Below, one piece after another: positions 1 through 64,000 of a stretch of DNA of 64,000 nucleotides (positions are counted from its first letter, which is position 1; each line of letters opens with the position of its first letter). A program made the translations under genes and the position numbers. Below the pieces are notes generated by a model, which ran no database searches, was not told the DNA's origin, and saw only the letters and a program-made list of their open reading frames with translations. Origin of the DNA: Paludisphaera borealis (GTDB lineage Bacteria > Planctomycetota > Planctomycetia > Isosphaerales > Isosphaeraceae); assembly GCF_001956985.1 (NCBI RefSeq), contig NZ_CP019082.1:992001-1056000 (forward strand). Reading direction: 5' to 3'.

Positions 1-3318
<3,318 letters not shown>

Positions 3319-3646
3319 CCAGGTGGGTCCGGTCGCCTGAAGGACTCCGCCGCCCGCGCCAACCGCGCGGGCGGCTTGCTTCTGGAGCCGTCGTGAGGAC
3401 GATCTGAGCAGGAGTTTGATTTTTAACTGGTTGTGGTGAAAGGGTTTATGGTTCGGCTTTTGAGCCGGCCGAAGCCCGGTCGGCGGATCGGGAGAGAATT
3501 CGGGACCGGAGACCGGGAGGGGCGTCGATGGTCTTTTTCGAGGGCGTCGAACCAGAATTCGATCGGATCAGGCATGTCACTTGCGTAGGAAGTCAGCGTC
3601 TCGTCGAGAGGACCCCTAGCTCTCTAGCGGGAAAGGATTCCCCGAG
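3319..3646. other. Intergenic region between secA and waaA
   Basis: These 328 bases hold the possible secA terminator and no convincing ORF. The stretch 3405-3450 is less GC-rich than its surroundings and could hold the waaA promoter, but I see no clear -35/-10 pair. Confidence 0.5.
3349..3381 (+). terminator. Possible intrinsic terminator after secA
   Basis: A 10-bp perfect GC stem (3349-3358 with 3366-3375) with a 7-nt loop is followed by the weakly T-rich TTGCTT. It starts 30 bases after the secA stop. The T-tract is poor, so this is tentative. Confidence 0.45.
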
Positions 3647-4960
3647 ATGCCTCTGGCATTGAACCTGATTTACGCCTCGCTGCTGATTCTCTTCTCGCCG
3701 GTCATCCTGTTTCGGATGGTGCGGTCGGGCAAGTACCGCGATGGATTGTGGGAGAAGTTCTGGGGCGCTGCGCCCCATCGGATCGGCGACCGTCCCTGCC
3801 TCTGGTTTCATGCCGTGAGTGTCGGTGAGGTCTTGCTGCTGCGTCCGCTGGTCCGCGAGATGGCCCGGCGGCGGCCGAATTGGGACGTCGTGATCTCGAC
3901 GACGACCCCGACGGGCTTGGCCGTGGCGCGGCGGACCTTCCCCGAACTGATCACCTTTTACGCACCCTTCGATTTCAGTTGGGCGACGCGGCGGGCGATG
4001 GGCCGCATCCGGCCGACCGTGCTGGCGCTCGTCGAACTCGAGCTCTGGCCGAACTTGATCCGCGTGGCGAAGCGGTCCGGGGCCAAGGTGGCGATCATCA
4101 ACGCCCGCCTCAGCGTCCGCAGCCATCGCGGCTACCGCCGCCTGCGGCGACCGCTGGGCCCGACCCTTCATCTGATCGACATGGTGGCGGCTCAGGACGA
4201 GGACTACGCCCGGCGGTTCATCGATCTGGGCGTCCCTTTCGAGAGGGTGAGCGTGACCGGTTCGGTGAAGTTCGACGGCCTCGAAAGCGACCGTAACAAC
4301 GCCCAGACGCGGGAATTGCGATCCGAGCTGGGCCTCTCGCACGCGGATCTCGTCTTCGTGGCGGGGAGCACGATGGAGGGCGAGGAGGCCGCGGCGCTCG
4401 CCGCGTACCGTGCTGCGAGGCGCGACCATCCTCGGCTGCGGCTGATTTTGGTCCCTCGGCACGTCGAGCGGTTCGAGGCCGTCGCCCAGTGGCTGGAGGC
4501 CGAGGGCGAGACCGTGCTGCGACGCAGCCGCTGCGACTCGCACAAGTCGCTCGCCGGGCATCGCTCCGATCCGATCATCCTGGTCGACACGATCGGCGAG
4601 CTGGGCGCGGTCTGGGGGCTGGCCGACGTCGCTTTCGTCGGCGGCAGCCTGGCGCCGGGACGAGGCGGCCAGAATATGATGGAACCCGCGGCGTACGGCG
4701 CGGCGGTGATGTTCGGCCCCCACACGTCCAATTTCCGGGAAACCGTCGACCAGCTCCTGTCGCGCAACGCCGCGCGTCGGGTCGACGGCGCGCACGATCT
4801 GGTGCTACGGCTCCAGGAAGACCTCGACGATCCCGAGAACGCGGCGGCTCGCGGCGAGGCGGGTCGGAAATTCGTGCTGGCGCAGCACGGCGCCTCCGGC
4901 CGAACACTTCATGAGTTGGACCGTCTCGTCGAGTCATCGTTCGCCCAAAAGACGGCTTGA
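3647..4960 (+). CDS. waaA: 3-deoxy-D-manno-octulosonic acid (Kdo) transferase
   Basis: This inner-membrane GT-B glycosyltransferase adds Kdo to the lipid A precursor during LPS core synthesis. The 437-residue protein starts with a hydrophobic anchor (residues about 6-24), followed by the family motif HAVSVGE, whose Glu is the catalytic base in characterised WaaA, then STTTPTG, ELELWPN and, in the C-terminal half, GGSLAPGRGGQN and EPAAYG. Length matches the family. An AAAGGA-type ribosome site precedes the ATG. The gene shows that this planctomycete makes an LPS-type outer membrane. No other LPS genes are adjacent. Confidence 0.93.
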   Translation: MPLALNLIYASLLILFSPVILFRMVRSGKYRDGLWEKFWGAAPHRIGDRPCLWFHAVSVGEVLLLRPLVREMARRRPNWDVVISTTTPTGLAVARRTFPELITFYAPFDFSWATRRAMGRIRPTVLALVELELWPNLIRVAKRSGAKVAIINARLSVRSHRGYRRLRRPLGPTLHLIDMVAAQDEDYARRFIDLGVPFERVSVTGSVKFDGLESDRNNAQTRELRSELGLSHADLVFVAGSTMEGEEAAALAAYRAARRDHPRLRLILVPRHVERFEAVAQWLEAEGETVLRRSRCDSHKSLAGHRSDPIILVDTIGELGAVWGLADVAFVGGSLAPGRGGQNMMEPAAYGAAVMFGPHTSNFRETVDQLLSRNAARRVDGAHDLVLRLQEDLDDPENAAARGEAGRKFVLAQHGASGRTLHELDRLVESSFAQKTA

Positions 4961-5092
4961 TCGAGTTTTGTGTTTCGCGTTAGTCTTCACCTGATTTACG
5001 TCGACGCGGGACCGAGAGATCGCCGTGTGCTCTCCTCTCCTCGCTACCGTTATGAATTTCGTACGGCGGCAATAACCAAACAGGACATGGAA

Positions 5093-5458
5093 ATGAGCGA
5101 ATCCGAAACCCCGACGCCACAACAGCAGGTCACCAACGAGGTCGTCGTCGACGACACTGGCGCGCTGCCGTCGTACTCCAACTTCTGTCGCGTCACCGCG
5201 ACCCCCGAAGAAGTCATCCTCGACTTCGGCCTCAATCCCCAGCCGTTCGCCCAGGGGCGGCAGGACGTCAAGGCCAACCAGCGGATCGTCATGAACTTCT
5301 ACACGTCCAAGCGGCTGCTCACAGCCCTCGGCATGACTATCCAGCGCCACGAGGGGACCTTCGGCTCGATCGAGCTCGACGTCCGCCGCCGCGCCACCAA
5401 CCAGCCTCAGCAGGGTCAGACCGGCGGTCGCGTCGGTCCTCAGGGCGTGGTCGAGTGA
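5093..5458 (+). CDS. DUF3467 family protein
   Basis: A 121-residue protein resembling DUF3467, a small family of unknown function. The core runs from SYSNFCRVTATPEEVILDFGL to the MNFYTSKRLL segment. The tail is rich in Gln and Gly. I chose the ATG at 5093 because AGGA at 5082-5085 lies 7 bases upstream; the in-frame ATG at 5087 is too close to that site, and an open frame back to 4970 lacks a better signal. It sits 132 bases after waaA, possibly cotranscribed. Function is unknown. Confidence 0.8.
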   Translation: MSESETPTPQQQVTNEVVVDDTGALPSYSNFCRVTATPEEVILDFGLNPQPFAQGRQDVKANQRIVMNFYTSKRLLTALGMTIQRHEGTFGSIELDVRRRATNQPQQGQTGGRVGPQGVVE

Positions 5459-5462
5459 GCGT

Positions 5463-5479
5463 CCGACCTGTCAGGTCGG
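5463..5479. terminator. Short hairpin after DUF3467 gene
   Basis: An 8-bp inverted repeat (5463-5470 with 5472-5479) separated by one base lies just after the stop and is followed by a T-containing stretch. It may be a weak terminator; the practical loop would need to open two or three pairs. Confidence 0.35.
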
Positions 5480-5739
5480 TCTCATTCGTTTGATCGTCCC
5501 TTCGCCTCAGGGCGGAGTTTTCAGGCGGTCCTGGCTGAAGATGCACCATCTTGCCACGGCCGCCTGATTTTTTTGAATCGACGGCTTCTTCACCCCGGGC
5601 GGCCCTCGATCCCCCTTCGTTCCCGCGATTTTCCGGCAGGTGGTCCGGACCGTAGCCGACGGGTCTGTGATGAAGTAGACTCGCGGTTCGTCCGGCATGC
5701 TGCTTGACAGGAGAACGTATCCACATCACGGGGGGACCA

Positions 5740-7188
5740 ATGCAAGCTTCAAAAACGCTGCGAGTTCGCCGCTGGCTGCCGTGCCTGTCCGACCCGACTG
5801 TTCTGGCGTTTCTGACCGCCGTCTCGCTCGTTCACTTCTGGCCCGCTCCCGTCGGCGCCGAGGAGCCGCCCGCCAAGACGAGTTACGACCAACTGGCCCC
5901 CGTCCTCCTCGGTCAGGAGACGTTCCAGGACCGGGTGGCGAAGGACAAGGCCGACAAGCCGGCGGTCGAGGCGCGCCAGAAGGCGCTTCTGGAGGAGCGC
6001 TACGAGCTCGGCTCGCGACCCGACGGCCAGGTCAAGATGACACGCGGCAAGCCGATCCAGGTCGGCCCGGCCGCGAAGCTCGTCGCGGGCACGACCTGGG
6101 AAAGCCTCGCCGCGACGGCCGCCGACGAGATCCGCGATAAGGGCCTGTTCCCCAAGGGCTTCCTGCCCCTGCCCCACCCCAAACACGAGGTCGGGGGCAT
6201 GGTCTTCCCGCAGATGGAGATCAAGCTGCTGCCTCGTCTGGAGCGGTTCGATATCGATTTCGACCTGCCCGAGCACTTCCTGCCCGAGTTCCCGCCGGCG
6301 ATCTTCCTGACCACCCGGCCCGACCTCGGCGACGTGTCTCAGGGCAAGGTGCTGACCGTCGACAACTTCCAGGAGATCTTCCAGGGCATCCTCAACGCCA
6401 AGGATCTTGAGGGGGTGCGGCTGCTGGTCACGCAGTTCCCCCAGCAGCAGTTCAACGCCACCCACGACCGCAAGACGGAACTGCCCCTTGGCATGCTGGG
6501 CGTGGCCTGCTTCGACTGCCACGTCAACGGCCATACCTCGGCGGCGACCCATCTGGTGGGCGACATCCGGCCGCAATCGCACCGCCGCCGCATAGAGACG
6601 CCGAGCCTTCGCGGGGTGAACGTCCAGCGGCTGTTCGGCTCGCAACGAGCCCTCAAGACCATCGAGGACTTCACCGAGTTCGAGCAGCGGGCGGCCTACT
6701 TCGACGGCGACCAGGTCTCGGCGGCGGCCAAGGGGATCAACCCGCTGGAACGCGGCAGCCAGGTCCACTTCATGTCCGAAGTCCAGGAGCTGCTCGACTT
6801 TCCGCCGGCCCCAGGGCTGGACGTTTTCGGCAAGCTCGACCCCAAGAAGTTCCCGGCCGACTCCCCGGAGATGAAGGGCCAGACCCTGTTCTTCGGCAAG
6901 GCCCAGTGCGCGGTCTGCCACCCGGCGCCGTACTATACCGACAACCTGATGCACGACCTGAAGGTCGATCGGTTCTACAAGACGCAGTCGATCAACGGCC
7001 TGGTCGCGACGAAGCAAGGGCCGATCAAGACGTTCCCCTTGCGGGGAATCAAGGAGTCGCCGCCGTACTTCCACGACGGCCGCCTGCTGACGCTCGAAGA
7101 CACGGTCGAGTTCTTCAACCTGGTTCTGGAGACCCAGCTCACTCCGGACGAAAAGCAGGCCCTCGTCGCGTTCATGCGGCAGCTCTAG
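5740..7188 (+). CDS. Exported di-haem cytochrome c peroxidase-like protein
   Basis: A 482-residue exported protein with two c-type haem sites, CFDCH (residues 257-261) and CAVCH (390-394). The spacing and the C-terminal FPLRGIKESPPYFHDGRLLTLEDTVEFFN segment are typical of the MauG/bacterial cytochrome c peroxidase superfamily. An N-terminal basic region plus hydrophobic stretch ending near VGAEEP looks like a Sec signal. The ATG at 5740 follows a G-rich ribosome site; a TTG at 5704 would add 12 residues. Substrate cannot be told. It appears to be a single-gene unit. Confidence 0.85.
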   Translation: MQASKTLRVRRWLPCLSDPTVLAFLTAVSLVHFWPAPVGAEEPPAKTSYDQLAPVLLGQETFQDRVAKDKADKPAVEARQKALLEERYELGSRPDGQVKMTRGKPIQVGPAAKLVAGTTWESLAATAADEIRDKGLFPKGFLPLPHPKHEVGGMVFPQMEIKLLPRLERFDIDFDLPEHFLPEFPPAIFLTTRPDLGDVSQGKVLTVDNFQEIFQGILNAKDLEGVRLLVTQFPQQQFNATHDRKTELPLGMLGVACFDCHVNGHTSAATHLVGDIRPQSHRRRIETPSLRGVNVQRLFGSQRALKTIEDFTEFEQRAAYFDGDQVSAAAKGINPLERGSQVHFMSEVQELLDFPPAPGLDVFGKLDPKKFPADSPEMKGQTLFFGKAQCAVCHPAPYYTDNLMHDLKVDRFYKTQSINGLVATKQGPIKTFPLRGIKESPPYFHDGRLLTLEDTVEFFNLVLETQLTPDEKQALVAFMRQL

Positions 7189-7567
7189 GTGGAAGCGAGC
7201 ACGGGGCTTATGTCGAATTTTCGGCGGCGGGCGATTCCTTCCTTTTGGGGCGGGGGTCGCTCGCCGTCGTCGCTTTCAGCTCTGCGGCGGTGGGGGTTGA
7301 GCCGTTCGGCCGTATTGCGGCGGCCGTCGTGCTCGTCCTGAAAGTGACGATTTTTCCGTCCGTCCGGCGGCTTTGTCTGATCGTCGGCGCGGCTGCCGGC
7401 CGATTCAGATGGTGAAAAGGGGTCCGCGTGTGCGGGTTATGCCCCGCACCGTGGCCTTGCCGGATGTTTCGACTCATCGTCAAGCGCCAGGTGCGCCGAT
7501 ACTAAGGATTGCCGGGCGTCTCGGCCTCGGTTCAGGACGGACGAGTCCAGCGTTAGGAGATAATGGA
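7189..7567. other. Intergenic region before the giant secreted protein
   Basis: A 379-base gap. An open frame extends upstream of the chosen start of the next gene, but it has no ribosome site or signal-like sequence. No clear promoter hexamers or hairpins seen. Confidence 0.4.
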
Positions 7568-10500
7568 ATGTCTCAGCCATCCCGACCGCGGGCCAACGGC
7601 CCAGCGCAGCGGCGTAAACGCGATCTCAGACCCGACATCATCATGCCGTTGGAGCAGCGCTGCCTGCTGGCTCCGGTCTTGCCGCTCTATCCGTTGCAGG
7701 CTGTGTTCACGGCCGCCACGACGCCGACCAACGGCGACTTGGGCACGGTCGTGGTGTCGAGCAACACCACGGCGACGACCCTGACCTCGGCGGCCCCGAT
7801 CACGTCGGTGTCGGAGACGACGCCGTTGACGTCGTTCGGCGGCGACAACGTCCGGATCAAGGCGGGGCCGGGCGGCGTATTCGGCAACGGCCTTTATGCC
7901 ATCTCTCGCGGCGCCGGATCCAACACGGGCGCGGTCAACCGGCCCGGCGTGATCTACCGGGTCGACCCGGCGACGGGGAAGGCGAGCGTCTTCTTCGACT
8001 TGAACACGGTCATGTCTCAGATCGACCCCAACGCCCTCAACACCGACGGCAAGAACGCCGCCGCGAACTCGCTGGGCGGTGCCACGGGGGGGGCGGTCGA
8101 TACGACCGGGTTCGCCAACTGGTACGACATCGCGTTCGACCCTGAAGGCTACATCGACGGCAAGCCTTCGATGCTGGTGAGCACGGTCGACCGTTCCGAC
8201 CCTTCGAAGAACGCCATCTACCGGATCGGCCCTGACGGCAGCTTCCTGGGCGCCTACGTCACCCTGACGGACGGCCAGGCCGCGACCAAGTTCAACATCA
8301 ATCCGACGGGCATGGTGGTTCCCGGTCCTGAGATGCAGCAGTTCCTTCGCGGCGTGATCGCCGGCAGCGGGATCAGCTCGACCGGCGGCACCATGGCCGC
8401 GTTGTTCTTCAACGCCAACCAGTACTCGCCGGGCCAGGTGATCTCGAACGGATCGAATTTGCCCAAGGGCGCGTCGGAAACCGGGTTGACCCTCGGGCCG
8501 ATCGTCGGCATCACCCAGGCGAACGTCGACTATACCTCGCCCCTCTATTCGGCGTTCACCGACTTCGGCACCCCGACCGGGGGCGGAATCCCGGCCAAGC
8601 CCGGCTTCAGCGGGGTGCAGGGGTCCAACGGCGGTCTGCTGATCGGCACCCAACTCACGTCGACGACGACCGGCGCGACCACCGCGACCATTGACCAGAC
8701 CGCGCTGGTCACCACCCCGTTCCGCCGCTTCGAGGACATCGCCTTCGACCAGTACGGCTACTTCTCGCAGTCGATGGGGCTCACCGCCTCGGCGACCGGG
8801 ACGGGGACGACGGGCGGATCGACGTCCGGCACTTCGCTCGTCACCGTGACGGGCCAGCCCACCTACGCCGGCAGCCTGTTCGTCAGCGACCTGGCTTCGG
8901 GCCTCTCGGTCAACGTCGTCTCCGTGGCGGAAGGCGACATCCCCGCGGGCGTCACCGTGCCGATCGCCGTCCAGGGGAGCGGCGTCCTCGGGATTCAGAA
9001 GCTGGATCCCAGCCTCCCCTACAACGCCACGACGAACCCGCTGGTTCCGATCGTCAGCAACGGCAACACCACAGGCGGCTCGAACGCCGCGGGCGGTCGC
9101 ATCGTGCGGATCACGCCCGAAGGCGTGATGACGGTCTTCGCCCAGGGCTTCAACACGTCCGCCGCGCAAGACTCGACCAGCTTCATGGATTCGAGCCTCT
9201 CCATCACCTTCTCGGCCGACGGCACGACGATGTACGCGTCGGACGGCGACGGCATCTGGCAGTTCAAGACGACCGCCAGCCTGGCCGGCTCGACCTCGGG
9301 CACGCTGATCGGACTGAACGACTTGCGGACCCTGGGCGTGCCGTATAACGGCCAGGGAAGCGCCGTGGCCGTCGTCGACACCGGCGTGGACGGGCTCTCG
9401 GCGCCGTTCCGCGGCAGGGTCTCGACCGGCAAGAACATCTACACCGGCGGCCCCGGGAACGCGGATCTTTCGTCGTTCACGAACTCCACCTCCGGCACGG
9501 GCGGCACGACTGGCGGCACGGGCGGCGGCACCACGGGCGGCACGGGCGGCACGACGAACGGCACGGGCAACGTGCTCGTCAACACGTTTGACGGCCACGG
9601 CACGCCGGTGGCTGGCGTCGTCGCCCAGTTCGTCCCCCAGGCCACCATCGAGCCGGTCGCGATCTTCTCGCCGTACTTCGGGTCGAGCACGCTGACCGTT
9701 GGCGGCGGCACCGGCGGCACGGGCGGCACCGGCGGCGGCACGACCGGGGGCACCGGCGGCGGCACGACCAGCGGCAACCTGTCGGCTTCGAGCAACGCCC
9801 TGACATCGACCAACGCCGTCTACAGCGGCATGGACTACGTCGCCAAGCACCCGTTCGTCAACGACCCGGTGCGGCCGGGCGTGGTCAATCGCGTGGTCGC
9901 TTCGGTCTTCGCCTTCGGGACGACGCAGACCTTCGCCACCGAGGCGCAGGCGTACAAAAACTATCCCCAGATCGTCATCGCTCTCAAGAACCAGTTGCAC
10001 AAGTACCGTAGACTGGGCATCGCCCCGATCGCGGCCGCCGGCCAGTTCGGCGCCCCGCTTGGAGCGAGCAGCGGCGGTTCCACGGGCGGCACCGGCGGCA
10101 CGGGCGGCGGCACGACCGGGGGCACCGGCGGCGGCACCACCGGCGGCACGACCGGCATAACCACCCAGTTCAATAACAGTGGAGCCAATCCGTCGATCGG
10201 CGACAACGACGGCATGTCGCTGCCGGCGGTCTTGAACGAAGCGATCTCGGTCACCGGGACGTATCCGTTCCCTTACTCCACCGACGCTTCGACCACTCCG
10301 AACAACCCGCCAATCGGTGCGATACCCAACCCGCTTGGTCCCGTCCTCATCTTCGGCAACGCGCTGACGATCGGCGGCACGGCCTCGAGCACGACCGGGA
10401 CCGGCAACGGAGGGGGCAGTGGCGGCGGCGGAGCCGGTGCCGGCGCGGGGGGAGGAGGGACCACTGGCTCGGCGACCAGCGCCAACGTCGCGCCCAACGT

Positions 10501-12316
10501 CCAGACCTTCGCCGCGTCCGACTTCAATATGTGGAACGACCGCATCCCCGGCGCCGTCAACCGCAGCATCACCACCGACTTCGCCGCGCCTGCAATCGAC
10601 GTGCCGACGTTCCGGCGTCGATTCTCCTCCCTCCAGGCGAATGGAACGACCACGACCACCGGCACCGGGACCAACATCAACGATCCGGCCAACCACTTGA
10701 CCTTCACCCAGGTCGGCACCTCGATGTCGTCCGCCATCGTGACCGGCGCCTACACCATGGTGTCGTCGGCGCTCAACTACTGGACCAATCTCAACAAGGC
10801 GAACGGAGTCACCTCCGACGCCTACCTCACGACGCCCGTCGGCGTCCGGAGCCTGAACTTCGGCCGTCGCGGCATCAAAGACCTGTCGGCGTACAACACG
10901 CCCGACGGGATCAACGGGATTCTCGCCTACACGGCGGTTCCCGCCTTCGACGTCAACGACGGCAACAGCGTCTCCACCCCGAATCTGGTCAGCTCCACCG
11001 ACAATCAGAACGGGTTCTCGGGGGGCGATTCGGCGCCGGCTTACGCTCGCGTCTCGATCGGCAACGCCATCGCCTCCATCGAAGGAACGATCGCGATCCG
11101 CTACTTGCTCGACCACAAGATCTTCCCGATCATGGACGAGAACAACGACGGCGTGATCTCGGCCCAGGAGGTTCAGGACTTCACCGACACCGCCGCCACC
11201 AAGGGCCTGGCGGAAGCCGGTGCCATGGCTCGCTTGCTGGGCGGCACGTCGACGACCTCGCTGCCCCAGGCCGGCATCAACAACCAGGTGTTCAATGAGA
11301 ACCCGGATCAGCCCGCGGCCCTGCAACGCCGGTTCAACTACTTCGACTTCGTCGCCAACGGCCAGCTCAAGGGGGGGATCAGCCTCGACAGCTTCCGGAT
11401 GCTCGCCAACACGCTCTTGCCCAAGCCTGACAGCTACAACATCATCGACCGCCAACGGGCGTCGGCCAACGGCTTCCTCGTCGACCCCACGGCTCAGCGG
11501 AACACCACGGCCCTTCAGCACAAACTGCCGTCGTTCGCCTGGGTGCCGAAGTCCGCGGTGGCGAAGTACCGCGGCGTCTCGCCCGCGAAGTTCAAGGTCA
11601 ACCGCAACGAGACCCCGGGCACTTACTTCCCGGTCTACACGCTGTTCGATTCCACTCAGGCCGCGCCCCAGCAGACTGGAGTGACGGTTACGAGGACGGT
11701 TCGGGTCAACGGCGAGACCATCTCGCTGGCCTCGGTCCGGCCGGTCGCGGCCCCGGCGGTTCAGACCGCCGCGCCGACGACCACGACCACCACCCCGCCG
11801 GCGACGACCACCACTCCGCCGGCGACGACGCCCGCCACGACCGGAACGACGACCCCGCCGGCGGCGACGCCCGCCGCGACCGGAACGACGACCCCGTCGG
11901 CGACGACGCCCGCCGCCGACACGACGGCGGGCACGACGACTTCGGACACCAGTCCCGTGGTCAGCGCTCTGTTGAACCTGGTCAACCAGTCTCAACAGCA
12001 GTCGGCGAAGACCGCGACGTCGCTCCCCGCAGCCACCCCGTCGGCGACGACCGATACGTCGACCACGACTACGACCCCGCCGGCGACGACCACGACCCCA
12101 CCGGCGCCAACCGAGCCGACCGCGACGCCCGCGGTCGCCACGGCCGCGACCACGACGGCGGACACCACGGCCAGCGACCTGGCCGCACAACAGCTAGCCG
12201 CCAGCCAGGCCCAGGCTCAGGCCCAGAAGCAGAAAGCCCTGGCGCTGGCCAATGCCAACAAGAATCAGGGCTTCTTCGACAAGCTCTGGAGCGACATCAA
12301 GAAGCCTTTCAGTTGA
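7568..12316 (+). CDS. Giant secreted subtilisin-like (S8) protein with planctomycete LExRxLLx signal
   Basis: A 1582-residue protein. The start at 7568 is set by AGGAG at 7555-7559, 8 bases upstream. Residues 28-35 (LEQRCLLA) match the planctomycete extracellular sorting motif (PF07595-like). The N-terminal third looks propeller-like (repeated IAFDPEGY and RIGPDG-type strands). A subtilase catalytic triad can be read: Asp604 in VAVVDTGVD, His677 in DGHGTPVAG and Ser1052 in GTSMSS. The catalytic segments are separated by Gly/Thr-rich tracts. A canonical EF-hand loop (DENNDGVISAQE) begins at residue 1190. The C-terminal part is Thr/Pro-rich. Likely a calcium-binding exported or cell-surface protease; activity is inferred from motifs only. 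Confidence 0.85.
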   Translation: MSQPSRPRANGPAQRRKRDLRPDIIMPLEQRCLLAPVLPLYPLQAVFTAATTPTNGDLGTVVVSSNTTATTLTSAAPITSVSETTPLTSFGGDNVRIKAGPGGVFGNGLYAISRGAGSNTGAVNRPGVIYRVDPATGKASVFFDLNTVMSQIDPNALNTDGKNAAANSLGGATGGAVDTTGFANWYDIAFDPEGYIDGKPSMLVSTVDRSDPSKNAIYRIGPDGSFLGAYVTLTDGQAATKFNINPTGMVVPGPEMQQFLRGVIAGSGISSTGGTMAALFFNANQYSPGQVISNGSNLPKGASETGLTLGPIVGITQANVDYTSPLYSAFTDFGTPTGGGIPAKPGFSGVQGSNGGLLIGTQLTSTTTGATTATIDQTALVTTPFRRFEDIAFDQYGYFSQSMGLTASATGTGTTGGSTSGTSLVTVTGQPTYAGSLFVSDLASGLSVNVVSVAEGDIPAGVTVPIAVQGSGVLGIQKLDPSLPYNATTNPLVPIVSNGNTTGGSNAAGGRIVRITPEGVMTVFAQGFNTSAAQDSTSFMDSSLSITFSADGTTMYASDGDGIWQFKTTASLAGSTSGTLIGLNDLRTLGVPYNGQGSAVAVVDTGVDGLSAPFRGRVSTGKNIYTGGPGNADLSSFTNSTSGTGGTTGGTGGGTTGGTGGTTNGTGNVLVNTFDGHGTPVAGVVAQFVPQATIEPVAIFSPYFGSSTLTVGGGTGGTGGTGGGTTGGTGGGTTSGNLSASSNALTSTNAVYSGMDYVAKHPFVNDPVRPGVVNRVVASVFAFGTTQTFATEAQAYKNYPQIVIALKNQLHKYRRLGIAPIAAAGQFGAPLGASSGGSTGGTGGTGGGTTGGTGGGTTGGTTGITTQFNNSGANPSIGDNDGMSLPAVLNEAISVTGTYPFPYSTDASTTPNNPPIGAIPNPLGPVLIFGNALTIGGTASSTTGTGNGGGSGGGGAGAGAGGGGTTGSATSANVAPNVQTFAASDFNMWNDRIPGAVNRSITTDFAAPAIDVPTFRRRFSSLQANGTTTTTGTGTNINDPANHLTFTQVGTSMSSAIVTGAYTMVSSALNYWTNLNKANGVTSDAYLTTPVGVRSLNFGRRGIKDLSAYNTPDGINGILAYTAVPAFDVNDGNSVSTPNLVSSTDNQNGFSGGDSAPAYARVSIGNAIASIEGTIAIRYLLDHKIFPIMDENNDGVISAQEVQDFTDTAATKGLAEAGAMARLLGGTSTTSLPQAGINNQVFNENPDQPAALQRRFNYFDFVANGQLKGGISLDSFRMLANTLLPKPDSYNIIDRQRASANGFLVDPTAQRNTTALQHKLPSFAWVPKSAVAKYRGVSPAKFKVNRNETPGTYFPVYTLFDSTQAAPQQTGVTVTRTVRVNGETISLASVRPVAAPAVQTAAPTTTTTTPPATTTTPPATTPATTGTTTPPAATPAATGTTTPSATTPAADTTAGTTTSDTSPVVSALLNLVNQSQQQSAKTATSLPAATPSATTDTSTTTTTPPATTTTPPAPTEPTATPAVATAATTTADTTASDLAAQQLAASQAQAQAQKQKALALANANKNQGFFDKLWSDIKKPFS
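9494..9569 (+). repeat. Gly/Thr-coding low-complexity tract 1
   Basis: Imperfect GGC/ACG-type repeats encode a GGTGG-like linker between the subtilase Asp604 and His677 segments. Confidence 0.9.
9701..9775 (+). repeat. Gly/Thr-coding low-complexity tract 2
   Basis: A second GGTGG-like tract, shortly after the His677 segment. It shares long runs with tracts 1 and 3, so it could recombine. Confidence 0.9.
10071..10156 (+). repeat. Gly/Thr-coding low-complexity tract 3
   Basis: The third and longest GGTGG-like tract, between the His and Ser segments. A fourth, more purely glycine tract is at about 10399-10460. Confidence 0.9.
11758..12175 (+). repeat. Thr/Pro/Ala-rich C-terminal repeats
   Basis: Degenerate repeats of the type TTTPPATT and TPAATGTTTP encode a mucin-like C-terminal stalk interrupted by a short helical-looking segment (about 11950-12010). 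Confidence 0.8.
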
Positions 12317-12353
12317 TCGACGACGATCACAGAGTCAAAGGCAAGTCCAACCC

Positions 12354-12393
12354 GGCCGCCCCTGGTCTCCTGCGAGACCAGGGGCGGCCTTTT
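12354..12393 (+). terminator. Strong intrinsic terminator
   Basis: A perfect 16-bp GC-rich stem (12354-12369 with 12374-12389), a 4-nt loop CTGC and four T residues. It lies 38 bases after the stop of the giant secreted protein. Confidence 0.9.
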
Positions 12394-12510
12394 CGTTGCC
12401 TGTACGCCAGAAGCCGTTTGTTCGCCCATCTCACGCGGTCGTTCCGTCTCCTTCCGCGCGATTGATCGTCCGCAAAATGCGCGGGAGGTCCGGCTCTCGG
12501 GGCCGGGGCC

Positions 12511-12593
12511 GGATACGAGCCCGAAGCCCCAGCGAGTGAATGGTTCCAACGGCCGACCGCCGATTCCCTCGCTGGCGCTTCGAGTTCGTATCC
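12511..12593. repeat. REP-like inverted repeat
   Basis: Two 32-base arms (12511-12542 and 12562-12593) are inverted repeats with 27 of 32 positions matching, around a 19-base loop. The arm core (GATACGA, CGAAGC, CCAGCGAG, GAAT) resembles palindromic extragenic repeats that I recall as frequent in planctomycete genomes. There is no coding potential across it. Confidence 0.8.
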
Positions 12594-12700
12594 CGGCGTG
12601 CCCGCGCGTGGGATTATTTTCAGCGCAACCGTCCTGACGCCGAGGCGACGCCCGGCCTCATGAGAATGGGGGCTTTTCGCTAGGCGTCACGACCGGGTCC

Positions 12701-12786
12701 GTAGGGGCGCCCCTTGTGGGCACCTGGTTCGCTCCACGCCGACCGCTCGTGCTCGGCGATCGGGCACCCACAAGGGGCACCTCTAC
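12701..12786. repeat. Second intergenic inverted repeat
   Basis: Arms 12701-12724 and 12763-12786 match in 20 of 24 positions as an inverted repeat around a 38-base spacer. The shared core is GCCCCTTGTGGG. It is distinct in sequence from the neighbouring repeat at 12511-12593. Possibly a miniature mobile or REP-type element. Confidence 0.75.
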
Positions 12787-12992
12787 GGCAAACCACAGAC
12801 CAGGATTTACATGGCAGCAGCCCGAGGCGTCAGAGAGGGAATTGCCTCTCGAGTCGAACCGATCCGCGTCGCGTGCGGAACCGTCCGACGGAACCATGCA
12901 CTTGGTGGCGCTGCCGAACCGAGGGCTCGGAATCGAGGTGGTCGGAGCACGGGCTGATCGCGCTATGCGGCGGCGACGGCGGAAATGCACAA

Positions 12993-13031
12993 GGCCCCGG
13001 GAGTCGATCGGAGGGATCGTCGCCCGGGGCC
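12993..13031 (-). terminator. Hairpin after the M50-HlyD gene
   Basis: A 9-bp perfect GC stem (12993-13001 with 13023-13031) with a 21-base loop lies just beyond the minus-strand stop at 13064. The sequence after it on the minus strand has only a weak T-run, so termination strength is uncertain. Confidence 0.5.
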
Positions 13032-13063
13032 CTGCGTTGGGAAGCGGTTCGTCGGTCGGCTCG

Positions 13064-15241
13064 TTAGATGTTGAAGTGGAACGTCTTGGTGATGAGCCGC
13101 CAGAGCCACCAGCCGAAGGTGTGGGTGCCGCCGTCGATCTTGGCGAACCCGCGCTGGCCGGGATGGAACAGCAGGTTGGGATTCTCGATGGGGATGATGA
13201 CCTCGTAGACGGCGGTTTGCGGCTTCACCTGGCCGGTTTTGGGGTCGGGCTTGGCGGCGATCTCGCCGCCGGCGGAGTTCGCAAGCTCGGGAGGGATCTC
13301 GTCGCGGTTCCGCTTGGCGATCTCGGTGACCTTGCTGACGAGGGTGGTCTCGGAGCGGCCGTGGATTTTGACCCAGGTTTTGTTATCGGGCTTGATCAGG
13401 TCGATGTCCGACTGGTCGATGATCAATCGGGCTTCGAGATGATGGGGGTCGGCGAGCTGGCAGAACGGTTTACCGGTCTTCAGCCACTGGCCGAGCGTTT
13501 CGCGGTGGGGGACGCCGATGAGCTGACCGTCGCGGCTGGCGGTCAGGGTGAGCTTGCCGAGTTGATCGTTGATCCTGGTCATGGACGGCTCAAGTTGTTC
13601 GGCCATCACCTCGTGCTGCTTCGCCTGCGCCCGGGTCGCGGCGCTCTGGTTGTACCAGAGGGCCTTGAACCAGTAGGTGTCGTGTTCGGCCTGGCGCTGG
13701 ACGCGCTCCTTCTGCTTCTCAAGGTTGACGAGCTGGGCCAAGACGGCGCCTTTTTTGACCCACTGGCCGTCAAGGACTTTGAGGTCGACGAGCTGGCCTT
13801 CGACTTCGGCGTAGACCTCGACGGGGTTGGCCGGCGACAGCACCAGGGTGCCCTGGATTCGCAGCGGGGTGGGGATCAGCAAGATCCCGGCCACGACGGC
13901 TACGAACGCCGCGGCGAAAGCGGCCGCACGAGCTTTCTTCACTTTGCGCATCCTCCCGGGCGTGCGAACGAACTTACCGATCTGGTAAATGGGCATGGCC
14001 AACAGCGGGATCAATGATCCGAGCGCCAGCATATAACTAAGCGATTGCAGCTTGTACGGCTTCAGCACCTGCGACAAGAAGAAGATGATGCTGAAGGTGA
14101 CCACCCAGCGGTACAGGTAGCTGGCGATCGCGTACGACACGAACAGCGTCCGCCGGGAGCGCGGCAGGTAGCTCTGGACGGGGACTTCCAGGCCGAGCAC
14201 CTTCTCCTGGATCAGGTAGGTGAAGAACTGGGTGCTCTTGATCCGCAGGTTGGGGATTTCCAGGTAGTCGGCCGTCACGTAGTAGCCGTCGTACCGCAGC
14301 AGCGGGTTGGCGTTGAACAAGACGGTGTTGACCGAGCAGATGAACATCGTGGCCATCGCCAGGCTGTTGAACAGCCCTTGCTCGGTGTTGAACCAGACGA
14401 AGGTGGCGATGCTGGCCAGGAAGAGTTCGACGTAGATGCCTGCGGCCGAGATCCAGATCCGGTGCCACTTGTTGGGCAGGAGCCAACTGTCGGTCACGTC
14501 ACAGTAGAGGGCCGGGGTGAGGACGAGGAAGAGCATCCCCATCTCGTGGACCTCGCCGCCGAAGTGCTTGGCGGTGAGCCCGTGGCCGAACTCGTGGATG
14601 ATCTTGATGATCGCCAGGCTGATCCAGAACGTGAAGATCGTCCACCAGTTGAAGAAGCTCTGGAACTCGGGGAGCTTCGAGTAGAAGTGGCTCCACTGGC
14701 TGACGACCAGGATGATCGCGGCGAGCATCATGCTTGTGCTGAAGGCCACGAAGGTGCGGGTGAACAGCCAGCGGAAATACGGATACATCCAGGTCAGGAG
14801 CCGCTCGGGGTCGATGACCGGGATCTTGATGAACAGGATGTTCGCCAGGAAGCCCCAGACCTTCCGCCACCGGTTCTTGCGGCGGCGGCGGATCAGGGCG
14901 ACGGCCTGCTCGGGACTGTCGATGATGACGACGCCCGCCTCGTGGAGCTGGGCCACGAACCGAACGAGGTCCTCGATCGAGATCGTCTGGGGCCGGTATT
15001 TGCGCTCGAAGGCCCGCTTGACGTCCTGCAGGTTCTTCTCGCCGTCGAACTGCTGGAGCAGGAAGTACTCCTCGATCTTGAATCGGAAGTACTTGAGGGC
15101 CAGCGGGTCCTTGATGACGTAGTGGGTCATCCCCTCGTAGAACTGGGGTTGGACCACCAGGTCGGGCCGGAGCTTGACCTTGAGGTGCTCGGCGGCCTGC
15201 CCGTAGGGAGTCGCTGGGGCTGTTGTGGGAGCTGCGCTCAT
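13064..15241 (-). CDS. PqqD-like / M50 site-2 peptidase / HlyD fusion membrane protein
   Basis: A 725-residue polytopic protein. Residues about 10-105 look PqqD-like (a fold that binds precursor peptides in RiPP pathways; inferred). A peptidase M50 core follows with HEFGH (His216, Glu217, His220) and a NPLLRYDGYY motif whose Asp318 is the probable third zinc ligand. Several membrane segments flank it. From about residue 450 there is an HlyD-type adaptor region (VYAEVEGQLVDLKVLDGQWVKKG) with a coiled-coil hairpin. It is the last gene of a three-gene unit with two more HlyD-type proteins, 85 bases after the second. Likely handles peptides at the inner membrane; substrate unknown. Confidence 0.85.
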   Translation of the reverse strand: MSAAPTTAPATPYGQAAEHLKVKLRPDLVVQPQFYEGMTHYVIKDPLALKYFRFKIEEYFLLQQFDGEKNLQDVKRAFERKYRPQTISIEDLVRFVAQLHEAGVVIIDSPEQAVALIRRRRKNRWRKVWGFLANILFIKIPVIDPERLLTWMYPYFRWLFTRTFVAFSTSMMLAAIILVVSQWSHFYSKLPEFQSFFNWWTIFTFWISLAIIKIIHEFGHGLTAKHFGGEVHEMGMLFLVLTPALYCDVTDSWLLPNKWHRIWISAAGIYVELFLASIATFVWFNTEQGLFNSLAMATMFICSVNTVLFNANPLLRYDGYYVTADYLEIPNLRIKSTQFFTYLIQEKVLGLEVPVQSYLPRSRRTLFVSYAIASYLYRWVVTFSIIFFLSQVLKPYKLQSLSYMLALGSLIPLLAMPIYQIGKFVRTPGRMRKVKKARAAAFAAAFVAVVAGILLIPTPLRIQGTLVLSPANPVEVYAEVEGQLVDLKVLDGQWVKKGAVLAQLVNLEKQKERVQRQAEHDTYWFKALWYNQSAATRAQAKQHEVMAEQLEPSMTRINDQLGKLTLTASRDGQLIGVPHRETLGQWLKTGKPFCQLADPHHLEARLIIDQSDIDLIKPDNKTWVKIHGRSETTLVSKVTEIAKRNRDEIPPELANSAGGEIAAKPDPKTGQVKPQTAVYEVIIPIENPNLLFHPGQRGFAKIDGGTHTFGWWLWRLITKTFHFNI

Positions 15242-15326
15242 CGATCGGCGATCCTCGGTGGGCCGTGCGAGGGACGACTCGTCACAGGGTCAGGGATGAA
15301 TCGGAAACGGCCGTCTCCGCCCACGT

Positions 15327-16274
15327 TCAGCGGGCGGTCGGCTGGGGGGTTCGCGAGGCGACGTCGTCGGTCAGAAAAATCGTCGCGGCCACCTTGAAGC
15401 CCGGCCGCAGCTCGAAGTTCGGGTTGTCGAACTCGGCTCGGATGAGGACGGCGGTCTCGCCGACCGGCTGGATCTCGGGGTTCACGAACGAGATCTTGCC
15501 GCGGAACTTCATGCGTTCGATCGGCTGATCGCCGCGGGTGCCGACGAGCCGGGGCTGGATCTCGACGATCTGGCCCTCCTTGACGCGCAGCGCGTACTCG
15601 AGCGGAACGTGGAATTCGGCCCAGAGTCGCGCCAGGTTGCCGATCTCGACGACGGCCTCGTTGGCCCGCACACTCTCGCCGGGGTGCTTCATCCGCTTGA
15701 TGACGATGCCGTTGAACGGCGCCACGATCGTATGCTCCTTGAGCATCTGCTTGGCGAGGTTGAGCTCGGCCTTGTTGATCGCGACCTGCTCCTTCGCCTC
15801 GTTGATCTGGGCCACGGCGACCTTGAGTTCGCCCTCGGCCTTGGCGACGTCTTCCTGCGACACCATGCCCGGCTTGCGCTCGTTGAGCCGCTTGTTGCGA
15901 GCGACGACGGTGAGGGCGACCTCCCAGGCGGCTTGCCCCTTCTCGATCGCGGCGGTGTTGCTGGCCATCAGGGCGTTCTTGGCGACGGTCAGCTCGGCGA
16001 CCTCTTTGTGGAGATAACCGATCGGCTGGTCCTTGATCGCCGGGTCGCCTTCCCGCAACTCCATTTTCTCGATGACGCCTTCGCGGAGGGCGGCGACTTC
16101 CGACTTCTCGATCCAGTCGAGCCTGCCGAGCTGGTCGGCCGACTCGAGGACGAGGGTGGCGGTCGCGCCCCGGGGAGCGGGGTCCTGGCCCGCGCCGTTC
16201 TGCCCGAAGGCGGCTACGGACAGAGTCGCGAGCATTCCCACGGCCACGGTCCCGGCGGTTTTCAGGGCGGTCAT
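15327..16274 (-). CDS. HlyD/RND-type periplasmic adaptor protein
   Basis: A 315-residue adaptor. The start at 16274 follows GGAGG and gives a clean signal peptide (MTALKTAGTVAVGMLATLSVAAFG). A longer frame to 16430 would overlap the upstream gene and lacks a signal. Lipoyl-like half-motifs flank an alpha-helical coiled coil (about residues 80-170), followed by APFNGIVIKRMKHPGESVRANEAV and a beta-barrel domain. Such proteins link inner-membrane exporters to outer-membrane channels. No RND pump or ABC ATPase is adjacent; its partners are the two HlyD-containing neighbours. Confidence 0.85.
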   Translation of the reverse strand: MTALKTAGTVAVGMLATLSVAAFGQNGAGQDPAPRGATATLVLESADQLGRLDWIEKSEVAALREGVIEKMELREGDPAIKDQPIGYLHKEVAELTVAKNALMASNTAAIEKGQAAWEVALTVVARNKRLNERKPGMVSQEDVAKAEGELKVAVAQINEAKEQVAINKAELNLAKQMLKEHTIVAPFNGIVIKRMKHPGESVRANEAVVEIGNLARLWAEFHVPLEYALRVKEGQIVEIQPRLVGTRGDQPIERMKFRGKISFVNPEIQPVGETAVLIRAEFDNPNFELRPGFKVAATIFLTDDVASRTPQPTAR

Positions 16275-16387
16275 GATCGAACGAGCCTCCACGCGTTGAT
16301 AGTCGGAAAACGTATTTGAAGGAGTTTCAGGCCGCGGCTGCCTTCGGACCCGCCGCGCGGCGGGGCCGCAGGCGAGGCGATCGATGA

Positions 16388-18466
16388 TCAATGCAGGAAC
16401 GGCCAGCGGAAGAGGACCGACTCGTGCCACACCTGGACGACCTTGCGGAACAACACGTAGGCCAGTCGGGCGTCGCCGCAGTCGATCCGGGCGCGGGTCT
16501 CGGCGCCCGCCCGGAATTCGTGGTTCCGCTTGAGGTACTCGTTGCGAACGGCGTCGCTGAATCCCACGGTCACCTTCACCGTGTGCCGCTGCTCGTTGCT
16601 GTCGGGCTTGGTCTCGGCCTTGGCCGCGATCCGCCGCACGAAGCCCTGGTAGCGGTGCTCGGGCTCGGTCATGACCACGAAGTAGGCCGACAGGGTCGAT
16701 CCGGCGGGCGCCGATTCGAGCTTGCTCTGGGCCGCGAGGACCGGTCCCATGTCGTCGTCGGGAACGTCGACCTCAAGCACCCACTCGCCTTCGGTCGAGG
16801 CGATCTGGAGCAGCTCGGTCCCGATGTCGACGGGACGGCCCATCAGGTTCTCTTTCGCCTTCCACGTGGTGATGACGCCGTCGTGCGGGGCGCGGATCGA
16901 CATCGACTCGATCTGCTCCTGGACGATCTCGATCTGCTCGCGAGAGCTCTTGGCCGTGATCTGGGCCTCCGAGAGCTGCGCCTGGAGCTGGTAGACGTTC
17001 TCGCGATCGTTCTGCGTGGTGCTCGACCGCTGCTCCTGGCGTTGGAGGATGACGGTCTGGTTGCTGGCCTTGTTGTATTCGGCGGTCAGCTTGTTGAGTT
17101 CCTTCTGCAGCTCGCGGCTGTCGAGGCGGGCGATCACGTCCCCCTTCTTGACGACTGAGCCGTGATCGACGGGCACCTCGACGACGATGCCGGGGATCGG
17201 CGCGTAGACGCTTTGCCGCTGTTCCGGCATGAGCGAGCCGCGGCCTTCGATCCGCAGGTTCCAGGGGACGAAGGTCAAGGCGCCGATGAGGGAGACGATG
17301 AGCAGCAGGACCGCGACGATCTTGGCCAGCGTCCGGCCCCGCAACAGCCGCCACGGCGAGCCCATCGCCTTGAGCAGTGGCCGGAGGAAGATCCGGTGAT
17401 GCTCCTGCGCGTTCCAGAGCGCGGTCGAGGCGTGCCGCGACACGACCTCGGTCCGGGCGTGCATGTCGGTGGGGGCGATCTCGTCGCCGATCTGCTCCGC
17501 CACGAGGCAGCCGTACGCCACCTTCTCTTTGTGTTCGGCGCCCTCCTCCTTTTCAGGCTTGTGGAGGATCGCGATCGCCACGGCCTTCGAGCCCGACTCG
17601 TCGACGTACAGCTCGAGAGCGTCGCGGATGTCGGGGGCGAAGCCGTCGGTGTTGCCCGTGTAAACGAGGTCTTCGCCCGACCGGATCACGGCCTTGCAAA
17701 GCTTCGTCAGCTCGCGGACCTGGTTGGACCGCTGTTCGACGACCTCCTGGCCGCTGATCGCCTCGACGAGCGTCCGGCCGGACAGCTTCATCGCCACGCT
17801 CAGGCGGTCGCAGCCCACCAGCCGCTTGCCGTCGTTGACGATCGCGTAAGCCGTCTCCTTGAGGTCCAGCGATGCGTGGATTTGGTGGGTGAAGCCCTCA
17901 AGCTGGTTCCACAGCCGTTGCTGCGAGACCATCTGCCGCATCTGCCGGTTCTTGAGGTAGTTCGAGGCCAGGTCGCACAGGTCGGCCACGAACCGCAGCG
18001 TGCTCTTCTGCTGGGCCGCCCGACGATTGGGGTCCATCAGAATTTCGAGCAGACCGACGACCTGCTTGTCGACGACCAGGGGGGCCAGGATGATCGCCAG
18101 GTGGGTGGGGTTGTACGCCTGCGGCACCCCTTCGATCACCGCGCCGGGAGGGACGATCTGGGGCTGCGTCGCCTGAACCATGCAGCCGAGCAGAGCGTCG
18201 TGCGGGGGCGTCTTGACGCGCCCGTCCATGAGCCCGGTCTGGGCGAAGTCGAGCTGGTACTGGAGTCGCAGGCCGCCCCGGCCGTCGAGCAGCCAGAACG
18301 CGCCTCCGGTCGCGGCCGTCGCGGCCACGGCCCGGTTTAGAAACTCGCCGTAGAACTCACCGGGCTGGACGTCCGATTCCGCCAGGTCGGCAATCTCGGC
18401 CACCAGCTTGCGGATCTGGGTTTTCGTCTGTTCGAGCAGACCAGCATCGATGGTTTCTTCCGTCAT
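16388..18466 (-). CDS. Tandem-GAF membrane protein with HlyD adaptor domain
   Basis: A 692-residue protein. The first 370 residues look like two GAF domains in tandem (about 40-170 and 195-365), placing a sensory module in the cytosol. One transmembrane helix follows (about 380-400, IVAVLLLIVSLIGALTF). The rest is an HlyD-type adaptor: VYAPIPGIVVEVPVDHGSVVKKGDVI, a coiled coil (about 455-520), and IRAPHDGVITTW. It is the first gene of the three-gene unit. The architecture suggests that a small ligand or signal in the cytosol controls the adaptor across the membrane; this is inference. No strong ribosome site is visible. Confidence 0.85.
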   Translation of the reverse strand: MTEETIDAGLLEQTKTQIRKLVAEIADLAESDVQPGEFYGEFLNRAVAATAATGGAFWLLDGRGGLRLQYQLDFAQTGLMDGRVKTPPHDALLGCMVQATQPQIVPPGAVIEGVPQAYNPTHLAIILAPLVVDKQVVGLLEILMDPNRRAAQQKSTLRFVADLCDLASNYLKNRQMRQMVSQQRLWNQLEGFTHQIHASLDLKETAYAIVNDGKRLVGCDRLSVAMKLSGRTLVEAISGQEVVEQRSNQVRELTKLCKAVIRSGEDLVYTGNTDGFAPDIRDALELYVDESGSKAVAIAILHKPEKEEGAEHKEKVAYGCLVAEQIGDEIAPTDMHARTEVVSRHASTALWNAQEHHRIFLRPLLKAMGSPWRLLRGRTLAKIVAVLLLIVSLIGALTFVPWNLRIEGRGSLMPEQRQSVYAPIPGIVVEVPVDHGSVVKKGDVIARLDSRELQKELNKLTAEYNKASNQTVILQRQEQRSSTTQNDRENVYQLQAQLSEAQITAKSSREQIEIVQEQIESMSIRAPHDGVITTWKAKENLMGRPVDIGTELLQIASTEGEWVLEVDVPDDDMGPVLAAQSKLESAPAGSTLSAYFVVMTEPEHRYQGFVRRIAAKAETKPDSNEQRHTVKVTVGFSDAVRNEYLKRNHEFRAGAETRARIDCGDARLAYVLFRKVVQVWHESVLFRWPFLH

Positions 18467-18926
18467 GGTGGTACCAGTTCGTTAAGAGCTGAGGCCGTCG
18501 TTCCCGCGCCCCAACAGGCCCATGTTCCATTCGGCGACGACTGCGACGCGTTCCGGTCGGCTCGAAGAGGACCCGTTCGGGACACCCTCCTGGTTGGCGC
18601 GCAGCGCAGGCTGACGTAGACAACGGGACGATCACCTCCCTCACATTCCTGAAGAAGTCAAGAAATCTCTGATCGCGGACCGCCCTCCGGCTCGTTGATC
18701 CGACTCAAGTTCAAGCCGGAATGCGAGATGGGCCTATCGGCGGTCGACCGAAAAATCAAGGCCAGCGACCATTGAGTTTGACGATCGGGCGGTCAAGGAG
18801 GGGGGGCGTCGCGGCCGATAAAGGAGATCAGGCGCGTCCGGGCGTCGCACCGCGACGGGGCCGGCGGCGACTACGGGGGCGAGGCGAATAGCAGCCCCGC
18901 GCGGGCAAGAGATCGGGGCGTTTTTG
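18467..18926. other. Divergent intergenic region (HlyD unit / porin)
   Basis: A 460-base gap between divergently transcribed units. It presumably carries promoters for both, but no hexamer pair or operator is convincing. No ORF with a ribosome site was found. Confidence 0.4.
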
Positions 18927-20558
18927 ATGGCACAGAGGCGACGGCCGATTCGCGACATTCTCGTCGTGCTCGCCGTCGTCTCGGCCTTCGAGGTCCGGGC
19001 TCAGCAACCCTCCGACGCCGAGGCGTCCCCCGCGAGTGAGCCCCAGGGCGAAGTGCTCGACGATCGGCTCCGCAAGCTCGAGGCGATGAATCGGGCGATC
19101 GTCGAACGACTCGACCGCTCCGAGCGCGAGCGGCTCCGGTCCGAAGATCGCTATCGGTCGCTGGAATCTCGATACGAAGACTTGCTCAAGCGTCTCGATG
19201 CGAAGCCGGACGCCGCCGCCGATGCGCTCCCAGATCCGCTCCCCCCGCGACCGGCCTTCCGCGAACCCGGCCGGCAGCCCGACGACGACCGGCCGCGGGG
19301 ACTGGCGGAGCACGCCCGGGGGGGCGCCTTCGCCGATCGGCTGCTGATCGGGGCGTTCGGGGAGGGATTCGGGCTCAAGACCGAGGACGACGAGTACCAG
19401 CTTCGATTCCGGGTTCTCGATCAGACCGATTTCAAGGTCTTCTCGCCCGGCAACCAGATTCCCGCGTCGAGCGGCATCTACATCCCCCGCGTCCGGATTT
19501 ACTTCGAAGGCCAGCTCACTCGCCTGTTCCAGTACGAGGTTTCGATCCAGCGGAGCGTCGAGGGAGTCTGGGACTTGCTCGACGGCAACGTCGACGTGAA
19601 CATCGATCCCCGGTTCAAGGTCAAGTTCGGCCGGACGCTCGTCCCATACAGTTACGATTGGTACGACCATCTCGAACAGTACTTCATCACGCCCGAGCGC
19701 TCGCTTTTCCCGCTCAACTTCGGGCTCTCGCGGTCGGCCGGCTTGATGGCCCACGGGAGGCTGTTCGAGGACCGGCTCCAGTACGCCGTCGGCGGCTTCG
19801 ACGGCCACCTGGTCGGGGTCGCCGACAACAACTCGACCCGCGACGCCGTCTCGTACCTCAACGCGAAGCCGTTTGCGCAATCCGAGCGTTGGCCTTGGCT
19901 CAAAAACCTGAATATGGGCGTATCGGGGTATCTCGGCCAGCAGGTCCGTCCCCAGAAGCCGTTGCCTATGCGGACGTCGCTCCAGTCTTCGGAGAACGAC
20001 GAGGCGGCGCAACAGGCGACCTCGCTGTTTCTTGCTTTCAATGAGGACGTCTACTTGCTCGGCGGCCACAGCGCCCTCGCGGCGCACGTCGCATGGTACG
20101 TCGGCGGCCTGTCGTTCGAGGCCGAGTGGCAGGGAGGCCGCGACCACTACGCCAGGGCCGGCTCGTTCCAGCCGGTCTCGGTGCCGGTCAGCGGCAACCA
20201 CATCACGGCCTCCTATTTCGTGACGGGCGAGAAGGTCACGGACCGCAGCCGCGTCGATCCCCTCCGGCCCTTCGACCCGCTCCGCAACGGCTGGGGGCCG
20301 GGCGCCTTCGAACCCTTCGCGCGTTACAGCGAACTCCGCCTCGGCGAAACCGTCTTCAAGGCCGGCCTGGCCGACCCCAACGTCTGGACGAACAGCATCG
20401 GCATGACCGATATCGGCCTCAACTGGTATCCGACCAGCTTCATCAAGATCTACTTCGACTGGCAGCACGCGATGTACGGCACTCCGGTCATGCTCAATAA
20501 AGACCTCCGAAGCAACGTCAACGACCTCTTCTGGATTCGCGGCCAACTTTACTACTGA
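18927..20558 (+). CDS. Outer-membrane porin, OprO/OprP-like
   Basis: A 543-residue outer-membrane protein. It has a Sec-type signal (ILVVLAVVSAFEVRAQ), then a Glu/Arg-rich coiled coil (about residues 40-80) and a Pro-rich linker, then a beta-barrel with alternating aromatic strands. Segments FKVKFGRTLVPYSYDW, RSAGLMAHGRLFEDRLQYAVGGFDG and the C-terminal NDLFWIRGQLYY (terminal Tyr) are typical of phosphate-selective porins O and P. The ATG at 18927 is used rather than the TTG one codon upstream. It is divergent from the HlyD unit and could supply that unit's outer-membrane exit, but it lacks TolC features. Confidence 0.85.
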   Translation: MAQRRRPIRDILVVLAVVSAFEVRAQQPSDAEASPASEPQGEVLDDRLRKLEAMNRAIVERLDRSERERLRSEDRYRSLESRYEDLLKRLDAKPDAAADALPDPLPPRPAFREPGRQPDDDRPRGLAEHARGGAFADRLLIGAFGEGFGLKTEDDEYQLRFRVLDQTDFKVFSPGNQIPASSGIYIPRVRIYFEGQLTRLFQYEVSIQRSVEGVWDLLDGNVDVNIDPRFKVKFGRTLVPYSYDWYDHLEQYFITPERSLFPLNFGLSRSAGLMAHGRLFEDRLQYAVGGFDGHLVGVADNNSTRDAVSYLNAKPFAQSERWPWLKNLNMGVSGYLGQQVRPQKPLPMRTSLQSSENDEAAQQATSLFLAFNEDVYLLGGHSALAAHVAWYVGGLSFEAEWQGGRDHYARAGSFQPVSVPVSGNHITASYFVTGEKVTDRSRVDPLRPFDPLRNGWGPGAFEPFARYSELRLGETVFKAGLADPNVWTNSIGMTDIGLNWYPTSFIKIYFDWQHAMYGTPVMLNKDLRSNVNDLFWIRGQLYY

Positions 20559-20612
20559 CGCGTCGCGGCTCGGAATCGGCTTGCTCTCTCTGCGTCAAAG
20601 TCGATAATCCGC

Positions 20613-20618
20613 TATAAT
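20613..20618 (+). promoter_or_regulatory. Probable -10 element (TATAAT)
   Basis: A perfect TATAAT lies 52 bases before the small-protein start at 20670. No good -35 is visible at the expected distance. Confidence 0.45.
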
Positions 20619-20669
20619 GGATTTTTGCGCTGCGACGGTGCGTTCAACCTGACTTGTAAGGGCTTCCCG

Positions 20670-20909
20670 ATGACACCCTCGAAGCTGGATCGTGAGAGGC
20701 TCGTGATCGAGGTCCACCGGCGCGAGGCCGACGACCTTGCGGCTCTGCTGCACGCGCTGGAAGTCGACTGCGGAGAGCCGACGCCGGACCCCGACACTGG
20801 TGAGATGCTCATCACGTTGGCCCCGTACATGGACGCCGCCGAACTCGACCGCGCCGACGCTCTGGTTACGGAATTCAACAAGATGCGCTCCACGCGAGCC
20901 GCCTTTTGA
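20670..20909 (+). CDS. Small conserved-looking protein of unknown function
   Basis: A 79-residue acidic protein (MTPSKLDRERLVIEVHRREADD...) with no family that I recognise. Its stop (TGA 20907-20909) overlaps the TTG start of the next gene (20906-20908), so the two are probably translationally coupled. The ATG at 20670 is preferred; an open frame upstream from 20625 contains the -10 region. Predicted soluble, largely helical. Confidence 0.7.
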   Translation: MTPSKLDRERLVIEVHRREADDLAALLHALEVDCGEPTPDPDTGEMLITLAPYMDAAELDRADALVTEFNKMRSTRAAF

Positions 20910-22084
20910 GCCGCCGGGTCCTGGTGACGGGCGCTACCGGCTTGCTGGGGAGCCACCTCGTCGAGCGGCTTGGCGCGCGCGGTGATCACGTGCTCGCTCT
21001 GGCGCGACAGTCGAGCGCCACCGGTTTTCTCGACGAGCGCGGCGTCGAGGTGGTGCGCGGCGATCTGACCGACCCGTCCGCCTGCGATCGGGCGCTCGAC
21101 GGGATCAACGTCGTGTACCACTGCGCGGCGAAGGTCGGCGACTGGGGGAGTTGGTGCGAGTTTCAGGTCGGCTGCATCGACGCGACCCGGACGCTCGCCG
21201 AGGCGGCTGTTCGCGCGCGAGTCGACCGGTTCGTCCACGTCAGCTCGACGAGCGCCTACGGCCACCCGAGCGACCGCGCGGAGCCCATCGCCGAGACCCA
21301 CCCGCTGGGCGACAACATCTGGGTCCTCGACTATTACACGAGGAGCAAGGTCGATTGCGAGCGGCTGCTCTGGGGACTCGCCGAGACCGGCGGCCTGCCG
21401 CTGACCGTGATCCGTCCGAGCTGGATCTTCGGCGAGCGCGATCGCACGACGATGCCCCGGTTGATCCAGGAGTTTCGCTGGAACCGGGTGTCGATCGTCG
21501 GCAAGGGGGACAACCCGCTGAGCGCCGTGTATGCGGGGGTCGTCGCCGATGCGGCGATCCTGGCGGCCGACGATCCGGGGTCGGTCGGCGAGGCGTACAA
21601 CGTCACGAGCCAAGCGGCGATCACCCAACGCCAGTTTCTCGACATGCTGGCCGACGCCCTGGACGTCCCTCGGGTGACCTGGCGATATCCGTTCTTGTAC
21701 GCTTTCTACGGTGGATTCGCGCTCGAGCTTCGCGAACGCCTGCGGCGGAGCAAGAAGCCCCCGCAGGTGACGCGATACGGGGCGTGGCTCTTGGGCCGCC
21801 GGCTCAGCTACAGCACCGAAAAGGCCCGGAACAAGCTGGGATGGACGCCGGCGCTCTCGTACGAAGAGAGCATCGAGCGGACGGTGCAATGGTTTCTGGC
21901 TGACCAGGATGCCCGCATTCCGAAGCGTCGGACGCCGCCGGTCGTCGCGGTCCGGCGCGCCCTGGGCTTGCTCAGAACGGAACCGGAGGCGGCGCCGCGT
22001 TCGCGGGAGCCGGCTTTTGACCGGCCGGCGGCTGAGTCGGCGCGGGTGCCGCGGCGGCCGGAGTCGGGACGGGGGTCGCGATGA
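20906..22084 (+). CDS. Extended SDR: NAD(P)-dependent epimerase/dehydratase
   Basis: A 392-residue Rossmann protein. The nucleotide-binding motif GATGLLG starts at residue 9, which forces the TTG start at 20906. The catalytic Ser (HVSSTSAYG) and YTRSK motif follow the extended SDR pattern. The family includes sugar-nucleotide epimerases and 3-beta-hydroxysteroid-type dehydrogenases; the substrate is not evident. It overlaps the preceding small gene by 4 bases. The Arg/Pro-rich C-terminal tail overlaps the end of the convergent SUMF1-domain gene by 113 bases. Confidence 0.85.
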   Translation: MSRRVLVTGATGLLGSHLVERLGARGDHVLALARQSSATGFLDERGVEVVRGDLTDPSACDRALDGINVVYHCAAKVGDWGSWCEFQVGCIDATRTLAEAAVRARVDRFVHVSSTSAYGHPSDRAEPIAETHPLGDNIWVLDYYTRSKVDCERLLWGLAETGGLPLTVIRPSWIFGERDRTTMPRLIQEFRWNRVSIVGKGDNPLSAVYAGVVADAAILAADDPGSVGEAYNVTSQAAITQRQFLDMLADALDVPRVTWRYPFLYAFYGGFALELRERLRRSKKPPQVTRYGAWLLGRRLSYSTEKARNKLGWTPALSYEESIERTVQWFLADQDARIPKRRTPPVVAVRRALGLLRTEPEAAPRSREPAFDRPAAESARVPRRPESGRGSR

Positions 22085-23690
22085 CGGCCGGTCTTTCGAC
22101 CTGAAGGGCGCACCGAAAGCCGACGTAGGTCAGCCGCTTCTCGGCCGCCATCGGTTCGCGAGCCGCGCCGGCGCCGGTCTTTCCTCCCTTGACGACCAGG
22201 TCGGATTTCCCCGAGCGAGGCTGCGCACCGGTCGGGTCGCTGACGACCTGCGAGGCGATCGACCGGTAATAGCCGGGGTCGAAGGAGTCGGACGTCCACT
22301 CAAGGACGTTCCCCGCCATGTCGAAGACGCCATAGGGCGACTTGTCTTCCGGAAACGACTTGACCGGGTCGATTCGACGGGCGGTGCGGGGGCGAGCGTA
22401 CTTGGCGGGCTCGTCGCCCCAGGGATACGTCCGGCCGTCGATCGACCGGGCCGCCAGTTCCCACTGCGCCTCGGTCGGCAGGCGTTTGCCGGCCCATTCC
22501 GCGTAGGCCTGCGCGTCGCCAGCGTTGACCATGACCATGGGCAAGGCCTCGGTCGAAGGCTTGCCGGTCTCATCGACGGTCGGCCAGTTCCCGGGGGGCC
22601 GTCCACGAAACCGCGTCTCGGAGAGGAAGAGGCGGAACTGGCGGACCGTCACCTCGTGCTGATCGATGTAATAGCCGGATAGGTTGACCTTGTGCTCGGG
22701 GCTGGCGAAACCCGCATCGCGGTCGTCGCCCATCGTGAAAACGCCGCCGGGGACGAACACCATCGGAGCGCCGTCGCGGTCGCCGACGATCAGCAGCGGC
22801 CATCCGGACGGGTCCATCCCCGCCTCGGTCTTGGCGGTGAAGCCGGGAGGCAACTTGCGGTCGGCGCTGACGGGCGTCGCCGTCGCGTTCGCTGAAACCT
22901 GCGAGGGAGTCAGCTCGGCAGGGTTGGCCGGTAAGACGAGCGTGGCGTTGCCCTTCGCCTCGACGCCGGGCGCTCGGGCCACGACCACGGTCGGCGGGGC
23001 GGTCGGCTCGGCGTCGGGAACGGCTGGGGCGTCGGCCTTCACGGTGGGACGATCGAGGAACAGCGGCAGATTCTGCGCCGGTCGCTTGAGGGCCTCGCGG
23101 GCGTCGCCGGCCGTCTTGGTGTTTTTGTACGCCTTGACCAGCTTCTCAAGGAGCGCGACGGCCTCGTCGGACCGGCCGATCTTGGCGAACTCGCGCGCCC
23201 GGACGAACATGGCGCGCGCCTCGACATCGAGGTCGGGCTTGGCGGGCTCGACGGGGCCCTGGGCCATGGCGTCTTCGTCGGTCGGGCCGCCGTCTGGGAA
23301 CGGGTTCTTGGGGAACATCTGGTAGCCCACGTAGCACGCCAGGCCGACGATTCCGGCGATCAGTCCGCCGGTGAGCATCCGCGCCCGCTGGCGGGCTTCG
23401 TAGGTGTCGAAAGCGGGCGTCTCCTCCATGAGCGCTTTCTTTTCGCCCGGCTCGTCGCCGCCCGCGCCCGCCTTGGAACTCTTCCCCGCGTCGGCCGGCT
23501 TGCCCACGTTCCGCTTCCTGCCGGGACTCGCGGCAGGCTCGTCCTCGGGCTCGGCCTTCCACATCCGGGGCAAGGGCTGCCCCGGCGCGCGGGTCGGCTG
23601 CGCTTTCGGCGTCGGGGGCTGATCGGTCTCGGACTCGTCCGATTCCGGATTGTCGGCCAGATCGTATTCGTCCGGTGCGTCACCGTTCAT
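21972..23690 (-). CDS. Membrane-anchored SUMF1/FGE-like domain protein
   Basis: A 572-residue protein. A disordered charged N-terminus (1-100) precedes one membrane helix (about 105-126), a short TPR-like segment and, in the C-terminal half, a formylglycine-generating-enzyme-like (SUMF1) domain: FVPGGVFTMGDD, YYIDQHEVTVRQFRLFL, AYAEWAGKRLPTEAQWE, AARSIDGRTYPWGDEP, GVFDMAGNVLEWTSD, VGFRCAL. The catalytic Cys pair of true FGE is absent. It therefore more likely acts as a binding or other SUMF1-type domain than in sulfatase activation. The ATG at 23690 is preferred over an upstream TTG. The Pro/Ala-rich tail overlaps the convergent SDR gene. Confidence 0.85.
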   Translation of the reverse strand: MNGDAPDEYDLADNPESDESETDQPPTPKAQPTRAPGQPLPRMWKAEPEDEPAASPGRKRNVGKPADAGKSSKAGAGGDEPGEKKALMEETPAFDTYEARQRARMLTGGLIAGIVGLACYVGYQMFPKNPFPDGGPTDEDAMAQGPVEPAKPDLDVEARAMFVRAREFAKIGRSDEAVALLEKLVKAYKNTKTAGDAREALKRPAQNLPLFLDRPTVKADAPAVPDAEPTAPPTVVVARAPGVEAKGNATLVLPANPAELTPSQVSANATATPVSADRKLPPGFTAKTEAGMDPSGWPLLIVGDRDGAPMVFVPGGVFTMGDDRDAGFASPEHKVNLSGYYIDQHEVTVRQFRLFLSETRFRGRPPGNWPTVDETGKPSTEALPMVMVNAGDAQAYAEWAGKRLPTEAQWELAARSIDGRTYPWGDEPAKYARPRTARRIDPVKSFPEDKSPYGVFDMAGNVLEWTSDSFDPGYYRSIASQVVSDPTGAQPRSGKSDLVVKGGKTGAGAAREPMAAEKRLTYVGFRCALQVERPAVIATPVPTPAAAAPAPTQPPAGQKPAPANAAPPPVPF

Positions 23691-23892
23691 GACCGGGATT
23701 CCCAAGTGATCGGCTCGGGCTGGAAGAATCGCTTGATATTCCTAGCCTAACGCCTCGCGGAGCCGCCGCACAGTCCCGACCACGGTTCGCCGATTTCCTT
23801 CGTAGTGCGACGCCGAAGGGTATCGAGCGGGGCCTTGGAAATGCGACCGGCGACGGTGCGGCGGCTCGTGGCTAGGGCTCACAAACCACTGC

Positions 23893-23898
23893 TACAAT
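23893..23898 (+). promoter_or_regulatory. Possible -10 element (near TACAAT)
   Basis: A TACAAT-like hexamer lies about 40 bases before the aldo/keto reductase start. The -35 match is weak, so this is tentative. Confidence 0.35.
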
Positions 23899-23936
23899 AG
23901 GACGTTGATTCCACGTTGCGAACAAGGACGAGTGTC

Positions 23937-24908
23937 ATGCAAGAACGTACGTTCGGTCGGCTGGGTTGGGACGTCGGCGAAATCGGATATGGAATGTGGG
24001 GCCTTGCCGGTTGGACCGGAAACGACGACGAGGAGACCGACGTCGCTCTTGAGCGGTCCGTCGACCTCGGCTGCAACTTCTTCGATACGGCCTGGGGGTA
24101 CGGCGAGGGCCGGAGCGAGCAGATCCTGGGACGGCTGCTGAAGAAGCATCGCGAGAAGCGGCTTTACGCCGCGACCAAGATCCCGCCCAAGAACTTCCAG
24201 TGGCCGTCGCGCCGCGGGTCGACGCTCGACGACTGCTTCCCGCCCGACCACATCCGCGAGTACACCGAGAAAAGCCTCAAGAATCTCGACGTCGCGACGA
24301 TCGACCTCCAGCAGTTCCACGTCTGGGAAGACGACTGGGCTGACGACGACCGCTGGATTCGCACCCTGGACGACCTCAAGCGGGAAGGGCTGATCCGGGG
24401 CGTCGGCGTCAGCGTCAATCGCTGGGAGCCGAACAACGTCCTCAAGACCCTGCGCACCGGCGTGGTCGACGCCGTGCAGGTGATCTACAACATCTTCGAC
24501 CAGGCGCCCGAGGACGAGCTGTTCCCGCTCTGTCGCGAGTTGAACGTCGCCGTCATCGCCCGGGTTCCGTTCGACGAGGGGACGCTGACGGGAACGCTCA
24601 CCAGGGAGTCGAAGTGGCCCGAGGGGGACTGGCGGAACACCTATTTCGTGCCTGAGAACCTCGCCAAGAGCGTCGATCGGGCCGAGGCCCTGCGTCCGCT
24701 GATTCCCGACGGCATGACGATGCCCGAGCTGGCGCTTCGGTTCATTCTCGAAAACCCCGTCGTCTCGACGATCATCCCCGGCATGCGGAAGGTCCGCAAC
24801 GTCGAGGCTAACCTCGCGTCGAGCGACGGCCGACGACTGCCGGCCGATCTCACGGCGTCGCTCCGTACGCATCGGTGGGATCGGACGCCGACGAAATGGT
24901 CTCAGTGA
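23937..24908 (+). CDS. Aldo/keto reductase
   Basis: A 323-residue NADPH-dependent oxidoreductase of the aldo/keto reductase superfamily. Motifs are NFFDTAWGYGEGRSE (Asp and Tyr of the catalytic tetrad), YAATKI (Lys) and LQQFHVW (His). The C-terminal cofactor region is IIPGMRKVRNVEANLAS. The ATG at 23937 follows AAGGA by 8 bases. The gene stands alone and is divergent from the SUMF1-domain gene. The physiological substrate cannot be read from sequence. Confidence 0.9.
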   Translation: MQERTFGRLGWDVGEIGYGMWGLAGWTGNDDEETDVALERSVDLGCNFFDTAWGYGEGRSEQILGRLLKKHREKRLYAATKIPPKNFQWPSRRGSTLDDCFPPDHIREYTEKSLKNLDVATIDLQQFHVWEDDWADDDRWIRTLDDLKREGLIRGVGVSVNRWEPNNVLKTLRTGVVDAVQVIYNIFDQAPEDELFPLCRELNVAVIARVPFDEGTLTGTLTRESKWPEGDWRNTYFVPENLAKSVDRAEALRPLIPDGMTMPELALRFILENPVVSTIIPGMRKVRNVEANLASSDGRRLPADLTASLRTHRWDRTPTKWSQ

Positions 24909-25024
24909 GATAACCCGATCGTTCCCTCGAACTTCGGATTGACCGTCCCCGAGCCTTCGTTACCATCCGGCCGCGCGGAGCGTACGGACTTATCCCCGGC
25001 GGACGTCGGGGTACACGGAGGTGC

Positions 25025-25951
25025 ATGATGGCGGTCATGACGACGATGTTCGTGGTGGCGTGGCTCGGGGCCGGCCCGGGCGACGAGCCCAGCAAGCTGG
25101 CCGTCGCGGCGGCTGTCGAGACGTTCACTTCGACGGCCCCGGCCGGCCCCGTTCCGAAGATCGCGTTCGAAGTCCATGACATCACCGTCGCCAGCCCCGA
25201 TTGGCGTGGAAAGATGCTCGCGCAGCTTGAGCCAGTGGCTCGTCAAGAAGGGTCGGCGGTCTGGGCGCTCGATCAAAAGGCCCTCGCCGACCTTTTGAAA
25301 TACTGCCAGAACGACGCCCGCTGCAACGTCGTCCAGTCGCCCCGGATGATCTCCAACGTCGGCGAGCCGGCGCGGATGACGAACGAGACCTCCGTCAAGT
25401 ACGTCGCCCACCTGAAGCGCGTCTCCGACGGCCCGCCCAACGAGGGGACGCACATCGCCTTCGTCCCGGAGATCGGCGAGGTCCACGACGGAATCCGGGT
25501 CAACGTGACGTCGAGCCAGCTCAAGGGGCAAATCCTTTTCGCCAAGGTGGCGATCGAGCAGAACCAGGTGCTCGCGTTCCTCACCACCACATACACGGAA
25601 GGCGTCAAACCGCAGTCGAAGGACAAGGAGAAAGAGAAGGACGACCCCGGCGTCGTGAAGACCTCACTCCTCGAACGGCTTCGACCCGAGCACGCCAACG
25701 CGGCGTCCATTAACGGCACGATCCAGATTCCCGAAGTGGTTTCCAAACGCATCGAGGGTGAATGGATGATTCCCTCGGAAGGCGCGCTGCTCGTCAGCAT
25801 GGGGCCTGCCCCCCGTCGTCACGACAAGGGGTTGCGGCAGTCGTATCAGGAGCGACTGGTCGCCATCACCGCGAGGCCCGCCCCCGAGCCTCCGATCGTC
25901 ACCGTTCCTGCTCCAGCCCCAGCTCAGTCCAAGGCTCCCGCGACGCCCTGA
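25025..25951 (+). CDS. Secreted short secretin-like protein
   Basis: A 308-residue protein with a short hydrophobic N-terminus (MTTMFVVAWLGAG). The middle segment (VVQSPRMISNVGEPARMTNETSVKYV, then FVPEIGEVHDGIRVNVTSSQ) resembles the beginning of the secretin (type II/III secretion) domain. The protein stops well short of a full secretin and has a Lys/Glu-rich insert and a Pro/Ala-rich tail. A GGAGG site overlaps the start region; ATG at 25028 or 25037 are alternatives. Role unknown. Confidence 0.65.
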   Translation: MMAVMTTMFVVAWLGAGPGDEPSKLAVAAAVETFTSTAPAGPVPKIAFEVHDITVASPDWRGKMLAQLEPVARQEGSAVWALDQKALADLLKYCQNDARCNVVQSPRMISNVGEPARMTNETSVKYVAHLKRVSDGPPNEGTHIAFVPEIGEVHDGIRVNVTSSQLKGQILFAKVAIEQNQVLAFLTTTYTEGVKPQSKDKEKEKDDPGVVKTSLLERLRPEHANAASINGTIQIPEVVSKRIEGEWMIPSEGALLVSMGPAPRRHDKGLRQSYQERLVAITARPAPEPPIVTVPAPAPAQSKAPATP

Positions 25952-25973
25952 TCGGGGCGGTTTGACGGCCTCC

Positions 25974-25979
25974 TATAAT
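25974..25979 (+). promoter_or_regulatory. Probable -10 element for thyA
   Basis: A perfect TATAAT lies 45 bases before the thyA ATG. A TTGACG is present but only 6 bases upstream, so it cannot be its -35 element. Confidence 0.5.
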
Positions 25980-26024
25980 CAATGACGACGCGGCTCGAAA
26001 TCCGCGCGGTCAAGAGAGTTCGGC

Positions 26025-26858
26025 ATGCGTCAATATCTGGATCTGCTGAAGGACGTTCGCGAGCACGGCGTGCGCAAGCCGACGCGGGCCGTGCTGCGCT
26101 CGACGGGCGAGAAGATCGACGCGCTGAGCGTCTTCGGCCGACAGATCCGGTTCGACCTCGCGGACGGGTTCCCCTTGGTCACGACCAAGAAGATGGCCTT
26201 CGGAGCGATCGTCCACGAGCTGATCTGGTTTCTCCGAGGGGCGACCAACATCGGCTATCTCCGCGAGCACGGCGTCGGCATCTGGGACGAGTGGGCCGAC
26301 GAGAACGGCGAGCTGGGGCCGATCTACGGCAAGCAGTGGCGGTCTTGGCAGGCGCCCGACGGCCGTTCGATCGACCAGATCGCGGCCGTGGTCGCGGGCG
26401 TCAAGGCCGTGGCGGCCGACCCTTCGGCCTCGGTCGGCCGCCGGCTGATCGTCACGGCCTGGAACCCCGCCGAAGTCGCCGAGATGGCGCTCCCGCCGTG
26501 CCACACGCTGTTTCAATTCAGCGTCGCCGAGGGCCGGCTCTCGTGCCAGCTCTACCAGCGGTCCGCCGACCTGTTTCTGGGCGTTCCGTTCAACATCGCC
26601 AGCTACGCCCTGCTGACTCATCTCGTCGCCCAGGCGACGGGCCTTGAGCCGGGTGATTTCATTCACACGTTCGGCGATGCTCACATTTACTCGAACCATC
26701 TCGATCAGGTCGACGAGCAGCTAAACCGGGCGCCGCTCTCCCTGCCCCGACTCGAAATCGACCCGGCCGTCGTCGATCTCGCGCAGATCGATCGCGGTCA
26801 GATCAAGCTGATCGGCTACCGTTCTCATCCCGCCCTGCGGGGCGAAGTGGCCGTTTGA
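26025..26858 (+). CDS. thyA: Thymidylate synthase
   Basis: ThyA methylates dUMP to dTMP using 5,10-methylene-tetrahydrofolate, releasing dihydrofolate. The 277-residue protein is full length. It has the catalytic Cys159 in [31 protein letters not shown] and [10 protein letters not shown]. The neighbouring folA recycles its dihydrofolate product and begins 20 bases downstream, so the pair forms the classical thymidylate-cycle operon. Confidence 0.97.
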
Positions 26859-26878
26859 CGGGGAACGCGGAGGCGATC

Positions 26879-27406
26879 ATGGATGTTTCGTTCGTCGTCG
26901 CCATGTCGCGCGACCGGGTGATTGGCCGAAGGGGCGAACTCCCCTGGCGGCTGCCTCGCGACCTGAAGCACTTTCGCAAGTTGACCTGGGGTAAGCCGAT
27001 CGTCATGGGACGGAAAACCCACGAGTCGCTCGGCCGCCCCCTGCCCGGCCGCACCAACATCATCCTGACGCGTCGCCCGGGTCTTGCGGCCCCGGGATGC
27101 GTGGTCGTCGGTTCGATCGACGAGGCTCTCGACCAGGCGCGGGCGACCGACGCCGACGAGGTCATGATCGTCGGCGGCGGCGAGATGTATCGGGACGTTC
27201 TGCCCCTGTGCTCGAAGGTCCACCTGACGCTCGTCGAAGGGGATTTCGAGGGCGACACCTTCTTCCCGGTCGACTTGCTCGGCTCACCCGACTGGCGGAC
27301 GGTTCACGAGGAGCGCTGGGAGGCCGACGCGAAGAATCCGCACGACGCCCGCTATCTCGTTTTGACCCGCGTGGTATCGCCAATGGATCAGGAATCGCGA
27401 TCCTGA
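26879..27406 (+). CDS. folA: Dihydrofolate reductase
   Basis: DHFR reduces dihydrofolate to tetrahydrofolate with NADPH. The 175-residue protein shows VVAMSRDRVIGRRGELPWRLPRD, IVMGRKTHESLG, TNIILTR and VMIVGGGEMYRDVLP. The ATG at 26879 follows GGAGG by 5 bases. A TTG start at 26855 would overlap thyA but has no better signal. The last 19 bases overlap the end of the convergent small Fe-transport-associated gene. Confidence 0.96.
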   Translation: MDVSFVVAMSRDRVIGRRGELPWRLPRDLKHFRKLTWGKPIVMGRKTHESLGRPLPGRTNIILTRRPGLAAPGCVVVGSIDEALDQARATDADEVMIVGGGEMYRDVLPLCSKVHLTLVEGDFEGDTFFPVDLLGSPDWRTVHEERWEADAKNPHDARYLVLTRVVSPMDQESRS

Positions 27407-27627
27407 AGGGCCGAGGCCTGGCGGCCGGCTCCGACGCGGCCCAGGCCAATCGATACGACCTGTTCGGGCTGGCCCGCGCCGCTCGCCTCGGCACCCGACG
27501 AGCACTTGCCGCACGATGATCCGCAGCCGCTGCTCCGCCCGCCGATCAGCCCTTTCCAGCCGAGGCTGGAGAGGTAGACCGCAGCCCCGAAGACCACTGA
27601 GATTGCGACCGCGTCTTGCCAGCCCAT
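27388..27627 (-). CDS. FeoB-associated Cys-rich membrane protein
   Basis: A 79-residue protein with one N-terminal membrane segment (AVAISVVFGAAVYLSSLGW) and a Cys cluster GCGSSCGKCSS. This fits the FeoB-associated Cys-rich family (PF12669-like). It starts 47 bases after feoB with a GGGAG ribosome site, as third gene of the feo operon. Proteins of this kind probably assist FeoB, functionally comparable to FeoC; the exact role is unproven. Confidence 0.85.
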   Translation of the reverse strand: MGWQDAVAISVVFGAAVYLSSLGWKGLIGGRSSGCGSSCGKCSSGAEASGAGQPEQVVSIGLGRVGAGRQASALQDRDS

Positions 27628-27674
27628 GTTCCGCACTCCCTTCCGACCTGATCGATGCGATCGAGGAACGGACT

Positions 27675-29903
27675 TCAAGAGACGAACAGCATCCCCACGT
27701 GATAGGCGAGGAACGCCCCGATGTAAGCGAGGACGGTCATGTAGGTGAACGACAGCGTCGGCCAGATCCAGCTTTGGGTTTCGCGGCCGATCACCGCGAG
27801 TGTCGAAACGCACTGGGCGCACAACGCGAAGAAAACCATGACCGAGAGCGCGACGGGGATGTTGAACAGGGGCTTGCCGGTCTCGGGCCAGGTCGCCGTT
27901 TGCAGGGCTGTGGTCAGCCGCTTCTCGCCTTCTCCTTCGCCCACGTCCTCGCCTACGTCGAAGATCACCCCCATGGTGGCGACGACGACCTCGCGAGCCG
28001 GGAACGACGCCAGCACGGCGCTGCCGATCCGCCAGTCCCATCCCAGGGGGCGGACGACCGGCTCGATCAGCTTGCCGGCGCGGCCGAGGAAGCTGCGCCG
28101 CTCCTGCTCGCCCGCCATCTTGTGATCGATCGCGCCTAGGTCTGCGGCGAGCGACTCGGCCGTCGCCCCGTCGTTGGCGGCTCTCGCCGTGTCGATCGCG
28201 GCTTCGATTCGCGCTTTCTCCGTCAACAACGGCTTCAGCTCGTCGGCCGAGATGCGAGGGTAGTAAAGCGCCCCCCACATGAGGATCGAGACGGCGAAGA
28301 TGATCGTGCCGGCGTTTTGCAGGAAGTCCAAGCCGCGTTCGAACATCCGATAGATGATCACTCGGGGCGACGGCCACTGGTAGGCCGGCATCTCCATCAG
28401 GAAGACCGGCGCGGCGCTGCGGAGCAAGGTCCGCTTGAGGATTAGGGCGACTGCGGCCGCCACGACGACGCCCACCGAGTACATGGCGAACATCGTCAGG
28501 CCCTGAAGCTGGATCAACCCCCCGAGATAGGATCGCGCCGGGATGAAGGCCGCGATCATCAGCGTGTAGACCGGCAGTCGGGCGCTGCAGCTCATCAACG
28601 GAGCGATCAGGATGGTCGTCAGTCGGTCCCGACGGTTCTCGATGACCCGCGTGGCCATCACGCCCGGTATGGCGCAAGCGAACGACGAGAGCAGCGGGAT
28701 GAACGATTTGCCACTCAAGCCCACCCGGACCATGATCTTGTCCATCAGGTACGCCGCGCGCGACAGGTAGCCGCACTCCTCAAGCGCCGTCAGGATGAAG
28801 AAGAGGATGAAAATCTGCGGCAGGAAGATGACCACCGCGCCAATCCCGCCGATGATTCCCTTGACCAGCAGACTCCGGATCGGGCCGTCGGGCAGCGCCT
28901 CTTCAAGAACGCCCGACACAGCGTCTTTACCCGCATCGATCCAGTCCATGGGAATCTGGGCCAAGGCGAAGACCGCACTGAAGGTCAGCAACAGGACGGC
29001 GGCCAGGATCAGCGATCCCCAGACCTTGTGGGTGAGGACCGCGTCGAGCCGGTCGGCGGATTTGGAGACGGCGTGATCGGGATGCTCGACGACTCCGTCG
29101 GTCGCGTCGGCGATCCAGGCGTATCGGGACGTCGTCTCGACCTCAGGCACGCGGCAGCCGACCTCGGCCAGCCTTGCGCGGGCGTCGTCGACCCGCTGGC
29201 GAAGCTGTTCACGGTCGGGCTCGCCGAGCGCGAGCTGCGCCTCGACCTCCGACCCCGAGTCCAGGAGCAGTCGTTCGATAAGATAGCGTGCGGGAGGCGG
29301 CGTGAGCGTCGCGGCGAGTTGTTCGACTTCCTGGCGAAAAGCCGAGGGAAATGGGCTCGCGATCGTCGGGGCCGGCCGCGTACCGGCTTCCTCGACGGCC
29401 TGCTTGAGCGCTTCGAGCCCTTCGCCCAGTTGCGCCTGGATGGGGACGACCGGAATCCCGAGCTGGCGGCTGAGCCTGGCGGCGTCGACGGTCAACCCGT
29501 CGGCTTCGGCCAGGTCGCCCATCGACAACGCGACGATCACGGGACGACCGAGTTCGAGCACCTGGCTGACCAGGTAGAGGTTGCGAGTCAGGTTGCTCGC
29601 GGCCACGACGCAGATCACGACGTCGGGGGGCTGGACGTCGGTTCGTCTACCGAGCAGGACGTCGACCGTCACCATCTCATCGGGAGAGCGCGGGGCCAGG
29701 CTGTAGGTACCGGGCAGGTCGACGAGAATCCAGCGTCGGCCGTCGTGGACGACCTCGCCGAGCTTCTTCTCGACGGTCACTCCCGGGTAGTTGCCCACTC
29801 GTTGCCGCACGCCGGAAAGCGCGCCGAACAGCGTAGATTTGCCGGTGTTCGGGTTGCCGATCAGGGCGATCGTCCAGGTTCTGTTTTCCGAGGCAATCGC
29901 CAT
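27675..29903 (-). CDS. feoB: Ferrous iron transporter FeoB
   Basis: FeoB is the inner-membrane Fe(II) transporter with an N-terminal G-protein domain. The 742-residue protein has G1 GNPNTGKST, DLPGTYSL (G3 region), a spacer domain, and a polytopic core with the two gate motifs. One gate carries CAIPGVMATR and SCSARLPVYTLM. A C-terminal CAQC pair sits in the last membrane region. The start at 29903 gives the usual short lead to G1; no strong ribosome site is seen there and an ATG at 29924 is possible. It lies 73 bases after feoA. Confidence 0.95.
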   Translation of the reverse strand: MAIASENRTWTIALIGNPNTGKSTLFGALSGVRQRVGNYPGVTVEKKLGEVVHDGRRWILVDLPGTYSLAPRSPDEMVTVDVLLGRRTDVQPPDVVICVVAASNLTRNLYLVSQVLELGRPVIVALSMGDLAEADGLTVDAARLSRQLGIPVVPIQAQLGEGLEALKQAVEEAGTRPAPTIASPFPSAFRQEVEQLAATLTPPPARYLIERLLLDSGSEVEAQLALGEPDREQLRQRVDDARARLAEVGCRVPEVETTSRYAWIADATDGVVEHPDHAVSKSADRLDAVLTHKVWGSLILAAVLLLTFSAVFALAQIPMDWIDAGKDAVSGVLEEALPDGPIRSLLVKGIIGGIGAVVIFLPQIFILFFILTALEECGYLSRAAYLMDKIMVRVGLSGKSFIPLLSSFACAIPGVMATRVIENRRDRLTTILIAPLMSCSARLPVYTLMIAAFIPARSYLGGLIQLQGLTMFAMYSVGVVVAAAVALILKRTLLRSAAPVFLMEMPAYQWPSPRVIIYRMFERGLDFLQNAGTIIFAVSILMWGALYYPRISADELKPLLTEKARIEAAIDTARAANDGATAESLAADLGAIDHKMAGEQERRSFLGRAGKLIEPVVRPLGWDWRIGSAVLASFPAREVVVATMGVIFDVGEDVGEGEGEKRLTTALQTATWPETGKPLFNIPVALSVMVFFALCAQCVSTLAVIGRETQSWIWPTLSFTYMTVLAYIGAFLAYHVGMLFVS

Positions 29904-29976
29904 CACATGACCGGAGGGAAGCATGGGGAGGGAATCAATCAATCGCCGATCGTCGTTGCGACGGTCTTGGAGGCGA

Positions 29977-30252
29977 TCAGGACGCCATCGCACCGGTGCG
30001 GACGAGCACCCGCGCCAGGTCGTCGCCGCGGAACCCGAGTCGCTGGCCTTCAAGGCCGATGATGCACGGGCTTCCCGGCCGGATCATCTTGACCTGGGCA
30101 CCATTGTAAAGCCCCATCTCGCGGAGCCGATGCACCAACTCGACGTTGCCGACCACATCGCCGACGCTCCCGGCTTCGCCGGCCCGCAGCAGCGAAAGCG
30201 GAATCAGCTCGCCCACCTCTTGCCGATCAACCACCAGCGCCTCTGCCTTCAT
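29977..30252 (-). CDS. feoA: Ferrous iron transport protein FeoA
   Basis: A 91-residue SH3-like cytosolic partner of FeoB, recognised by IPLSLLRAGEAGSVGDVVG, HRLREMGLYNGAQVKMIRPG and LGFRGDDLARVLV. It is the first gene of the feo operon. The ATG at 30252 is chosen for normal family length; the frame stays open to 30327. A promoter and Fur-like palindrome lie about 100 bases upstream. Confidence 0.92.
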   Translation of the reverse strand: MKAEALVVDRQEVGELIPLSLLRAGEAGSVGDVVGNVELVHRLREMGLYNGAQVKMIRPGSPCIIGLEGQRLGFRGDDLARVLVRTGAMAS

Positions 30253-30347
30253 GCCCGGGCCCCGATCGCAATTAAGATGAAGTCGCACCGCTCCACACCG
30301 CATCGTGGTCGAGGGACGCCATGGCACGGCGTGCCGCCTCGTGGTTT

Positions 30348-30366
30348 ATTGAGACTGAATCTCAAT
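30348..30366. promoter_or_regulatory. Fur-box-like operator of the feo operon
   Basis: A 19-base element with perfect 7-bp inverted arms ATTGAGA and TCTCAAT around a 5-base centre. It resembles Fur operators (TGAGA...TCTCA type). It sits immediately downstream of the -10 element, where it would cover the transcription start of feoA. Iron-dependent repression is inferred. Confidence 0.8.
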
Positions 30367-30371
30367 GCCGG

Positions 30372-30400
30372 ATTATATCCGTCCCGCCTCGTCGTGACAA
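30372..30400 (-). promoter_or_regulatory. Sigma70-type promoter of the feo operon
   Basis: On the minus strand TTGTCA (30400-30395) and a perfect TATAAT (30377-30372) are separated by 17 bases. This is the best promoter match in the window and is directed at feoA, leaving a leader of about 110 bases. Confidence 0.8.
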
Positions 30401-30508
30401 ACGGTTTTCGTCTCGATCGCGAAATTCGAGGGTCTGTCGCGCGGGCGTTGAGCGCTCCAGAATGGAATCGCAGTCGACAGTCGAGCCGCGTATTTCGCGA
30501 AAGGAAGC

Positions 30509-31774
30509 ATGATGCCGTCGCCTTGTCTCAACCGCCGTGACTTTTCGCGACTCGCCCTGGGAATTGGCGCCTGTTCCGCCTTGGGCCGCGCCGCTCGGGC
30601 GACGGGGGTCTCGGAACCGTCCGGCCCGCGCAACTACCATTTCGATCGAACGATCTCGCGGGAGGTGCTGGAGCATTACCTCGGGCGCGCGATCACGATG
30701 GAGGGCTTGCTCAACGGTCGCGGCGATCTCGACGACAACGTCCGGATGCTCAAGCACGTCGGGGCGAAATTCTTGGGGCGGAGCCTTTGCCTGTGGGCAG
30801 GCGAGGCCGAGCTGCTTCGCAACTTCGAGCGGGCCAAGGAGCAGATCGTCAGGGTCTTCGCGGCCGATCCTGAGATGATCGTCCAGGCGTGCGTCTTCGA
30901 GATCGTGACCACTCAGGCGGATCAGGTCCCCGTTCCGGACTGGGCGTTCAAGGCCCTGGGGCAGCCGGTGGAAGAACGGAACTTCCGGTACGACGACATG
31001 CTTTACACGAGTGGTCGACTTCGCAACCACTGGGGGCGGAACGCCTCGGTCCCGGACGTGAGCCGACCGGAGACGCAGCTCTGGTTCCATTTCCTCGCCG
31101 CTTCCTACATCGACCTCGGCGTCGAGGCGATCCATTTCGGGCAAGTCGAGCTGATGAACGGCAACGACAAAGACCTCGCTCACTACGCCCGGGTGCTTGA
31201 TCGCGCCCGGTCGCACGCGGCGCAACACGGCCGCCGTCACATGCTGCTCTGTGACGCCCACGTCCCTGGCGGCGGCCTCATGCGCGACGGCAAACTGCTG
31301 CTCGACTTCCATTCCTTCCCGTTGCGGATCATGGAGGTTTCCGATCGGCCCCGCGAAGGGATCTTGAAGGTCGGCTTCCTGGACAGCCTCTACGGCCGGA
31401 GCCGGGGCGGCCTGACTCCCAGCGGCTGGGCGTGCGAGCACCTGCCCTATCTGGTGGAGATCGACAACTGGGGCGCCAGCAAGCATCCGGGAGAGCCGAA
31501 GCAAGGGAGCGTCTGGGTCTGGGGCTACGATGAGATCACCTGGTTCGCCCACCTGACCGAGAAGGATCGCAACGAATGGTTGCGGTACGCCTGGGATTGG
31601 GTCCGCAAGACCGACCCCAACGGCTTTCTCCAGATGCCCGGCAGCCGTACGCTTCGCTCTCCGCTCGATGATCAGCGCTGGTACTTCGCCAACACGCCGA
31701 GCCCCGCGGTTCCCAAGGGCTACGGCCAGGAGGAGACCATCCGCGCCATCTGGGCGGCCGACTCGTCGACCTGA
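30509..31774 (+). CDS. Tat-exported protein of unknown function
   Basis: A 421-residue protein with a twin-arginine signal (NRRDFSRLALGIGACSALG). The mature part alternates helices and strands with many Trp residues and motifs such as IHFGQVELMNGNDKDLAHYA and MLLCDAHVPGGG, which could be a TIM-barrel-like fold. I do not recognise the family. AAGGA lies 3 bases before the first ATG and 6 before a second at 30512. It is divergent from feoA, and the Fur-like site lies between them. Export by Tat suggests folding, perhaps with a cofactor, before secretion. Confidence 0.7.
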   Translation: MMPSPCLNRRDFSRLALGIGACSALGRAARATGVSEPSGPRNYHFDRTISREVLEHYLGRAITMEGLLNGRGDLDDNVRMLKHVGAKFLGRSLCLWAGEAELLRNFERAKEQIVRVFAADPEMIVQACVFEIVTTQADQVPVPDWAFKALGQPVEERNFRYDDMLYTSGRLRNHWGRNASVPDVSRPETQLWFHFLAASYIDLGVEAIHFGQVELMNGNDKDLAHYARVLDRARSHAAQHGRRHMLLCDAHVPGGGLMRDGKLLLDFHSFPLRIMEVSDRPREGILKVGFLDSLYGRSRGGLTPSGWACEHLPYLVEIDNWGASKHPGEPKQGSVWVWGYDEITWFAHLTEKDRNEWLRYAWDWVRKTDPNGFLQMPGSRTLRSPLDDQRWYFANTPSPAVPKGYGQEETIRAIWAADSST

Positions 31775-31886
31775 ACCCGGCCGGCGGAGCCTCCTGGAGG
31801 CGGTCGAATCCTGGTACAATCCGAACGAGCCGCACGTTTCGACGCCTCCAGATTTCCGCTGCTTGATACTTGTTGCAGACGGGTTC

Positions 31887-33971
31887 ATGCGTAAGATCAC
31901 ACTCAAGCATAAGCTGCCCGCCGGGCTGGACAAGCAGTTCGCCGACGAGCTGAACAGCTCGCAACGGGCGGCGGCGACCGCGCCCGACGGATACAATCTG
32001 ATCCTGGCGGGCCCGGGCTCGGGAAAAACCCGGGTGATCACGTTCCGGGTGGGATTTCTGATCGCCCGCGGCGTTCCCGCCGACTCGATCCTGCTGGCGA
32101 CCTTCACCCGCCGCGCGGCGCGCGAGATGGTCGGTCGGCTCGGGGAACTCGTCGGCAATCAGGCCGGGCGCGTCTGGGCCGGGACGTTCCATCATGTCGG
32201 CAACCGGCTGCTCCGTGGGGCGGCGAAGGATCTCGGCTTTCAGTCCAACTTCACGATCCTCGACAGCGAGGACCAGACCGACCTGCTGCGACTGGCGATG
32301 GACGACGCGGGACTCGTCGACAAGAGCAAGCTCGCGCCCAAGGCGTCGCAGTTGCAGCACCTGATCAGCTTCGCCATCAACACGCGACGGCCGCTCGCGG
32401 CGGTGGTCGAGTCGGAAGCCGCCGACCAGGCGGAATGGCTGCCGGAGATCGAGAAGGTCGCTGACGCCTACGCCCGCCGCAAGCTCGCCAGCAACTGCAT
32501 GGACTACGACGACCTGCTGACCCAGTGGCTGCGGCTGCTGGACGAGTTCCCCAACCGCCTCGAAGAACAGGGACGGATGTTCCGTCATATCCTGATCGAC
32601 GAGATGCAGGACACCAACGCCCTCCAGATCGAGATCGTCGAGAAGATCGCGGCGGCCGGTCGGGGCAACCTCACGGCGGTCGGCGACGACGCGCAGTCGA
32701 TCTACCGGTTCCGGGGCGCGAACTACGACAACATCCTCAAGTTCCCCGACCGCCACCTGGACGCGCGCGTCTTCCGGCTCGAAGTCAACTATCGTTCGAC
32801 GCCGCAGATCGTCGCGTTCACCGAGGCGTCGATCGCGCACAACCAGTCGGGATTTCCCAAGCAGCTCGTCTCGGCCCGGAACGACGGCCCGCTCCCGGTC
32901 GTCGTGGCCACGGCCGACGTCTACGAGGAAGCCGCTCTCGTCTGCCAGCAGATCCTCGAAGCCCACGACCAGGACGTTCCGCTGGGCAGGATGGCTGTCC
33001 TCTATCGCAATCATTACGACAGCGTGGTGCTCCAGGGCGAGCTGTTGGCCCGCAACATCCCCTACACGGTCCGCAGCGGGGTCCGGTTCTTCGAGCAGGC
33101 GCACGTCAAGGACGTCATGGCGTTCTTGAGGGTGGTACTCAACCCGCGCGACGAGGCGTCGTGGCGGCGATTGTTCGTCCTCTTGCCGGGAGTCGGTCCG
33201 GCCAAGGCTGGGGCCGTCTACCAGAGGATCGCAAGCGAGGCCGACCCTCTCAAGGCGCTGGCGACCGCCGAGACGATGGCGATCGTGCCTTCCAAGAGCC
33301 GGGGGTTGTTCGCCGCGTTCGTCAACGATCTGAACCTGATCCGGGCGACCGATCCGGAGCACCACCCGGCTCGGGCGATCGAGGCGGTCCTCAAGGGGGG
33401 ATATCCCGGGACGATCCGCCAGAAATATGACAAGGCCGACAACCGGATCAAGGACGTCGAGCAGTTCGCCGTGCTGGCCGCCAAGTACGACAGCCTGGAG
33501 CGGCTGCTCGCCGAGCTGCTTCTGGCCGGCGACGTCTACGGCATGGACGCGGCCGGCAGCGAAGATCCGCAAGACGTGCTGGTACTGAGCACGGTCCACC
33601 AGGCCAAGGGGCTCGAATGGTCGCACGTCTTCGTCGTCCGCCTCGTCGACGAGGGATTCCCGCACCGTCGCGCGATGGACGAGCCCGGCGGCGAGGACGA
33701 AGAACGGCGCATCTTCTACGTCGCCGTCAGCCGCGCCATGAACGAGCTGATGCTCTCCTACCCTTCGACCATCAGCCGAGGCGGCTACGGGCCGACCGTC
33801 TTCTCGACCCCCAGCCGCTTCCTCACGGAAATCCGCCACGATCTCTACGAGCGCGTCGTGCTCGAACACGAGTTTGATCGTTTGAATGCGGATGACGACG
33901 ACGATGAAGGCGAACCACCGTGGACCGGCCGGCCGTTGAAAAGTCAGCCGGACCGAGACTCCAAGACCTGA
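31887..33971 (+). CDS. UvrD/PcrA-like superfamily 1A DNA helicase
   Basis: A 694-residue ATP-dependent 3'-5' helicase. Motifs are AGPGSGKT (Walker A), LLATFTRRAAREM (Ia), ILIDEMQDTN (motif II, DEMQD instead of the commoner DEFQD), VGDDAQSIYRFRGA (III), NYRSTPQI (IV) and LSTVHQAKGLEW (V/VI region). It probably acts in DNA repair or replication restart. The ATG at 31887 is preferred because the upstream open frame is Arg/Pro-rich and unlike a protein. A TACAAT at 31815-31820 could be a -10 element. Confidence 0.92.
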   Translation: MRKITLKHKLPAGLDKQFADELNSSQRAAATAPDGYNLILAGPGSGKTRVITFRVGFLIARGVPADSILLATFTRRAAREMVGRLGELVGNQAGRVWAGTFHHVGNRLLRGAAKDLGFQSNFTILDSEDQTDLLRLAMDDAGLVDKSKLAPKASQLQHLISFAINTRRPLAAVVESEAADQAEWLPEIEKVADAYARRKLASNCMDYDDLLTQWLRLLDEFPNRLEEQGRMFRHILIDEMQDTNALQIEIVEKIAAAGRGNLTAVGDDAQSIYRFRGANYDNILKFPDRHLDARVFRLEVNYRSTPQIVAFTEASIAHNQSGFPKQLVSARNDGPLPVVVATADVYEEAALVCQQILEAHDQDVPLGRMAVLYRNHYDSVVLQGELLARNIPYTVRSGVRFFEQAHVKDVMAFLRVVLNPRDEASWRRLFVLLPGVGPAKAGAVYQRIASEADPLKALATAETMAIVPSKSRGLFAAFVNDLNLIRATDPEHHPARAIEAVLKGGYPGTIRQKYDKADNRIKDVEQFAVLAAKYDSLERLLAELLLAGDVYGMDAAGSEDPQDVLVLSTVHQAKGLEWSHVFVVRLVDEGFPHRRAMDEPGGEDEERRIFYVAVSRAMNELMLSYPSTISRGGYGPTVFSTPSRFLTEIRHDLYERVVLEHEFDRLNADDDDDEGEPPWTGRPLKSQPDRDSKT

Positions 33972-34003
33972 CCGGCGCTCGATCGAAAAGAGCGGAGACC
34001 ACC

Positions 34004-35887
34004 ATGTCGCGTTGTTGGATTCGCTGTTGGATCGGTTGCGCGTCGGCCCTCGCCGCGTTTTCAACGCCCGTGATCGCCGGCGAGCCGCCGACCGACCGCC
34101 GGCCGTTCCGGATCGAGGTCGTCGACGACGAGACCGGTCGAGGGGTGCCGCTCGTCGAGCTTCGGACGGTGAACCAGATCCGCTACGTGACCGACAGCAA
34201 CGGCGTCGTCGCCTTCGACGAGCCGGGCCTGATGGGCCTCAAGGTCTTTTTCTCGGTCAAGAGCCACGGCTATGAATTCGCCAAGGACGGATTCGGGATC
34301 GCCGGCGCCGCGATCGACGTCCGGCCCGGCGGCGAGGCCCGGTTGAAGATCAAACGCGTCAATGTCGCCCGGCGTCTCTTCCGGGTGACGGGTGCCGGGA
34401 TCTACCGCGACAGCCTGCTCACCGGCGTTCCGATCCCGATCCGAGAGCCGGTCCTCGACGGCCAGGTGCTCGGCCAGGACAGCGTTTTGAACGCCGTCTA
34501 TCAAGGAAAGATTCACTGGTTCTGGGGCGACACGAATCGGCCAGGATATCCGCTGGGCAACTTCCACTCCCCCGGGGCGGTCTCGGACCTTCCCGGCAAG
34601 GGCGGACTCGATCCCGCCAAGGGAGTCGACCTGACGTACTTCGTGGACGACAAGGGCTTTGCCCGGCCGACTTGTAACATGCCCGGCGAAGGCCCGACCT
34701 GGATCACTGGGCTTGTGGTCCTGACCGACGACCAGGGGCGCGAACGGATGTTCGCGAACTACGCCAAGGTCAAGCCGCCGATGACCATTTACGAGCGCGG
34801 GATCGTCGAGTTCGATCCCAAGACCCAGACCTTCGAGAAGCGCGCGCAGTTCGCCGCCGAGAAAACCCTCCACCCGGCCGGCGGTCCCGGCGGTCACACG
34901 TTCATCCATCGCGACGATGATGCAGCTTACGTCTATTACTCCGGCCCCTACCCTCTCATCCGGGTCCCCGCCGATCCCGATAAGATCGTCGATCCCGACG
35001 CCTGCGAGGTGTTCACCTGCCTGGAGCCGGGGACGCGCGCCGATCAGGGCAAGCTCGACCGAACCTCGGACGGCCGGCTGAATTACGGTTGGAAGAAACA
35101 CACCGACGTTATCGGTCAGCAGGAACAGGCGAAATTCGTCCGGGACGGCAAGATGAAGGCCGAGGAAGGGCTCCTGCAATTGCGCGACATCGAGACCGGC
35201 AAGACCGTGCTGGCCCACGGTGGGTCGGTCTACTGGAACCCGTACCGCAAACGCTGGATCTCGATCGCGGTCGAGGCTGGCGGCCGGACGTCCTACCTGG
35301 GCGAGGTCTGGTTCAGCGAGGCCGACACGCCGCTCGGGCCGTGGGTCTACGCCCGCAAGATCGCCACGCACGACGATTATTCGTTCTACAACCCCAAGCA
35401 GCACCCGATGTTCGACCAGGAGAACGGTCGCATCGTCTACTTCGAGGGCACGTATACATCGACCTTCTCGGGTGCCAAGGACGTGACTCCGCGCTACGAC
35501 TACAACCAGGTCATGTACCAGCTCGACCTTGCCGATCCCCGGCTCGCGCTCCCCGCGCCGGTGTTCGAGGTCGAAGCGAGCGGGTTGGCGTTCGGTTGGG
35601 CGGTTCCGGAGGGCGTTCGCAGCCGTTCGATCGCGTTCTTCGCCCCCGACCGGGCGGGCGTGGCGACGATCGCCGCCGGCTCGAGGACTGGGGGCGAACC
35701 GCTGTTCTACATGCTGCCGGCCGATTCCGAGCTTGCGGAAACCACGCCGATCTACGAATACTCCAGGGACGGAAGCGGCCTTCGCACCTACTCGATCGAC
35801 CCCGCCCGCCCGGAGACGGGCTCCACGAGGTCGGCGAGCCCCGTCGGCCGCGTGTGGAAGAACCCAGGACCCTCACGAGTCTGGTGA
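34004..35887 (+). CDS. Secreted beta-propeller-like protein
   Basis: A 627-residue protein with a Sec signal (CWIGCASALAAFSTPVIAG). An N-terminal beta domain (about 25-115) precedes a region with repeated blades: GQDSVLNAVYQGKIHWFWGDT, HTFIHRDDDAAYVYYSG, GGSVYWNPYRKRWISIAVEAGG, FEGTYTSTFSG. This pattern resembles five-bladed propellers of GH43/DUF4185-type proteins, so a carbohydrate-related role is possible. The ATG at 34004 follows a GGAG-type site, 32 bases after the helicase gene. Catalytic residues cannot be assigned. Confidence 0.7.
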   Translation: MSRCWIRCWIGCASALAAFSTPVIAGEPPTDRRPFRIEVVDDETGRGVPLVELRTVNQIRYVTDSNGVVAFDEPGLMGLKVFFSVKSHGYEFAKDGFGIAGAAIDVRPGGEARLKIKRVNVARRLFRVTGAGIYRDSLLTGVPIPIREPVLDGQVLGQDSVLNAVYQGKIHWFWGDTNRPGYPLGNFHSPGAVSDLPGKGGLDPAKGVDLTYFVDDKGFARPTCNMPGEGPTWITGLVVLTDDQGRERMFANYAKVKPPMTIYERGIVEFDPKTQTFEKRAQFAAEKTLHPAGGPGGHTFIHRDDDAAYVYYSGPYPLIRVPADPDKIVDPDACEVFTCLEPGTRADQGKLDRTSDGRLNYGWKKHTDVIGQQEQAKFVRDGKMKAEEGLLQLRDIETGKTVLAHGGSVYWNPYRKRWISIAVEAGGRTSYLGEVWFSEADTPLGPWVYARKIATHDDYSFYNPKQHPMFDQENGRIVYFEGTYTSTFSGAKDVTPRYDYNQVMYQLDLADPRLALPAPVFEVEASGLAFGWAVPEGVRSRSIAFFAPDRAGVATIAAGSRTGGEPLFYMLPADSELAETTPIYEYSRDGSGLRTYSIDPARPETGSTRSASPVGRVWKNPGPSRVW

Positions 35888-35893
35888 AGCCGG

Positions 35894-37042
35894 ATGGACT
35901 CAGGCGCTCGACGGATCGAGGATCCGGGATGGGACGAGATCCCCGGGCCGACGCTCGGCCAGGACGACGCGGACTCGTCGACGGCCTGGCTCGGCGACTT
36001 GCTCGCCAGCCTGGAGCACGATCCCGAACAGTCGTGGAACGCCTTCCAGGGGCTCGAAGCGATCGATCCTGAGAGTCGGCTTCAGATCGTCGCCGAACTG
36101 CTCAAGGCGCGGGGGGGCGATGGGTTGACCCGGCTGCTGCTCCTGCTGGGCGAGAGTCGCGACGAGGACACCCGGGCTGCGATCGGTCGGGCGACCGCTG
36201 AAGCCTCACCGGACGCGGCGCCGACGTTCGCGATCGCGACGACCGGCGATTCGCCTTCGCGACGGGTGATTCGCTCGCTGGTCACGGCGGTCGACGGCGA
36301 GGGCTCGGGCGCGATCGTCGTCTCGACCGAGCGCCAGGGGGTCGTCTCGTCGGCCGCGTTCCTGTGCGACGTCCGCAAGGGCATCCTCGACGTGCTCGGG
36401 GTGGCCGAAGCCGACCATGAGGCCGAGAGCGACCTTTACGAGCAGTTCGCGGAACTCTCGTCGGGGCAATGCGTCGAGGACGCCCCGGAGCTGGCGCTCG
36501 GCCTCCTGTCGGGGAGCCTGTTGCTGTCGGGCCGATCGACGCCGCCGGCCGTGCGCCCGTGGCTCGACGCGATGCTCGGCGCGGGCTTCCACTCCGGCTC
36601 GTTTCTGGCGACGAAGCCGGAGTGGGCGTCGGCCCCGATCGATCAGGCTGTGCTGGCGGAACGGTCGTGGAACGTGCTCGAGGAGTGTCCCGGCTGGGTG
36701 GACGGCTCGCCGTTGACCTTTGAGCTGGCCCAGGAGATCTCCCTGCGCGAGCGGAGGGCCGCGGCCGATCCGGCGCGCGATTCGGGCGCATATCGCTATC
36801 TCTTCGAGCGCCGGCTGATCCATCGCCTCGAACTCTATCGGCGGATGTTGCTCTGGATGGCGTTCTTCTGGGACGCGGCCGGCGACGACGAGCTGTCGCT
36901 GTCGGCGGGAATCCTGGCGGGGCAGCTCGCAGACGAGCAATACGCCGTCCCCGCGCATCCCTTCGCCGTGGCGCTCACGACCCGCAGTCTTCACGAAGCT
37001 CAGCGGCTGCTCGGCACGGCGGCCGATCCCCGGTCGTCGTGA
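35894..37042 (+). CDS. Protein of unknown function
   Basis: A 382-residue soluble, acidic, largely helical protein, 6 bases after the preceding gene and probably cotranscribed. The N-terminal region (ALEHDPEQSW, QIVAELLKARGG) looks like helical repeats; no catalytic motif is evident. No family recognised. No clear ribosome site. Confidence 0.65.
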   Translation: MDSGARRIEDPGWDEIPGPTLGQDDADSSTAWLGDLLASLEHDPEQSWNAFQGLEAIDPESRLQIVAELLKARGGDGLTRLLLLLGESRDEDTRAAIGRATAEASPDAAPTFAIATTGDSPSRRVIRSLVTAVDGEGSGAIVVSTERQGVVSSAAFLCDVRKGILDVLGVAEADHEAESDLYEQFAELSSGQCVEDAPELALGLLSGSLLLSGRSTPPAVRPWLDAMLGAGFHSGSFLATKPEWASAPIDQAVLAERSWNVLEECPGWVDGSPLTFELAQEISLRERRAAADPARDSGAYRYLFERRLIHRLELYRRMLLWMAFFWDAAGDDELSLSAGILAGQLADEQYAVPAHPFAVALTTRSLHEAQRLLGTAADPRSS

Positions 37043-37141
37043 ACTGAACGGCCGTTGATGAGCAAGGCCGGCGTCGTTCGACCCGGATTGGTCGAGCGGC
37101 GGCCGGCCCATGTGGTGTACGGATCGACTGATGCGTCAGGA

Positions 37142-37279
37142 TCACTTCTTGCCGGACTTGGCGGCAGGGGCGGCCGGCGGCGCGGCCTTCATTTCGGCCT
37201 TGGCGGGCGCCTTGGCCGGCTTGGCCGACTTCTTCTCGTCAGCCTTCTTCTTCTTGGCGGTGTCACGAGCGTCGCCCAT
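37142..37279 (-). CDS. Small Lys/Ala-rich protein (histone H1-like composition)
   Basis: A 45-residue protein beginning MGDARDTAKKKKADEKK and continuing with AKPAKAPAKA-type repeats to a KSGKK end. A strong ribosome site (AAGGAG, 9 bases before the ATG) supports translation. Its composition resembles Lys/Ala/Pro tails of histone H1-like DNA-binding proteins. It is convergent with the preceding unknown gene. Function is inferred from composition only. Confidence 0.7.
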   Translation of the reverse strand: MGDARDTAKKKKADEKKSAKPAKAPAKAEMKAAPPAAPAAKSGKK

Positions 37280-37607
37280 GATGCGTCACTCCTTCCGATC
37301 GAGAATTGAGCTGTACCGTCGGAAATGGGTCGTCATCTCGAAGCAAGATAACGATGTATCTGAGAATGCCCTTTCGTCGGAACGAGATCAAGATGAAAGA
37401 CAGGGAAATTCCACGACCCTTTGACTTTTCATACCATGAAGTCACCGGGGCTCGAATCCGCCCCCAGCGCGGGCTGCGGCGGACGGTTCGCGAAGGGAAC
37501 GCGAGGCCCGGGAGCAAACAAAGAACGCCCCGGCGACGGTCGATCGTCGCCGGGGCGTTCGGGGGTTGCAGCAGCGATCCGTCGGGCGATGAAGGCCGGC
37601 TTGGGCC
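37280..37607. other. Intergenic region
   Basis: This 328-base stretch holds the promoter region of the small Lys/Ala-rich gene and the terminator of the molybdenum hydroxylase operon. No other gene found. Confidence 0.5.
37515..37560 (-). terminator. Strong intrinsic terminator of the Mo-hydroxylase operon
   Basis: A perfect 16-bp stem (37523-37538 with 37545-37560) with a 6-base loop. On the minus strand it is followed by a T-rich stretch (TTTGTTT). It lies 48 bases after the stop of the 79-residue gene, which marks that gene as the operon's last. Confidence 0.85.
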
Positions 37608-37847
37608 TCAGAGCGGCTCGTGGCAGGAACGGGCCGGGTTGCGGCAGTCGTGGATGCCGACCGACTCGTCGTCCGGTCCGTAGCCTTTCATGGTCTTGAG
37701 ACACCAGAAGATCGTGTTGTCGTAGTCCTTGTCGGGGTCGCGACCCCGCCCGTCGGTGAAGACGTACATCCCCTGGTGTCGGAGATTGCGGCAGGGGTAG
37801 GTTTGCTGTTCGACGGCCGTCGGGTCGTTCGGTTCGGCGTCGGGCAT
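37608..37847 (-). CDS. Small Cys-containing protein in Mo-hydroxylase operon
   Basis: A 79-residue hydrophilic protein with four spaced Cys residues (in YPCRNLRHQG, IFWCLKTMKG, IHDCRNPARSCHE). It starts 3 bases after the FAD-subunit gene, and its strong GGGAGG ribosome site lies within the end of that gene. The terminator follows directly. The Cys pattern suggests metal binding or disulfides. No family recognised; an accessory role for the hydroxylase is inferred from position. Confidence 0.75.
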   Translation of the reverse strand: MPDAEPNDPTAVEQQTYPCRNLRHQGMYVFTDGRGRDPDKDYDNTIFWCLKTMKGYGPDDESVGIHDCRNPARSCHEPL

Positions 37848-37850
37848 GGC

Positions 37851-38837
37851 TCAACCCTCCCAGTAACGATTCCCCACGGCGGCCAGAAGCGTCCGCTTGA
37901 CGACCGTCTGGGTCAGGCCGACCTTGTAGGCGTTCATCGAGAGCGGCTTGGCGGCGGCGATCGCCGCCGCGCCGGCGGCCTCGGCGGTTTCGAGCGTGAT
38001 CGCCTTGCCGACGAGGGCTTCCTCGGCGGCCTTGCTCCGCCAGGGGATGGGTGCGACGCCGTAAACGACGATCCGCGAGTCCGAAACCTTGTCGCCGTCG
38101 AAGCTGAGATTCACCGACGCCAGGATGATCGGCCAGTCGTGAGCCTGCTTCTGGCGCGCCTCGTATGATGCGTTCTTCCCCTTGAGCGGCGGGACGATGA
38201 GCTTGGAGACAATCTCGCCAGCGGCGAGCGTCAGCTCGGAGTCTTTCTCGCTCTTGGGAACCTGGTACAGATCCTCGACGGCAACGGTCCGCTCGCCGCG
38301 AGGGCCGGAGACGACGGCCTTGGCGCCAAGCGCGATCAACGGCACGGCCAGGCTCGACGGGTTGACGAAGAGGGCGTCGCCGTCGGTCTGGAAGATGGCG
38401 TGGTAGCGGTTGTCGCCCTCGCGGACGAGGCTCTTGCCGTCCTTGACGGCCAGCAGGCCGTTGCCGGCGCGGAAGTACCAGCAGCGAGGCCGCTGGAGCA
38501 AGTTGCCGCCGACGGTCGCCATGTTGCGGATCTGGGGCGTGCCCACTTCGAGGGTCGCCTGCCAGATCGCCGGGTACGAGTCGTGGACGACCTTGCTGGC
38601 GAGGACGTCGGTGAGCCGCGTCCCCGCGCCGATCGTCAGACCGGAGGCCGCGTCGCCGGAGATCCCGGCGAGCGCCTTGACGTCCTTGAGATAGACCACG
38701 CGCTTCGGCGAGGCCACGTAGTCCTTGATCCGGCTGAGCAGGTCGGTGCCGCCGGAAAGGGCCTCGGCCTCGGGAACGCCCAGGAGCTTGACGGCGTCCT
38801 CGACGCTGGTGGGGGCGGCGAAATCGAATGCGTTCAT
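37851..38837 (-). CDS. Mo-hydroxylase FAD-binding subunit
   Basis: A 328-residue CO-dehydrogenase/xanthine-dehydrogenase medium subunit that passes electrons through FAD. Motifs are ALSGGTDLLSRIKDY and TVGGNLLQRPRCWYFR, the FAD-binding segments. The protein resembles the PaoB/YagS branch, in which an insert binds an extra 4Fe-4S cluster, but here only one Cys remains in the whole protein, so that cluster should be absent. It begins 4 bases after the large-subunit gene. Confidence 0.9.
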   Translation of the reverse strand: MNAFDFAAPTSVEDAVKLLGVPEAEALSGGTDLLSRIKDYVASPKRVVYLKDVKALAGISGDAASGLTIGAGTRLTDVLASKVVHDSYPAIWQATLEVGTPQIRNMATVGGNLLQRPRCWYFRAGNGLLAVKDGKSLVREGDNRYHAIFQTDGDALFVNPSSLAVPLIALGAKAVVSGPRGERTVAVEDLYQVPKSEKDSELTLAAGEIVSKLIVPPLKGKNASYEARQKQAHDWPIILASVNLSFDGDKVSDSRIVVYGVAPIPWRSKAAEEALVGKAITLETAEAAGAAAIAAAKPLSMNAYKVGLTQTVVKRTLLAAVGNRYWEG

Positions 38838-38841
38838 AGGG

Positions 38842-40986
38842 TCACGCCTTCCCTTCTTTAGAGGCCGCGGCGAGTGCGTTGAGGACGTTGCGGGGAGTCA
38901 TCGGCCACTCGGTGACCCGCACGCCGATGGCGTTGGACACCGCGTTGCCGATCGCGGCGGCCGTGGCGATCGTCGGCGGCTCGCCGATTCCGATCACTCC
39001 GCGCGCCTTCTGCTCGTCGGGCTCGTAGGCGTGGATGACGATCTCGGGGATGTCGGACGCGCCGGCGAGCTTGTAAAGCTCCATGTCGGGGTTGAGCATC
39101 ACGCCCGTCCCCGGGTCCATGATCCGCTCTTCGAAGAGGCCGTAGTTCAGGCCCATGATCACGCCGCCGTAGACCTGGCTGTCCCAGGTGAGGCGGTCGA
39201 TGATGAGTCCCGAATCCTGCACGGCGACGATCTTCTTGACCCGGACGACGCCGGTCTCGACGTCGACGGTCACCTCGGCGAACTGGCAGCCGCCGACGCC
39301 GGTGCTGGCCAGCCCCTCGACGGCGCTGCCGATCTCGGAGACGGAAGCCGTGCCGAGTTTGCGGCAAGCCTCTTTCCACGAGATGGAGGGCTTGCCCTGG
39401 ATCAGCAGCTTGCCCCCCTGGAGCGAGAGGTCGGCGGGGGTCGCGCCGAGGGCCGGGGCGATCTTGGCGAACAGGGCGTCGCGCGCCTTGGTCGCGGCGT
39501 CGAGGCACGGAGGGGCCATCGACGGCGTCGTGGTCGAGCCGCCCGAGGCCTGGCCCGGCGGGAAGGTCGAGTTGCCGATGTTCGAGATGACGTCGGTCGG
39601 CTTGAGGCCGAGCACCTCGGCGGCGATGATCGCCAGCACGGTGCGGGCGGCCGTGCCGATGTCCTGGGTGGCGCTCTTCAGCTCGACGGTCCCGTCGGCG
39701 CTGATGGTGCAGCTCACCTTCTTGTCGAGTGTTCCGCCGCCTCCCCATTGATGGAGGGCGAGGCCGAAGCCGCGACGGATCGGGCCGTCGCCGTTCTGGC
39801 CGCGCGGCTTGCGCTTCTCACGCCAGCCGATCAGGTCGGCGCCGATCTTGACTTCGGCCTCGTAGATCGGCGTATGGAAGTCGTCGGGTTTCAGGTTCTT
39901 GAGCCGGAACTCGATCGGGTCGACGCCCAGCTTTTCGGCCAGATCGTCCATGGCCGCTTCCATCAGGGCGCATCCCTGGGGATGGCCTGGCGCCCGCATG
40001 GCTCGCGCGCCGCCGCCGTTGACGAAGACCTCGGAATGGACCCGCGACGAGGCTGGAACGTCGTAGACGTAGGGCAGCGGGAAGTTCGAGCCCCCCCGGC
40101 TGCCGCCGGTGCCGTGCGTGTCGGCGATCAGGCCGACGAGCTTGCCGTCCTTGGTGGCTCCGAGCTTGATGGTCCCCGCCGCGCTCGGGCGATTGCCGGC
40201 GGCCAGGTGCTCCTGGACCCGGTCGAGGAACAGCTTGACGGGCTTGCCCGTCGACTTCGCCAGCTCGGCCGCAGTGCGTCCCCAGACGTCGGCCCCGAAC
40301 TTCGAGCCGAACCCGCCCCCCATCACCTCGGTCAACACCGTGATGTTGGCGACCGGGATCTGAAACGAATCGGCCAGCTCTTGTGCGACGACCTGGACGG
40401 CCTGAGTGCTCGACCAGACGGTCAGCTTGTCCGCGGTTTCCCACTTGGCCGTCAGCCCGTGAGGTTCAAGGCAGACGTGGGTGATGACCGGCAGGCTGTA
40501 TTTGCCTTCGACGACCACTTCAGCCTTGGCGAACGCCTCGCCGGTTTTGCCATTGTCTTGCGAGCGTCCCTTGCGGACGTTGCCCCCCTTGACGATCTCG
40601 GGCGCGCCCGGGGCCATCGCCTGGGCCTCGGTGACGACGTGGGGGAGGACTTCGTATTCGATCTTGATCGCGCGGACGGCGTCGCGAGCCTGTTCCTCGG
40701 TGACGGCGGCCACGGCGGCGATGTCGTCGCCGTGATAGCGAAGGGTGGCTCCTTCCTGGGCGATCGCCACGACCCCCTTGACGCCCGGCATGCTCTGGGC
40801 CGTGGAGATGTCAAGCTTCTTGATCTTGGCGTGGGCGTGAGGGCTGTAGAGCATCACCGCGAACAGCGTCCCCTCGGGAAGCATGTCGCTAGGGTATTTG
40901 GCTTTGCCGGACGCCTTGGCGAGTCCGTCGAGCCGGGTGATTCGGGTGCCGATCAGAGTCGGTTTCTCAGGCCAGGTGAGGGCCAT
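38842..40986 (-). CDS. Mo-hydroxylase large subunit, molybdopterin-binding
   Basis: A 714-residue xanthine-dehydrogenase-family catalytic subunit that binds the molybdenum cofactor. Visible are ASGKAKYPSDM, EVMGGGFGSKFGADVW, AMRAPGHPQG and GVIGIGEPP, whose Glu corresponds to the catalytic base of the family. It pairs with the 2Fe-2S and FAD subunits encoded on either side, with gaps of 3-4 bases. The substrate is probably an aldehyde or N-heterocycle and cannot be decided by eye. Confidence 0.92.
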   Translation of the reverse strand: MALTWPEKPTLIGTRITRLDGLAKASGKAKYPSDMLPEGTLFAVMLYSPHAHAKIKKLDISTAQSMPGVKGVVAIAQEGATLRYHGDDIAAVAAVTEEQARDAVRAIKIEYEVLPHVVTEAQAMAPGAPEIVKGGNVRKGRSQDNGKTGEAFAKAEVVVEGKYSLPVITHVCLEPHGLTAKWETADKLTVWSSTQAVQVVAQELADSFQIPVANITVLTEVMGGGFGSKFGADVWGRTAAELAKSTGKPVKLFLDRVQEHLAAGNRPSAAGTIKLGATKDGKLVGLIADTHGTGGSRGGSNFPLPYVYDVPASSRVHSEVFVNGGGARAMRAPGHPQGCALMEAAMDDLAEKLGVDPIEFRLKNLKPDDFHTPIYEAEVKIGADLIGWREKRKPRGQNGDGPIRRGFGLALHQWGGGGTLDKKVSCTISADGTVELKSATQDIGTAARTVLAIIAAEVLGLKPTDVISNIGNSTFPPGQASGGSTTTPSMAPPCLDAATKARDALFAKIAPALGATPADLSLQGGKLLIQGKPSISWKEACRKLGTASVSEIGSAVEGLASTGVGGCQFAEVTVDVETGVVRVKKIVAVQDSGLIIDRLTWDSQVYGGVIMGLNYGLFEERIMDPGTGVMLNPDMELYKLAGASDIPEIVIHAYEPDEQKARGVIGIGEPPTIATAAAIGNAVSNAIGVRVTEWPMTPRNVLNALAAASKEGKA

Positions 40987-40989
40987 GGA

Positions 40990-41622
40990 TCAGGCTCCTT
41001 TCATCGCTTTGGCCGCGTCGAGGGCCGCCTGGAGGACGCCGACATAGGTCCCGCACCGACAGATGTTGCCATCCAGACCCCGGCGCACTTCGTCGAGGGT
41101 CGGGTTGGGGTTCTTGTCCAGAAGCGCCTTGCAGGCGGTGACGAACCCGGGCGTGCAGTAGCCGCACATCAGGGCGTCGTTCTGGTGGAAGGCGTGAGGG
41201 ACGCCGTGCTCGCCGGTTTCGAAGCCTTCGAGCGTCTCGATTTTCTTGCCTTCGCAGGTCACGGCGAGGGTCGTGCACGAGTAGACCGGGTCGCCGTCGG
41301 CGATGACCGTGCACGCGCCGCAGCTCGCCCGATCGCAGACCCGCTTGGGCCCGGTGACGTCGAGGCGGTTCCGCAGGGTGTCGAGCAACGTGCTTCGCGG
41401 CTCGACGGTGGTCTTGCGGTCCTCGCCGTTAATCTTGAGCGTGATCTCGACCTCGCCCGAGAGGACCTTCGGCCCTTCTTCGGCGGCCTTGGCCTCGTCA
41501 AGGGCGGTTGCGGCCGTGCCGGTCAGGACGGCCGACGCCGCCGCCAGGCCCGACCCCCTCAAGAAGTCGCGGCGACTGGGGCCGCCCGGCTCGTCGCCGT
41601 TCTTGGGATCGTGTTTTCGCAT
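40990..41622 (-). CDS. Mo-hydroxylase 2Fe-2S subunit with Tat signal
   Basis: A 210-residue small subunit with a twin-arginine signal (PSRRDFLRGSGLAAASAVLTG), so the holoenzyme is probably exported to the periplasm, as for PaoABC aldehyde oxidoreductase. The plant-type cluster motif is CDRASCGAC, and the second cluster uses MCGYCTPGF and NICRCGTY. The ATG at 41622 follows GGAGG by 8 bases; a GTG one codon upstream is possible. First gene of the four-gene operon. Confidence 0.93.
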   Translation of the reverse strand: MRKHDPKNGDEPGGPSRRDFLRGSGLAAASAVLTGTAATALDEAKAAEEGPKVLSGEVEITLKINGEDRKTTVEPRSTLLDTLRNRLDVTGPKRVCDRASCGACTVIADGDPVYSCTTLAVTCEGKKIETLEGFETGEHGVPHAFHQNDALMCGYCTPGFVTACKALLDKNPNPTLDEVRRGLDGNICRCGTYVGVLQAALDAAKAMKGA

Positions 41623-41939
41623 CACGCGGTCCTCCCACTAGAGTCGGAACCACCCCGAGAACGCCTCGAGGAGCTAGGCGCCGCAGGCGTGCCATTTCGC
41701 ACGCGGGTTGGCGAAGACGTCTAAGCTACGCCGAGTCCTCGCATGGGACAAGAGAATCCCATCGCAGTTCTCCGAGGCAGTCGGGACGCCCCCTTGACCG
41801 AGCGAAGCCCGAGTCGCCGGGCGGTTGCTCGCTCGGCGACCCGGCAGTACCATGGCGTCCGATCGACGTGAAAGGGTTCGACGCGACCGTGATCGGCGTG
41901 CGAGGCCGAGGGCGGTTGCGAGCGGCGACGGAGTTCGGC
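41623..41939. other. Divergent control region (Mo-hydroxylase / six-gene operon)
   Basis: These 317 bases separate the two divergent operons. They contain two inverted repeats: a 6-bp one (41743-41748 with 41757-41762) and an 8-bp one (41808-41815 with 41829-41836). Either could be an operator or transcript hairpin. No clear promoter hexamers. Confidence 0.45.
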
Positions 41940-42830
41940 ATGCCCCTTGCACCTATTAACGAGATGATGGCGAGCGCCCGCCGTGGAGGCTACGCCGTCG
42001 GCTACTTCGAGAGTTGGAACCTGGAATCCCTCCAGGGCGTGATCGACGCCGCCGAGGCGTCGCGGTCGCCGATGATCATCGGCTTCAACGGCGATTTCCT
42101 TTCCGGTCGCGAACGCATCGCCCCGGAACGACTGAGCTGGTACGGTTCGCTCGGCCGCGCGGCGGCGGAATCGGCCACGGTCCCGTGCGGCTTCATCTTT
42201 AATGAGTGCCCGGACGACGACTGGGTGCGCGCGGCCGTCGTCTCGGGCTTCAACCTCGTGATGCTCGCCGACCCGTCGGCTTCGTACGAAGACTCGGTTC
42301 ACCGGGTGTCGGAGCTGTCTCGCTTCGCCCACGCGCACGGGGTCGCCGTCGAGGCCGAGCTGGGGGTGCTGCCCTGCGGGACCTCCGACGACCCGTCGCA
42401 CGCGGGCTCGCTCACCGATCCCGAGCAGGCGGCCAAGTTCGTCGAGGCGACCGGAATCGATCTGCTGGCGGTGAGCGTCGGCAACGTTCACATCCGGCTC
42501 GAAGGGGCGGGCGGCCTCGATCTCGACCGGCTTGACCGGATCTCCCGGCGCGTAAAATGCGGGCTTGTCTTGCACGGCGGCACGGGGGTCGAGCCCGAGG
42601 CGCTGCGGGCGGCCGTCGGGCTCGGGGTCGTGAAGGTCAATTTCGGGACGTATCTCAAGCAGCATTACCTCGCGGCCGTTCGCAAGGCGCTGGCGAACAA
42701 CGGCGCCGACCCCCACCGGCTGCTCGGAATCGGCGGGCCGGACGACGTCCTGACGGCCGGTCGGCTCGCGGTGCGCGACGCGGTGCTCGCGCGGATCGAC
42801 CTGCTCGGGTGCTCGGGCAAGGCTTCTTGA
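41940..42830 (+). CDS. Class II aldolase-like protein with altered active site
   Basis: A 296-residue TIM-barrel protein of the ketose-bisphosphate (class II fructose-bisphosphate/tagatose) aldolase family. Recognisable are GVAVEAELGVLP, VGNVHIRLEG and LVLHGGTGVEPEAL, with two of the usual zinc-ligand His. The catalytic HLDHG motif, however, is replaced by a segment reading FIFNECPDD, and the following GSH by ADP. The substrate or reaction is therefore probably not standard FBP cleavage. GGAG lies 6 bases before the ATG. It is the first gene of a six-gene run. Confidence 0.75.
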   Translation: MPLAPINEMMASARRGGYAVGYFESWNLESLQGVIDAAEASRSPMIIGFNGDFLSGRERIAPERLSWYGSLGRAAAESATVPCGFIFNECPDDDWVRAAVVSGFNLVMLADPSASYEDSVHRVSELSRFAHAHGVAVEAELGVLPCGTSDDPSHAGSLTDPEQAAKFVEATGIDLLAVSVGNVHIRLEGAGGLDLDRLDRISRRVKCGLVLHGGTGVEPEALRAAVGLGVVKVNFGTYLKQHYLAAVRKALANNGADPHRLLGIGGPDDVLTAGRLAVRDAVLARIDLLGCSGKAS

Positions 42831-42845
42831 GGGATTCGGGAGGAC

Positions 42846-43913
42846 ATGTTGGAAACCCCCATGCGGATGCCCGACCTGGCGACGACCGGGTCGCCGATGA
42901 CCTTGATCCGAATTCTCGCGACGGTCGGCGACGCCGTCACGCGCGGTCAGACGATCCTGGAAGTCGAGACCGACAAGGCGGTGATGAACGTCGAGTCGAC
43001 CGTCGACGGCGTCTTGAAGAGTCTCGCCGTCGAAGAAGGCGCCGAAGTCGTCGCCGGCCAGGTCGTCGCGGTCTTCGAAGTCAGGCAGTCCGGCTCGGCT
43101 GCTTCGATTATACAGAATGTCGCCCCCGCGCCGGTCTTGCGGGCGTCGACCGCAACTGCTGTCGCGAAGAGTCCGCCCGCGCCGGTCGTCGCGACGTCCG
43201 ACCGAGTCTCGTTTTTCGCTCGCAACCGGGCGCGGCGAGAAAAGGCCGGGGCGTCGCGCTGGACGCGATCATTGACGCTCAGCGTGGTCGAGCGGGTCGT
43301 CGCGCGTCGGACGCAGGCGAGTAAGCAGACTGTCCCGCATTTTTACCTTCAGACGTCGGTGAACGCTGAAGGTTTGGTGAAGCGTCGCGCCGCGGCCGAG
43401 GCCAGTAAGCCGGTCTGGGACGCCTTTTTCGTGATCGCCGCGGCCCGGGCTCTCAGGGAGCACCCGCGATTCGGCTATCGCTTCGACGACGATAAGCTGA
43501 CGCCCCACGGCGAGGGGGCGATCGGCGTGGCCGTCGATCTTGACGGCGATCTCTACACGATCGCGGTCGACGATCCAACCGGCCAGGACGTCGAGCAGGT
43601 CTCCGATTCGATCCGCGCACAGGTCGATCGGCTCAAGACCGGCGACCCCCGGGGGAGGCAGGCGCGGCCGACGAGCTTGACCATCTCGAACCTCGGCGGC
43701 TCGAACGTCGAAACCTTTACGGCCGTCGTCAATACGCCCGAGGCGGCGATTCTCGCCGTCGGCAAGATCATGCCCTCGGCCGTCGTCGTCGACGGTCAAG
43801 TCGTGGTCCAGAACCGCGTGAACCTGACGCTCTCGGTCGATCATCGCGTCGCCGGCGGCAAGGCCGCGGCGGGCTTCCTCGGCGCAATCGTCCGAGAACT
43901 CGAATCCTTCTAA
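42846..43913 (+). CDS. Dihydrolipoamide acyltransferase (E2) component
   Basis: A 355-residue E2 core protein of a 2-oxoacid dehydrogenase-type complex. The N-terminal lipoyl domain has Lys44 in ETDKAVMNVES. A short linker region (FFARNRARRE) replaces a clear peripheral-subunit-binding domain. The C-terminal acyltransferase domain has TISNLGG and DHRVAGG. His333 is present but the Asp of the usual DHRxxDG is Gly337. It begins 15 bases after the aldolase-like gene and 26 before E1-alpha. No E3 gene is nearby. Confidence 0.85.
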   Translation: MLETPMRMPDLATTGSPMTLIRILATVGDAVTRGQTILEVETDKAVMNVESTVDGVLKSLAVEEGAEVVAGQVVAVFEVRQSGSAASIIQNVAPAPVLRASTATAVAKSPPAPVVATSDRVSFFARNRARREKAGASRWTRSLTLSVVERVVARRTQASKQTVPHFYLQTSVNAEGLVKRRAAAEASKPVWDAFFVIAAARALREHPRFGYRFDDDKLTPHGEGAIGVAVDLDGDLYTIAVDDPTGQDVEQVSDSIRAQVDRLKTGDPRGRQARPTSLTISNLGGSNVETFTAVVNTPEAAILAVGKIMPSAVVVDGQVVVQNRVNLTLSVDHRVAGGKAAAGFLGAIVRELESF

Positions 43914-43939
43914 TCCGACCTACCGTTGCGAGGCCCGGC

Positions 43940-44947
43940 ATGCCCCATCCCACCGAATCACTCGGCGAACACGCGCAACATCTCCTCGACCGCTACCCCG
44001 CCCCGTTCCTGCTTGGGCTCTACGAGCGGATGGTCGTGATCCGCGAGTTCGAGGAAGGGGTCAAGTTCCTGTTCCTCGAAGGCTCGATGCCCGGCACGAT
44101 CCACCAGTGCCAGGGCCAGGAGGCCACGGCCGTCGGCGTTTGCTCGGCGCTTGAAGAAGGCGACTTCATCACCTCGACCTTTCGCGGCCACGGCCACGCT
44201 CTGGCCAAGGGGCTGTCGGTCGAGTCGCTCCTTTTCGAGCTTTTCGGCGCATCGACCGGCTGTTGCAAAGGCAAGGGGGGCTCGATGCACGTCGGCGACA
44301 TGGACAAGGGGATGGTTCCCGGCATCGCCATCGTCGGCGGGGGAATCCCCCTGGCCGCCGGCATGGCCCTGGCCTACAAGATGCGCAAGGAGCCGCGCGT
44401 GGTCGCCTGCTTCTTCGGCGACGGCGCGGTGGCCGAGGGGGCGTTTCACGAAGGCGTCAACCTCGCGGCGATCTGGGACCTGCCGGTCGTGTTCGTCTGC
44501 GAGAACAACCTGTACGGGGCCTCGACCCGCGTCGACCTGGTGATGCGGAACGAGCGGATCGCCGAGCGCGCGGCGACCTACGGCATTCGCGGCCAGACGG
44601 TCGACGGCAACGACGTGCTGGCCGTCCACCAGGCCACTCTCACCGCCGTCGACGAGTGCCGTCACGGCAAGGGGCCGGTGCTGCTCGAACTGCTCACCTA
44701 CCGCCGCACCGGCCATTCCCGCCGCGATCCGTGCCACTACCAACCTCAGGACGAGCGAGATACGTGGCTTCAGCGCGATCCGATCGACCGCTTCGGCGGC
44801 CTCCTGATCGAACTCGGCGTGGCCGCCGCCGGAGCGCTCGACCAGATCCGCGCCGACGTCCAAACTCGGTTTCAGGACGCGGTCGTCGAGGCTCGCCACC
44901 AGCCGTTGCCGACGCTCGCCGATCTGACGACCGACGTCCTCGCCTGA
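43940..44947 (+). CDS. 2-oxoacid (pyruvate/acetoin-type) dehydrogenase E1 alpha
   Basis: A 335-residue thiamine-diphosphate-binding E1 alpha subunit. The ThDP motif runs from GDGAVAEGAFHEGVN to ENNLYG, and GSMHVGD, the HQ-CQGQEA segment and RTGHSRRDPCHY are typical. Together with E1 beta it would decarboxylate a 2-oxoacid or cleave a diketone/acetoin and transfer the acyl unit to E2. Length and motifs fit both pyruvate- and acetoin-dehydrogenase E1. The specific substrate is not assigned. Confidence 0.92.
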   Translation: MPHPTESLGEHAQHLLDRYPAPFLLGLYERMVVIREFEEGVKFLFLEGSMPGTIHQCQGQEATAVGVCSALEEGDFITSTFRGHGHALAKGLSVESLLFELFGASTGCCKGKGGSMHVGDMDKGMVPGIAIVGGGIPLAAGMALAYKMRKEPRVVACFFGDGAVAEGAFHEGVNLAAIWDLPVVFVCENNLYGASTRVDLVMRNERIAERAATYGIRGQTVDGNDVLAVHQATLTAVDECRHGKGPVLLELLTYRRTGHSRRDPCHYQPQDERDTWLQRDPIDRFGGLLIELGVAAAGALDQIRADVQTRFQDAVVEARHQPLPTLADLTTDVLA

Positions 44948-45004
44948 CGTTCAACAATCCGACGATCCGATCATCCACACCGCATTCATCAGGATTCGCC
45001 GCGC

Positions 45005-46021
45005 ATGAGACGTTTGAGCATCGCCGAAGCGCTCCGCGAGGGCATCGCCGAGGAAATGAGACGCGATCCGGCCGTCTTTTGCCTGGGCGAAGACATCGCC
45101 GTTCCAGGCGGCTGGGGAGGCGCGTTCACCGTCACGCTCGGGTTGGAGACGGAGTTCCCCGATCGGATGCTCAACACGCCGATCGCCGAGCTGGGCTTCT
45201 TCGGGGCCGCGGTGGGGGCAGCCGTGGCGGGCATGCGGCCGATCGCCGACGTCCAGTACGGCGACTTCCTCTTTCTGGCGATGGATCAGATCGTCAACAA
45301 CGCCGCCAAGCTCCGTTACATGTCGGGAGGGACGATCGCCGTGCCGCTGGTCATGCGGGCGCCGATCGGGGCCACGGGCCGGGGCTCGCAGCACGCCCAG
45401 AGCATGGAACGCTACTTCACCGGCGTCCCAGGGTTGAAAGTCGTGGCGGTCTCAAACGCCTATGACGCCAAGGGCGTGCTCAAGTCTGCGGTACGCGACG
45501 ACAACCCGGTTTTGATGTTCGAGCACAAGCTGCTTTACGGCTCGAAAGGCGCGCGCATCGAGCCGGGCGCCGTCGACGCGACGAGCGACGTCCCCGACGG
45601 TGATTATACGGTGCCGCTCGACCGCGCGGCGGTGCGTCGGGAGGGCGCGCACGTCACCGTGCTGGCCTGGCTCCTGATGGCTCACTTCGCCGCCCAGGCC
45701 GCCGAACAGCTCGCGGCCGAGGGGATCGACGTTGAGGTGATCGACGTTCGCAGCCTCTCGCCGATCGACTACGAGACCATCGGCGCGTCGGTGCGCAAGA
45801 CCGGCCGCGTGGTCATCGTCGAGGAGGGCCCTCGCGTCGGCGGCGTGAGCGCCGAGATCGCCGCCGGCTTGATGGAGCACTGCGGCGAAAGCCTGCTCGC
45901 CCCGGTCGTCCGCGTCGCGTCCCCCGACGTTCCCGTCCCGTTCACGCCGATCCTGGAAAACGCCTACCGGCCCGACGTTCCCCGTATCGTCGAAGGCGTG
46001 CGCCGGGTGTTGCGGCCGTGA
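45005..46021 (+). CDS. 2-oxoacid (pyruvate/acetoin-type) dehydrogenase E1 beta
   Basis: A 338-residue E1 beta subunit with FCLGEDIAVPGGWGGAF, DRMLNTPIAELGFFGAAVG, VQYGDFLFLAMDQIVNNAAK and IEVIDVRSLSPIDYETI-like segments. It follows E1 alpha by 57 bases and completes the heterotetrameric E1. Its stop overlaps a possible GTG start of the next gene, suggesting continuous transcription. Confidence 0.92.
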   Translation: MRRLSIAEALREGIAEEMRRDPAVFCLGEDIAVPGGWGGAFTVTLGLETEFPDRMLNTPIAELGFFGAAVGAAVAGMRPIADVQYGDFLFLAMDQIVNNAAKLRYMSGGTIAVPLVMRAPIGATGRGSQHAQSMERYFTGVPGLKVVAVSNAYDAKGVLKSAVRDDNPVLMFEHKLLYGSKGARIEPGAVDATSDVPDGDYTVPLDRAAVRREGAHVTVLAWLLMAHFAAQAAEQLAAEGIDVEVIDVRSLSPIDYETIGASVRKTGRVVIVEEGPRVGGVSAEIAAGLMEHCGESLLAPVVRVASPDVPVPFTPILENAYRPDVPRIVEGVRRVLRP

Positions 46022-46044
46022 CCCATTCGGAAGAGGTTTCGACG

Positions 46045-48129
46045 ATGAAGATGGCACGATTGGTCGTCTGGGCGGGGCTCGCGACGCTCGCTGTCGTTTC
46101 GACCGCACAGGCACTGGACCAGCCGCCCGTGGGGATCACGGTCCAGGTCGAGGAGGCCCACCCCTGGCGTCCTCCGTTCCGGCTCGAGCGCGTCGGGCGG
46201 CCCGTCACGATCCGGATCGTATCCAAGGAAGCGCCCGTGCCTGGACGCTTTCGACTCGTTGAACGGGCCGACGGTCACGATGCGGCTCGCCACGAGGTCG
46301 CCTTTCCGATCCAGCCTCCTTATGAGGTGCGAAGCGAGGTCGATGCGGAAGCGACCGAAGTCGTGCTGCTGATCGAAAAGGATGGTGCGCCGGCCGTCGA
46401 AGTCGCCCGAGCGACGATCACCCGTCAGGCTCTGGATGCCGACGCGACGGCCCGGCCCGAGACGGTCGTGAATCCCGTCGATCTCGGGACGATCCTCGTC
46501 CCCGCCGACCGACTCTTGCTCGGACCCGGGCAGGCCGGAGTTCTGGAAGTCGCCGCTCTCGCCCACAATCGCGACGTACCCGATGCGCAGGTTCGCGCCC
46601 GGTTCGCATCCGATCCCAAGACTGAGATCAAGGCCTTGCCTCTAGCGAAAGGGCGACGGGCGGTGGCCAGCCTGCGTCTGCCGCACCCGACGACGACCGC
46701 CGATCGCGACGTGTTGCAGGTCGCGATCGGCGGCAAGGACGGCGCGACGCTCTGGAGCAAAGAGATTCCGGTGATGCTGCCGCGCGAGGCGCTGGCATTG
46801 CCCCGATTCGGCGCCTCGTACACGAAGCTGCGGTACGATCCGCCGATCTCGGTGCGTGACCCCGCAACGGGCGCGTTCTCATCGCTCGATTACGACAAGG
46901 GGTGGGAACCGAGCCTCCGCGACGTCGTCGTCAGCCTGCCCGGCGGCGGCCGGTTCGTCTTCTGGAGAGGGTCGAGCTACATCCCGTTCTGGGCGGGCCG
47001 GCACAACACCGGCGCCTGCTACGAGTGGGCCGAGGTGATCACTCCGCGGCCGGGCGCCGTCGACTGCGTCGAGCCCCTGATGGACAAGGATTTGCGGTAT
47101 GGGCGCGTCGAGATCATCGAGTCGTCGGCTTCGCGCGTCCATGTGCGATGGAGGTACCAGTCGACCGACCTGCATTACAAGGTCTGGGGCGACCAGGCCG
47201 TCGAGGACTATTATTTCTACCCCGACGGCTTCGGAACGCGGGTCGTCAGCTTGAAGACCGACCCGGCGATCGAGTACGAGCTGTGCGAGCTGATCGTCCT
47301 GTCCCCGCAGGGCGCTTACCCGTTCGAGGTCTTGCCCGAGAACCTCGTCGACGCGCTGTCGCTCGACGGCGCCAAACGCGAGTACAAGTTCCCGATCCGG
47401 GGCGAGGCTGACACGCCCAAGGGAGGCAAGCCGCCGGCGATCTACCGGCTTCGTCTCAATCGCCAGGAAGAGCAGGCGGCGGTCGTTTTCAACCCCGGCG
47501 ATCGTTCCTTTCCCTCAGTCGTCTTCGGACCGTTCGAGGATCGCGGGCAACTTGTGACGCCTTGCTACTGGGGCAGTCACTGGCCGCTCGCGCGGGGCAA
47601 CGCCACGGGCTCGAAGATCGACGACCGTATCGCCCTCAGCCCATGCCACAACAGCGTCATGAGCTGGGCCGCGAACCGACCCGAGCCGATCTCGGAGAGC
47701 CGTCGCGTCACGATCGACTCACTCGGAGTTTCGCGGCCCGTCTCGGTTCGTCACTGGGCCTGGCTGATCGGCATGACCGACGCCGGCGACGACCGCCTGC
47801 TCCAATGGGCTCACAGTTATGCCAAGCCGCCGGCGCTGACTTTCGAAGGCGCGCAGGTCGCCTTCGACGGCTATGCGATCGAGCGCCGGGCCACGTCCTT
47901 GCGCGTCGAGAAGCCGTCGATCGCGATCACGATCAAGCCCGAAGTCGCGTGCGTCAACCCGGTCTTCGAACTGATCGGAGCGCCCTCGGGTGATCTCGCC
48001 GTTCAGCGTGACGGCGTCGCGCTGGCTCGCGAAGCCTATGCCTGGGACGGCCGCACGCTCTGGATCGACGCCACGATCGCCGGGCCTTCGCGTCTGGATC
48101 TGGTCTTCGGCAAGTCGCCCTCGAACTGA
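46045..48129 (+). CDS. Secreted protein of unknown function in the six-gene operon
   Basis: A 694-residue exported protein with a Sec signal (MARLVVWAGLATLAVVSTAQA). The ATG at 46045 follows GAAGAGG by 8 bases; a GTG at 46018 overlapping E1 beta is a weaker alternative. The first 240 residues look like beta-sandwich domains. A later large domain is rich in aromatics (SSYIPFWAGRHNTGACYEWAE, VTPCYWGSHWPLARG), as in carbohydrate-active proteins. No family recognised. Context with GH38 suggests glycan binding or cleavage; this is inference. Confidence 0.7.
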   Translation: MKMARLVVWAGLATLAVVSTAQALDQPPVGITVQVEEAHPWRPPFRLERVGRPVTIRIVSKEAPVPGRFRLVERADGHDAARHEVAFPIQPPYEVRSEVDAEATEVVLLIEKDGAPAVEVARATITRQALDADATARPETVVNPVDLGTILVPADRLLLGPGQAGVLEVAALAHNRDVPDAQVRARFASDPKTEIKALPLAKGRRAVASLRLPHPTTTADRDVLQVAIGGKDGATLWSKEIPVMLPREALALPRFGASYTKLRYDPPISVRDPATGAFSSLDYDKGWEPSLRDVVVSLPGGGRFVFWRGSSYIPFWAGRHNTGACYEWAEVITPRPGAVDCVEPLMDKDLRYGRVEIIESSASRVHVRWRYQSTDLHYKVWGDQAVEDYYFYPDGFGTRVVSLKTDPAIEYELCELIVLSPQGAYPFEVLPENLVDALSLDGAKREYKFPIRGEADTPKGGKPPAIYRLRLNRQEEQAAVVFNPGDRSFPSVVFGPFEDRGQLVTPCYWGSHWPLARGNATGSKIDDRIALSPCHNSVMSWAANRPEPISESRRVTIDSLGVSRPVSVRHWAWLIGMTDAGDDRLLQWAHSYAKPPALTFEGAQVAFDGYAIERRATSLRVEKPSIAITIKPEVACVNPVFELIGAPSGDLAVQRDGVALAREAYAWDGRTLWIDATIAGPSRLDLVFGKSPSN

Positions 48130-48175
48130 GAATCAAGAACGTCGCCCCGAACGAGAACCGCGCAGGGAGAATTGC

Positions 48176-50788
48176 ATGTTCCATCGAATCTTGATCGTTG
48201 TTTGCGTCGGCGTCTGGAGCGCGCTCCTCCAGCCTCGCGGGGCCGTCGCCGCCGATCCGCCCCCGGCCGATGATCGGCCGACCTTCTGGGTCATTCCCCA
48301 CACCCACTGGGAGGGGGCCGTTTTCAAGACGCGGGAAGAGTACCTGGAGATGGGCCTGCCGAACATCCTCAAGGCGCTTCGGCTGCTTGCGGACCAGCCG
48401 ACCTATCATTTCGTGCTCGACCAGGTCGCCTACGTCCGGCCGTTCCTCGAACGCTATCCCGACCAGGAACCGCTGTTTCGCAAGTACATCGCCGAGGGGA
48501 GGCTCCAGATCACCGGCGGGCTCGACGTCATGCCCGACGTCAACGTCCCCGGCGGCGAGTCGTTCGTCCGGCAGCTTCAGTACGGCAAGGGCTACTACCG
48601 CGAGAAGCTCGGGATCGACGTGACCTCGGGCTGGCTGATCGACACGTTCGGCCATCACGCCCAGATGCCGCAGATCATGAAGCTCGCGGGCATCCACTCG
48701 TACTGGACCCAGCGCGGGGTGTCCCACCGCGAGCATCCGTCGGAGTTCCTCTGGGAGGGGATCGACGGCACGAAGCTGATGACGATCTACATGCCGGCCA
48801 CATACGCCCTGCTCTACGGCTCGCCCAACGACCCGGCCAAGTTCCGCGACTTCCTGAAGGGGCGGTTCGCGGCGCTTGACAACAACTCGCCCGGCCGCGA
48901 CCGCGTGGGACTCGCGGGCGTCGACGTCGGCGAGCCCGAGGGGCAGCTCGCGCCGATGGTCGAGGCGTTCAACAAGATGGCCGATCAGCCGTTCAAGGCC
49001 CGCATGGCGATCCCCGCCGAATTCGAGAAAGTCGTCGCCGCCCGCACCGACCTTTCGGTGTTCAAAGGCGAGCTGAACCCGATCTTCCAGGGGACGTACA
49101 GTAGCCGGATCGAGCTCAAGTCGTGGATTCGACGCATGGAGGAACGGCTTCTGACGGCTGAGAAGCTCGCCGCGATCGATCGGACCCTCGGTGGCGAAGC
49201 CGACCTGTCCGCCCTCTGGCGGGCCTGGGAGCCGGTGCTCTTCAACGAGACTCACGACCTGGCCTCCGGCGTCATGACGGATCACGTCTATGACGACGTC
49301 GTCGGCGGTTTCCGGTTCGCCGACCGCCTGGCCGCCGAGCAGATCGACAAGGGGTGGGACGCGCTCGCCGCGCGGATCGACACACGAGGCGAGGGGACCC
49401 CCGTGGTCGTCTTCAACCCGCTGAGCTGGTCGCGGTCGGACGTGACCGAGGTCGACCTCGGCTTCAGCGCCGGCGGCGTCGGCGCGATCGAGCTGGTCGA
49501 CGATCAAGGAGCGAGCCGGCCGCTGCAGATCGTCCGCTCGACCTCTTACCCCGACGGCGGCCTTTGCACCGCGCGGGTCGCGTTCACGGCGGCCGACGTT
49601 CCGGCGCTCGGATATCGGACCTATCACATCCGTACCGCGACCGGCTCGACGGCTCCGACGCCCGCTGCTCCCTCTCCGTCGACCTTGGAAAACCGCTTCT
49701 ACCGGATCACGCTCGACCCACGAACGGGCGCGGTCGCCAGCCTTCGCATGAAGGAAGGCGACTGGGAAGTTCTCTCCGGTCCTGGCAACGTCGTCGCAAA
49801 GCACCAGGATAAGGGCGATTTCTGGGAGCTTTACAAGGGGCTCAACGGCGGCAGCAACATCGCGATGACCACGAAGCAAGCCGTCCCCGCTCGCGGTGAC
49901 GCGAAGTTCAGCGACGAGTACAAGGACGCGCCTGGGACTCTCGTCTCAGGGCCGGTCTACTCCGAGTTCCGCGTCGCGCATCCGTTCGATTCGGGCCGGT
50001 ACGCGGCGACCCTGCGGCTGTACGCCGACCTGCCGCGGATCGATTGCTCGACCACGCTGGTGAATGGCGAGAAATACGTCCGCTATCAGCTCTTGTTCCC
50101 GACCACGATCGCGGCCGGCAAGCGATTCGACGAGATCCCCTTCGGCGCGATCGAGCGGCCCAAGGGCATCGAGTTTCCCGCCCAGAACTGGGTCGACCAG
50201 GGGGACGAGAAGCATGGGCTGGCGGTGCTCAACGCGGGGCTCCCCGGCCACGTCGTGACCGATGGAACCGTGATGGTCTCGGTGCTCCGGTCGCACAATG
50301 TGGGAGCCTATGGTTTCGGCGGCGGCTACGAGCCGGGGATGAGCTCGGAGGAGGGCTACCAGATCGGCAAGGAGCGGACCGCCCGCTACGCGCTGCTCCC
50401 GCATGCCGGCGACTGGCGAGAGGCCGGCGTGCCCCGCGCCGGGCTGGAATTCAACCACCCCCTGCTCTGCCGCGTCGTCGGCTCGCACGAGGGGGGCCTT
50501 CCCAAGACTTGGGGCTTCGTAGAGGTTTCAGCGCCCAACGTCGTCGTCTCGTCTCTCAAGCCGGCCCGGGGAGGCGGAATCGCGCTGCGGATCTACGAAA
50601 CCGCCGGCCGACCCGCGCCCGCGACCACCATTAAGGTGCACGCGAACGTGGCTGCGGCGAGCGAGGCCGACCTGCTCGAAAACGTCCAGGGCCGATCGCC
50701 GATCGCCGACGGCGCGGTGCGCGTTGATCTGGTGCCGTTCCAGATCAAAACCATCGTGTTGCAGGCGAAGTCGTTGGAGGTTCATTGA
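48176..50788 (+). CDS. Exported GH38 alpha-mannosidase
   Basis: An 870-residue exported glycoside hydrolase. It has a Sec signal (ILIVVCVGVWSALLQ). The GH38 catalytic domain has the zinc motif HTHWEG, with Glu where the family commonly has Asp. The catalytic nucleophile region is WLIDTFGHHAQMPQIMK (Asp156). A C-terminal beta domain follows (FNPLSWSRSDVTEV, GAVASLRMKEGDW). The enzyme would release alpha-mannose from glycans in the periplasm or outside. It is 46 bases after the preceding secreted protein, the last gene of the six-gene run. Confidence 0.88.
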   Translation: MFHRILIVVCVGVWSALLQPRGAVAADPPPADDRPTFWVIPHTHWEGAVFKTREEYLEMGLPNILKALRLLADQPTYHFVLDQVAYVRPFLERYPDQEPLFRKYIAEGRLQITGGLDVMPDVNVPGGESFVRQLQYGKGYYREKLGIDVTSGWLIDTFGHHAQMPQIMKLAGIHSYWTQRGVSHREHPSEFLWEGIDGTKLMTIYMPATYALLYGSPNDPAKFRDFLKGRFAALDNNSPGRDRVGLAGVDVGEPEGQLAPMVEAFNKMADQPFKARMAIPAEFEKVVAARTDLSVFKGELNPIFQGTYSSRIELKSWIRRMEERLLTAEKLAAIDRTLGGEADLSALWRAWEPVLFNETHDLASGVMTDHVYDDVVGGFRFADRLAAEQIDKGWDALAARIDTRGEGTPVVVFNPLSWSRSDVTEVDLGFSAGGVGAIELVDDQGASRPLQIVRSTSYPDGGLCTARVAFTAADVPALGYRTYHIRTATGSTAPTPAAPSPSTLENRFYRITLDPRTGAVASLRMKEGDWEVLSGPGNVVAKHQDKGDFWELYKGLNGGSNIAMTTKQAVPARGDAKFSDEYKDAPGTLVSGPVYSEFRVAHPFDSGRYAATLRLYADLPRIDCSTTLVNGEKYVRYQLLFPTTIAAGKRFDEIPFGAIERPKGIEFPAQNWVDQGDEKHGLAVLNAGLPGHVVTDGTVMVSVLRSHNVGAYGFGGGYEPGMSSEEGYQIGKERTARYALLPHAGDWREAGVPRAGLEFNHPLLCRVVGSHEGGLPKTWGFVEVSAPNVVVSSLKPARGGGIALRIYETAGRPAPATTIKVHANVAAASEADLLENVQGRSPIADGAVRVDLVPFQIKTIVLQAKSLEVH

Positions 50789-50890
50789 TCATCACCAACG
50801 GATTGGAAGGGGCCGTCGAGGGGGGCTCGCGGCTCACCGATCGACGCTCAATCATCTAGGACAAGCTTCGATTCTCTCTTCCCTTTTCCC

Positions 50891-50907
50891 ACTGTATCCG
50901 ATACAGT
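50891..50907. promoter_or_regulatory. 17-base palindrome upstream of the RRM gene
   Basis: A perfect inverted repeat with 8-base arms ACTGTATC and GATACAGT around one C. It lies about 165 bases before the RRM protein start in a 285-base gap with no gene. It could be a repressor site or a transcript hairpin. Confidence 0.55.
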
Positions 50908-51073
50908 ACGAGGTGGTTGGTCTGACGACAGAGCAAGCACGGAGGGTTCACGCGAATCGCTTACGGCTTCCCTTCTCGCCCTTCCCACCTCAGGGCCCCT
51001 GTGTGTGCCCCTTTCTGACCGGCCGAGAAAGCATGAAGCAGGCCGGATCGTCTTTGCCACAAGGAGACACCCC

Positions 51074-51466
51074 GTGGGAAAGAAATTGTACGTAGGCAAC
51101 CTCCCGTATTCCGTCGCCAGCTCTGACCTCGACCAGTGGTTCAGCCAGTACGGAACCGTTCAGAGCGCCGAGGTCATCATCGACCGCGCGACCGGCCGCA
51201 GCAAGGGCTTCGGTTTCGTCGAGATGGACACCGACGCCCAGGCCGACGAGGCCATCGCCGGCCTCAACGACCAGGAATATGAAGGTCGTCGGCTGACCGT
51301 TAACGAAGCCAAGCCCCGCGTAGCTCGCACCTCCGGCGGCTACGGCAGCGGTGGCGGCGGCGGTGGTGGTTATGGCGGTGGCGGCGGCGGTCGCTCCGGC
51401 GGCGGTGGCGGCGGCTACGGCGGTGGCGGCGGTGGCGGTGGCGGTGGCGGCGGTCGCCGTTATTGA
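51074..51466 (+). CDS. Glycine-rich RRM RNA-binding protein
   Basis: A 130-residue single-RRM protein. RNP2 is LYVGNLPY and RNP1 is KGFGFVEM. The last 40 residues are almost pure Gly with Ser, Tyr and Arg, ending GGRRY. Such proteins bind RNA and in cyanobacteria and other bacteria often respond to cold. The GTG start at 51074 is set by AAGGAG 7 bases upstream; the upstream open frame lacks a signal. A long leader and palindrome precede it, and an intrinsic terminator follows. Confidence 0.92.
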   Translation: MGKKLYVGNLPYSVASSDLDQWFSQYGTVQSAEVIIDRATGRSKGFGFVEMDTDAQADEAIAGLNDQEYEGRRLTVNEAKPRVARTSGGYGSGGGGGGGYGGGGGGRSGGGGGGYGGGGGGGGGGGGRRY

Positions 51467-51490
51467 TCCACAGATCGTTCGCGGGATCGA

Positions 51491-51516
51491 GGAACTCCCT
51501 AGTGGAGTTCCTTTTT
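51491..51516 (+). terminator. Intrinsic terminator of the RRM gene
   Basis: An 8-bp perfect stem (51491-51498 with 51504-51511), a 5-base loop and five T residues, 24 bases after the stop. Confidence 0.85.
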
Positions 51517-51607
51517 CCCGGCGTCGAACCCGATGCAAACCCAAGCAGGTCTTCGGGAACGGGAACCGTCCACGACTCACTCATTTCCTCGTAAGGATGG
51601 TCGCCTC

Positions 51608-51868
51608 GTGATCAACCCCCGAAACTCCCACACGCCGCTCCCCGACGACCGGCGCAAGCGCTGTCCCATCTGCCGTCAGACGGTCTATTCCGCGGCCGGC
51701 ATCCATCCTCAGTGCGCCATCAAGCAGGCCGATCCCTGGCGGCCCGCCTCCGCGACGCCCTCCCCCGAGCTGGAACAACAGCCCGAGGTCGTCGAAGCCG
51801 AAGCGCCCGCTCCGGTCGTCGTTCCGGCCCCCGCCCTGACCGCCAAGCGACGGGTCAAGCAGGTCTGA
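51608..51868 (+). CDS. Small zinc-finger-like protein
   Basis: An 86-residue protein with the motif CPICRQTVYSAAGIHPQCA, two CxxC-type ligands plus His and Cys that could bind one zinc. The rest is Pro/Glu/Ala-rich with a basic tail (AKRRVKQV). The GTG start at 51608 follows AAGGA by about 10 bases. No family recognised beyond the motif. It is convergent with the sulfurtransferase. Confidence 0.65.
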   Translation: MINPRNSHTPLPDDRRKRCPICRQTVYSAAGIHPQCAIKQADPWRPASATPSPELEQQPEVVEAEAPAPVVVPAPALTAKRRVKQV

Positions 51869-51903
51869 GCCTGACTATTCCCCCTGGCGGCTCTTGCTCT
51901 CGA

Positions 51904-52773
51904 TCAGGCCTCCACCGGCAGGTCGAGCCGCGCCCCCCATTCGTTCCACGAGCCGTCGTAGTTCGCCAGGTTCGTGTAACCGAGCCGGGCCAGGTTGAAC
52001 AAGATGGTGGTCGCGGCGACTCCGCCGTTGCAATACGCGACGACCGGTCGGTCGGCTGTCACGCCCTCCTTGTCGACCAGCGCGCGAAGCTCGTCAAGCT
52101 GTAGGAAGCCCCCTTCTTTCGCGAAGAATCGCTCGCGAGGAAGGCTGGCGGCTCCTGGAATACGTCCGCCACGCGGTCCTCGCCGTCGTGCGGCCGTGTA
52201 CTGGCCGACATCGCGCGCGTCGAGAAGCTGAAGCTCGGGATCGCCCAATCGCGCGGCGAGCTGCTCGGCGGTCAGCCGCAGCTCTGGCCGGGCGCACGGC
52301 GTGAAGACCGCGCGGGGAGGATTCACGGGGCCCGACGCCTCGGGCCGTTCCTCGTCCACCCAGCGGTTCCAGCCCCCTTGCAGCACGCTGACGCGGTTGT
52401 GCCCGTAGTAGTTAAGGGCCCACCACAGGCGCGTGGCGTACTGGCCGCCGCTGTGATCGACGGCGACGACGTGTGTCTGGTCACCCACGCCCCGAACCGC
52501 CATGGCCTCGGCGAACGCCTCCGGGCCCGCTATCTGAGCGGGGACCGGATCGTCGAGGTCGACGATGTCGCGCGTCCAGTCGATGTACATCGCGCCGGGG
52601 ATGTGGCTGGCCAGGTATTCGTCGATCGCGCCTCGGTAATCGGCCTGCTCGACCCCTGGTTCGATCGGCCGGGTCACGACGTACCCGCGAACGTCGATCA
52701 CGCGGACGTCGGCGTCGTTCAGGTGGTCTTCCAGCCATTCGGTCGTGACGAGCAAGTCGTGATCGGCGGGCAT
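51904..52773 (-). CDS. Two-domain sulfurtransferase (rhodanese)
   Basis: A 289-residue tandem rhodanese of the thiosulfate/3-mercaptopyruvate sulfurtransferase type. The N-terminal inactive domain has VRVIDVRGY and GAMYIDWTRD. The C-terminal domain has LLDARD and an active-site loop starting at Cys248 (AYCNGGVAAT). The six-residue loop C-N-G-G-V-A fits the family. It moves sulfane sulfur to cyanide or other thiophiles. It is divergent from the MDR reductase. Confidence 0.93.
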   Translation of the reverse strand: MPADHDLLVTTEWLEDHLNDADVRVIDVRGYVVTRPIEPGVEQADYRGAIDEYLASHIPGAMYIDWTRDIVDLDDPVPAQIAGPEAFAEAMAVRGVGDQTHVVAVDHSGGQYATRLWWALNYYGHNRVSVLQGGWNRWVDEERPEASGPVNPPRAVFTPCARPELRLTAEQLAARLGDPELQLLDARDVGQYTAARRRGPRGGRIPGAASLPRERFFAKEGGFLQLDELRALVDKEGVTADRPVVAYCNGGVAATTILFNLARLGYTNLANYDGSWNEWGARLDLPVEA

Positions 52774-52899
52774 TGTGGTTGTTCCCGATGGGTTTTCGAT
52801 GGCGTTCCCATTAAGATAGCCGGGGTTCGAGGTTTTCCCAAGAGAGCGGCGTGTGCGGCCGTGATTCGGAAGCCTCGTCGATCATCGGGAACAATCGGT

Positions 52900-53901
52900 A
52901 TGAAAGCGGCGGTCTTCGAGTCGTTCGGCGGACCTTCGGAGGTCTTGCGAATCCGGGACGTCCCCACGCCCGAGCCGGGGCCGGGCGAGGTCCGCGTGCG
53001 GATGATCGCCAGCCCGATCAACCCGTCCGACCTGATGGTCGTCGAGGGGCGTTACGGCGTGCTTCCCACCTTGCCGTCGACGCCCGGCTTCGAGGGGGTC
53101 GGCGTGGTCGACAAGGCCGGACCGGGGCTGATGGGGCGGCTCGTGGTCGGCAAGCGCGTGGCCGTGATCAACTCGAAGGGGGGCAACTGGGCCGAGTACG
53201 CCGTGATCCCCTGGCGCCAGGCGCGGCCGATCGCCGCCGACATCCCCGACGACCAGGCCGCGACGTTCTTCGTCAACCCGGCCACGGCGCTGGCGATGGT
53301 CCGGCACGTCCTCAAAGTCCCGAAGGGGGAATGGCTGCTGATCTCGGCCGCCGGCTCGACGCTCGGCAAGATGATCATCAAGCTCGGTAAACACGACGGC
53401 TTCAAGACGCTCTGCGTCGTGCGACGCTCCGAGGCGAAGGCCGAGCTGGTCGCGCTCGGGGCCGACGCCGTGATCAGCTCGTCGGAAGGGTCGGTTCCGG
53501 AACAGGTTCGTGCGATCACGGGGGGCGACGGCCCTCGCTACGCCCTCGATCCGGTCGGCGGCGAGGCCGGCACGGCGATCTTCCGGTCGCTTGGAACCGG
53601 CGGCCGGCTGATCGTCTACGGCTCATTGACCGGTCAGCCTATCGAGGTCGATCCGCGCCTGGTGATCTCGGGACGGCGGGTGGTCGAAGGCTTCTGGCTC
53701 GGCTTTTGGATGCGTGATCGGTCGATTCCCGCGTCGTTGCTCCTGTTCCGAGAGATCGCCGCGTTGATTCGCAACGACGTCCTCACGTCGGAAATCGGTG
53801 CCAGCTACGCACTTGACGACATCGTGCCGGCTGTTCGCGAGGCGGCGGCCGTCGGTCGCGGCGGCAAGGTTCTTCTCAAACTCCCCGGTTCGTCGTCGTG
53901 A
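52900..53901 (+). CDS. MDR-family reductase (enoyl reductase/quinone oxidoreductase-like)
   Basis: A 333-residue medium-chain dehydrogenase/reductase without the structural zinc Cys cluster. Motifs NPSDLMVVEGRYG, PSTPGFEGVGVV, VNPATALAMVRHVLK and ISAAGSTLGKMIIKLGK are like those of mitochondrial-type 2-enoyl thioester reductases (MECR/ETR). It probably reduces a C=C bond with NADPH. The start at 52900 is the first in-frame ATG at the family's usual N-terminus. Confidence 0.87.
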   Translation: MKAAVFESFGGPSEVLRIRDVPTPEPGPGEVRVRMIASPINPSDLMVVEGRYGVLPTLPSTPGFEGVGVVDKAGPGLMGRLVVGKRVAVINSKGGNWAEYAVIPWRQARPIAADIPDDQAATFFVNPATALAMVRHVLKVPKGEWLLISAAGSTLGKMIIKLGKHDGFKTLCVVRRSEAKAELVALGADAVISSSEGSVPEQVRAITGGDGPRYALDPVGGEAGTAIFRSLGTGGRLIVYGSLTGQPIEVDPRLVISGRRVVEGFWLGFWMRDRSIPASLLLFREIAALIRNDVLTSEIGASYALDDIVPAVREAAAVGRGGKVLLKLPGSSS

Positions 53902-54423
53902 TTGTGCGACCCGCCGCGTGAGGCCTGAACTCCACGAGCCTTGAATCTTCGCAACGGCCGCGTCGTCGGCTTCCCCGGTTCGACCAGTTGCGGCGAATCG
54001 ACGGGCGCGCCGATTAGGAGATTTCGAGAATTCATTCGCCGATGCCCCCCTGGAACGCTACAATTTGGAGTGTAGAGTTCATCAACGCAGACGCGCCGAG
54101 CGGCTTGTTCCGTGCTCGCAATGGGCAGGGCGATGGGCCGTCCTCTTTATTTCGACGAACGCCCACCACGTCTGGCCTTGCCGAGATCGACTATCGTGCT
54201 GGCAATCTCGTGAAATCGGCCCAACGGCCGACCGTTCACAATTTCGTTCGTTGGGAAGAGGCGGCGCGGGTCTGCGGGGGTTTTGGATTCTATTCTTCTA
54301 GCATGATGCTGCTCGATCGAGTTGTTCGATAGGCCGCAGTGTAAAAGACCTGACGCAACGTTGTAACGAAGTCCACGGCTGGAAAGCAAGACGCGGCTGC
54401 GTCGGGCGGGGATCTACAAGACG
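53902..54423. other. Long intergenic region before the acidic protein gene
   Basis: A 522-base gap, less GC-rich than its neighbours. A TACAAT at 54059-54064 may be a -10 element. A 96-codon open frame (54042-54332) overlaps this element and has no ribosome site, so I do not call it a gene. It could be a long leader or hold a small RNA. Confidence 0.45.
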
Positions 54424-54861
54424 ATGAGTAGTGGAACAAGTGGTGCCCAGGACTGGCGAGCGGTGGCGTGCCTGGCCCCGACCGGCGAGCGATTGCTGTG
54501 CGTGGGTGAAAGCTCGTCGCAAGTGCGCGCCGCTTACGCGGGTGCCTGGGGCGAGGTGATCCGCGACGAGGATCGCCCGACCGTTCGCGCCATTTCCTTG
54601 CAGCGCTGGGCCGGTCAGTTCTGGTCGGGACAGTGGGAGCATCAGATGTATCTGGCTGTCCCCGCGACGCGGACCGGCAAGGCGGCTGGCGGCGAAGTGG
54701 TCGACGGCGACGCGGAGCTTGACGGCGACGTGGAAGTCGATCCCGACGCCGAGCCCGAAGTCGAGACGGATGAAGCCGAAGAGGCTGAAGTCGAGGCCGT
54801 GCTCGAAGACGAAGAAGATGACCTGCTTGAGACCGGCGGTTCCTCGGCCAAGAAAAATTGA
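54424..54861 (+). CDS. Acidic-tailed protein of unknown function
   Basis: A 145-residue protein. The first 85 residues form a compact mixed domain (VACLAPTGERLLCVGESS, LQRWAGQFWSGQWEHQMYL). The last 55 are mainly Asp and Glu with Ala and Val, a very acidic tail ending SSAKKN. No family recognised. The ribosome site is weak. A strong terminator follows. Confidence 0.7.
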   Translation: MSSGTSGAQDWRAVACLAPTGERLLCVGESSSQVRAAYAGAWGEVIRDEDRPTVRAISLQRWAGQFWSGQWEHQMYLAVPATRTGKAAGGEVVDGDAELDGDVEVDPDAEPEVETDEAEEAEVEAVLEDEEDDLLETGGSSAKKN

Positions 54862-54937
54862 GCCTGTCGTTTCGGCAGGCTGGCGATGAGCCTGCGAAAC
54901 GATCTCAGTTCGACTTGCCGCCCCGACCGCTCCCTTT

Positions 54938-54965
54938 CCCCCGGATTACCCCGGGGGTTTTTTTT
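54938..54965 (+). terminator. Intrinsic terminator of the acidic protein gene
   Basis: A 7-bp GC stem (54938-54944 with 54951-54957) with a 6-base loop and eight T residues. A second hairpin (54966-54982, arms GGCAGTC and GACTGCC) follows directly and may serve the convergent nif3-like gene. Confidence 0.85.
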
Positions 54966-54997
54966 GGCAGTCCGAGACTGCCTCGATCGCCGTCACT

Positions 54998-56143
54998 TTA
55001 GCTTGCACCCGGATCGTGCCGCGCGGCCTCGCCCGACGTGTGAAGATAGGCGAAGGGGTCGCGCTCGTCGCGGCTCGGCCAGACGATGAGGTCGGGGAAG
55101 GTCCGAGCGATCTTGCCGGCAAGATCCTCGACGCCCAGCCGTTCGGTCGCGTAATGGCCGGCGACGAGTAGCCCGACCCCCGCCGCGCGGGCTTCGAGCG
55201 CCCGGTGAAAGCGAGCCTCGCCGGTCAGTAAGACTTGGGCGCCAAGCTTGACGGCGTCGCCGAGGAAGTCGTCCCCCGCGCCGCAGGCCACGGCCACGCG
55301 TTCGACCCGCGATTCCGGATCGCCGGCCGCCTGGATGGTCGTCAGGCCGAGCGCCCGCGCGGCCGACAGGGCGAATTCGCCGAGCGGTCGCGGTTCGGCG
55401 AGCCGCCCGATCCGGCCCGCTCCGATCGTGGTCGTCGTCGAGTTGAGCGGGAAGACGTCGACGGCCGGCTCCTCGTACGAGTGCGCCGCGCGGATCGCGG
55501 CGAGGACGGCCGACAGCCGATCCTCCAGGCAAATCATTTCCAGCCGCAACTCGTCGACCGTCTCCCGACGACCGCGCCGGCCGACAGCGGGGGCGGTGTT
55601 CTCGTCGCCGAAAAACGTCCCCTGACCGGGGATCGCGAACGAGCACTCGGAGTAGTCGCCGATCCGCCCCGCTCCAGCGCCGAAGGCGGCGGCGAGCACG
55701 GTCTCGCGGTCGGACTCCGGCGTGAACACGACGACCTTGAACGAGGAGGGCGCGGCGATGGGCCGGATCGGGGCCGTGTCGAGCAGCCCGAGACGGCGGC
55801 AGAGGCCCTCATTGATCCCGTCAACCGCGCTATCGAACGCCGTGTGAGGGCTCGCGATCGCCACGCCGGCCCGTCCAAGCGCCCAGAGCGGAGCGGTCGC
55901 CGGCAGGTCCGAACGAATCCGCTTGGTCTCGCGAAAGAGCACCGGGTGATGGCTGACGATCAGCCCGGCCCGCTCGCGGACGGCCTCAAGAGCCGTCTCG
56001 GCCGTCACCGTCAAGCAGGTCATCACCCGCTCGATCGGCGCACCGGGATCGCCCCACAAGAGCCCCACGTTGTCCCACGACTCCGCCAGCTGCGACGGCG
56101 CGAAGTCTTCCAGCCAGCGAGTCACGTCGGCGACGGTCGTCAT
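54998..56143 (-). CDS. Nif3/YbgI-family dinuclear metal-binding protein
   Basis: A 381-residue Nif3-like (DUF34) protein. It has ESWDNVGLLWGDP, the metal-binding SHHPVLFRETKRI and SPHTAFDSAVDGIN, an inserted PII-like segment in the middle (typical of the longer bacterial forms), and VLLTGEARFHRALEA and GHYATERLGV near the end. Role uncertain; proposed metallohydrolase or cofactor-related activity. Its start overlaps pabC by 4 bases. Confidence 0.9.
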   Translation of the reverse strand: MTTVADVTRWLEDFAPSQLAESWDNVGLLWGDPGAPIERVMTCLTVTAETALEAVRERAGLIVSHHPVLFRETKRIRSDLPATAPLWALGRAGVAIASPHTAFDSAVDGINEGLCRRLGLLDTAPIRPIAAPSSFKVVVFTPESDRETVLAAAFGAGAGRIGDYSECSFAIPGQGTFFGDENTAPAVGRRGRRETVDELRLEMICLEDRLSAVLAAIRAAHSYEEPAVDVFPLNSTTTTIGAGRIGRLAEPRPLGEFALSAARALGLTTIQAAGDPESRVERVAVACGAGDDFLGDAVKLGAQVLLTGEARFHRALEARAAGVGLLVAGHYATERLGVEDLAGKIARTFPDLIVWPSRDERDPFAYLHTSGEAARHDPGAS

Positions 56144-56961
56144 GTCGTCTCTCCCGATTTCAACCAGGCGGTCACATCGTCTCGAATTCGCCCGGTCACG
56201 GGCCCAGGAGCGGGGAAGTGGGCGTCGCCCCAAGAGCCGACCGGAACGACGCCTCGAACCGCGTTGGTCAGGAACACTTCCTCGGGCTGAATCCTCCGGT
56301 CGAAGAGATTCAGGCCGATTTCCTCGACGGCGATCCCTAACGCGGCCGCGCGCTCGACGACGACGCCTCTCATGATACCCGGCACGATCCCGCCGTCGCA
56401 GGGAGGCGTCATCAGCTCCCCCCCGACCACGAAGAAGATGTTCGTTCGGCTCCCCTCGCGGACCGAGCCGGTCGAGTCGACCATCAGGCACTCGTCGAAG
56501 CCCTCGGCTCGGCTGTTCTCGTGAAGCAACCGGTTCGGCCAGTAATTGAGGCTCTTGTATCCGGCAAGTGTATCATTGCGGGCCGGACCCGCCGGGCCGA
56601 GCCGCAGGCCGGTCGCGGGGGCCGGCGCGGGGAGCGGCGACGACCGCATCCAGAGCGTCGAGCCCGCTGATTCCGAGATCCCGCCGCTGAGCGTGATCCG
56701 CAGCAAGGCGTCTCCTTCGCGGCCATCGGCGGCCAGCAGGGCGCGGACGTCGTCGGCCGTCGGCTGTTGGTTGGGGTCGAGTGGGATGCGAAGCTGCGCG
56801 GCCGACCGTTTCAGTCGGCTCAAGTGCCGGGGCAGCAGCGTCGGCCGGCCGTTCCAGGTGCGCAGGGTTTCAAACAGGCCCAGGCCGTGCTCGAACGTGC
56901 GGTCGAGCACGCTGATTCGCAGGGAGTCGTCGGCGACGATCCGGCCTTCAACCCAGATCAT
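56140..56961 (-). CDS. pabC: Aminodeoxychorismate lyase (class IV aminotransferase fold)
   Basis: A 273-residue PLP-dependent fold-type IV enzyme. Motifs are LDRTFEHGLGLFETLR, GYKSLNYWPN (catalytic Lys) and DECLMVDSTGSVREGSRTNIFFV. Because it overlaps pabB by 14 bases it most likely converts aminodeoxychorismate to p-aminobenzoate and pyruvate. A branched-chain or D-amino-acid aminotransferase is less likely given the context. Confidence 0.88.
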   Translation of the reverse strand: MIWVEGRIVADDSLRISVLDRTFEHGLGLFETLRTWNGRPTLLPRHLSRLKRSAAQLRIPLDPNQQPTADDVRALLAADGREGDALLRITLSGGISESAGSTLWMRSSPLPAPAPATGLRLGPAGPARNDTLAGYKSLNYWPNRLLHENSRAEGFDECLMVDSTGSVREGSRTNIFFVVGGELMTPPCDGGIVPGIMRGVVVERAAALGIAVEEIGLNLFDRRIQPEEVFLTNAVRGVVPVGSWGDAHFPAPGPVTGRIRDDVTAWLKSGETT

Positions 56962-58381
56962 TCGGGTCGTCCTTTCCGGTCAGGACGCGGCGAAGGCCCC
57001 GGCCCTTGTGCATGGTTTCCTCGAATTCGGCCTCGGGGTCGGAATCGGCGACGATCCCGCCGCCGACCTGATAGCCGACGCGGTCGCCTTCGACGAGTAC
57101 GGTTCGGATCGCGATGTTGAAGCCGCTCGCTCCGCCTCGGCCGAGATAGCCGATCGCGCCTGTGTAGAGGCTGCGGCGGGTAGGCTCCAACTCGTCGATG
57201 ATCTCCATCGCGCGGATCTTGGGAGCGCCGGTGATCGAGCCGCCTGGGAAGACCGCGCGGATCACGTCGACCGGGCCGATTTCGGGGCGCAGCCGGCCTT
57301 CGACCGTTGCGACCAGGTGGTGAACTTGGGCATAGCTCTCCAGCACGAGCGAATCGACGACGCGGACCGAGCCGAACTGGCAGACGCGCCCGAGGTCGTT
57401 GCGTTCCAGGTCGACGATCATGGTCAGCTCGGCGCGGTCCTTGGCCGAGGCCGAAAGCTCGGCGGCGAGCGCCTGGTCGGCCTCGGGCGTCGCTCCCCGA
57501 GGCCGTGTCCCCTTGATCGGCCGGGTCGTGATGAGGTCGCCCCGGGTCTGGTAGAACCACTCCGGGCTCGCCGAGACGACGGCCAGGTTGCGCCAGCGGA
57601 GGAACGCCGAGAACGGCGCGGGGCTCTCTTGTTGGAGTCGCAGGAACAGGTCGAGCGGCTCGACGCGGCCGGTCGCGGCGAAGCGCTGCGAGAGATTGAT
57701 CTGGAAGACGTCGCCGGCCGCGATGTAGTCGAGCGCCCGGCCGACGGCCTTCAGGTAGTCATCGCGGTCGAAGTTGCTGGTAAGCGGTCCGAGCGACGAC
57801 GCGCCGAGGGGGCGGGGCGACTCGTCGGCCCTCCGCAGCGCCCGTCGCCAGAACCGCGCCCGGCGCTCGATCGCCTCGCGGCCCTCGTCGGTCAGATCCC
57901 AGGCATAGAGGACGACCGCATCCTTCTCGTGATCGACGACGACGGCCGTATCGTAAAGTGCCATGCGGACGTCGGGCAGCTTCGAGTCGCGGTCGGCCTT
58001 GCGCGGCAGGCGTTCGAGCGACGGGGCCAGGTCGTAGCCCAGAAAGCCGATCAAGCCCCCCTGGAATGGGCAAGCATCGGCGTCCGGGGTCTGATCCGTC
58101 TCGGCGAGCCGGAAGCGACTCGCGAGCGAGGCCAGCGCGGCGAGGGGATCGGTGCCGGTTTCGTACGAGCCGTCGTCGTTGCGGATCGACCAGCGATCGC
58201 CGACCGCCTCGAAGACGAGGCGCGGGTATGCTGCGAGGATCGTCCAGCGGCCGGCCGCGCCGAAGCCGGAACCGCTCGCCAGGATCGCCGGCTCGGGCCA
58301 GGCGCCGACGGTCGCGGCCAGTCGGTCGGCCGCCAGGTCCAGGGCGGTTTTTACGATCGTCGGCGTCTCGGGAACTCCCAC
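56948..58381 (-). CDS. pabB: Aminodeoxychorismate synthase component I
   Basis: A 477-residue chorismate-utilising enzyme. FQGGLIGFLGYDL, the diagnostic PIKGTRPRG (PabB type, versus PIAGT in TrpE), MIVDLERNDLGRV and FPGGSITGAPKIRAMEIIDELEP are present. It begins with GTG at 58381. It makes aminodeoxychorismate for folate synthesis. No glutamine amidotransferase (pabA) gene is adjacent. With thyA-folA, the window holds two separate folate-related units. Confidence 0.93.
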   Translation of the reverse strand: MGVPETPTIVKTALDLAADRLAATVGAWPEPAILASGSGFGAAGRWTILAAYPRLVFEAVGDRWSIRNDDGSYETGTDPLAALASLASRFRLAETDQTPDADACPFQGGLIGFLGYDLAPSLERLPRKADRDSKLPDVRMALYDTAVVVDHEKDAVVLYAWDLTDEGREAIERRARFWRRALRRADESPRPLGASSLGPLTSNFDRDDYLKAVGRALDYIAAGDVFQINLSQRFAATGRVEPLDLFLRLQQESPAPFSAFLRWRNLAVVSASPEWFYQTRGDLITTRPIKGTRPRGATPEADQALAAELSASAKDRAELTMIVDLERNDLGRVCQFGSVRVVDSLVLESYAQVHHLVATVEGRLRPEIGPVDVIRAVFPGGSITGAPKIRAMEIIDELEPTRRSLYTGAIGYLGRGGASGFNIAIRTVLVEGDRVGYQVGGGIVADSDPEAEFEETMHKGRGLRRVLTGKDDPNDLG

Positions 58382-58503
58382 TGGGCGATTGACCTCATCA
58401 AACCGGTCGGCGTCGCGTAACCTATCAGGTGTCGATGATCGTCAATACGCCCGACGGCTTCAACCCTGGCTTTGCGTCCGTCGGTTGAGAGGATAAGTTG
58501 GCC

Positions 58504-59292
58504 ATGATACGTAACCCCCTGGGCCTGAGGCTCGACCCCAACCGCGCGATCCGCGAGCAGATCCAGCAAGCCGCCCGCCTGGGCGCGCGGGGCGTCGTGC
58601 TGGAAGCGTCCGGCGACCTCGCCCCGCATCGGCTGGGAGAGACCGGGCGTCGCGAGCTAAAGCACCTGCTCCGCTCGGTCGAGCTAACGCTGATCGCGAT
58701 CCACCTGCCGACGCGCCGGACGTTCGACACGACCGATCAGCTCGACGAACGGGTCCGACGGGTCGACGCCGCCTTCGCAATGACGTTCGATCTGGGCGCG
58801 CGTATCGTGCTCGCTCAGATCGGCGCAGCGCCTGACGCCGAGGGCGAAGCGGCCCGCCGCGAGGTTTATACAAGCGCCGTCGCCTCGCTCGCCCGCCGCG
58901 CCGAGCATCGGGGCGTCCGCTTGGCGATCGAGAACGGCGCCGAGCCCGGACAGCGGCTTCGGACTTTCCTCGACGCCCTGAACGACCCGTCGCTGGCCGC
59001 CAGCGTCGATCCGCCGAGTCTGCTTCGCGCTGGGATCGACCCCGTGACCACTGCGCGCGAGTTGGGACCGTGGCTCGCCCACGCCTACGCGGGGGACGCA
59101 GTCGACTCGCCGAACGCCCCTCGCAATCCGCGTGGCGTCGGCTTTCATCCCGGCTCGCTCGACTGGGAAGAGTACATCGGCGCTCTGGAAGAGGTCGCCT
59201 ACCACGGCTTCCTGACCGTCTGGCCCGAACCGACTGCCGATCCCGCCCGCCAGTTCAAGGCCGTCGTCGAGCGGATCAGCGAGATCGGCTGA
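58504..59292 (+). CDS. Sugar phosphate isomerase/epimerase-like TIM-barrel protein
   Basis: A 262-residue protein of the AP-endonuclease-2/xylose-isomerase-like TIM-barrel superfamily. Segments are QAARLGARGVVLEA, DLGARIVLAQIG, GVRLAIENG and WEEYIGALEEVAYHGFLTVWPEP. The last has W where many members have E. The substrate is unknown. The ATG at 58504 and TTG at 58498 are alternative starts behind the same AGAGGA site. It is divergent from pabB. Confidence 0.8.
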   Translation: MIRNPLGLRLDPNRAIREQIQQAARLGARGVVLEASGDLAPHRLGETGRRELKHLLRSVELTLIAIHLPTRRTFDTTDQLDERVRRVDAAFAMTFDLGARIVLAQIGAAPDAEGEAARREVYTSAVASLARRAEHRGVRLAIENGAEPGQRLRTFLDALNDPSLAASVDPPSLLRAGIDPVTTARELGPWLAHAYAGDAVDSPNAPRNPRGVGFHPGSLDWEEYIGALEEVAYHGFLTVWPEPTADPARQFKAVVERISEIG

Positions 59293-59459
59293 AAAACAGA
59301 TCGCGGCGCACGCTCCGCTCCAAAGGCCCACCGCACGCCGACTCCTTGTTGCGCTGTCGCCGGCACGGCTACCATGGGCCGGACGCCACGTGCGAGGCTC
59401 CCACGATATGTTTCGTTTTTCCGTCGGATTCGGCCGACGCGATGAGGATGGAACCGATC

Positions 59460-60212
59460 ATGAGCGATAGTGAAACGACGAGCACACCCGCGGTCTCCTG
59501 GGTTCCGCTCACCCCCGACGAGCGGCGCGTGGTGGGAGTCCTCGCCGAGAAGGCCAAGACGACGCCCGAATACTACCCGATGACCGTTGCCGCGATCGTT
59601 ACGGGCTGCAACCAGAAGTCGAACCGCGATCCGATCACCAACTTCGACGCCGACGACGCCGAGGACATCCTCCACACCCTTCGCAAGAAGGGGGCCACGA
59701 TCCTCGTCGAATCGGGCGGTCGGGTGCAGCGTTGGAAGCACACCCTTTACGATTGGCTGAAGGTCAGCAAGGTCGAGCTGGCCGTGGTCGTCGAGCTGCT
59801 GCTTCGAGGCCCGCAGACCGAAGGCGAGCTTCGGGCGCGGGCGAGCCGGATGGAGCCCCTGGCTGACCTCGCCGCCCTGCAAGCCCAGCTCGATTCCCTC
59901 TCGGCTCGCAATCTCGTGATCTATCTTTCTCCCCCCGGGCAGAAGCGCGGCGTGACGGTCACGCACGGGCTTTATCCGCCCGCCGAGCTGGAGAAGGTCC
60001 GCCGCGCTTACGCACAGTCCGCCGCGGCGTTGGGCGACGACGAGGAACCGCCGTCGCGGACGTCGTCTTCCCGCGCCGAGTCGTCCCCCGCATCGACGGC
60101 CGCCTGGCAGGCCGAGGCGACCGCGCTCCGTGCCGAGGTCGAAGACCTGCGCGGCCGTGTCGACACCCTCGCCGCCGAGCTTCGCGACCTACGCAACGCC
60201 CTCGGAGCCTGA
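59460..60212 (+). CDS. YceH-like DUF480 protein
   Basis: A 250-residue protein of the YceH/DUF480 family, tandem winged-helix proteins of unknown role. The domain covers residues about 15-175 (LTPDERRVVGVLAEKAKTTPEYYPMT, GCNQKSNRDPI, VVELLLRGPQTEGELRARA). The C-terminal 60 residues form a predicted coiled coil (EVEDLRGRVDTLAAELRDL). Start at 59460, with in-frame ATGs at 59442 and 59448 as alternatives. The next gene begins 4 bases downstream. Confidence 0.9.
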   Translation: MSDSETTSTPAVSWVPLTPDERRVVGVLAEKAKTTPEYYPMTVAAIVTGCNQKSNRDPITNFDADDAEDILHTLRKKGATILVESGGRVQRWKHTLYDWLKVSKVELAVVVELLLRGPQTEGELRARASRMEPLADLAALQAQLDSLSARNLVIYLSPPGQKRGVTVTHGLYPPAELEKVRRAYAQSAAALGDDEEPPSRTSSSRAESSPASTAAWQAEATALRAEVEDLRGRVDTLAAELRDLRNALGA

Positions 60213-60216
60213 TCGC

Positions 60217-63180
60217 ATGAGCACGCCCGAACTCGAACCGACCGAATCCGCCGCCGAGCCAGCCGTCTCGCCCGAGACCCCGCCCCCGCCCTCGCCGCCT
60301 CGGACCGGCTGGACGCTCGTCGCCCTGATCCCCGACGACGGCAAGCAGCCTCCCGCCGACCTCTCGGACGCGACGGCCCAGAACGCCTGGTGCGCCGTGT
60401 CGGCCCTCTGGCATCCCTCATTGCTGGCGCGGGCGTCGGGCTTGCCGAAGATCGAGCCGATCCAGGACCCGTCGGGCCCCACGCCGCGCGAGATCCGTCT
60501 GGCGGTCGGCGGGACGCTCAACCTCCTGCCGTCGGGCTACCGGACCCAGGCCGCCGACGCCGGGGCGATCCTGCTTGAATCAGGCCCCGACCGCGACGCG
60601 ATGATCAGGCAGATCCAGGAGCTTCTGGGCGCGGTGGGCACGCCCGAGACTTCGGACGACGCCGCGATGATCGACACGGCCCGCGACTTTCTGGCCCTCG
60701 GCCTGGTTCACTGGCTGGTTCGCGACCTCTCGATCGCGATGGGCCACCACGACGCCATCAACGAAGAGGCTCTGGCCCGTGAGACCCTCGCCGGTGCCGA
60801 CGCCTGGCAAAACGGCGACCGGCCGACCGCAGTCAACCGGCTCCGGGCCGCGTTCGAGGTGCTCACCCAGGCCCGTGAACGCTCCTATCCCGTCGACGCC
60901 TACCTGCTGGACCTCTGTCTGCTCGACCCGGCGCTGCCGGCCGGCGCGCTGGCCGCCCCTCTGGAATCGCGGGTGGCGATCACATTTCTGGCCCAGGCCG
61001 ACGCGATTGAGAGCCAGGCCCGGCAGGACCCGGAGCGGATCGCGGCCCTTTGCCAGGCGATCACCGACGGCTGGGTCGACGTCGTCGGCGGCGCGTATTC
61101 CGAAGCCGAAGACCCGCTCTTGCCCCTCGAATCGACTTTCTGGCAGCTTCGTCGCGGCGGCGCGGTCTATCGCGAGCATCTCGAAGAGCGGAACGTCGAG
61201 ACCTTCGCCCGTCGCCGGTTCGGCCTCTCGACCCAGGTTCCGCAACTCGCCCGCCGGTTCGGCTTCCGGTTCGCGGTCCACTTCGCCCTCGACGGCGGCA
61301 AGTTCCCGATCCGGTCCGAGCCCAAGCGGCTGTGGGAGAGCCCCGACGGCTCGAACCTCGAAAGCCTGCTGCGCGTTCCCATGCCGGCCGACCGTCCTTC
61401 GCGGGGCCTGATGTTCCCCTGGCTGCTCGCGACGACCATGCGCAACGACCACGTCGCGACGGTGCCGCTCGTCCACTGGCCGGCACCGGTCGCCTCGTGG
61501 TATCTCGACCTCCGCCGCGCCGCGACCCATTCGCCGGTGTTCGGCCGATGGACGACGCTCAACGATTACTTCCACCTGACCGACCGGCCCTACGAGACCT
61601 TCCGTCCCCAGCCTGACGCCTACGCGACCCCTTATCTGGCGCAGTCGGCGGCCCGTCGCGAGCCCGAGCCGATCTCGCGGCTGGCCCGGCATCACCGCCT
61701 CCGCGCGGGGGTGGAAGCGGTGCAGTGGACGCGGGCGCTGGCATTGGCCTTGTCGTCGGCCCTCCAAGGCGCTTCGGCCGAGCCTCATGAGCACGACCCG
61801 GCCGACGACGTCGCGGCCGTCGAGAACGCTGTCGAGACCGGCAAGCACGCCGAAGCGGCGACGGCCCTGGAGACGCTCGAACCGCTGTGGGCGAAAGTCT
61901 TGGCCGGAAAGATTGGATCGGCGGGTTCCAGCACTCATCCGAAGCCGCGGCCGGGCTACCTGGTCGTCAATCCCCTGGGCGTGGCGCGGCGTGTCGCCGT
62001 CGTCCTGCCCGACGCGGCGGCCGATCTGCGTCCGGAAGGGGGCCTTCGCGCCGCGCAACTGACCGACGACGGAGTGGCGGCGGTCGTCGACCTGCCGGCC
62101 TTCGGATTCGCCTGGATTCCGCGCGAGTGCGATCCCGAACGTCCCGCCGCGCCACTCGGCAACGTCTCGGCGAGCGGGCGCGTTCTCAAAAACGAGTCGA
62201 TCGAGGTGGAGATCGACGACGAGAGCGGGGGGATTCGGGGGATCATGGGGGTCGGCGAATCGACGGCCCGGCTGGGCCAGCAGTTCATCATGACGGGCCT
62301 CGGCGAGGCCGACGGCAAGCCGATCGTCTCTCGGATGAAGCGCGAACGGTTCGAGGTCGAGTACGCCGGCCCGGCGCTCGTCCAGGCGGTCGCGACGTCA
62401 CGGCTCGTCGATCCGGCCGACGGCCGCGCGCTGGCGCGGGTCGATCTTCGCTATCGACTCTGGACCGGCCGGCCGGTCGTCGAGATCGACGTCTCCCTGA
62501 GTGACATCGACCCCAACTGGGCCGCCAACGCGGCCGGGGCCGACCCCTGGAAACATTACCTCGCCTGCCGCTGGGCCTGGCCCGATTCGAGCGCGATGCT
62601 CAGGCGCACGGTTTTCTTCACGCCCGAGCTGAGCGAGCTGGAGCGGCCGGAGACGCCCGACGCGCTCGACGTCTCGACCCGTCGCCAGCGCACGGCGATG
62701 ATCTTCGGCGGCCTCCCCTATCACCAGAAGGCCGGCGGCCGGATGCTCGACACGCTGCTCGTGGCCGGCTCAGAGACCGGGCGCAACTTCCGCGTCGGGG
62801 TCGTCCTCGATCTCGAACATCCGTTCCACGCGGCCCAGGACTGGACCTCCCCCGCTCCGGTGGTCGCGACCGACGACGGCCCCCCCGCGATGGGCGATCG
62901 CGGCTGGCTGATGAACGTCGACCACAAGGCCGTGGCGGTCACGCACGTCGGGTTCACGCCGACGACCTTCGACGACCGCGGCTGGGGCCTCGTCGTCCAC
63001 CTCGTCGAGACCGCCGGCCAGGCCGCCCGCTGCCGGCTCCGGTTCTTCCGCAACCCGACCTGGGCGCGACAGTGCGACTTCCAGGGCGAGGCCGTCGTCG
63101 ACCTCAACGTCGACGGCGACGCCGTGCTCCTCGACCTCATGCCCAACGAGTTGGCGCGGATCGAGGTCTCGTTCGGTTAG
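60217..63180 (+). CDS. Large GH38-like protein with degenerate catalytic motifs
   Basis: A 987-residue protein without a signal peptide; the N-terminus is Pro/Glu-rich. The middle (GWVDVVGGAYSEAEDPLLPLES; RRFGLSTQVPQLARRFGFRF) and C-terminal beta region (EVEIDDESGGIRGIMG, WTGRPVVEIDVSL) align by pattern with GH38 alpha-mannosidases. The nucleophile motif is RRRFG instead of DxFGH, and the N-terminal zinc motif HxHxD is not found. It is probably not an active mannosidase. It follows the YceH-like gene by 4 bases, probably in one operon. Confidence 0.7.
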   Translation: MSTPELEPTESAAEPAVSPETPPPPSPPRTGWTLVALIPDDGKQPPADLSDATAQNAWCAVSALWHPSLLARASGLPKIEPIQDPSGPTPREIRLAVGGTLNLLPSGYRTQAADAGAILLESGPDRDAMIRQIQELLGAVGTPETSDDAAMIDTARDFLALGLVHWLVRDLSIAMGHHDAINEEALARETLAGADAWQNGDRPTAVNRLRAAFEVLTQARERSYPVDAYLLDLCLLDPALPAGALAAPLESRVAITFLAQADAIESQARQDPERIAALCQAITDGWVDVVGGAYSEAEDPLLPLESTFWQLRRGGAVYREHLEERNVETFARRRFGLSTQVPQLARRFGFRFAVHFALDGGKFPIRSEPKRLWESPDGSNLESLLRVPMPADRPSRGLMFPWLLATTMRNDHVATVPLVHWPAPVASWYLDLRRAATHSPVFGRWTTLNDYFHLTDRPYETFRPQPDAYATPYLAQSAARREPEPISRLARHHRLRAGVEAVQWTRALALALSSALQGASAEPHEHDPADDVAAVENAVETGKHAEAATALETLEPLWAKVLAGKIGSAGSSTHPKPRPGYLVVNPLGVARRVAVVLPDAAADLRPEGGLRAAQLTDDGVAAVVDLPAFGFAWIPRECDPERPAAPLGNVSASGRVLKNESIEVEIDDESGGIRGIMGVGESTARLGQQFIMTGLGEADGKPIVSRMKRERFEVEYAGPALVQAVATSRLVDPADGRALARVDLRYRLWTGRPVVEIDVSLSDIDPNWAANAAGADPWKHYLACRWAWPDSSAMLRRTVFFTPELSELERPETPDALDVSTRRQRTAMIFGGLPYHQKAGGRMLDTLLVAGSETGRNFRVGVVLDLEHPFHAAQDWTSPAPVVATDDGPPAMGDRGWLMNVDHKAVAVTHVGFTPTTFDDRGWGLVVHLVETAGQAARCRLRFFRNPTWARQCDFQGEAVVDLNVDGDAVLLDLMPNELARIEVSFG

Positions 63181-63211
63181 GGGAGCGCGATCGGCCGGAC
63201 GGTTCCCCTAA
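63177..63211. terminator. Hairpin at the end of the GH38-like gene
   Basis: An 8-bp perfect inverted repeat (63177-63184 with 63204-63211) overlaps the stop codon, with a 19-base loop and no T-run. It may be a weak terminator or mRNA-end structure. Confidence 0.35.
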
Positions 63212-63304
63212 GAAACCGCCGTGAGTAACGTATAGATAGAGTACGGATGCCATCTCCGTTCCGGGCTGCGAGACGTCATTTCGCCCGACTCGTGCGAGGT
63301 CACC

Positions 63305-64000
63305 ATGAAACTGTCGAGTCTAGCTCTGATCGCCGCGGCGGGTTCCCTGACGATTCTCTGCGGCGCGTTCGCCGGCCGCCTCGGCGCGGAGCCTCCCAGG
63401 TCTAAGGACGCGTTCGACGCCCTATTCAAGCAGGGGAATTTCAAGGACGCCTATAACGGCTACCGCGCATTGGCCCTCAACCCGTCGGCCGATCAGGGCG
63501 ACGTCGACGTGTCGTTGCGTCAGGGGCTGCAATGTCTGGCGCAACTGGGGCGTGAAGCCGAATCGGACGAGTTCCTCGAAGCCGTCGTCGCCGCGTGGAA
63601 GAACGACGGCCGCGTACTCACGTCCGTGGCCGAGTGCTATCTGGACGGCGTCCAGCACAACGGATCGATCGTCGCCGGCAAGTTCTCCCGAGGGCGACAG
63701 CGCCAGCCGGGGCGGTTCGTGGCCACGGCCGACCGCGACCGCGTCCGGGCCTTGCAATTGCTGCTTCAGGCCATGCCCCAGATGAAAGCCGACCGCGACC
63801 GGAACCGGGCGGGACGGTTCTTCCTGACCCTGGCGAACGCCCTGGCCTTCGAGCGGATTCCCGGGGCCGCCTGGCGGTTTCAGAGCCTGACCTCGCTGGA
63901 GACGCTCCCCGACTACGACGAGCAGCAATACTTCGGAGGATGGCGCGGCGGAGGCGGCGGCGCCACGGGTGCCCCCGTCGACGCCGACGGCAAGCCGGTC
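63305..64000 (+). CDS. Secreted TPR-like protein, 3' truncated by window edge
   Basis: The frame is open from the ATG at 63305 to the window end (232 codons). A Sec signal (LSSLALIAAAGSLTILCGAFAG) is followed by helical TPR-like sequence (FDALFKQGNFKDAYNGYRALAL) and a Gly-rich segment ending in GAPVDADGKPV. This start resembles planctomycete alpha-2-macroglobulin-family proteins, but the diagnostic domains lie beyond the window, so the name is a low-confidence guess. The start lies 124 bases after the GH38-like gene. Confidence 0.75.
   Translation, partial: MKLSSLALIAAAGSLTILCGAFAGRLGAEPPRSKDAFDALFKQGNFKDAYNGYRALALNPSADQGDVDVSLRQGLQCLAQLGREAESDEFLEAVVAAWKNDGRVLTSVAECYLDGVQHNGSIVAGKFSRGRQRQPGRFVATADRDRVRALQLLLQAMPQMKADRDRNRAGRFFLTLANALAFERIPGAAWRFQSLTSLETLPDYDEQQYFGGWRGGGGGATGAPVDADGKPV

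Follow-up and report, generated by a model that had tools for sequence, protein, structure and literature searches.

A three-gene RRE-protease-adaptor module of Paludisphaera borealis as a putative exporter of large LExR-motif surface proteins

Here, we propose that three consecutive minus-strand genes in a 64,000-nucleotide stretch of Paludisphaera borealis DNA (NZ_CP019082.1, positions 992,001 to 1,056,000 of the forward strand; hereafter the window) probably encode the core, in the inner membrane and the periplasm, of an exporter that spans the envelope and serves large surface proteins with a basic, LExRxLL-type N-terminus. We report the domain make-up of the three proteins, the invariant active site of the protease among them, the genomic linkage of the module to giant genes, and the co-occurrence of module and export signal across genomes. 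If the proposal is correct, two orphans would explain each other: the planctomycete surface-protein export motif credited to Studholme 2004, to which no machinery is assigned in the accessible part of PMC8567305, and a gene module to which neither a cargo nor an RRE domain is assigned in the accessible part of its 2015 description (Kamneva, Poudel and Ward 2015, PMC4452313).

Composition and distribution of the module

The three genes and the domains of the first are as follows.
13064..15241, minus strand: P0001, 725 aa, fusion of an RRE (PqqD-like) domain, an M50 site-2 protease and a HlyD/MacA-like adaptor (Pfam, family alignment, AlphaFold, VIA-align)
14915..15184, minus strand: RRE domain of P0001, residues 20-109 (VIA-align to 5v1v; PF05402 in homologues; PDB PqqD 3g2b)
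14258..14662, minus strand: M50 core of P0001, residues 194-328, with HEFGH and Asp318 (PF02163; RseP 7w6y; invariant residues)
13091..13939, minus strand: adaptor part of P0001, residues 435-717, periplasmic (PF13437; MacA-type adaptors, Z 16.5-17.0)
15327..16274, minus strand: P0002, 315 aa, RND-type MFP family adaptor whose N-terminus resembles a signal peptide (TIGR01730; ORF open to 16430)
16388..18466, minus strand: P0003, 692 aa, with GAF (36-173), GAF (201-349), a membrane helix and HlyD (417-634) (Pfam; helix by eye)

A sequence-only reading of this locus had placed a HlyD adaptor domain in each of the three proteins, and all of them score above the Pfam cut-off for HlyD_3 (42.9, 41.8, and 50.8 bits; cut-off 22.2). 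Its assignment of two GAF domains to one of these proteins holds for P0003, as does that of a PqqD-like domain and an M50 site to another, P0001; its His216, Glu217, His220, and Asp318 are as claimed and invariant in 35/35 aligned homologues, the catalytic residues being invariant in 16/16 as well. P0002 passes TIGR01730 with 103.5 bits (cut-off 94.9), and its start is most likely 16274 rather than 16430, because the N-terminus there resembles a signal peptide; a second analysis puts the start at the same position. In the AlphaFold model of P0001 (mean pLDDT 88.4), residues 435-714 aligned by VIA-align with the adaptor chain of MacAB-TolC (9qgy_G, Z 17.0) and with MacA (3fpp, Z 16.5); the best 50 Foldseek matches listed for this model were adaptors, the RRE and RseP matches coming from a later structural comparison. 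Neither Rfam nor tRNA scanning gave a match in the window.

That same reading had named a mismatch with the PqqD/RRE fold as grounds for its own dismissal, and the N-terminal domain of P0001 does have this winged-helix fold. Residues 20-109 of the model align with the lasso-peptide RRE TbiB1 in its leader complex (5v1v; VIA-align Z 11.4, rmsd 2.6, 86 aligned residues, target 88). No PqqD-like domain was matched by Pfam in P0001 itself; PF05402 was found at E<=0.1 in 20/35 members of the family (best 1.6e-6), and a profile of the N-terminal region found PqqD 3g2b in the PDB (E 0.0035). The protease reaches 35.2 bits against Peptidase_M50 (Pfam cut-off 27.2), has HExxH and a distal Asp within a membrane-embedded core, and aligns over residues 194-328 of the AlphaFold model with RseP (7w6y, VIA-align Z 10.3).

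The module itself is not new; the cargo link, the RRE fold, and the DUF3467 companion described below are our additions. M50-HlyD, HlyD, and GAF-HlyD genes, found together in the window, were described earlier as a set related to type I secretion, with a "secondary SecA" and sometimes OEP/TolC, and the accessible part of that account calls their role completely unknown (Kamneva, Poudel and Ward 2015, PMC4452313). The open-access literature that we searched yielded no mention of a cargo. Homologues of P0001 occur in 13/13 sampled genomes of the class, including its own, and the full protein is found by profile in 44/197 genomes of the phylum, so its conservation is not chance. The profile count excludes matches below about 125 bits (adaptor only or fragment), which removed G109 and G139 and lowered the number of module genomes from 46 to 44. 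Across 121 loci holding P0001, homologues of P0003 and P0002 were found in 91 and 71, respectively, both lower bounds from single-query BLAST; a scan of genome contigs (best 80 loci) returned planctomycetes throughout, except for one record labelled 'bacterium'.

The LExR motif and the module

The motif RRLxxExLExRxLLA (Pfam PF07595) is carried by 8/10 of the longest Tuwongella immobilis proteins, as given in the accessible part of PMC8567305; NCBIfam LEPR-8K is NF012209, and LEPR-XLL and Planc_extracel are names of the same N-terminal signal. N-termini adjacent to the module fit this motif. We tie it to the RRE-M50-HlyD genes and widen it to giants of Proteobacteria, among them such forms as LESRQLF and LEPRMMF. 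In Proteobacteria, the module genes adjoin giant genes: across 16 loci picked by the protease, 11 of the 12 with a readable start have a neighbor with an LE[PS]RxLL-like N-terminus, including A. thermophilum, where the motif lies on a separate short ORF. The Thalassospira operon reads, on one strand, LEPR-XLL giant, DUF3467, HlyD, M50/HlyD, HlyD, and TolC, and in Methylosinus, Pseudosulfitobacter, Pontibrevibacter, and Mesorhizobium the order is giant, DUF3467, adaptor(s), M50/HlyD, and SecA-like, with SecA_DEAD found by Pfam in all four. A second subtype (giant, TolC, HlyD, HlyD, M50/HlyD) is without local SecA or DUF3467. Same-strand operons with a giant gene span Alpha-, Beta-, and Gammaproteobacteria, and on the megaplasmid of Cupriavidus metallidurans CH34 the protease gene lies near the gene of a giant of 3,750 residues with LEPRLLY; counting against the link, the operon on Magnetospirillum pMSR-1 adjoins a gene of 492 aa that lacks the motif. 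Among 30 module-adjacent N-termini, Leu stands at -5 in 16, Glu at -2 in 17, and Ala or Gly at +8 in 24.

Searching plasmids with the motif alone mostly leads back to records that hold the protease. Five motif probes were compared with 72,556 plasmids, with self and near-identical matches set aside, and matched Pontibrevibacter, Thalassospira, Pseudosulfitobacter, Mesorhizobium, Indioceanicola, and Caballeronia, all six in protease-holding records (the protease was found in 77 plasmid records, that of Caballeronia coming from a further search). Other matches were Planococcus (E 4) and Embleya (E 9), neither of them among the protease matches listed (best 60 of 77 and best 60 of 74). Counting against the link, NZ_CP026404.1 has an enterobacterial giant start and lacks a near-identical protease.

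Within Planctomycetota, the motif profile scores above its cut-off in 22/197 genomes, of which 20 have the module, as against 24/175 of the others (Fisher 2.6e-13); a family-level test (77 families, by the highest label seen) gave 13/14 (p 1.6e-7). Both exceptions were judged spurious, the match in G153 lying over 220 codons into a frame rich in Arg and Ala and that in G124 in an 88-codon frame. PF07595 is a weak witness, being above cut-off in four genomes, three with the module (p 0.036). The profile stays below its cut-off in 24/44 module genomes, so that either it is weak or other cargos exist. In one MAG (G147, listed contamination 6%), no module was detectable, yet a 6 kb contig encodes a clear motif protein, with LEDRRLL at residue 33. 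Physical linkage within the planctomycetes is modest: motif matches lie mostly far from the module, and a match within 15 kb of the protease gene was seen above cut-off in G083, G144, and G160 and below it in G032. After removal of the module genes and of ORFs running off the locus, the motif occurred in 12/50 neighbor ORFs of at least 900 aa across the 121 loci (0.5 expected by shuffling), in 2/113 of 600-899 aa (1.3 expected), and in 9/882 shorter ones (11.2 expected); one of the 12, in L154, looks false by its context. Since these genomes hold many large LExR proteins, the excess is evidence of the signal and not of its linkage.

Proposed export route and alternative readings

That the module exports LExR proteins is the prediction that we hold with most confidence, and we infer each mechanistic step of that export as follows. 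On the cytosolic side, the RRE of P0001 would bind the LExR leader, a putative contact that we consider rather probable. The push on the unfolded chain is predicted, with somewhat greater confidence, to come from a SecA-like ATPase whose gene lies elsewhere in the genome. The M50 site may then clip the leader at the membrane, a step to which we give an even chance, and the adaptors of P0001, P0002, and P0003 would hand the chain to a TolC-type channel. More tentatively, the two GAF domains of P0003 might gate or report on export upon a cytosolic ligand.

The candidate motor is the second PF07517 match of this genome (C1:2253296-2254459, in a 704-codon frame with 649 aa called), which lies 1.25 Mb from the module and not at the same locus. 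As with the gene set of Kamneva et al., this genome thus also encodes a secondary SecA_DEAD protein, with loss of the wing-scaffold domain judged by length only. Such second copies were assigned manually, using frame length and the position among the matches listed, in at least 28 genomes, and 27 of these 28 hold the module; we excluded G014, an unclear case with two matches, an 831-codon frame and no module, whose inclusion would give 27/29. No second copy was classified in 17/44 planctomycete module genomes, and this, together with the subtype without a local SecA-like gene, means that the motor step is not general as stated.

Regarding the exit, the sequence-only reading had pointed to a divergent porin, which we rejected, its homologue being found by single-query BLAST in 1/121 loci (the window itself), with TolC in relatives instead. 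TolC is annotated in 10/16 annotated proteobacterial loci and present in 10/41 planctomycete loci; no TolC gene lies beside the module in the window, and 31 OEP matches are found elsewhere in the same genome. The statement of the sequence-only reading that no ABC or RND pump is adjacent agrees with our scan of nine window proteins, which found neither an ABC transporter with the adaptors nor a pump for P0002, although P0002 passes the RND-type adaptor model. Were homologues always accompanied by an ABC exporter, the module would have been a plain variant, which is not so: ABC-like ORFs occur in 5/121 planctomycete loci, and an ABC exporter was rejected as the regular partner. One of them is a true ABC exporter directly behind P0001 (L090), which counts against this. 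In L160 and L161, the annotation assigns the ABC genes to uptake clusters.

The two phenomena could also share no more than a lifestyle, LExR proteins leaving by Sec or another route while the module serves as a separate stress-signaling or efflux device (an RseP-like protease with adaptors). This is quite improbable in our judgement. Planctomycete motif matches are mostly not beside the module, co-occurrence tests are inflated by common ancestry, and P0002 resembles RND efflux adaptors, as this explanation would have it; yet it is opposed by the same-strand giant-gene operons in three proteobacterial classes, by the reverse search that returned protease records from the motif alone, and by the lack of any recurrent pump subunit near the module across 121 loci. 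Less remote, though still unlikely, is a role for P0001 as membrane scaffold or pore, with the protease cutting a regulator instead of cargo. Site-2 proteases usually cut membrane-spanning substrates, which the short, basic LExR leader does not resemble. An M50 protein that completes the pore was proposed in the accessible part of Kamneva et al. (PMC4452313). Against it stand the invariant catalytic residues, the fusion of RRE and protease, and the nearest curated family, whose members cleave leaders, going by the family name.

That family also bears on the earlier suggestion of a RiPP-like system, in which RRE and M50 protease would mature a short precursor peptide for export through the adaptors. 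Among curated models, P0001 scores best against NF041824, that of the daptide leader protease MpaP (177.2 bits, over residues 42-411, that is, the RRE region and the protease), followed by YydH/LiaK (48.2 bits), and the RRE fold matches lasso-peptide RREs. However, both scores are far below the equivalog cut-off of 300 and the cut-off of 225, respectively, P0001 is fused to a HlyD adaptor, and no short precursor was seen: DUF3467 was the sole small family among neighbor families seen in four or more of 41 loci (genes of <60 aa not called), and the conserved, cargo-like operon neighbor is a giant with N-terminal LExRxLL. We also compared the 23 intergenic ORFs of 20-90 aa that lie between 10.5 and 21 kb of the window with five close relatives; a relative below E 0.01 turned up for a single one (20986-21108), which sits opposite the neighboring dehydrogenase gene and was rejected as a precursor. 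The notion of peptide recognition and passage therefore survives in part, with RRE fold, intact protease, and a leader that would be recognized and its bearer exported via adaptors, whereas the short peptide does not; we regard a RiPP-like system as very improbable.

Compared to known systems, the proposed exporter shares with type I secretion (HlyB-HlyD-TolC) the adaptors and TolC around an inner-membrane component and the giant unfolded cargo, and differs in having no regular ABC transporter, a SecA-like ATPase in one subtype, an N-terminal signal, and an RRE-protease fusion; the type I secretion signal is C-terminal. In the SecA2 or accessory Sec systems of Gram-positive bacteria, a second SecA serves special large surface proteins; the module differs by its adaptors, TolC, and RRE protease and by its Gram-negative setting. 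We lean slightly toward a distinct, unnumbered diderm secretion system, in which the dedicated LExR signal is read by an RRE-protease-adaptor fusion, the place of the ABC transporter is taken by a SecA-like motor, and adaptors and TolC carry proteins of up to >12,000 residues to the surface. Such a system would supply the exporter still missing for the planctomycete cell-surface proteome, and Proteobacteria would have it too, on plasmids and chromids. If true, a SecA-type motor, HlyD/TolC parts, and an RRE, otherwise from peptide natural-product biology, as signal receptor would together form a new giant-protein export route, a proposal directly testable by bacterial genetics.

Candidate cargo and companion in the window

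Three further features of the window bear on the cargo.
7568..12316, plus strand: P0005, candidate cargo, subtilase-like, about 1,582 aa, with a basic leader followed by LEQRCLLA (AGGAG at 7557, ATG at 7568)
7649..7669, plus strand: LEQRCLL core of the proposed export signal of P0005 (regular expression)
5087..5458, plus strand: DUF3467 protein, conserved companion of module and cargo (PF11950, 71 bits, cut-off 25)

DUF3467 is a conserved small neighbor in at least 34/121 loci, and the module is present in 28/38 genomes that have it. We suggest that it may act as companion or chaperone. The model is poor (pLDDT 66.6, 8 sequences) and a sequence search of the PDB found no relative, so the idea of a SecB-like chaperone is a guess, and we consider a chaperone role doubtful.

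The P0005 gene is convergent with the module. Its homologue in L082 carries LEDRKLPAP and adjoins DUF3467, and that in L078 adjoins the module. P0005 was not among the matches of its own genome to NF012209 (E<=1) or PF07595 (E<=0.1); it is likely a motif-bearing cargo, the support consisting of the regular expression and the L082 homologue. Another protein of the same genome, C1:3680808, passes NF012209 with 17.8 bits (cut-off 17).

The module and its neighbours in planctomycete loci

The 7.65 Mb planctomycete genome around the window is 99.93% complete, and the module within it comprises three genes:

18466-13064, minus strand: P0003 (GAF-GAF-HlyD), P0002 (RND-type adaptor; likely start 16274) and P0001 (N-terminal domain-M50-HlyD)

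Named relatives include Singulisphaera sp. GP187, where P0001 is 75% identical. Searched alone, P0001 gave no PqqD match; 20 of 35 homologues matched PqqD, a profile of the N-terminal region retrieved PqqD and lasso-peptide RREs from the PDB (E 0.0035 to 0.06), and residues 20-109 of the predicted structure align with TbiB1 bound to leader peptide (Z 11.4). The protease residues that the sequence-only reading had picked out in P0001 proved invariant in all 35 aligned homologues, and a further alignment, against 15 proteobacterial relatives, kept them in 16 of 16 sequences.

Across 41 loci (the window and 40 fetched planctomycete regions), the adaptor family and the GAF-HlyD protein each occurred in 32, a SecA-like protein in 14 (the window's canonical SecA counted in), the TolC/OEP family in 10 (Pfam run on one) and the small companion DUF3467 in 8. 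In a larger set of 121 loci, P0003-like proteins occurred in 91, P0002-like in 71, DUF3467 in 34 and SecA-like in 23 (canonical SecA again included), and the window porin recurred in no other locus. ABC-ATPase-like ORFs were present in 5 of the 121, with one clear case of an ABC exporter (ABC_membrane plus ABC_tran) directly behind the P0001 homologue (Tautonia sociabilis, L090:12883-15093). The canonical SecA (1,208 aa) lies at 16-3318 of the window and starts upstream of it (L077:11692-15318); Kamneva et al. (PMC4452313) describe rearranged wing-scaffold domains in planctomycete SecA.

The gene set itself is already known. Kamneva et al. 2015 (PMC4452313) place secondary SecA_DEAD proteins in conserved loci with M50-HlyD, HlyD and GAF-HlyD families, note the ABC transporter as missing from these loci, suggest SecA as the ATPase and the M50 protein as the pore, and call the broader role of the set "completely unknown". 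Because all three families and a second SecA_DEAD protein (649 aa, C1:2253212-2255161, 1.25 Mb from the module) are present in the genome, the window module is a member of that set, and the set is therefore not new. The SecA-like ATPase goes part of the way to answering the puzzle raised by the sequence-only reading, a module without an adjacent pump.

Proteobacterial operons and the motif on their giants

In Proteobacteria, the module genes form compact operons adjoining a giant gene, in two arrangements:

Subtype A: giant - DUF3467 - adaptor(s) - RRE/M50/HlyD - SecA-like, some with a further adaptor and TolC (Methylosinus, Thalassospira without local SecA, Pseudosulfitobacter, Pontibrevibacter, Mesorhizobium)
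Subtype B: giant - TolC - adaptor - adaptor - RRE/M50/HlyD (E. coli plasmid, Niveispirillum, Kosakonia, Burkholderia anthina, Azospirillum TSA2s)

In their annotation, the operon SecA-like genes go under the names prepilin peptidase, translocase, DEAD/DEAH helicase or hypothetical, but Pfam finds SecA_DEAD in five of five scanned, including the four genes at L158:22177-24093, L167:16094-18079, L160:22099-24081 and L201:37491-39452 (prepilin peptidase, DEAD/DEAH helicase (two), translocase). A subtype B operon whose giant is Ig-like is found on enterobacterial plasmids (E. coli plasmid NZ_CP081687.1; L168, L172).

From the 60 listed of 77 plasmid protease matches, we chose 16 loci for holding the protease (H1, H3, H5, H9, H10, H12, H15, H16, H18, H19, H20, H21, H25, H51, H58, H60). 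The start of the neighbour was unreadable in four (A. ramasamyi, Rhodobacteraceae M382, Pseudohalocynthiibacter, Rhizobium johnstonii), and 11 of the 12 readable neighbours carry a motif at a distance of 15 to 53 residues from a start (LEPRVLL, FEPRVLL, IEPRILL, MEPRVLL, LEPRFMF, LESRQLF, LEPRMLF, LEPRVVY, LEPRMMF twice, LEPRLLY); in Magnetospirillum pMSR-1 alone the neighbour, a gene of 492 aa, lacks it. The motif is LEPR-XLL, by which RefSeq already names two of the giants. In A. thermophilum it sits on a short ORF followed by two more pieces. The Azospirillum TSA2s giant is annotated with a start that lies too far downstream, by up to 448 codons, and its motif, LEPRFMF, is found ahead of that start, near the beginning of an upstream open frame (L178:884; NZ_CP039644.1, about 281.9-283.2 kb).

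We aligned 30 N-termini on LExR; the search pattern itself dictates positions 0, 1 and 3 and limits the choice at 5 and 6. Conservation extends to other positions: 16 N-termini have Leu at -5 and 17 have Glu at -2, while +7 is Asp, Ser, Ala or Thr in 29 and +8 is Ala or Gly in 24, and Arg is frequent ahead of the motif. This pattern agrees with the consensus RRLxxExLExRxLLA, a presumed export signal, in the form that PMC8567305 quotes from Studholme 2004.

Starting from the motif, five probes (26-28 residue pieces around it) were searched against 72,556 plasmid records, 77 of which matched the protease. Besides the probe records, 27 further near-identical enterobacterial copies matched, together with Pontibrevibacter, Thalassospira, Pseudosulfitobacter, Mesorhizobium, Indioceanicola and Caballeronia, and the records of all six hold the protease (that of Caballeronia found separately). 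The first three were already known from the module side. The Mesorhizobium locus, examined solely for its motif match, contains the predicted operon, SecA-like gene included. Indioceanicola has LEPRVMF on a frame of 4,530 codons, and in Caballeronia LEQRILF falls on a frame of 381 codons that overlaps the start of one of 3,175 codons. Motif matches in Planococcus (E 4) and Embleya (E 9) were not among the protease matches listed. Counting the probe, 28 enterobacterial records are near-identical, and 27 of them hold a near-identical protease; NZ_CP026404.1 has the giant's start and lacks such a protease. Separate counts over 5,426 E. coli genomes gave 24 with the protease gene and 24 with the giant's start.

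Co-occurrence across Planctomycetota

A single draw of 197 genomes served for both module and motif profile, and 44 hold the full module. The LEPR-8K profile NF012209 exceeded its cut-off in 22 genomes, 20 with the module, versus 24 of the 175 others (Fisher 2.6e-13); at family level the module occurs in 13 of 14 motif families versus 11 of 63 (p 1.6e-7), the fairer value given that Fisher values ignore ancestry. The two exceptions look spurious, one match lying deep inside an Arg/Ala-rich frame (G153) and the other in an 88-codon frame (G124). No motif match over cut-off was found in 24 of the 44 module genomes. The Planc_extracel profile PF07595 was weaker, with the module in three of four genomes over cut-off (p 0.036); its exception, G147, has a genuine motif protein, encoded on a draft-MAG contig of 6 kb. 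Of 28 genomes classified as carrying a second, SecA-like copy, 27 have the module (27 of 29 counting the unclear G014), and 28 of 38 genomes with DUF3467 have the module. Ten genomes (G022, G045, G064, G081, G097, G127, G142, G166, G177, G181) have a second gene whose single frame of 215-318 codons contains two stretches of DUF3467, possibly a duplicated companion.

Proposed mechanism and likely cargo in the window

P0001 joins an RRE fold to protease and adaptor in one membrane protein and is encoded with giants sharing one short N-terminal signal; the simplest reading is that it would combine the roles of receptor, leader protease and duct. The SecA-like protein, where present, is the best motor candidate. 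None was identified in subtype B loci or in 17 of the 44 planctomycete module genomes; a different motor, for which the housekeeping SecA is one possibility, must operate there unless a SecA-like gene was missed. We file the system as type I-like export. The LExR-signal link, RRE identity, DUF3467 companion and two operon subtypes were not found in the open-access literature searched, and if deletion and motif experiments agree, the module would count as a new secretion system.

In the window, the module, its companion and one likely cargo fall within 14 kb, with SecA-like motor and TolC candidates elsewhere in the genome:

5087-5458: DUF3467
7568-12316: P0005, likely cargo

P0005 starts at 7568 with AGGAG ahead and begins MSQPSRPRANGPAQRRKRDLRPDIIMPLEQRCLLAPVLP, a basic stretch and then the motif, like cargo elsewhere; neither published profile flags it. 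In L082, a homologue of 40% identity carries RRKTRSVYLEATQLEDRKLPAP, a sequence close to the Tuwongella motif form, and directly adjoins a DUF3467 gene, and a partial homologue in L078 (63% identical) lies beside the module. Pfam does not recognise P0005; Gly/Thr repeats interrupt its subtilase-like DTG, GHGT and GTSMS stretches. Between DUF3467 and P0005 lies a gene for a MauG-like di-heme protein (5740-7188; 38.8 bits, cut-off 443.85). The formylglycine-generating-enzyme-like protein at 21972-23705 has GldK of type IX secretion as its best match (75.9 bits, cut-off 350).
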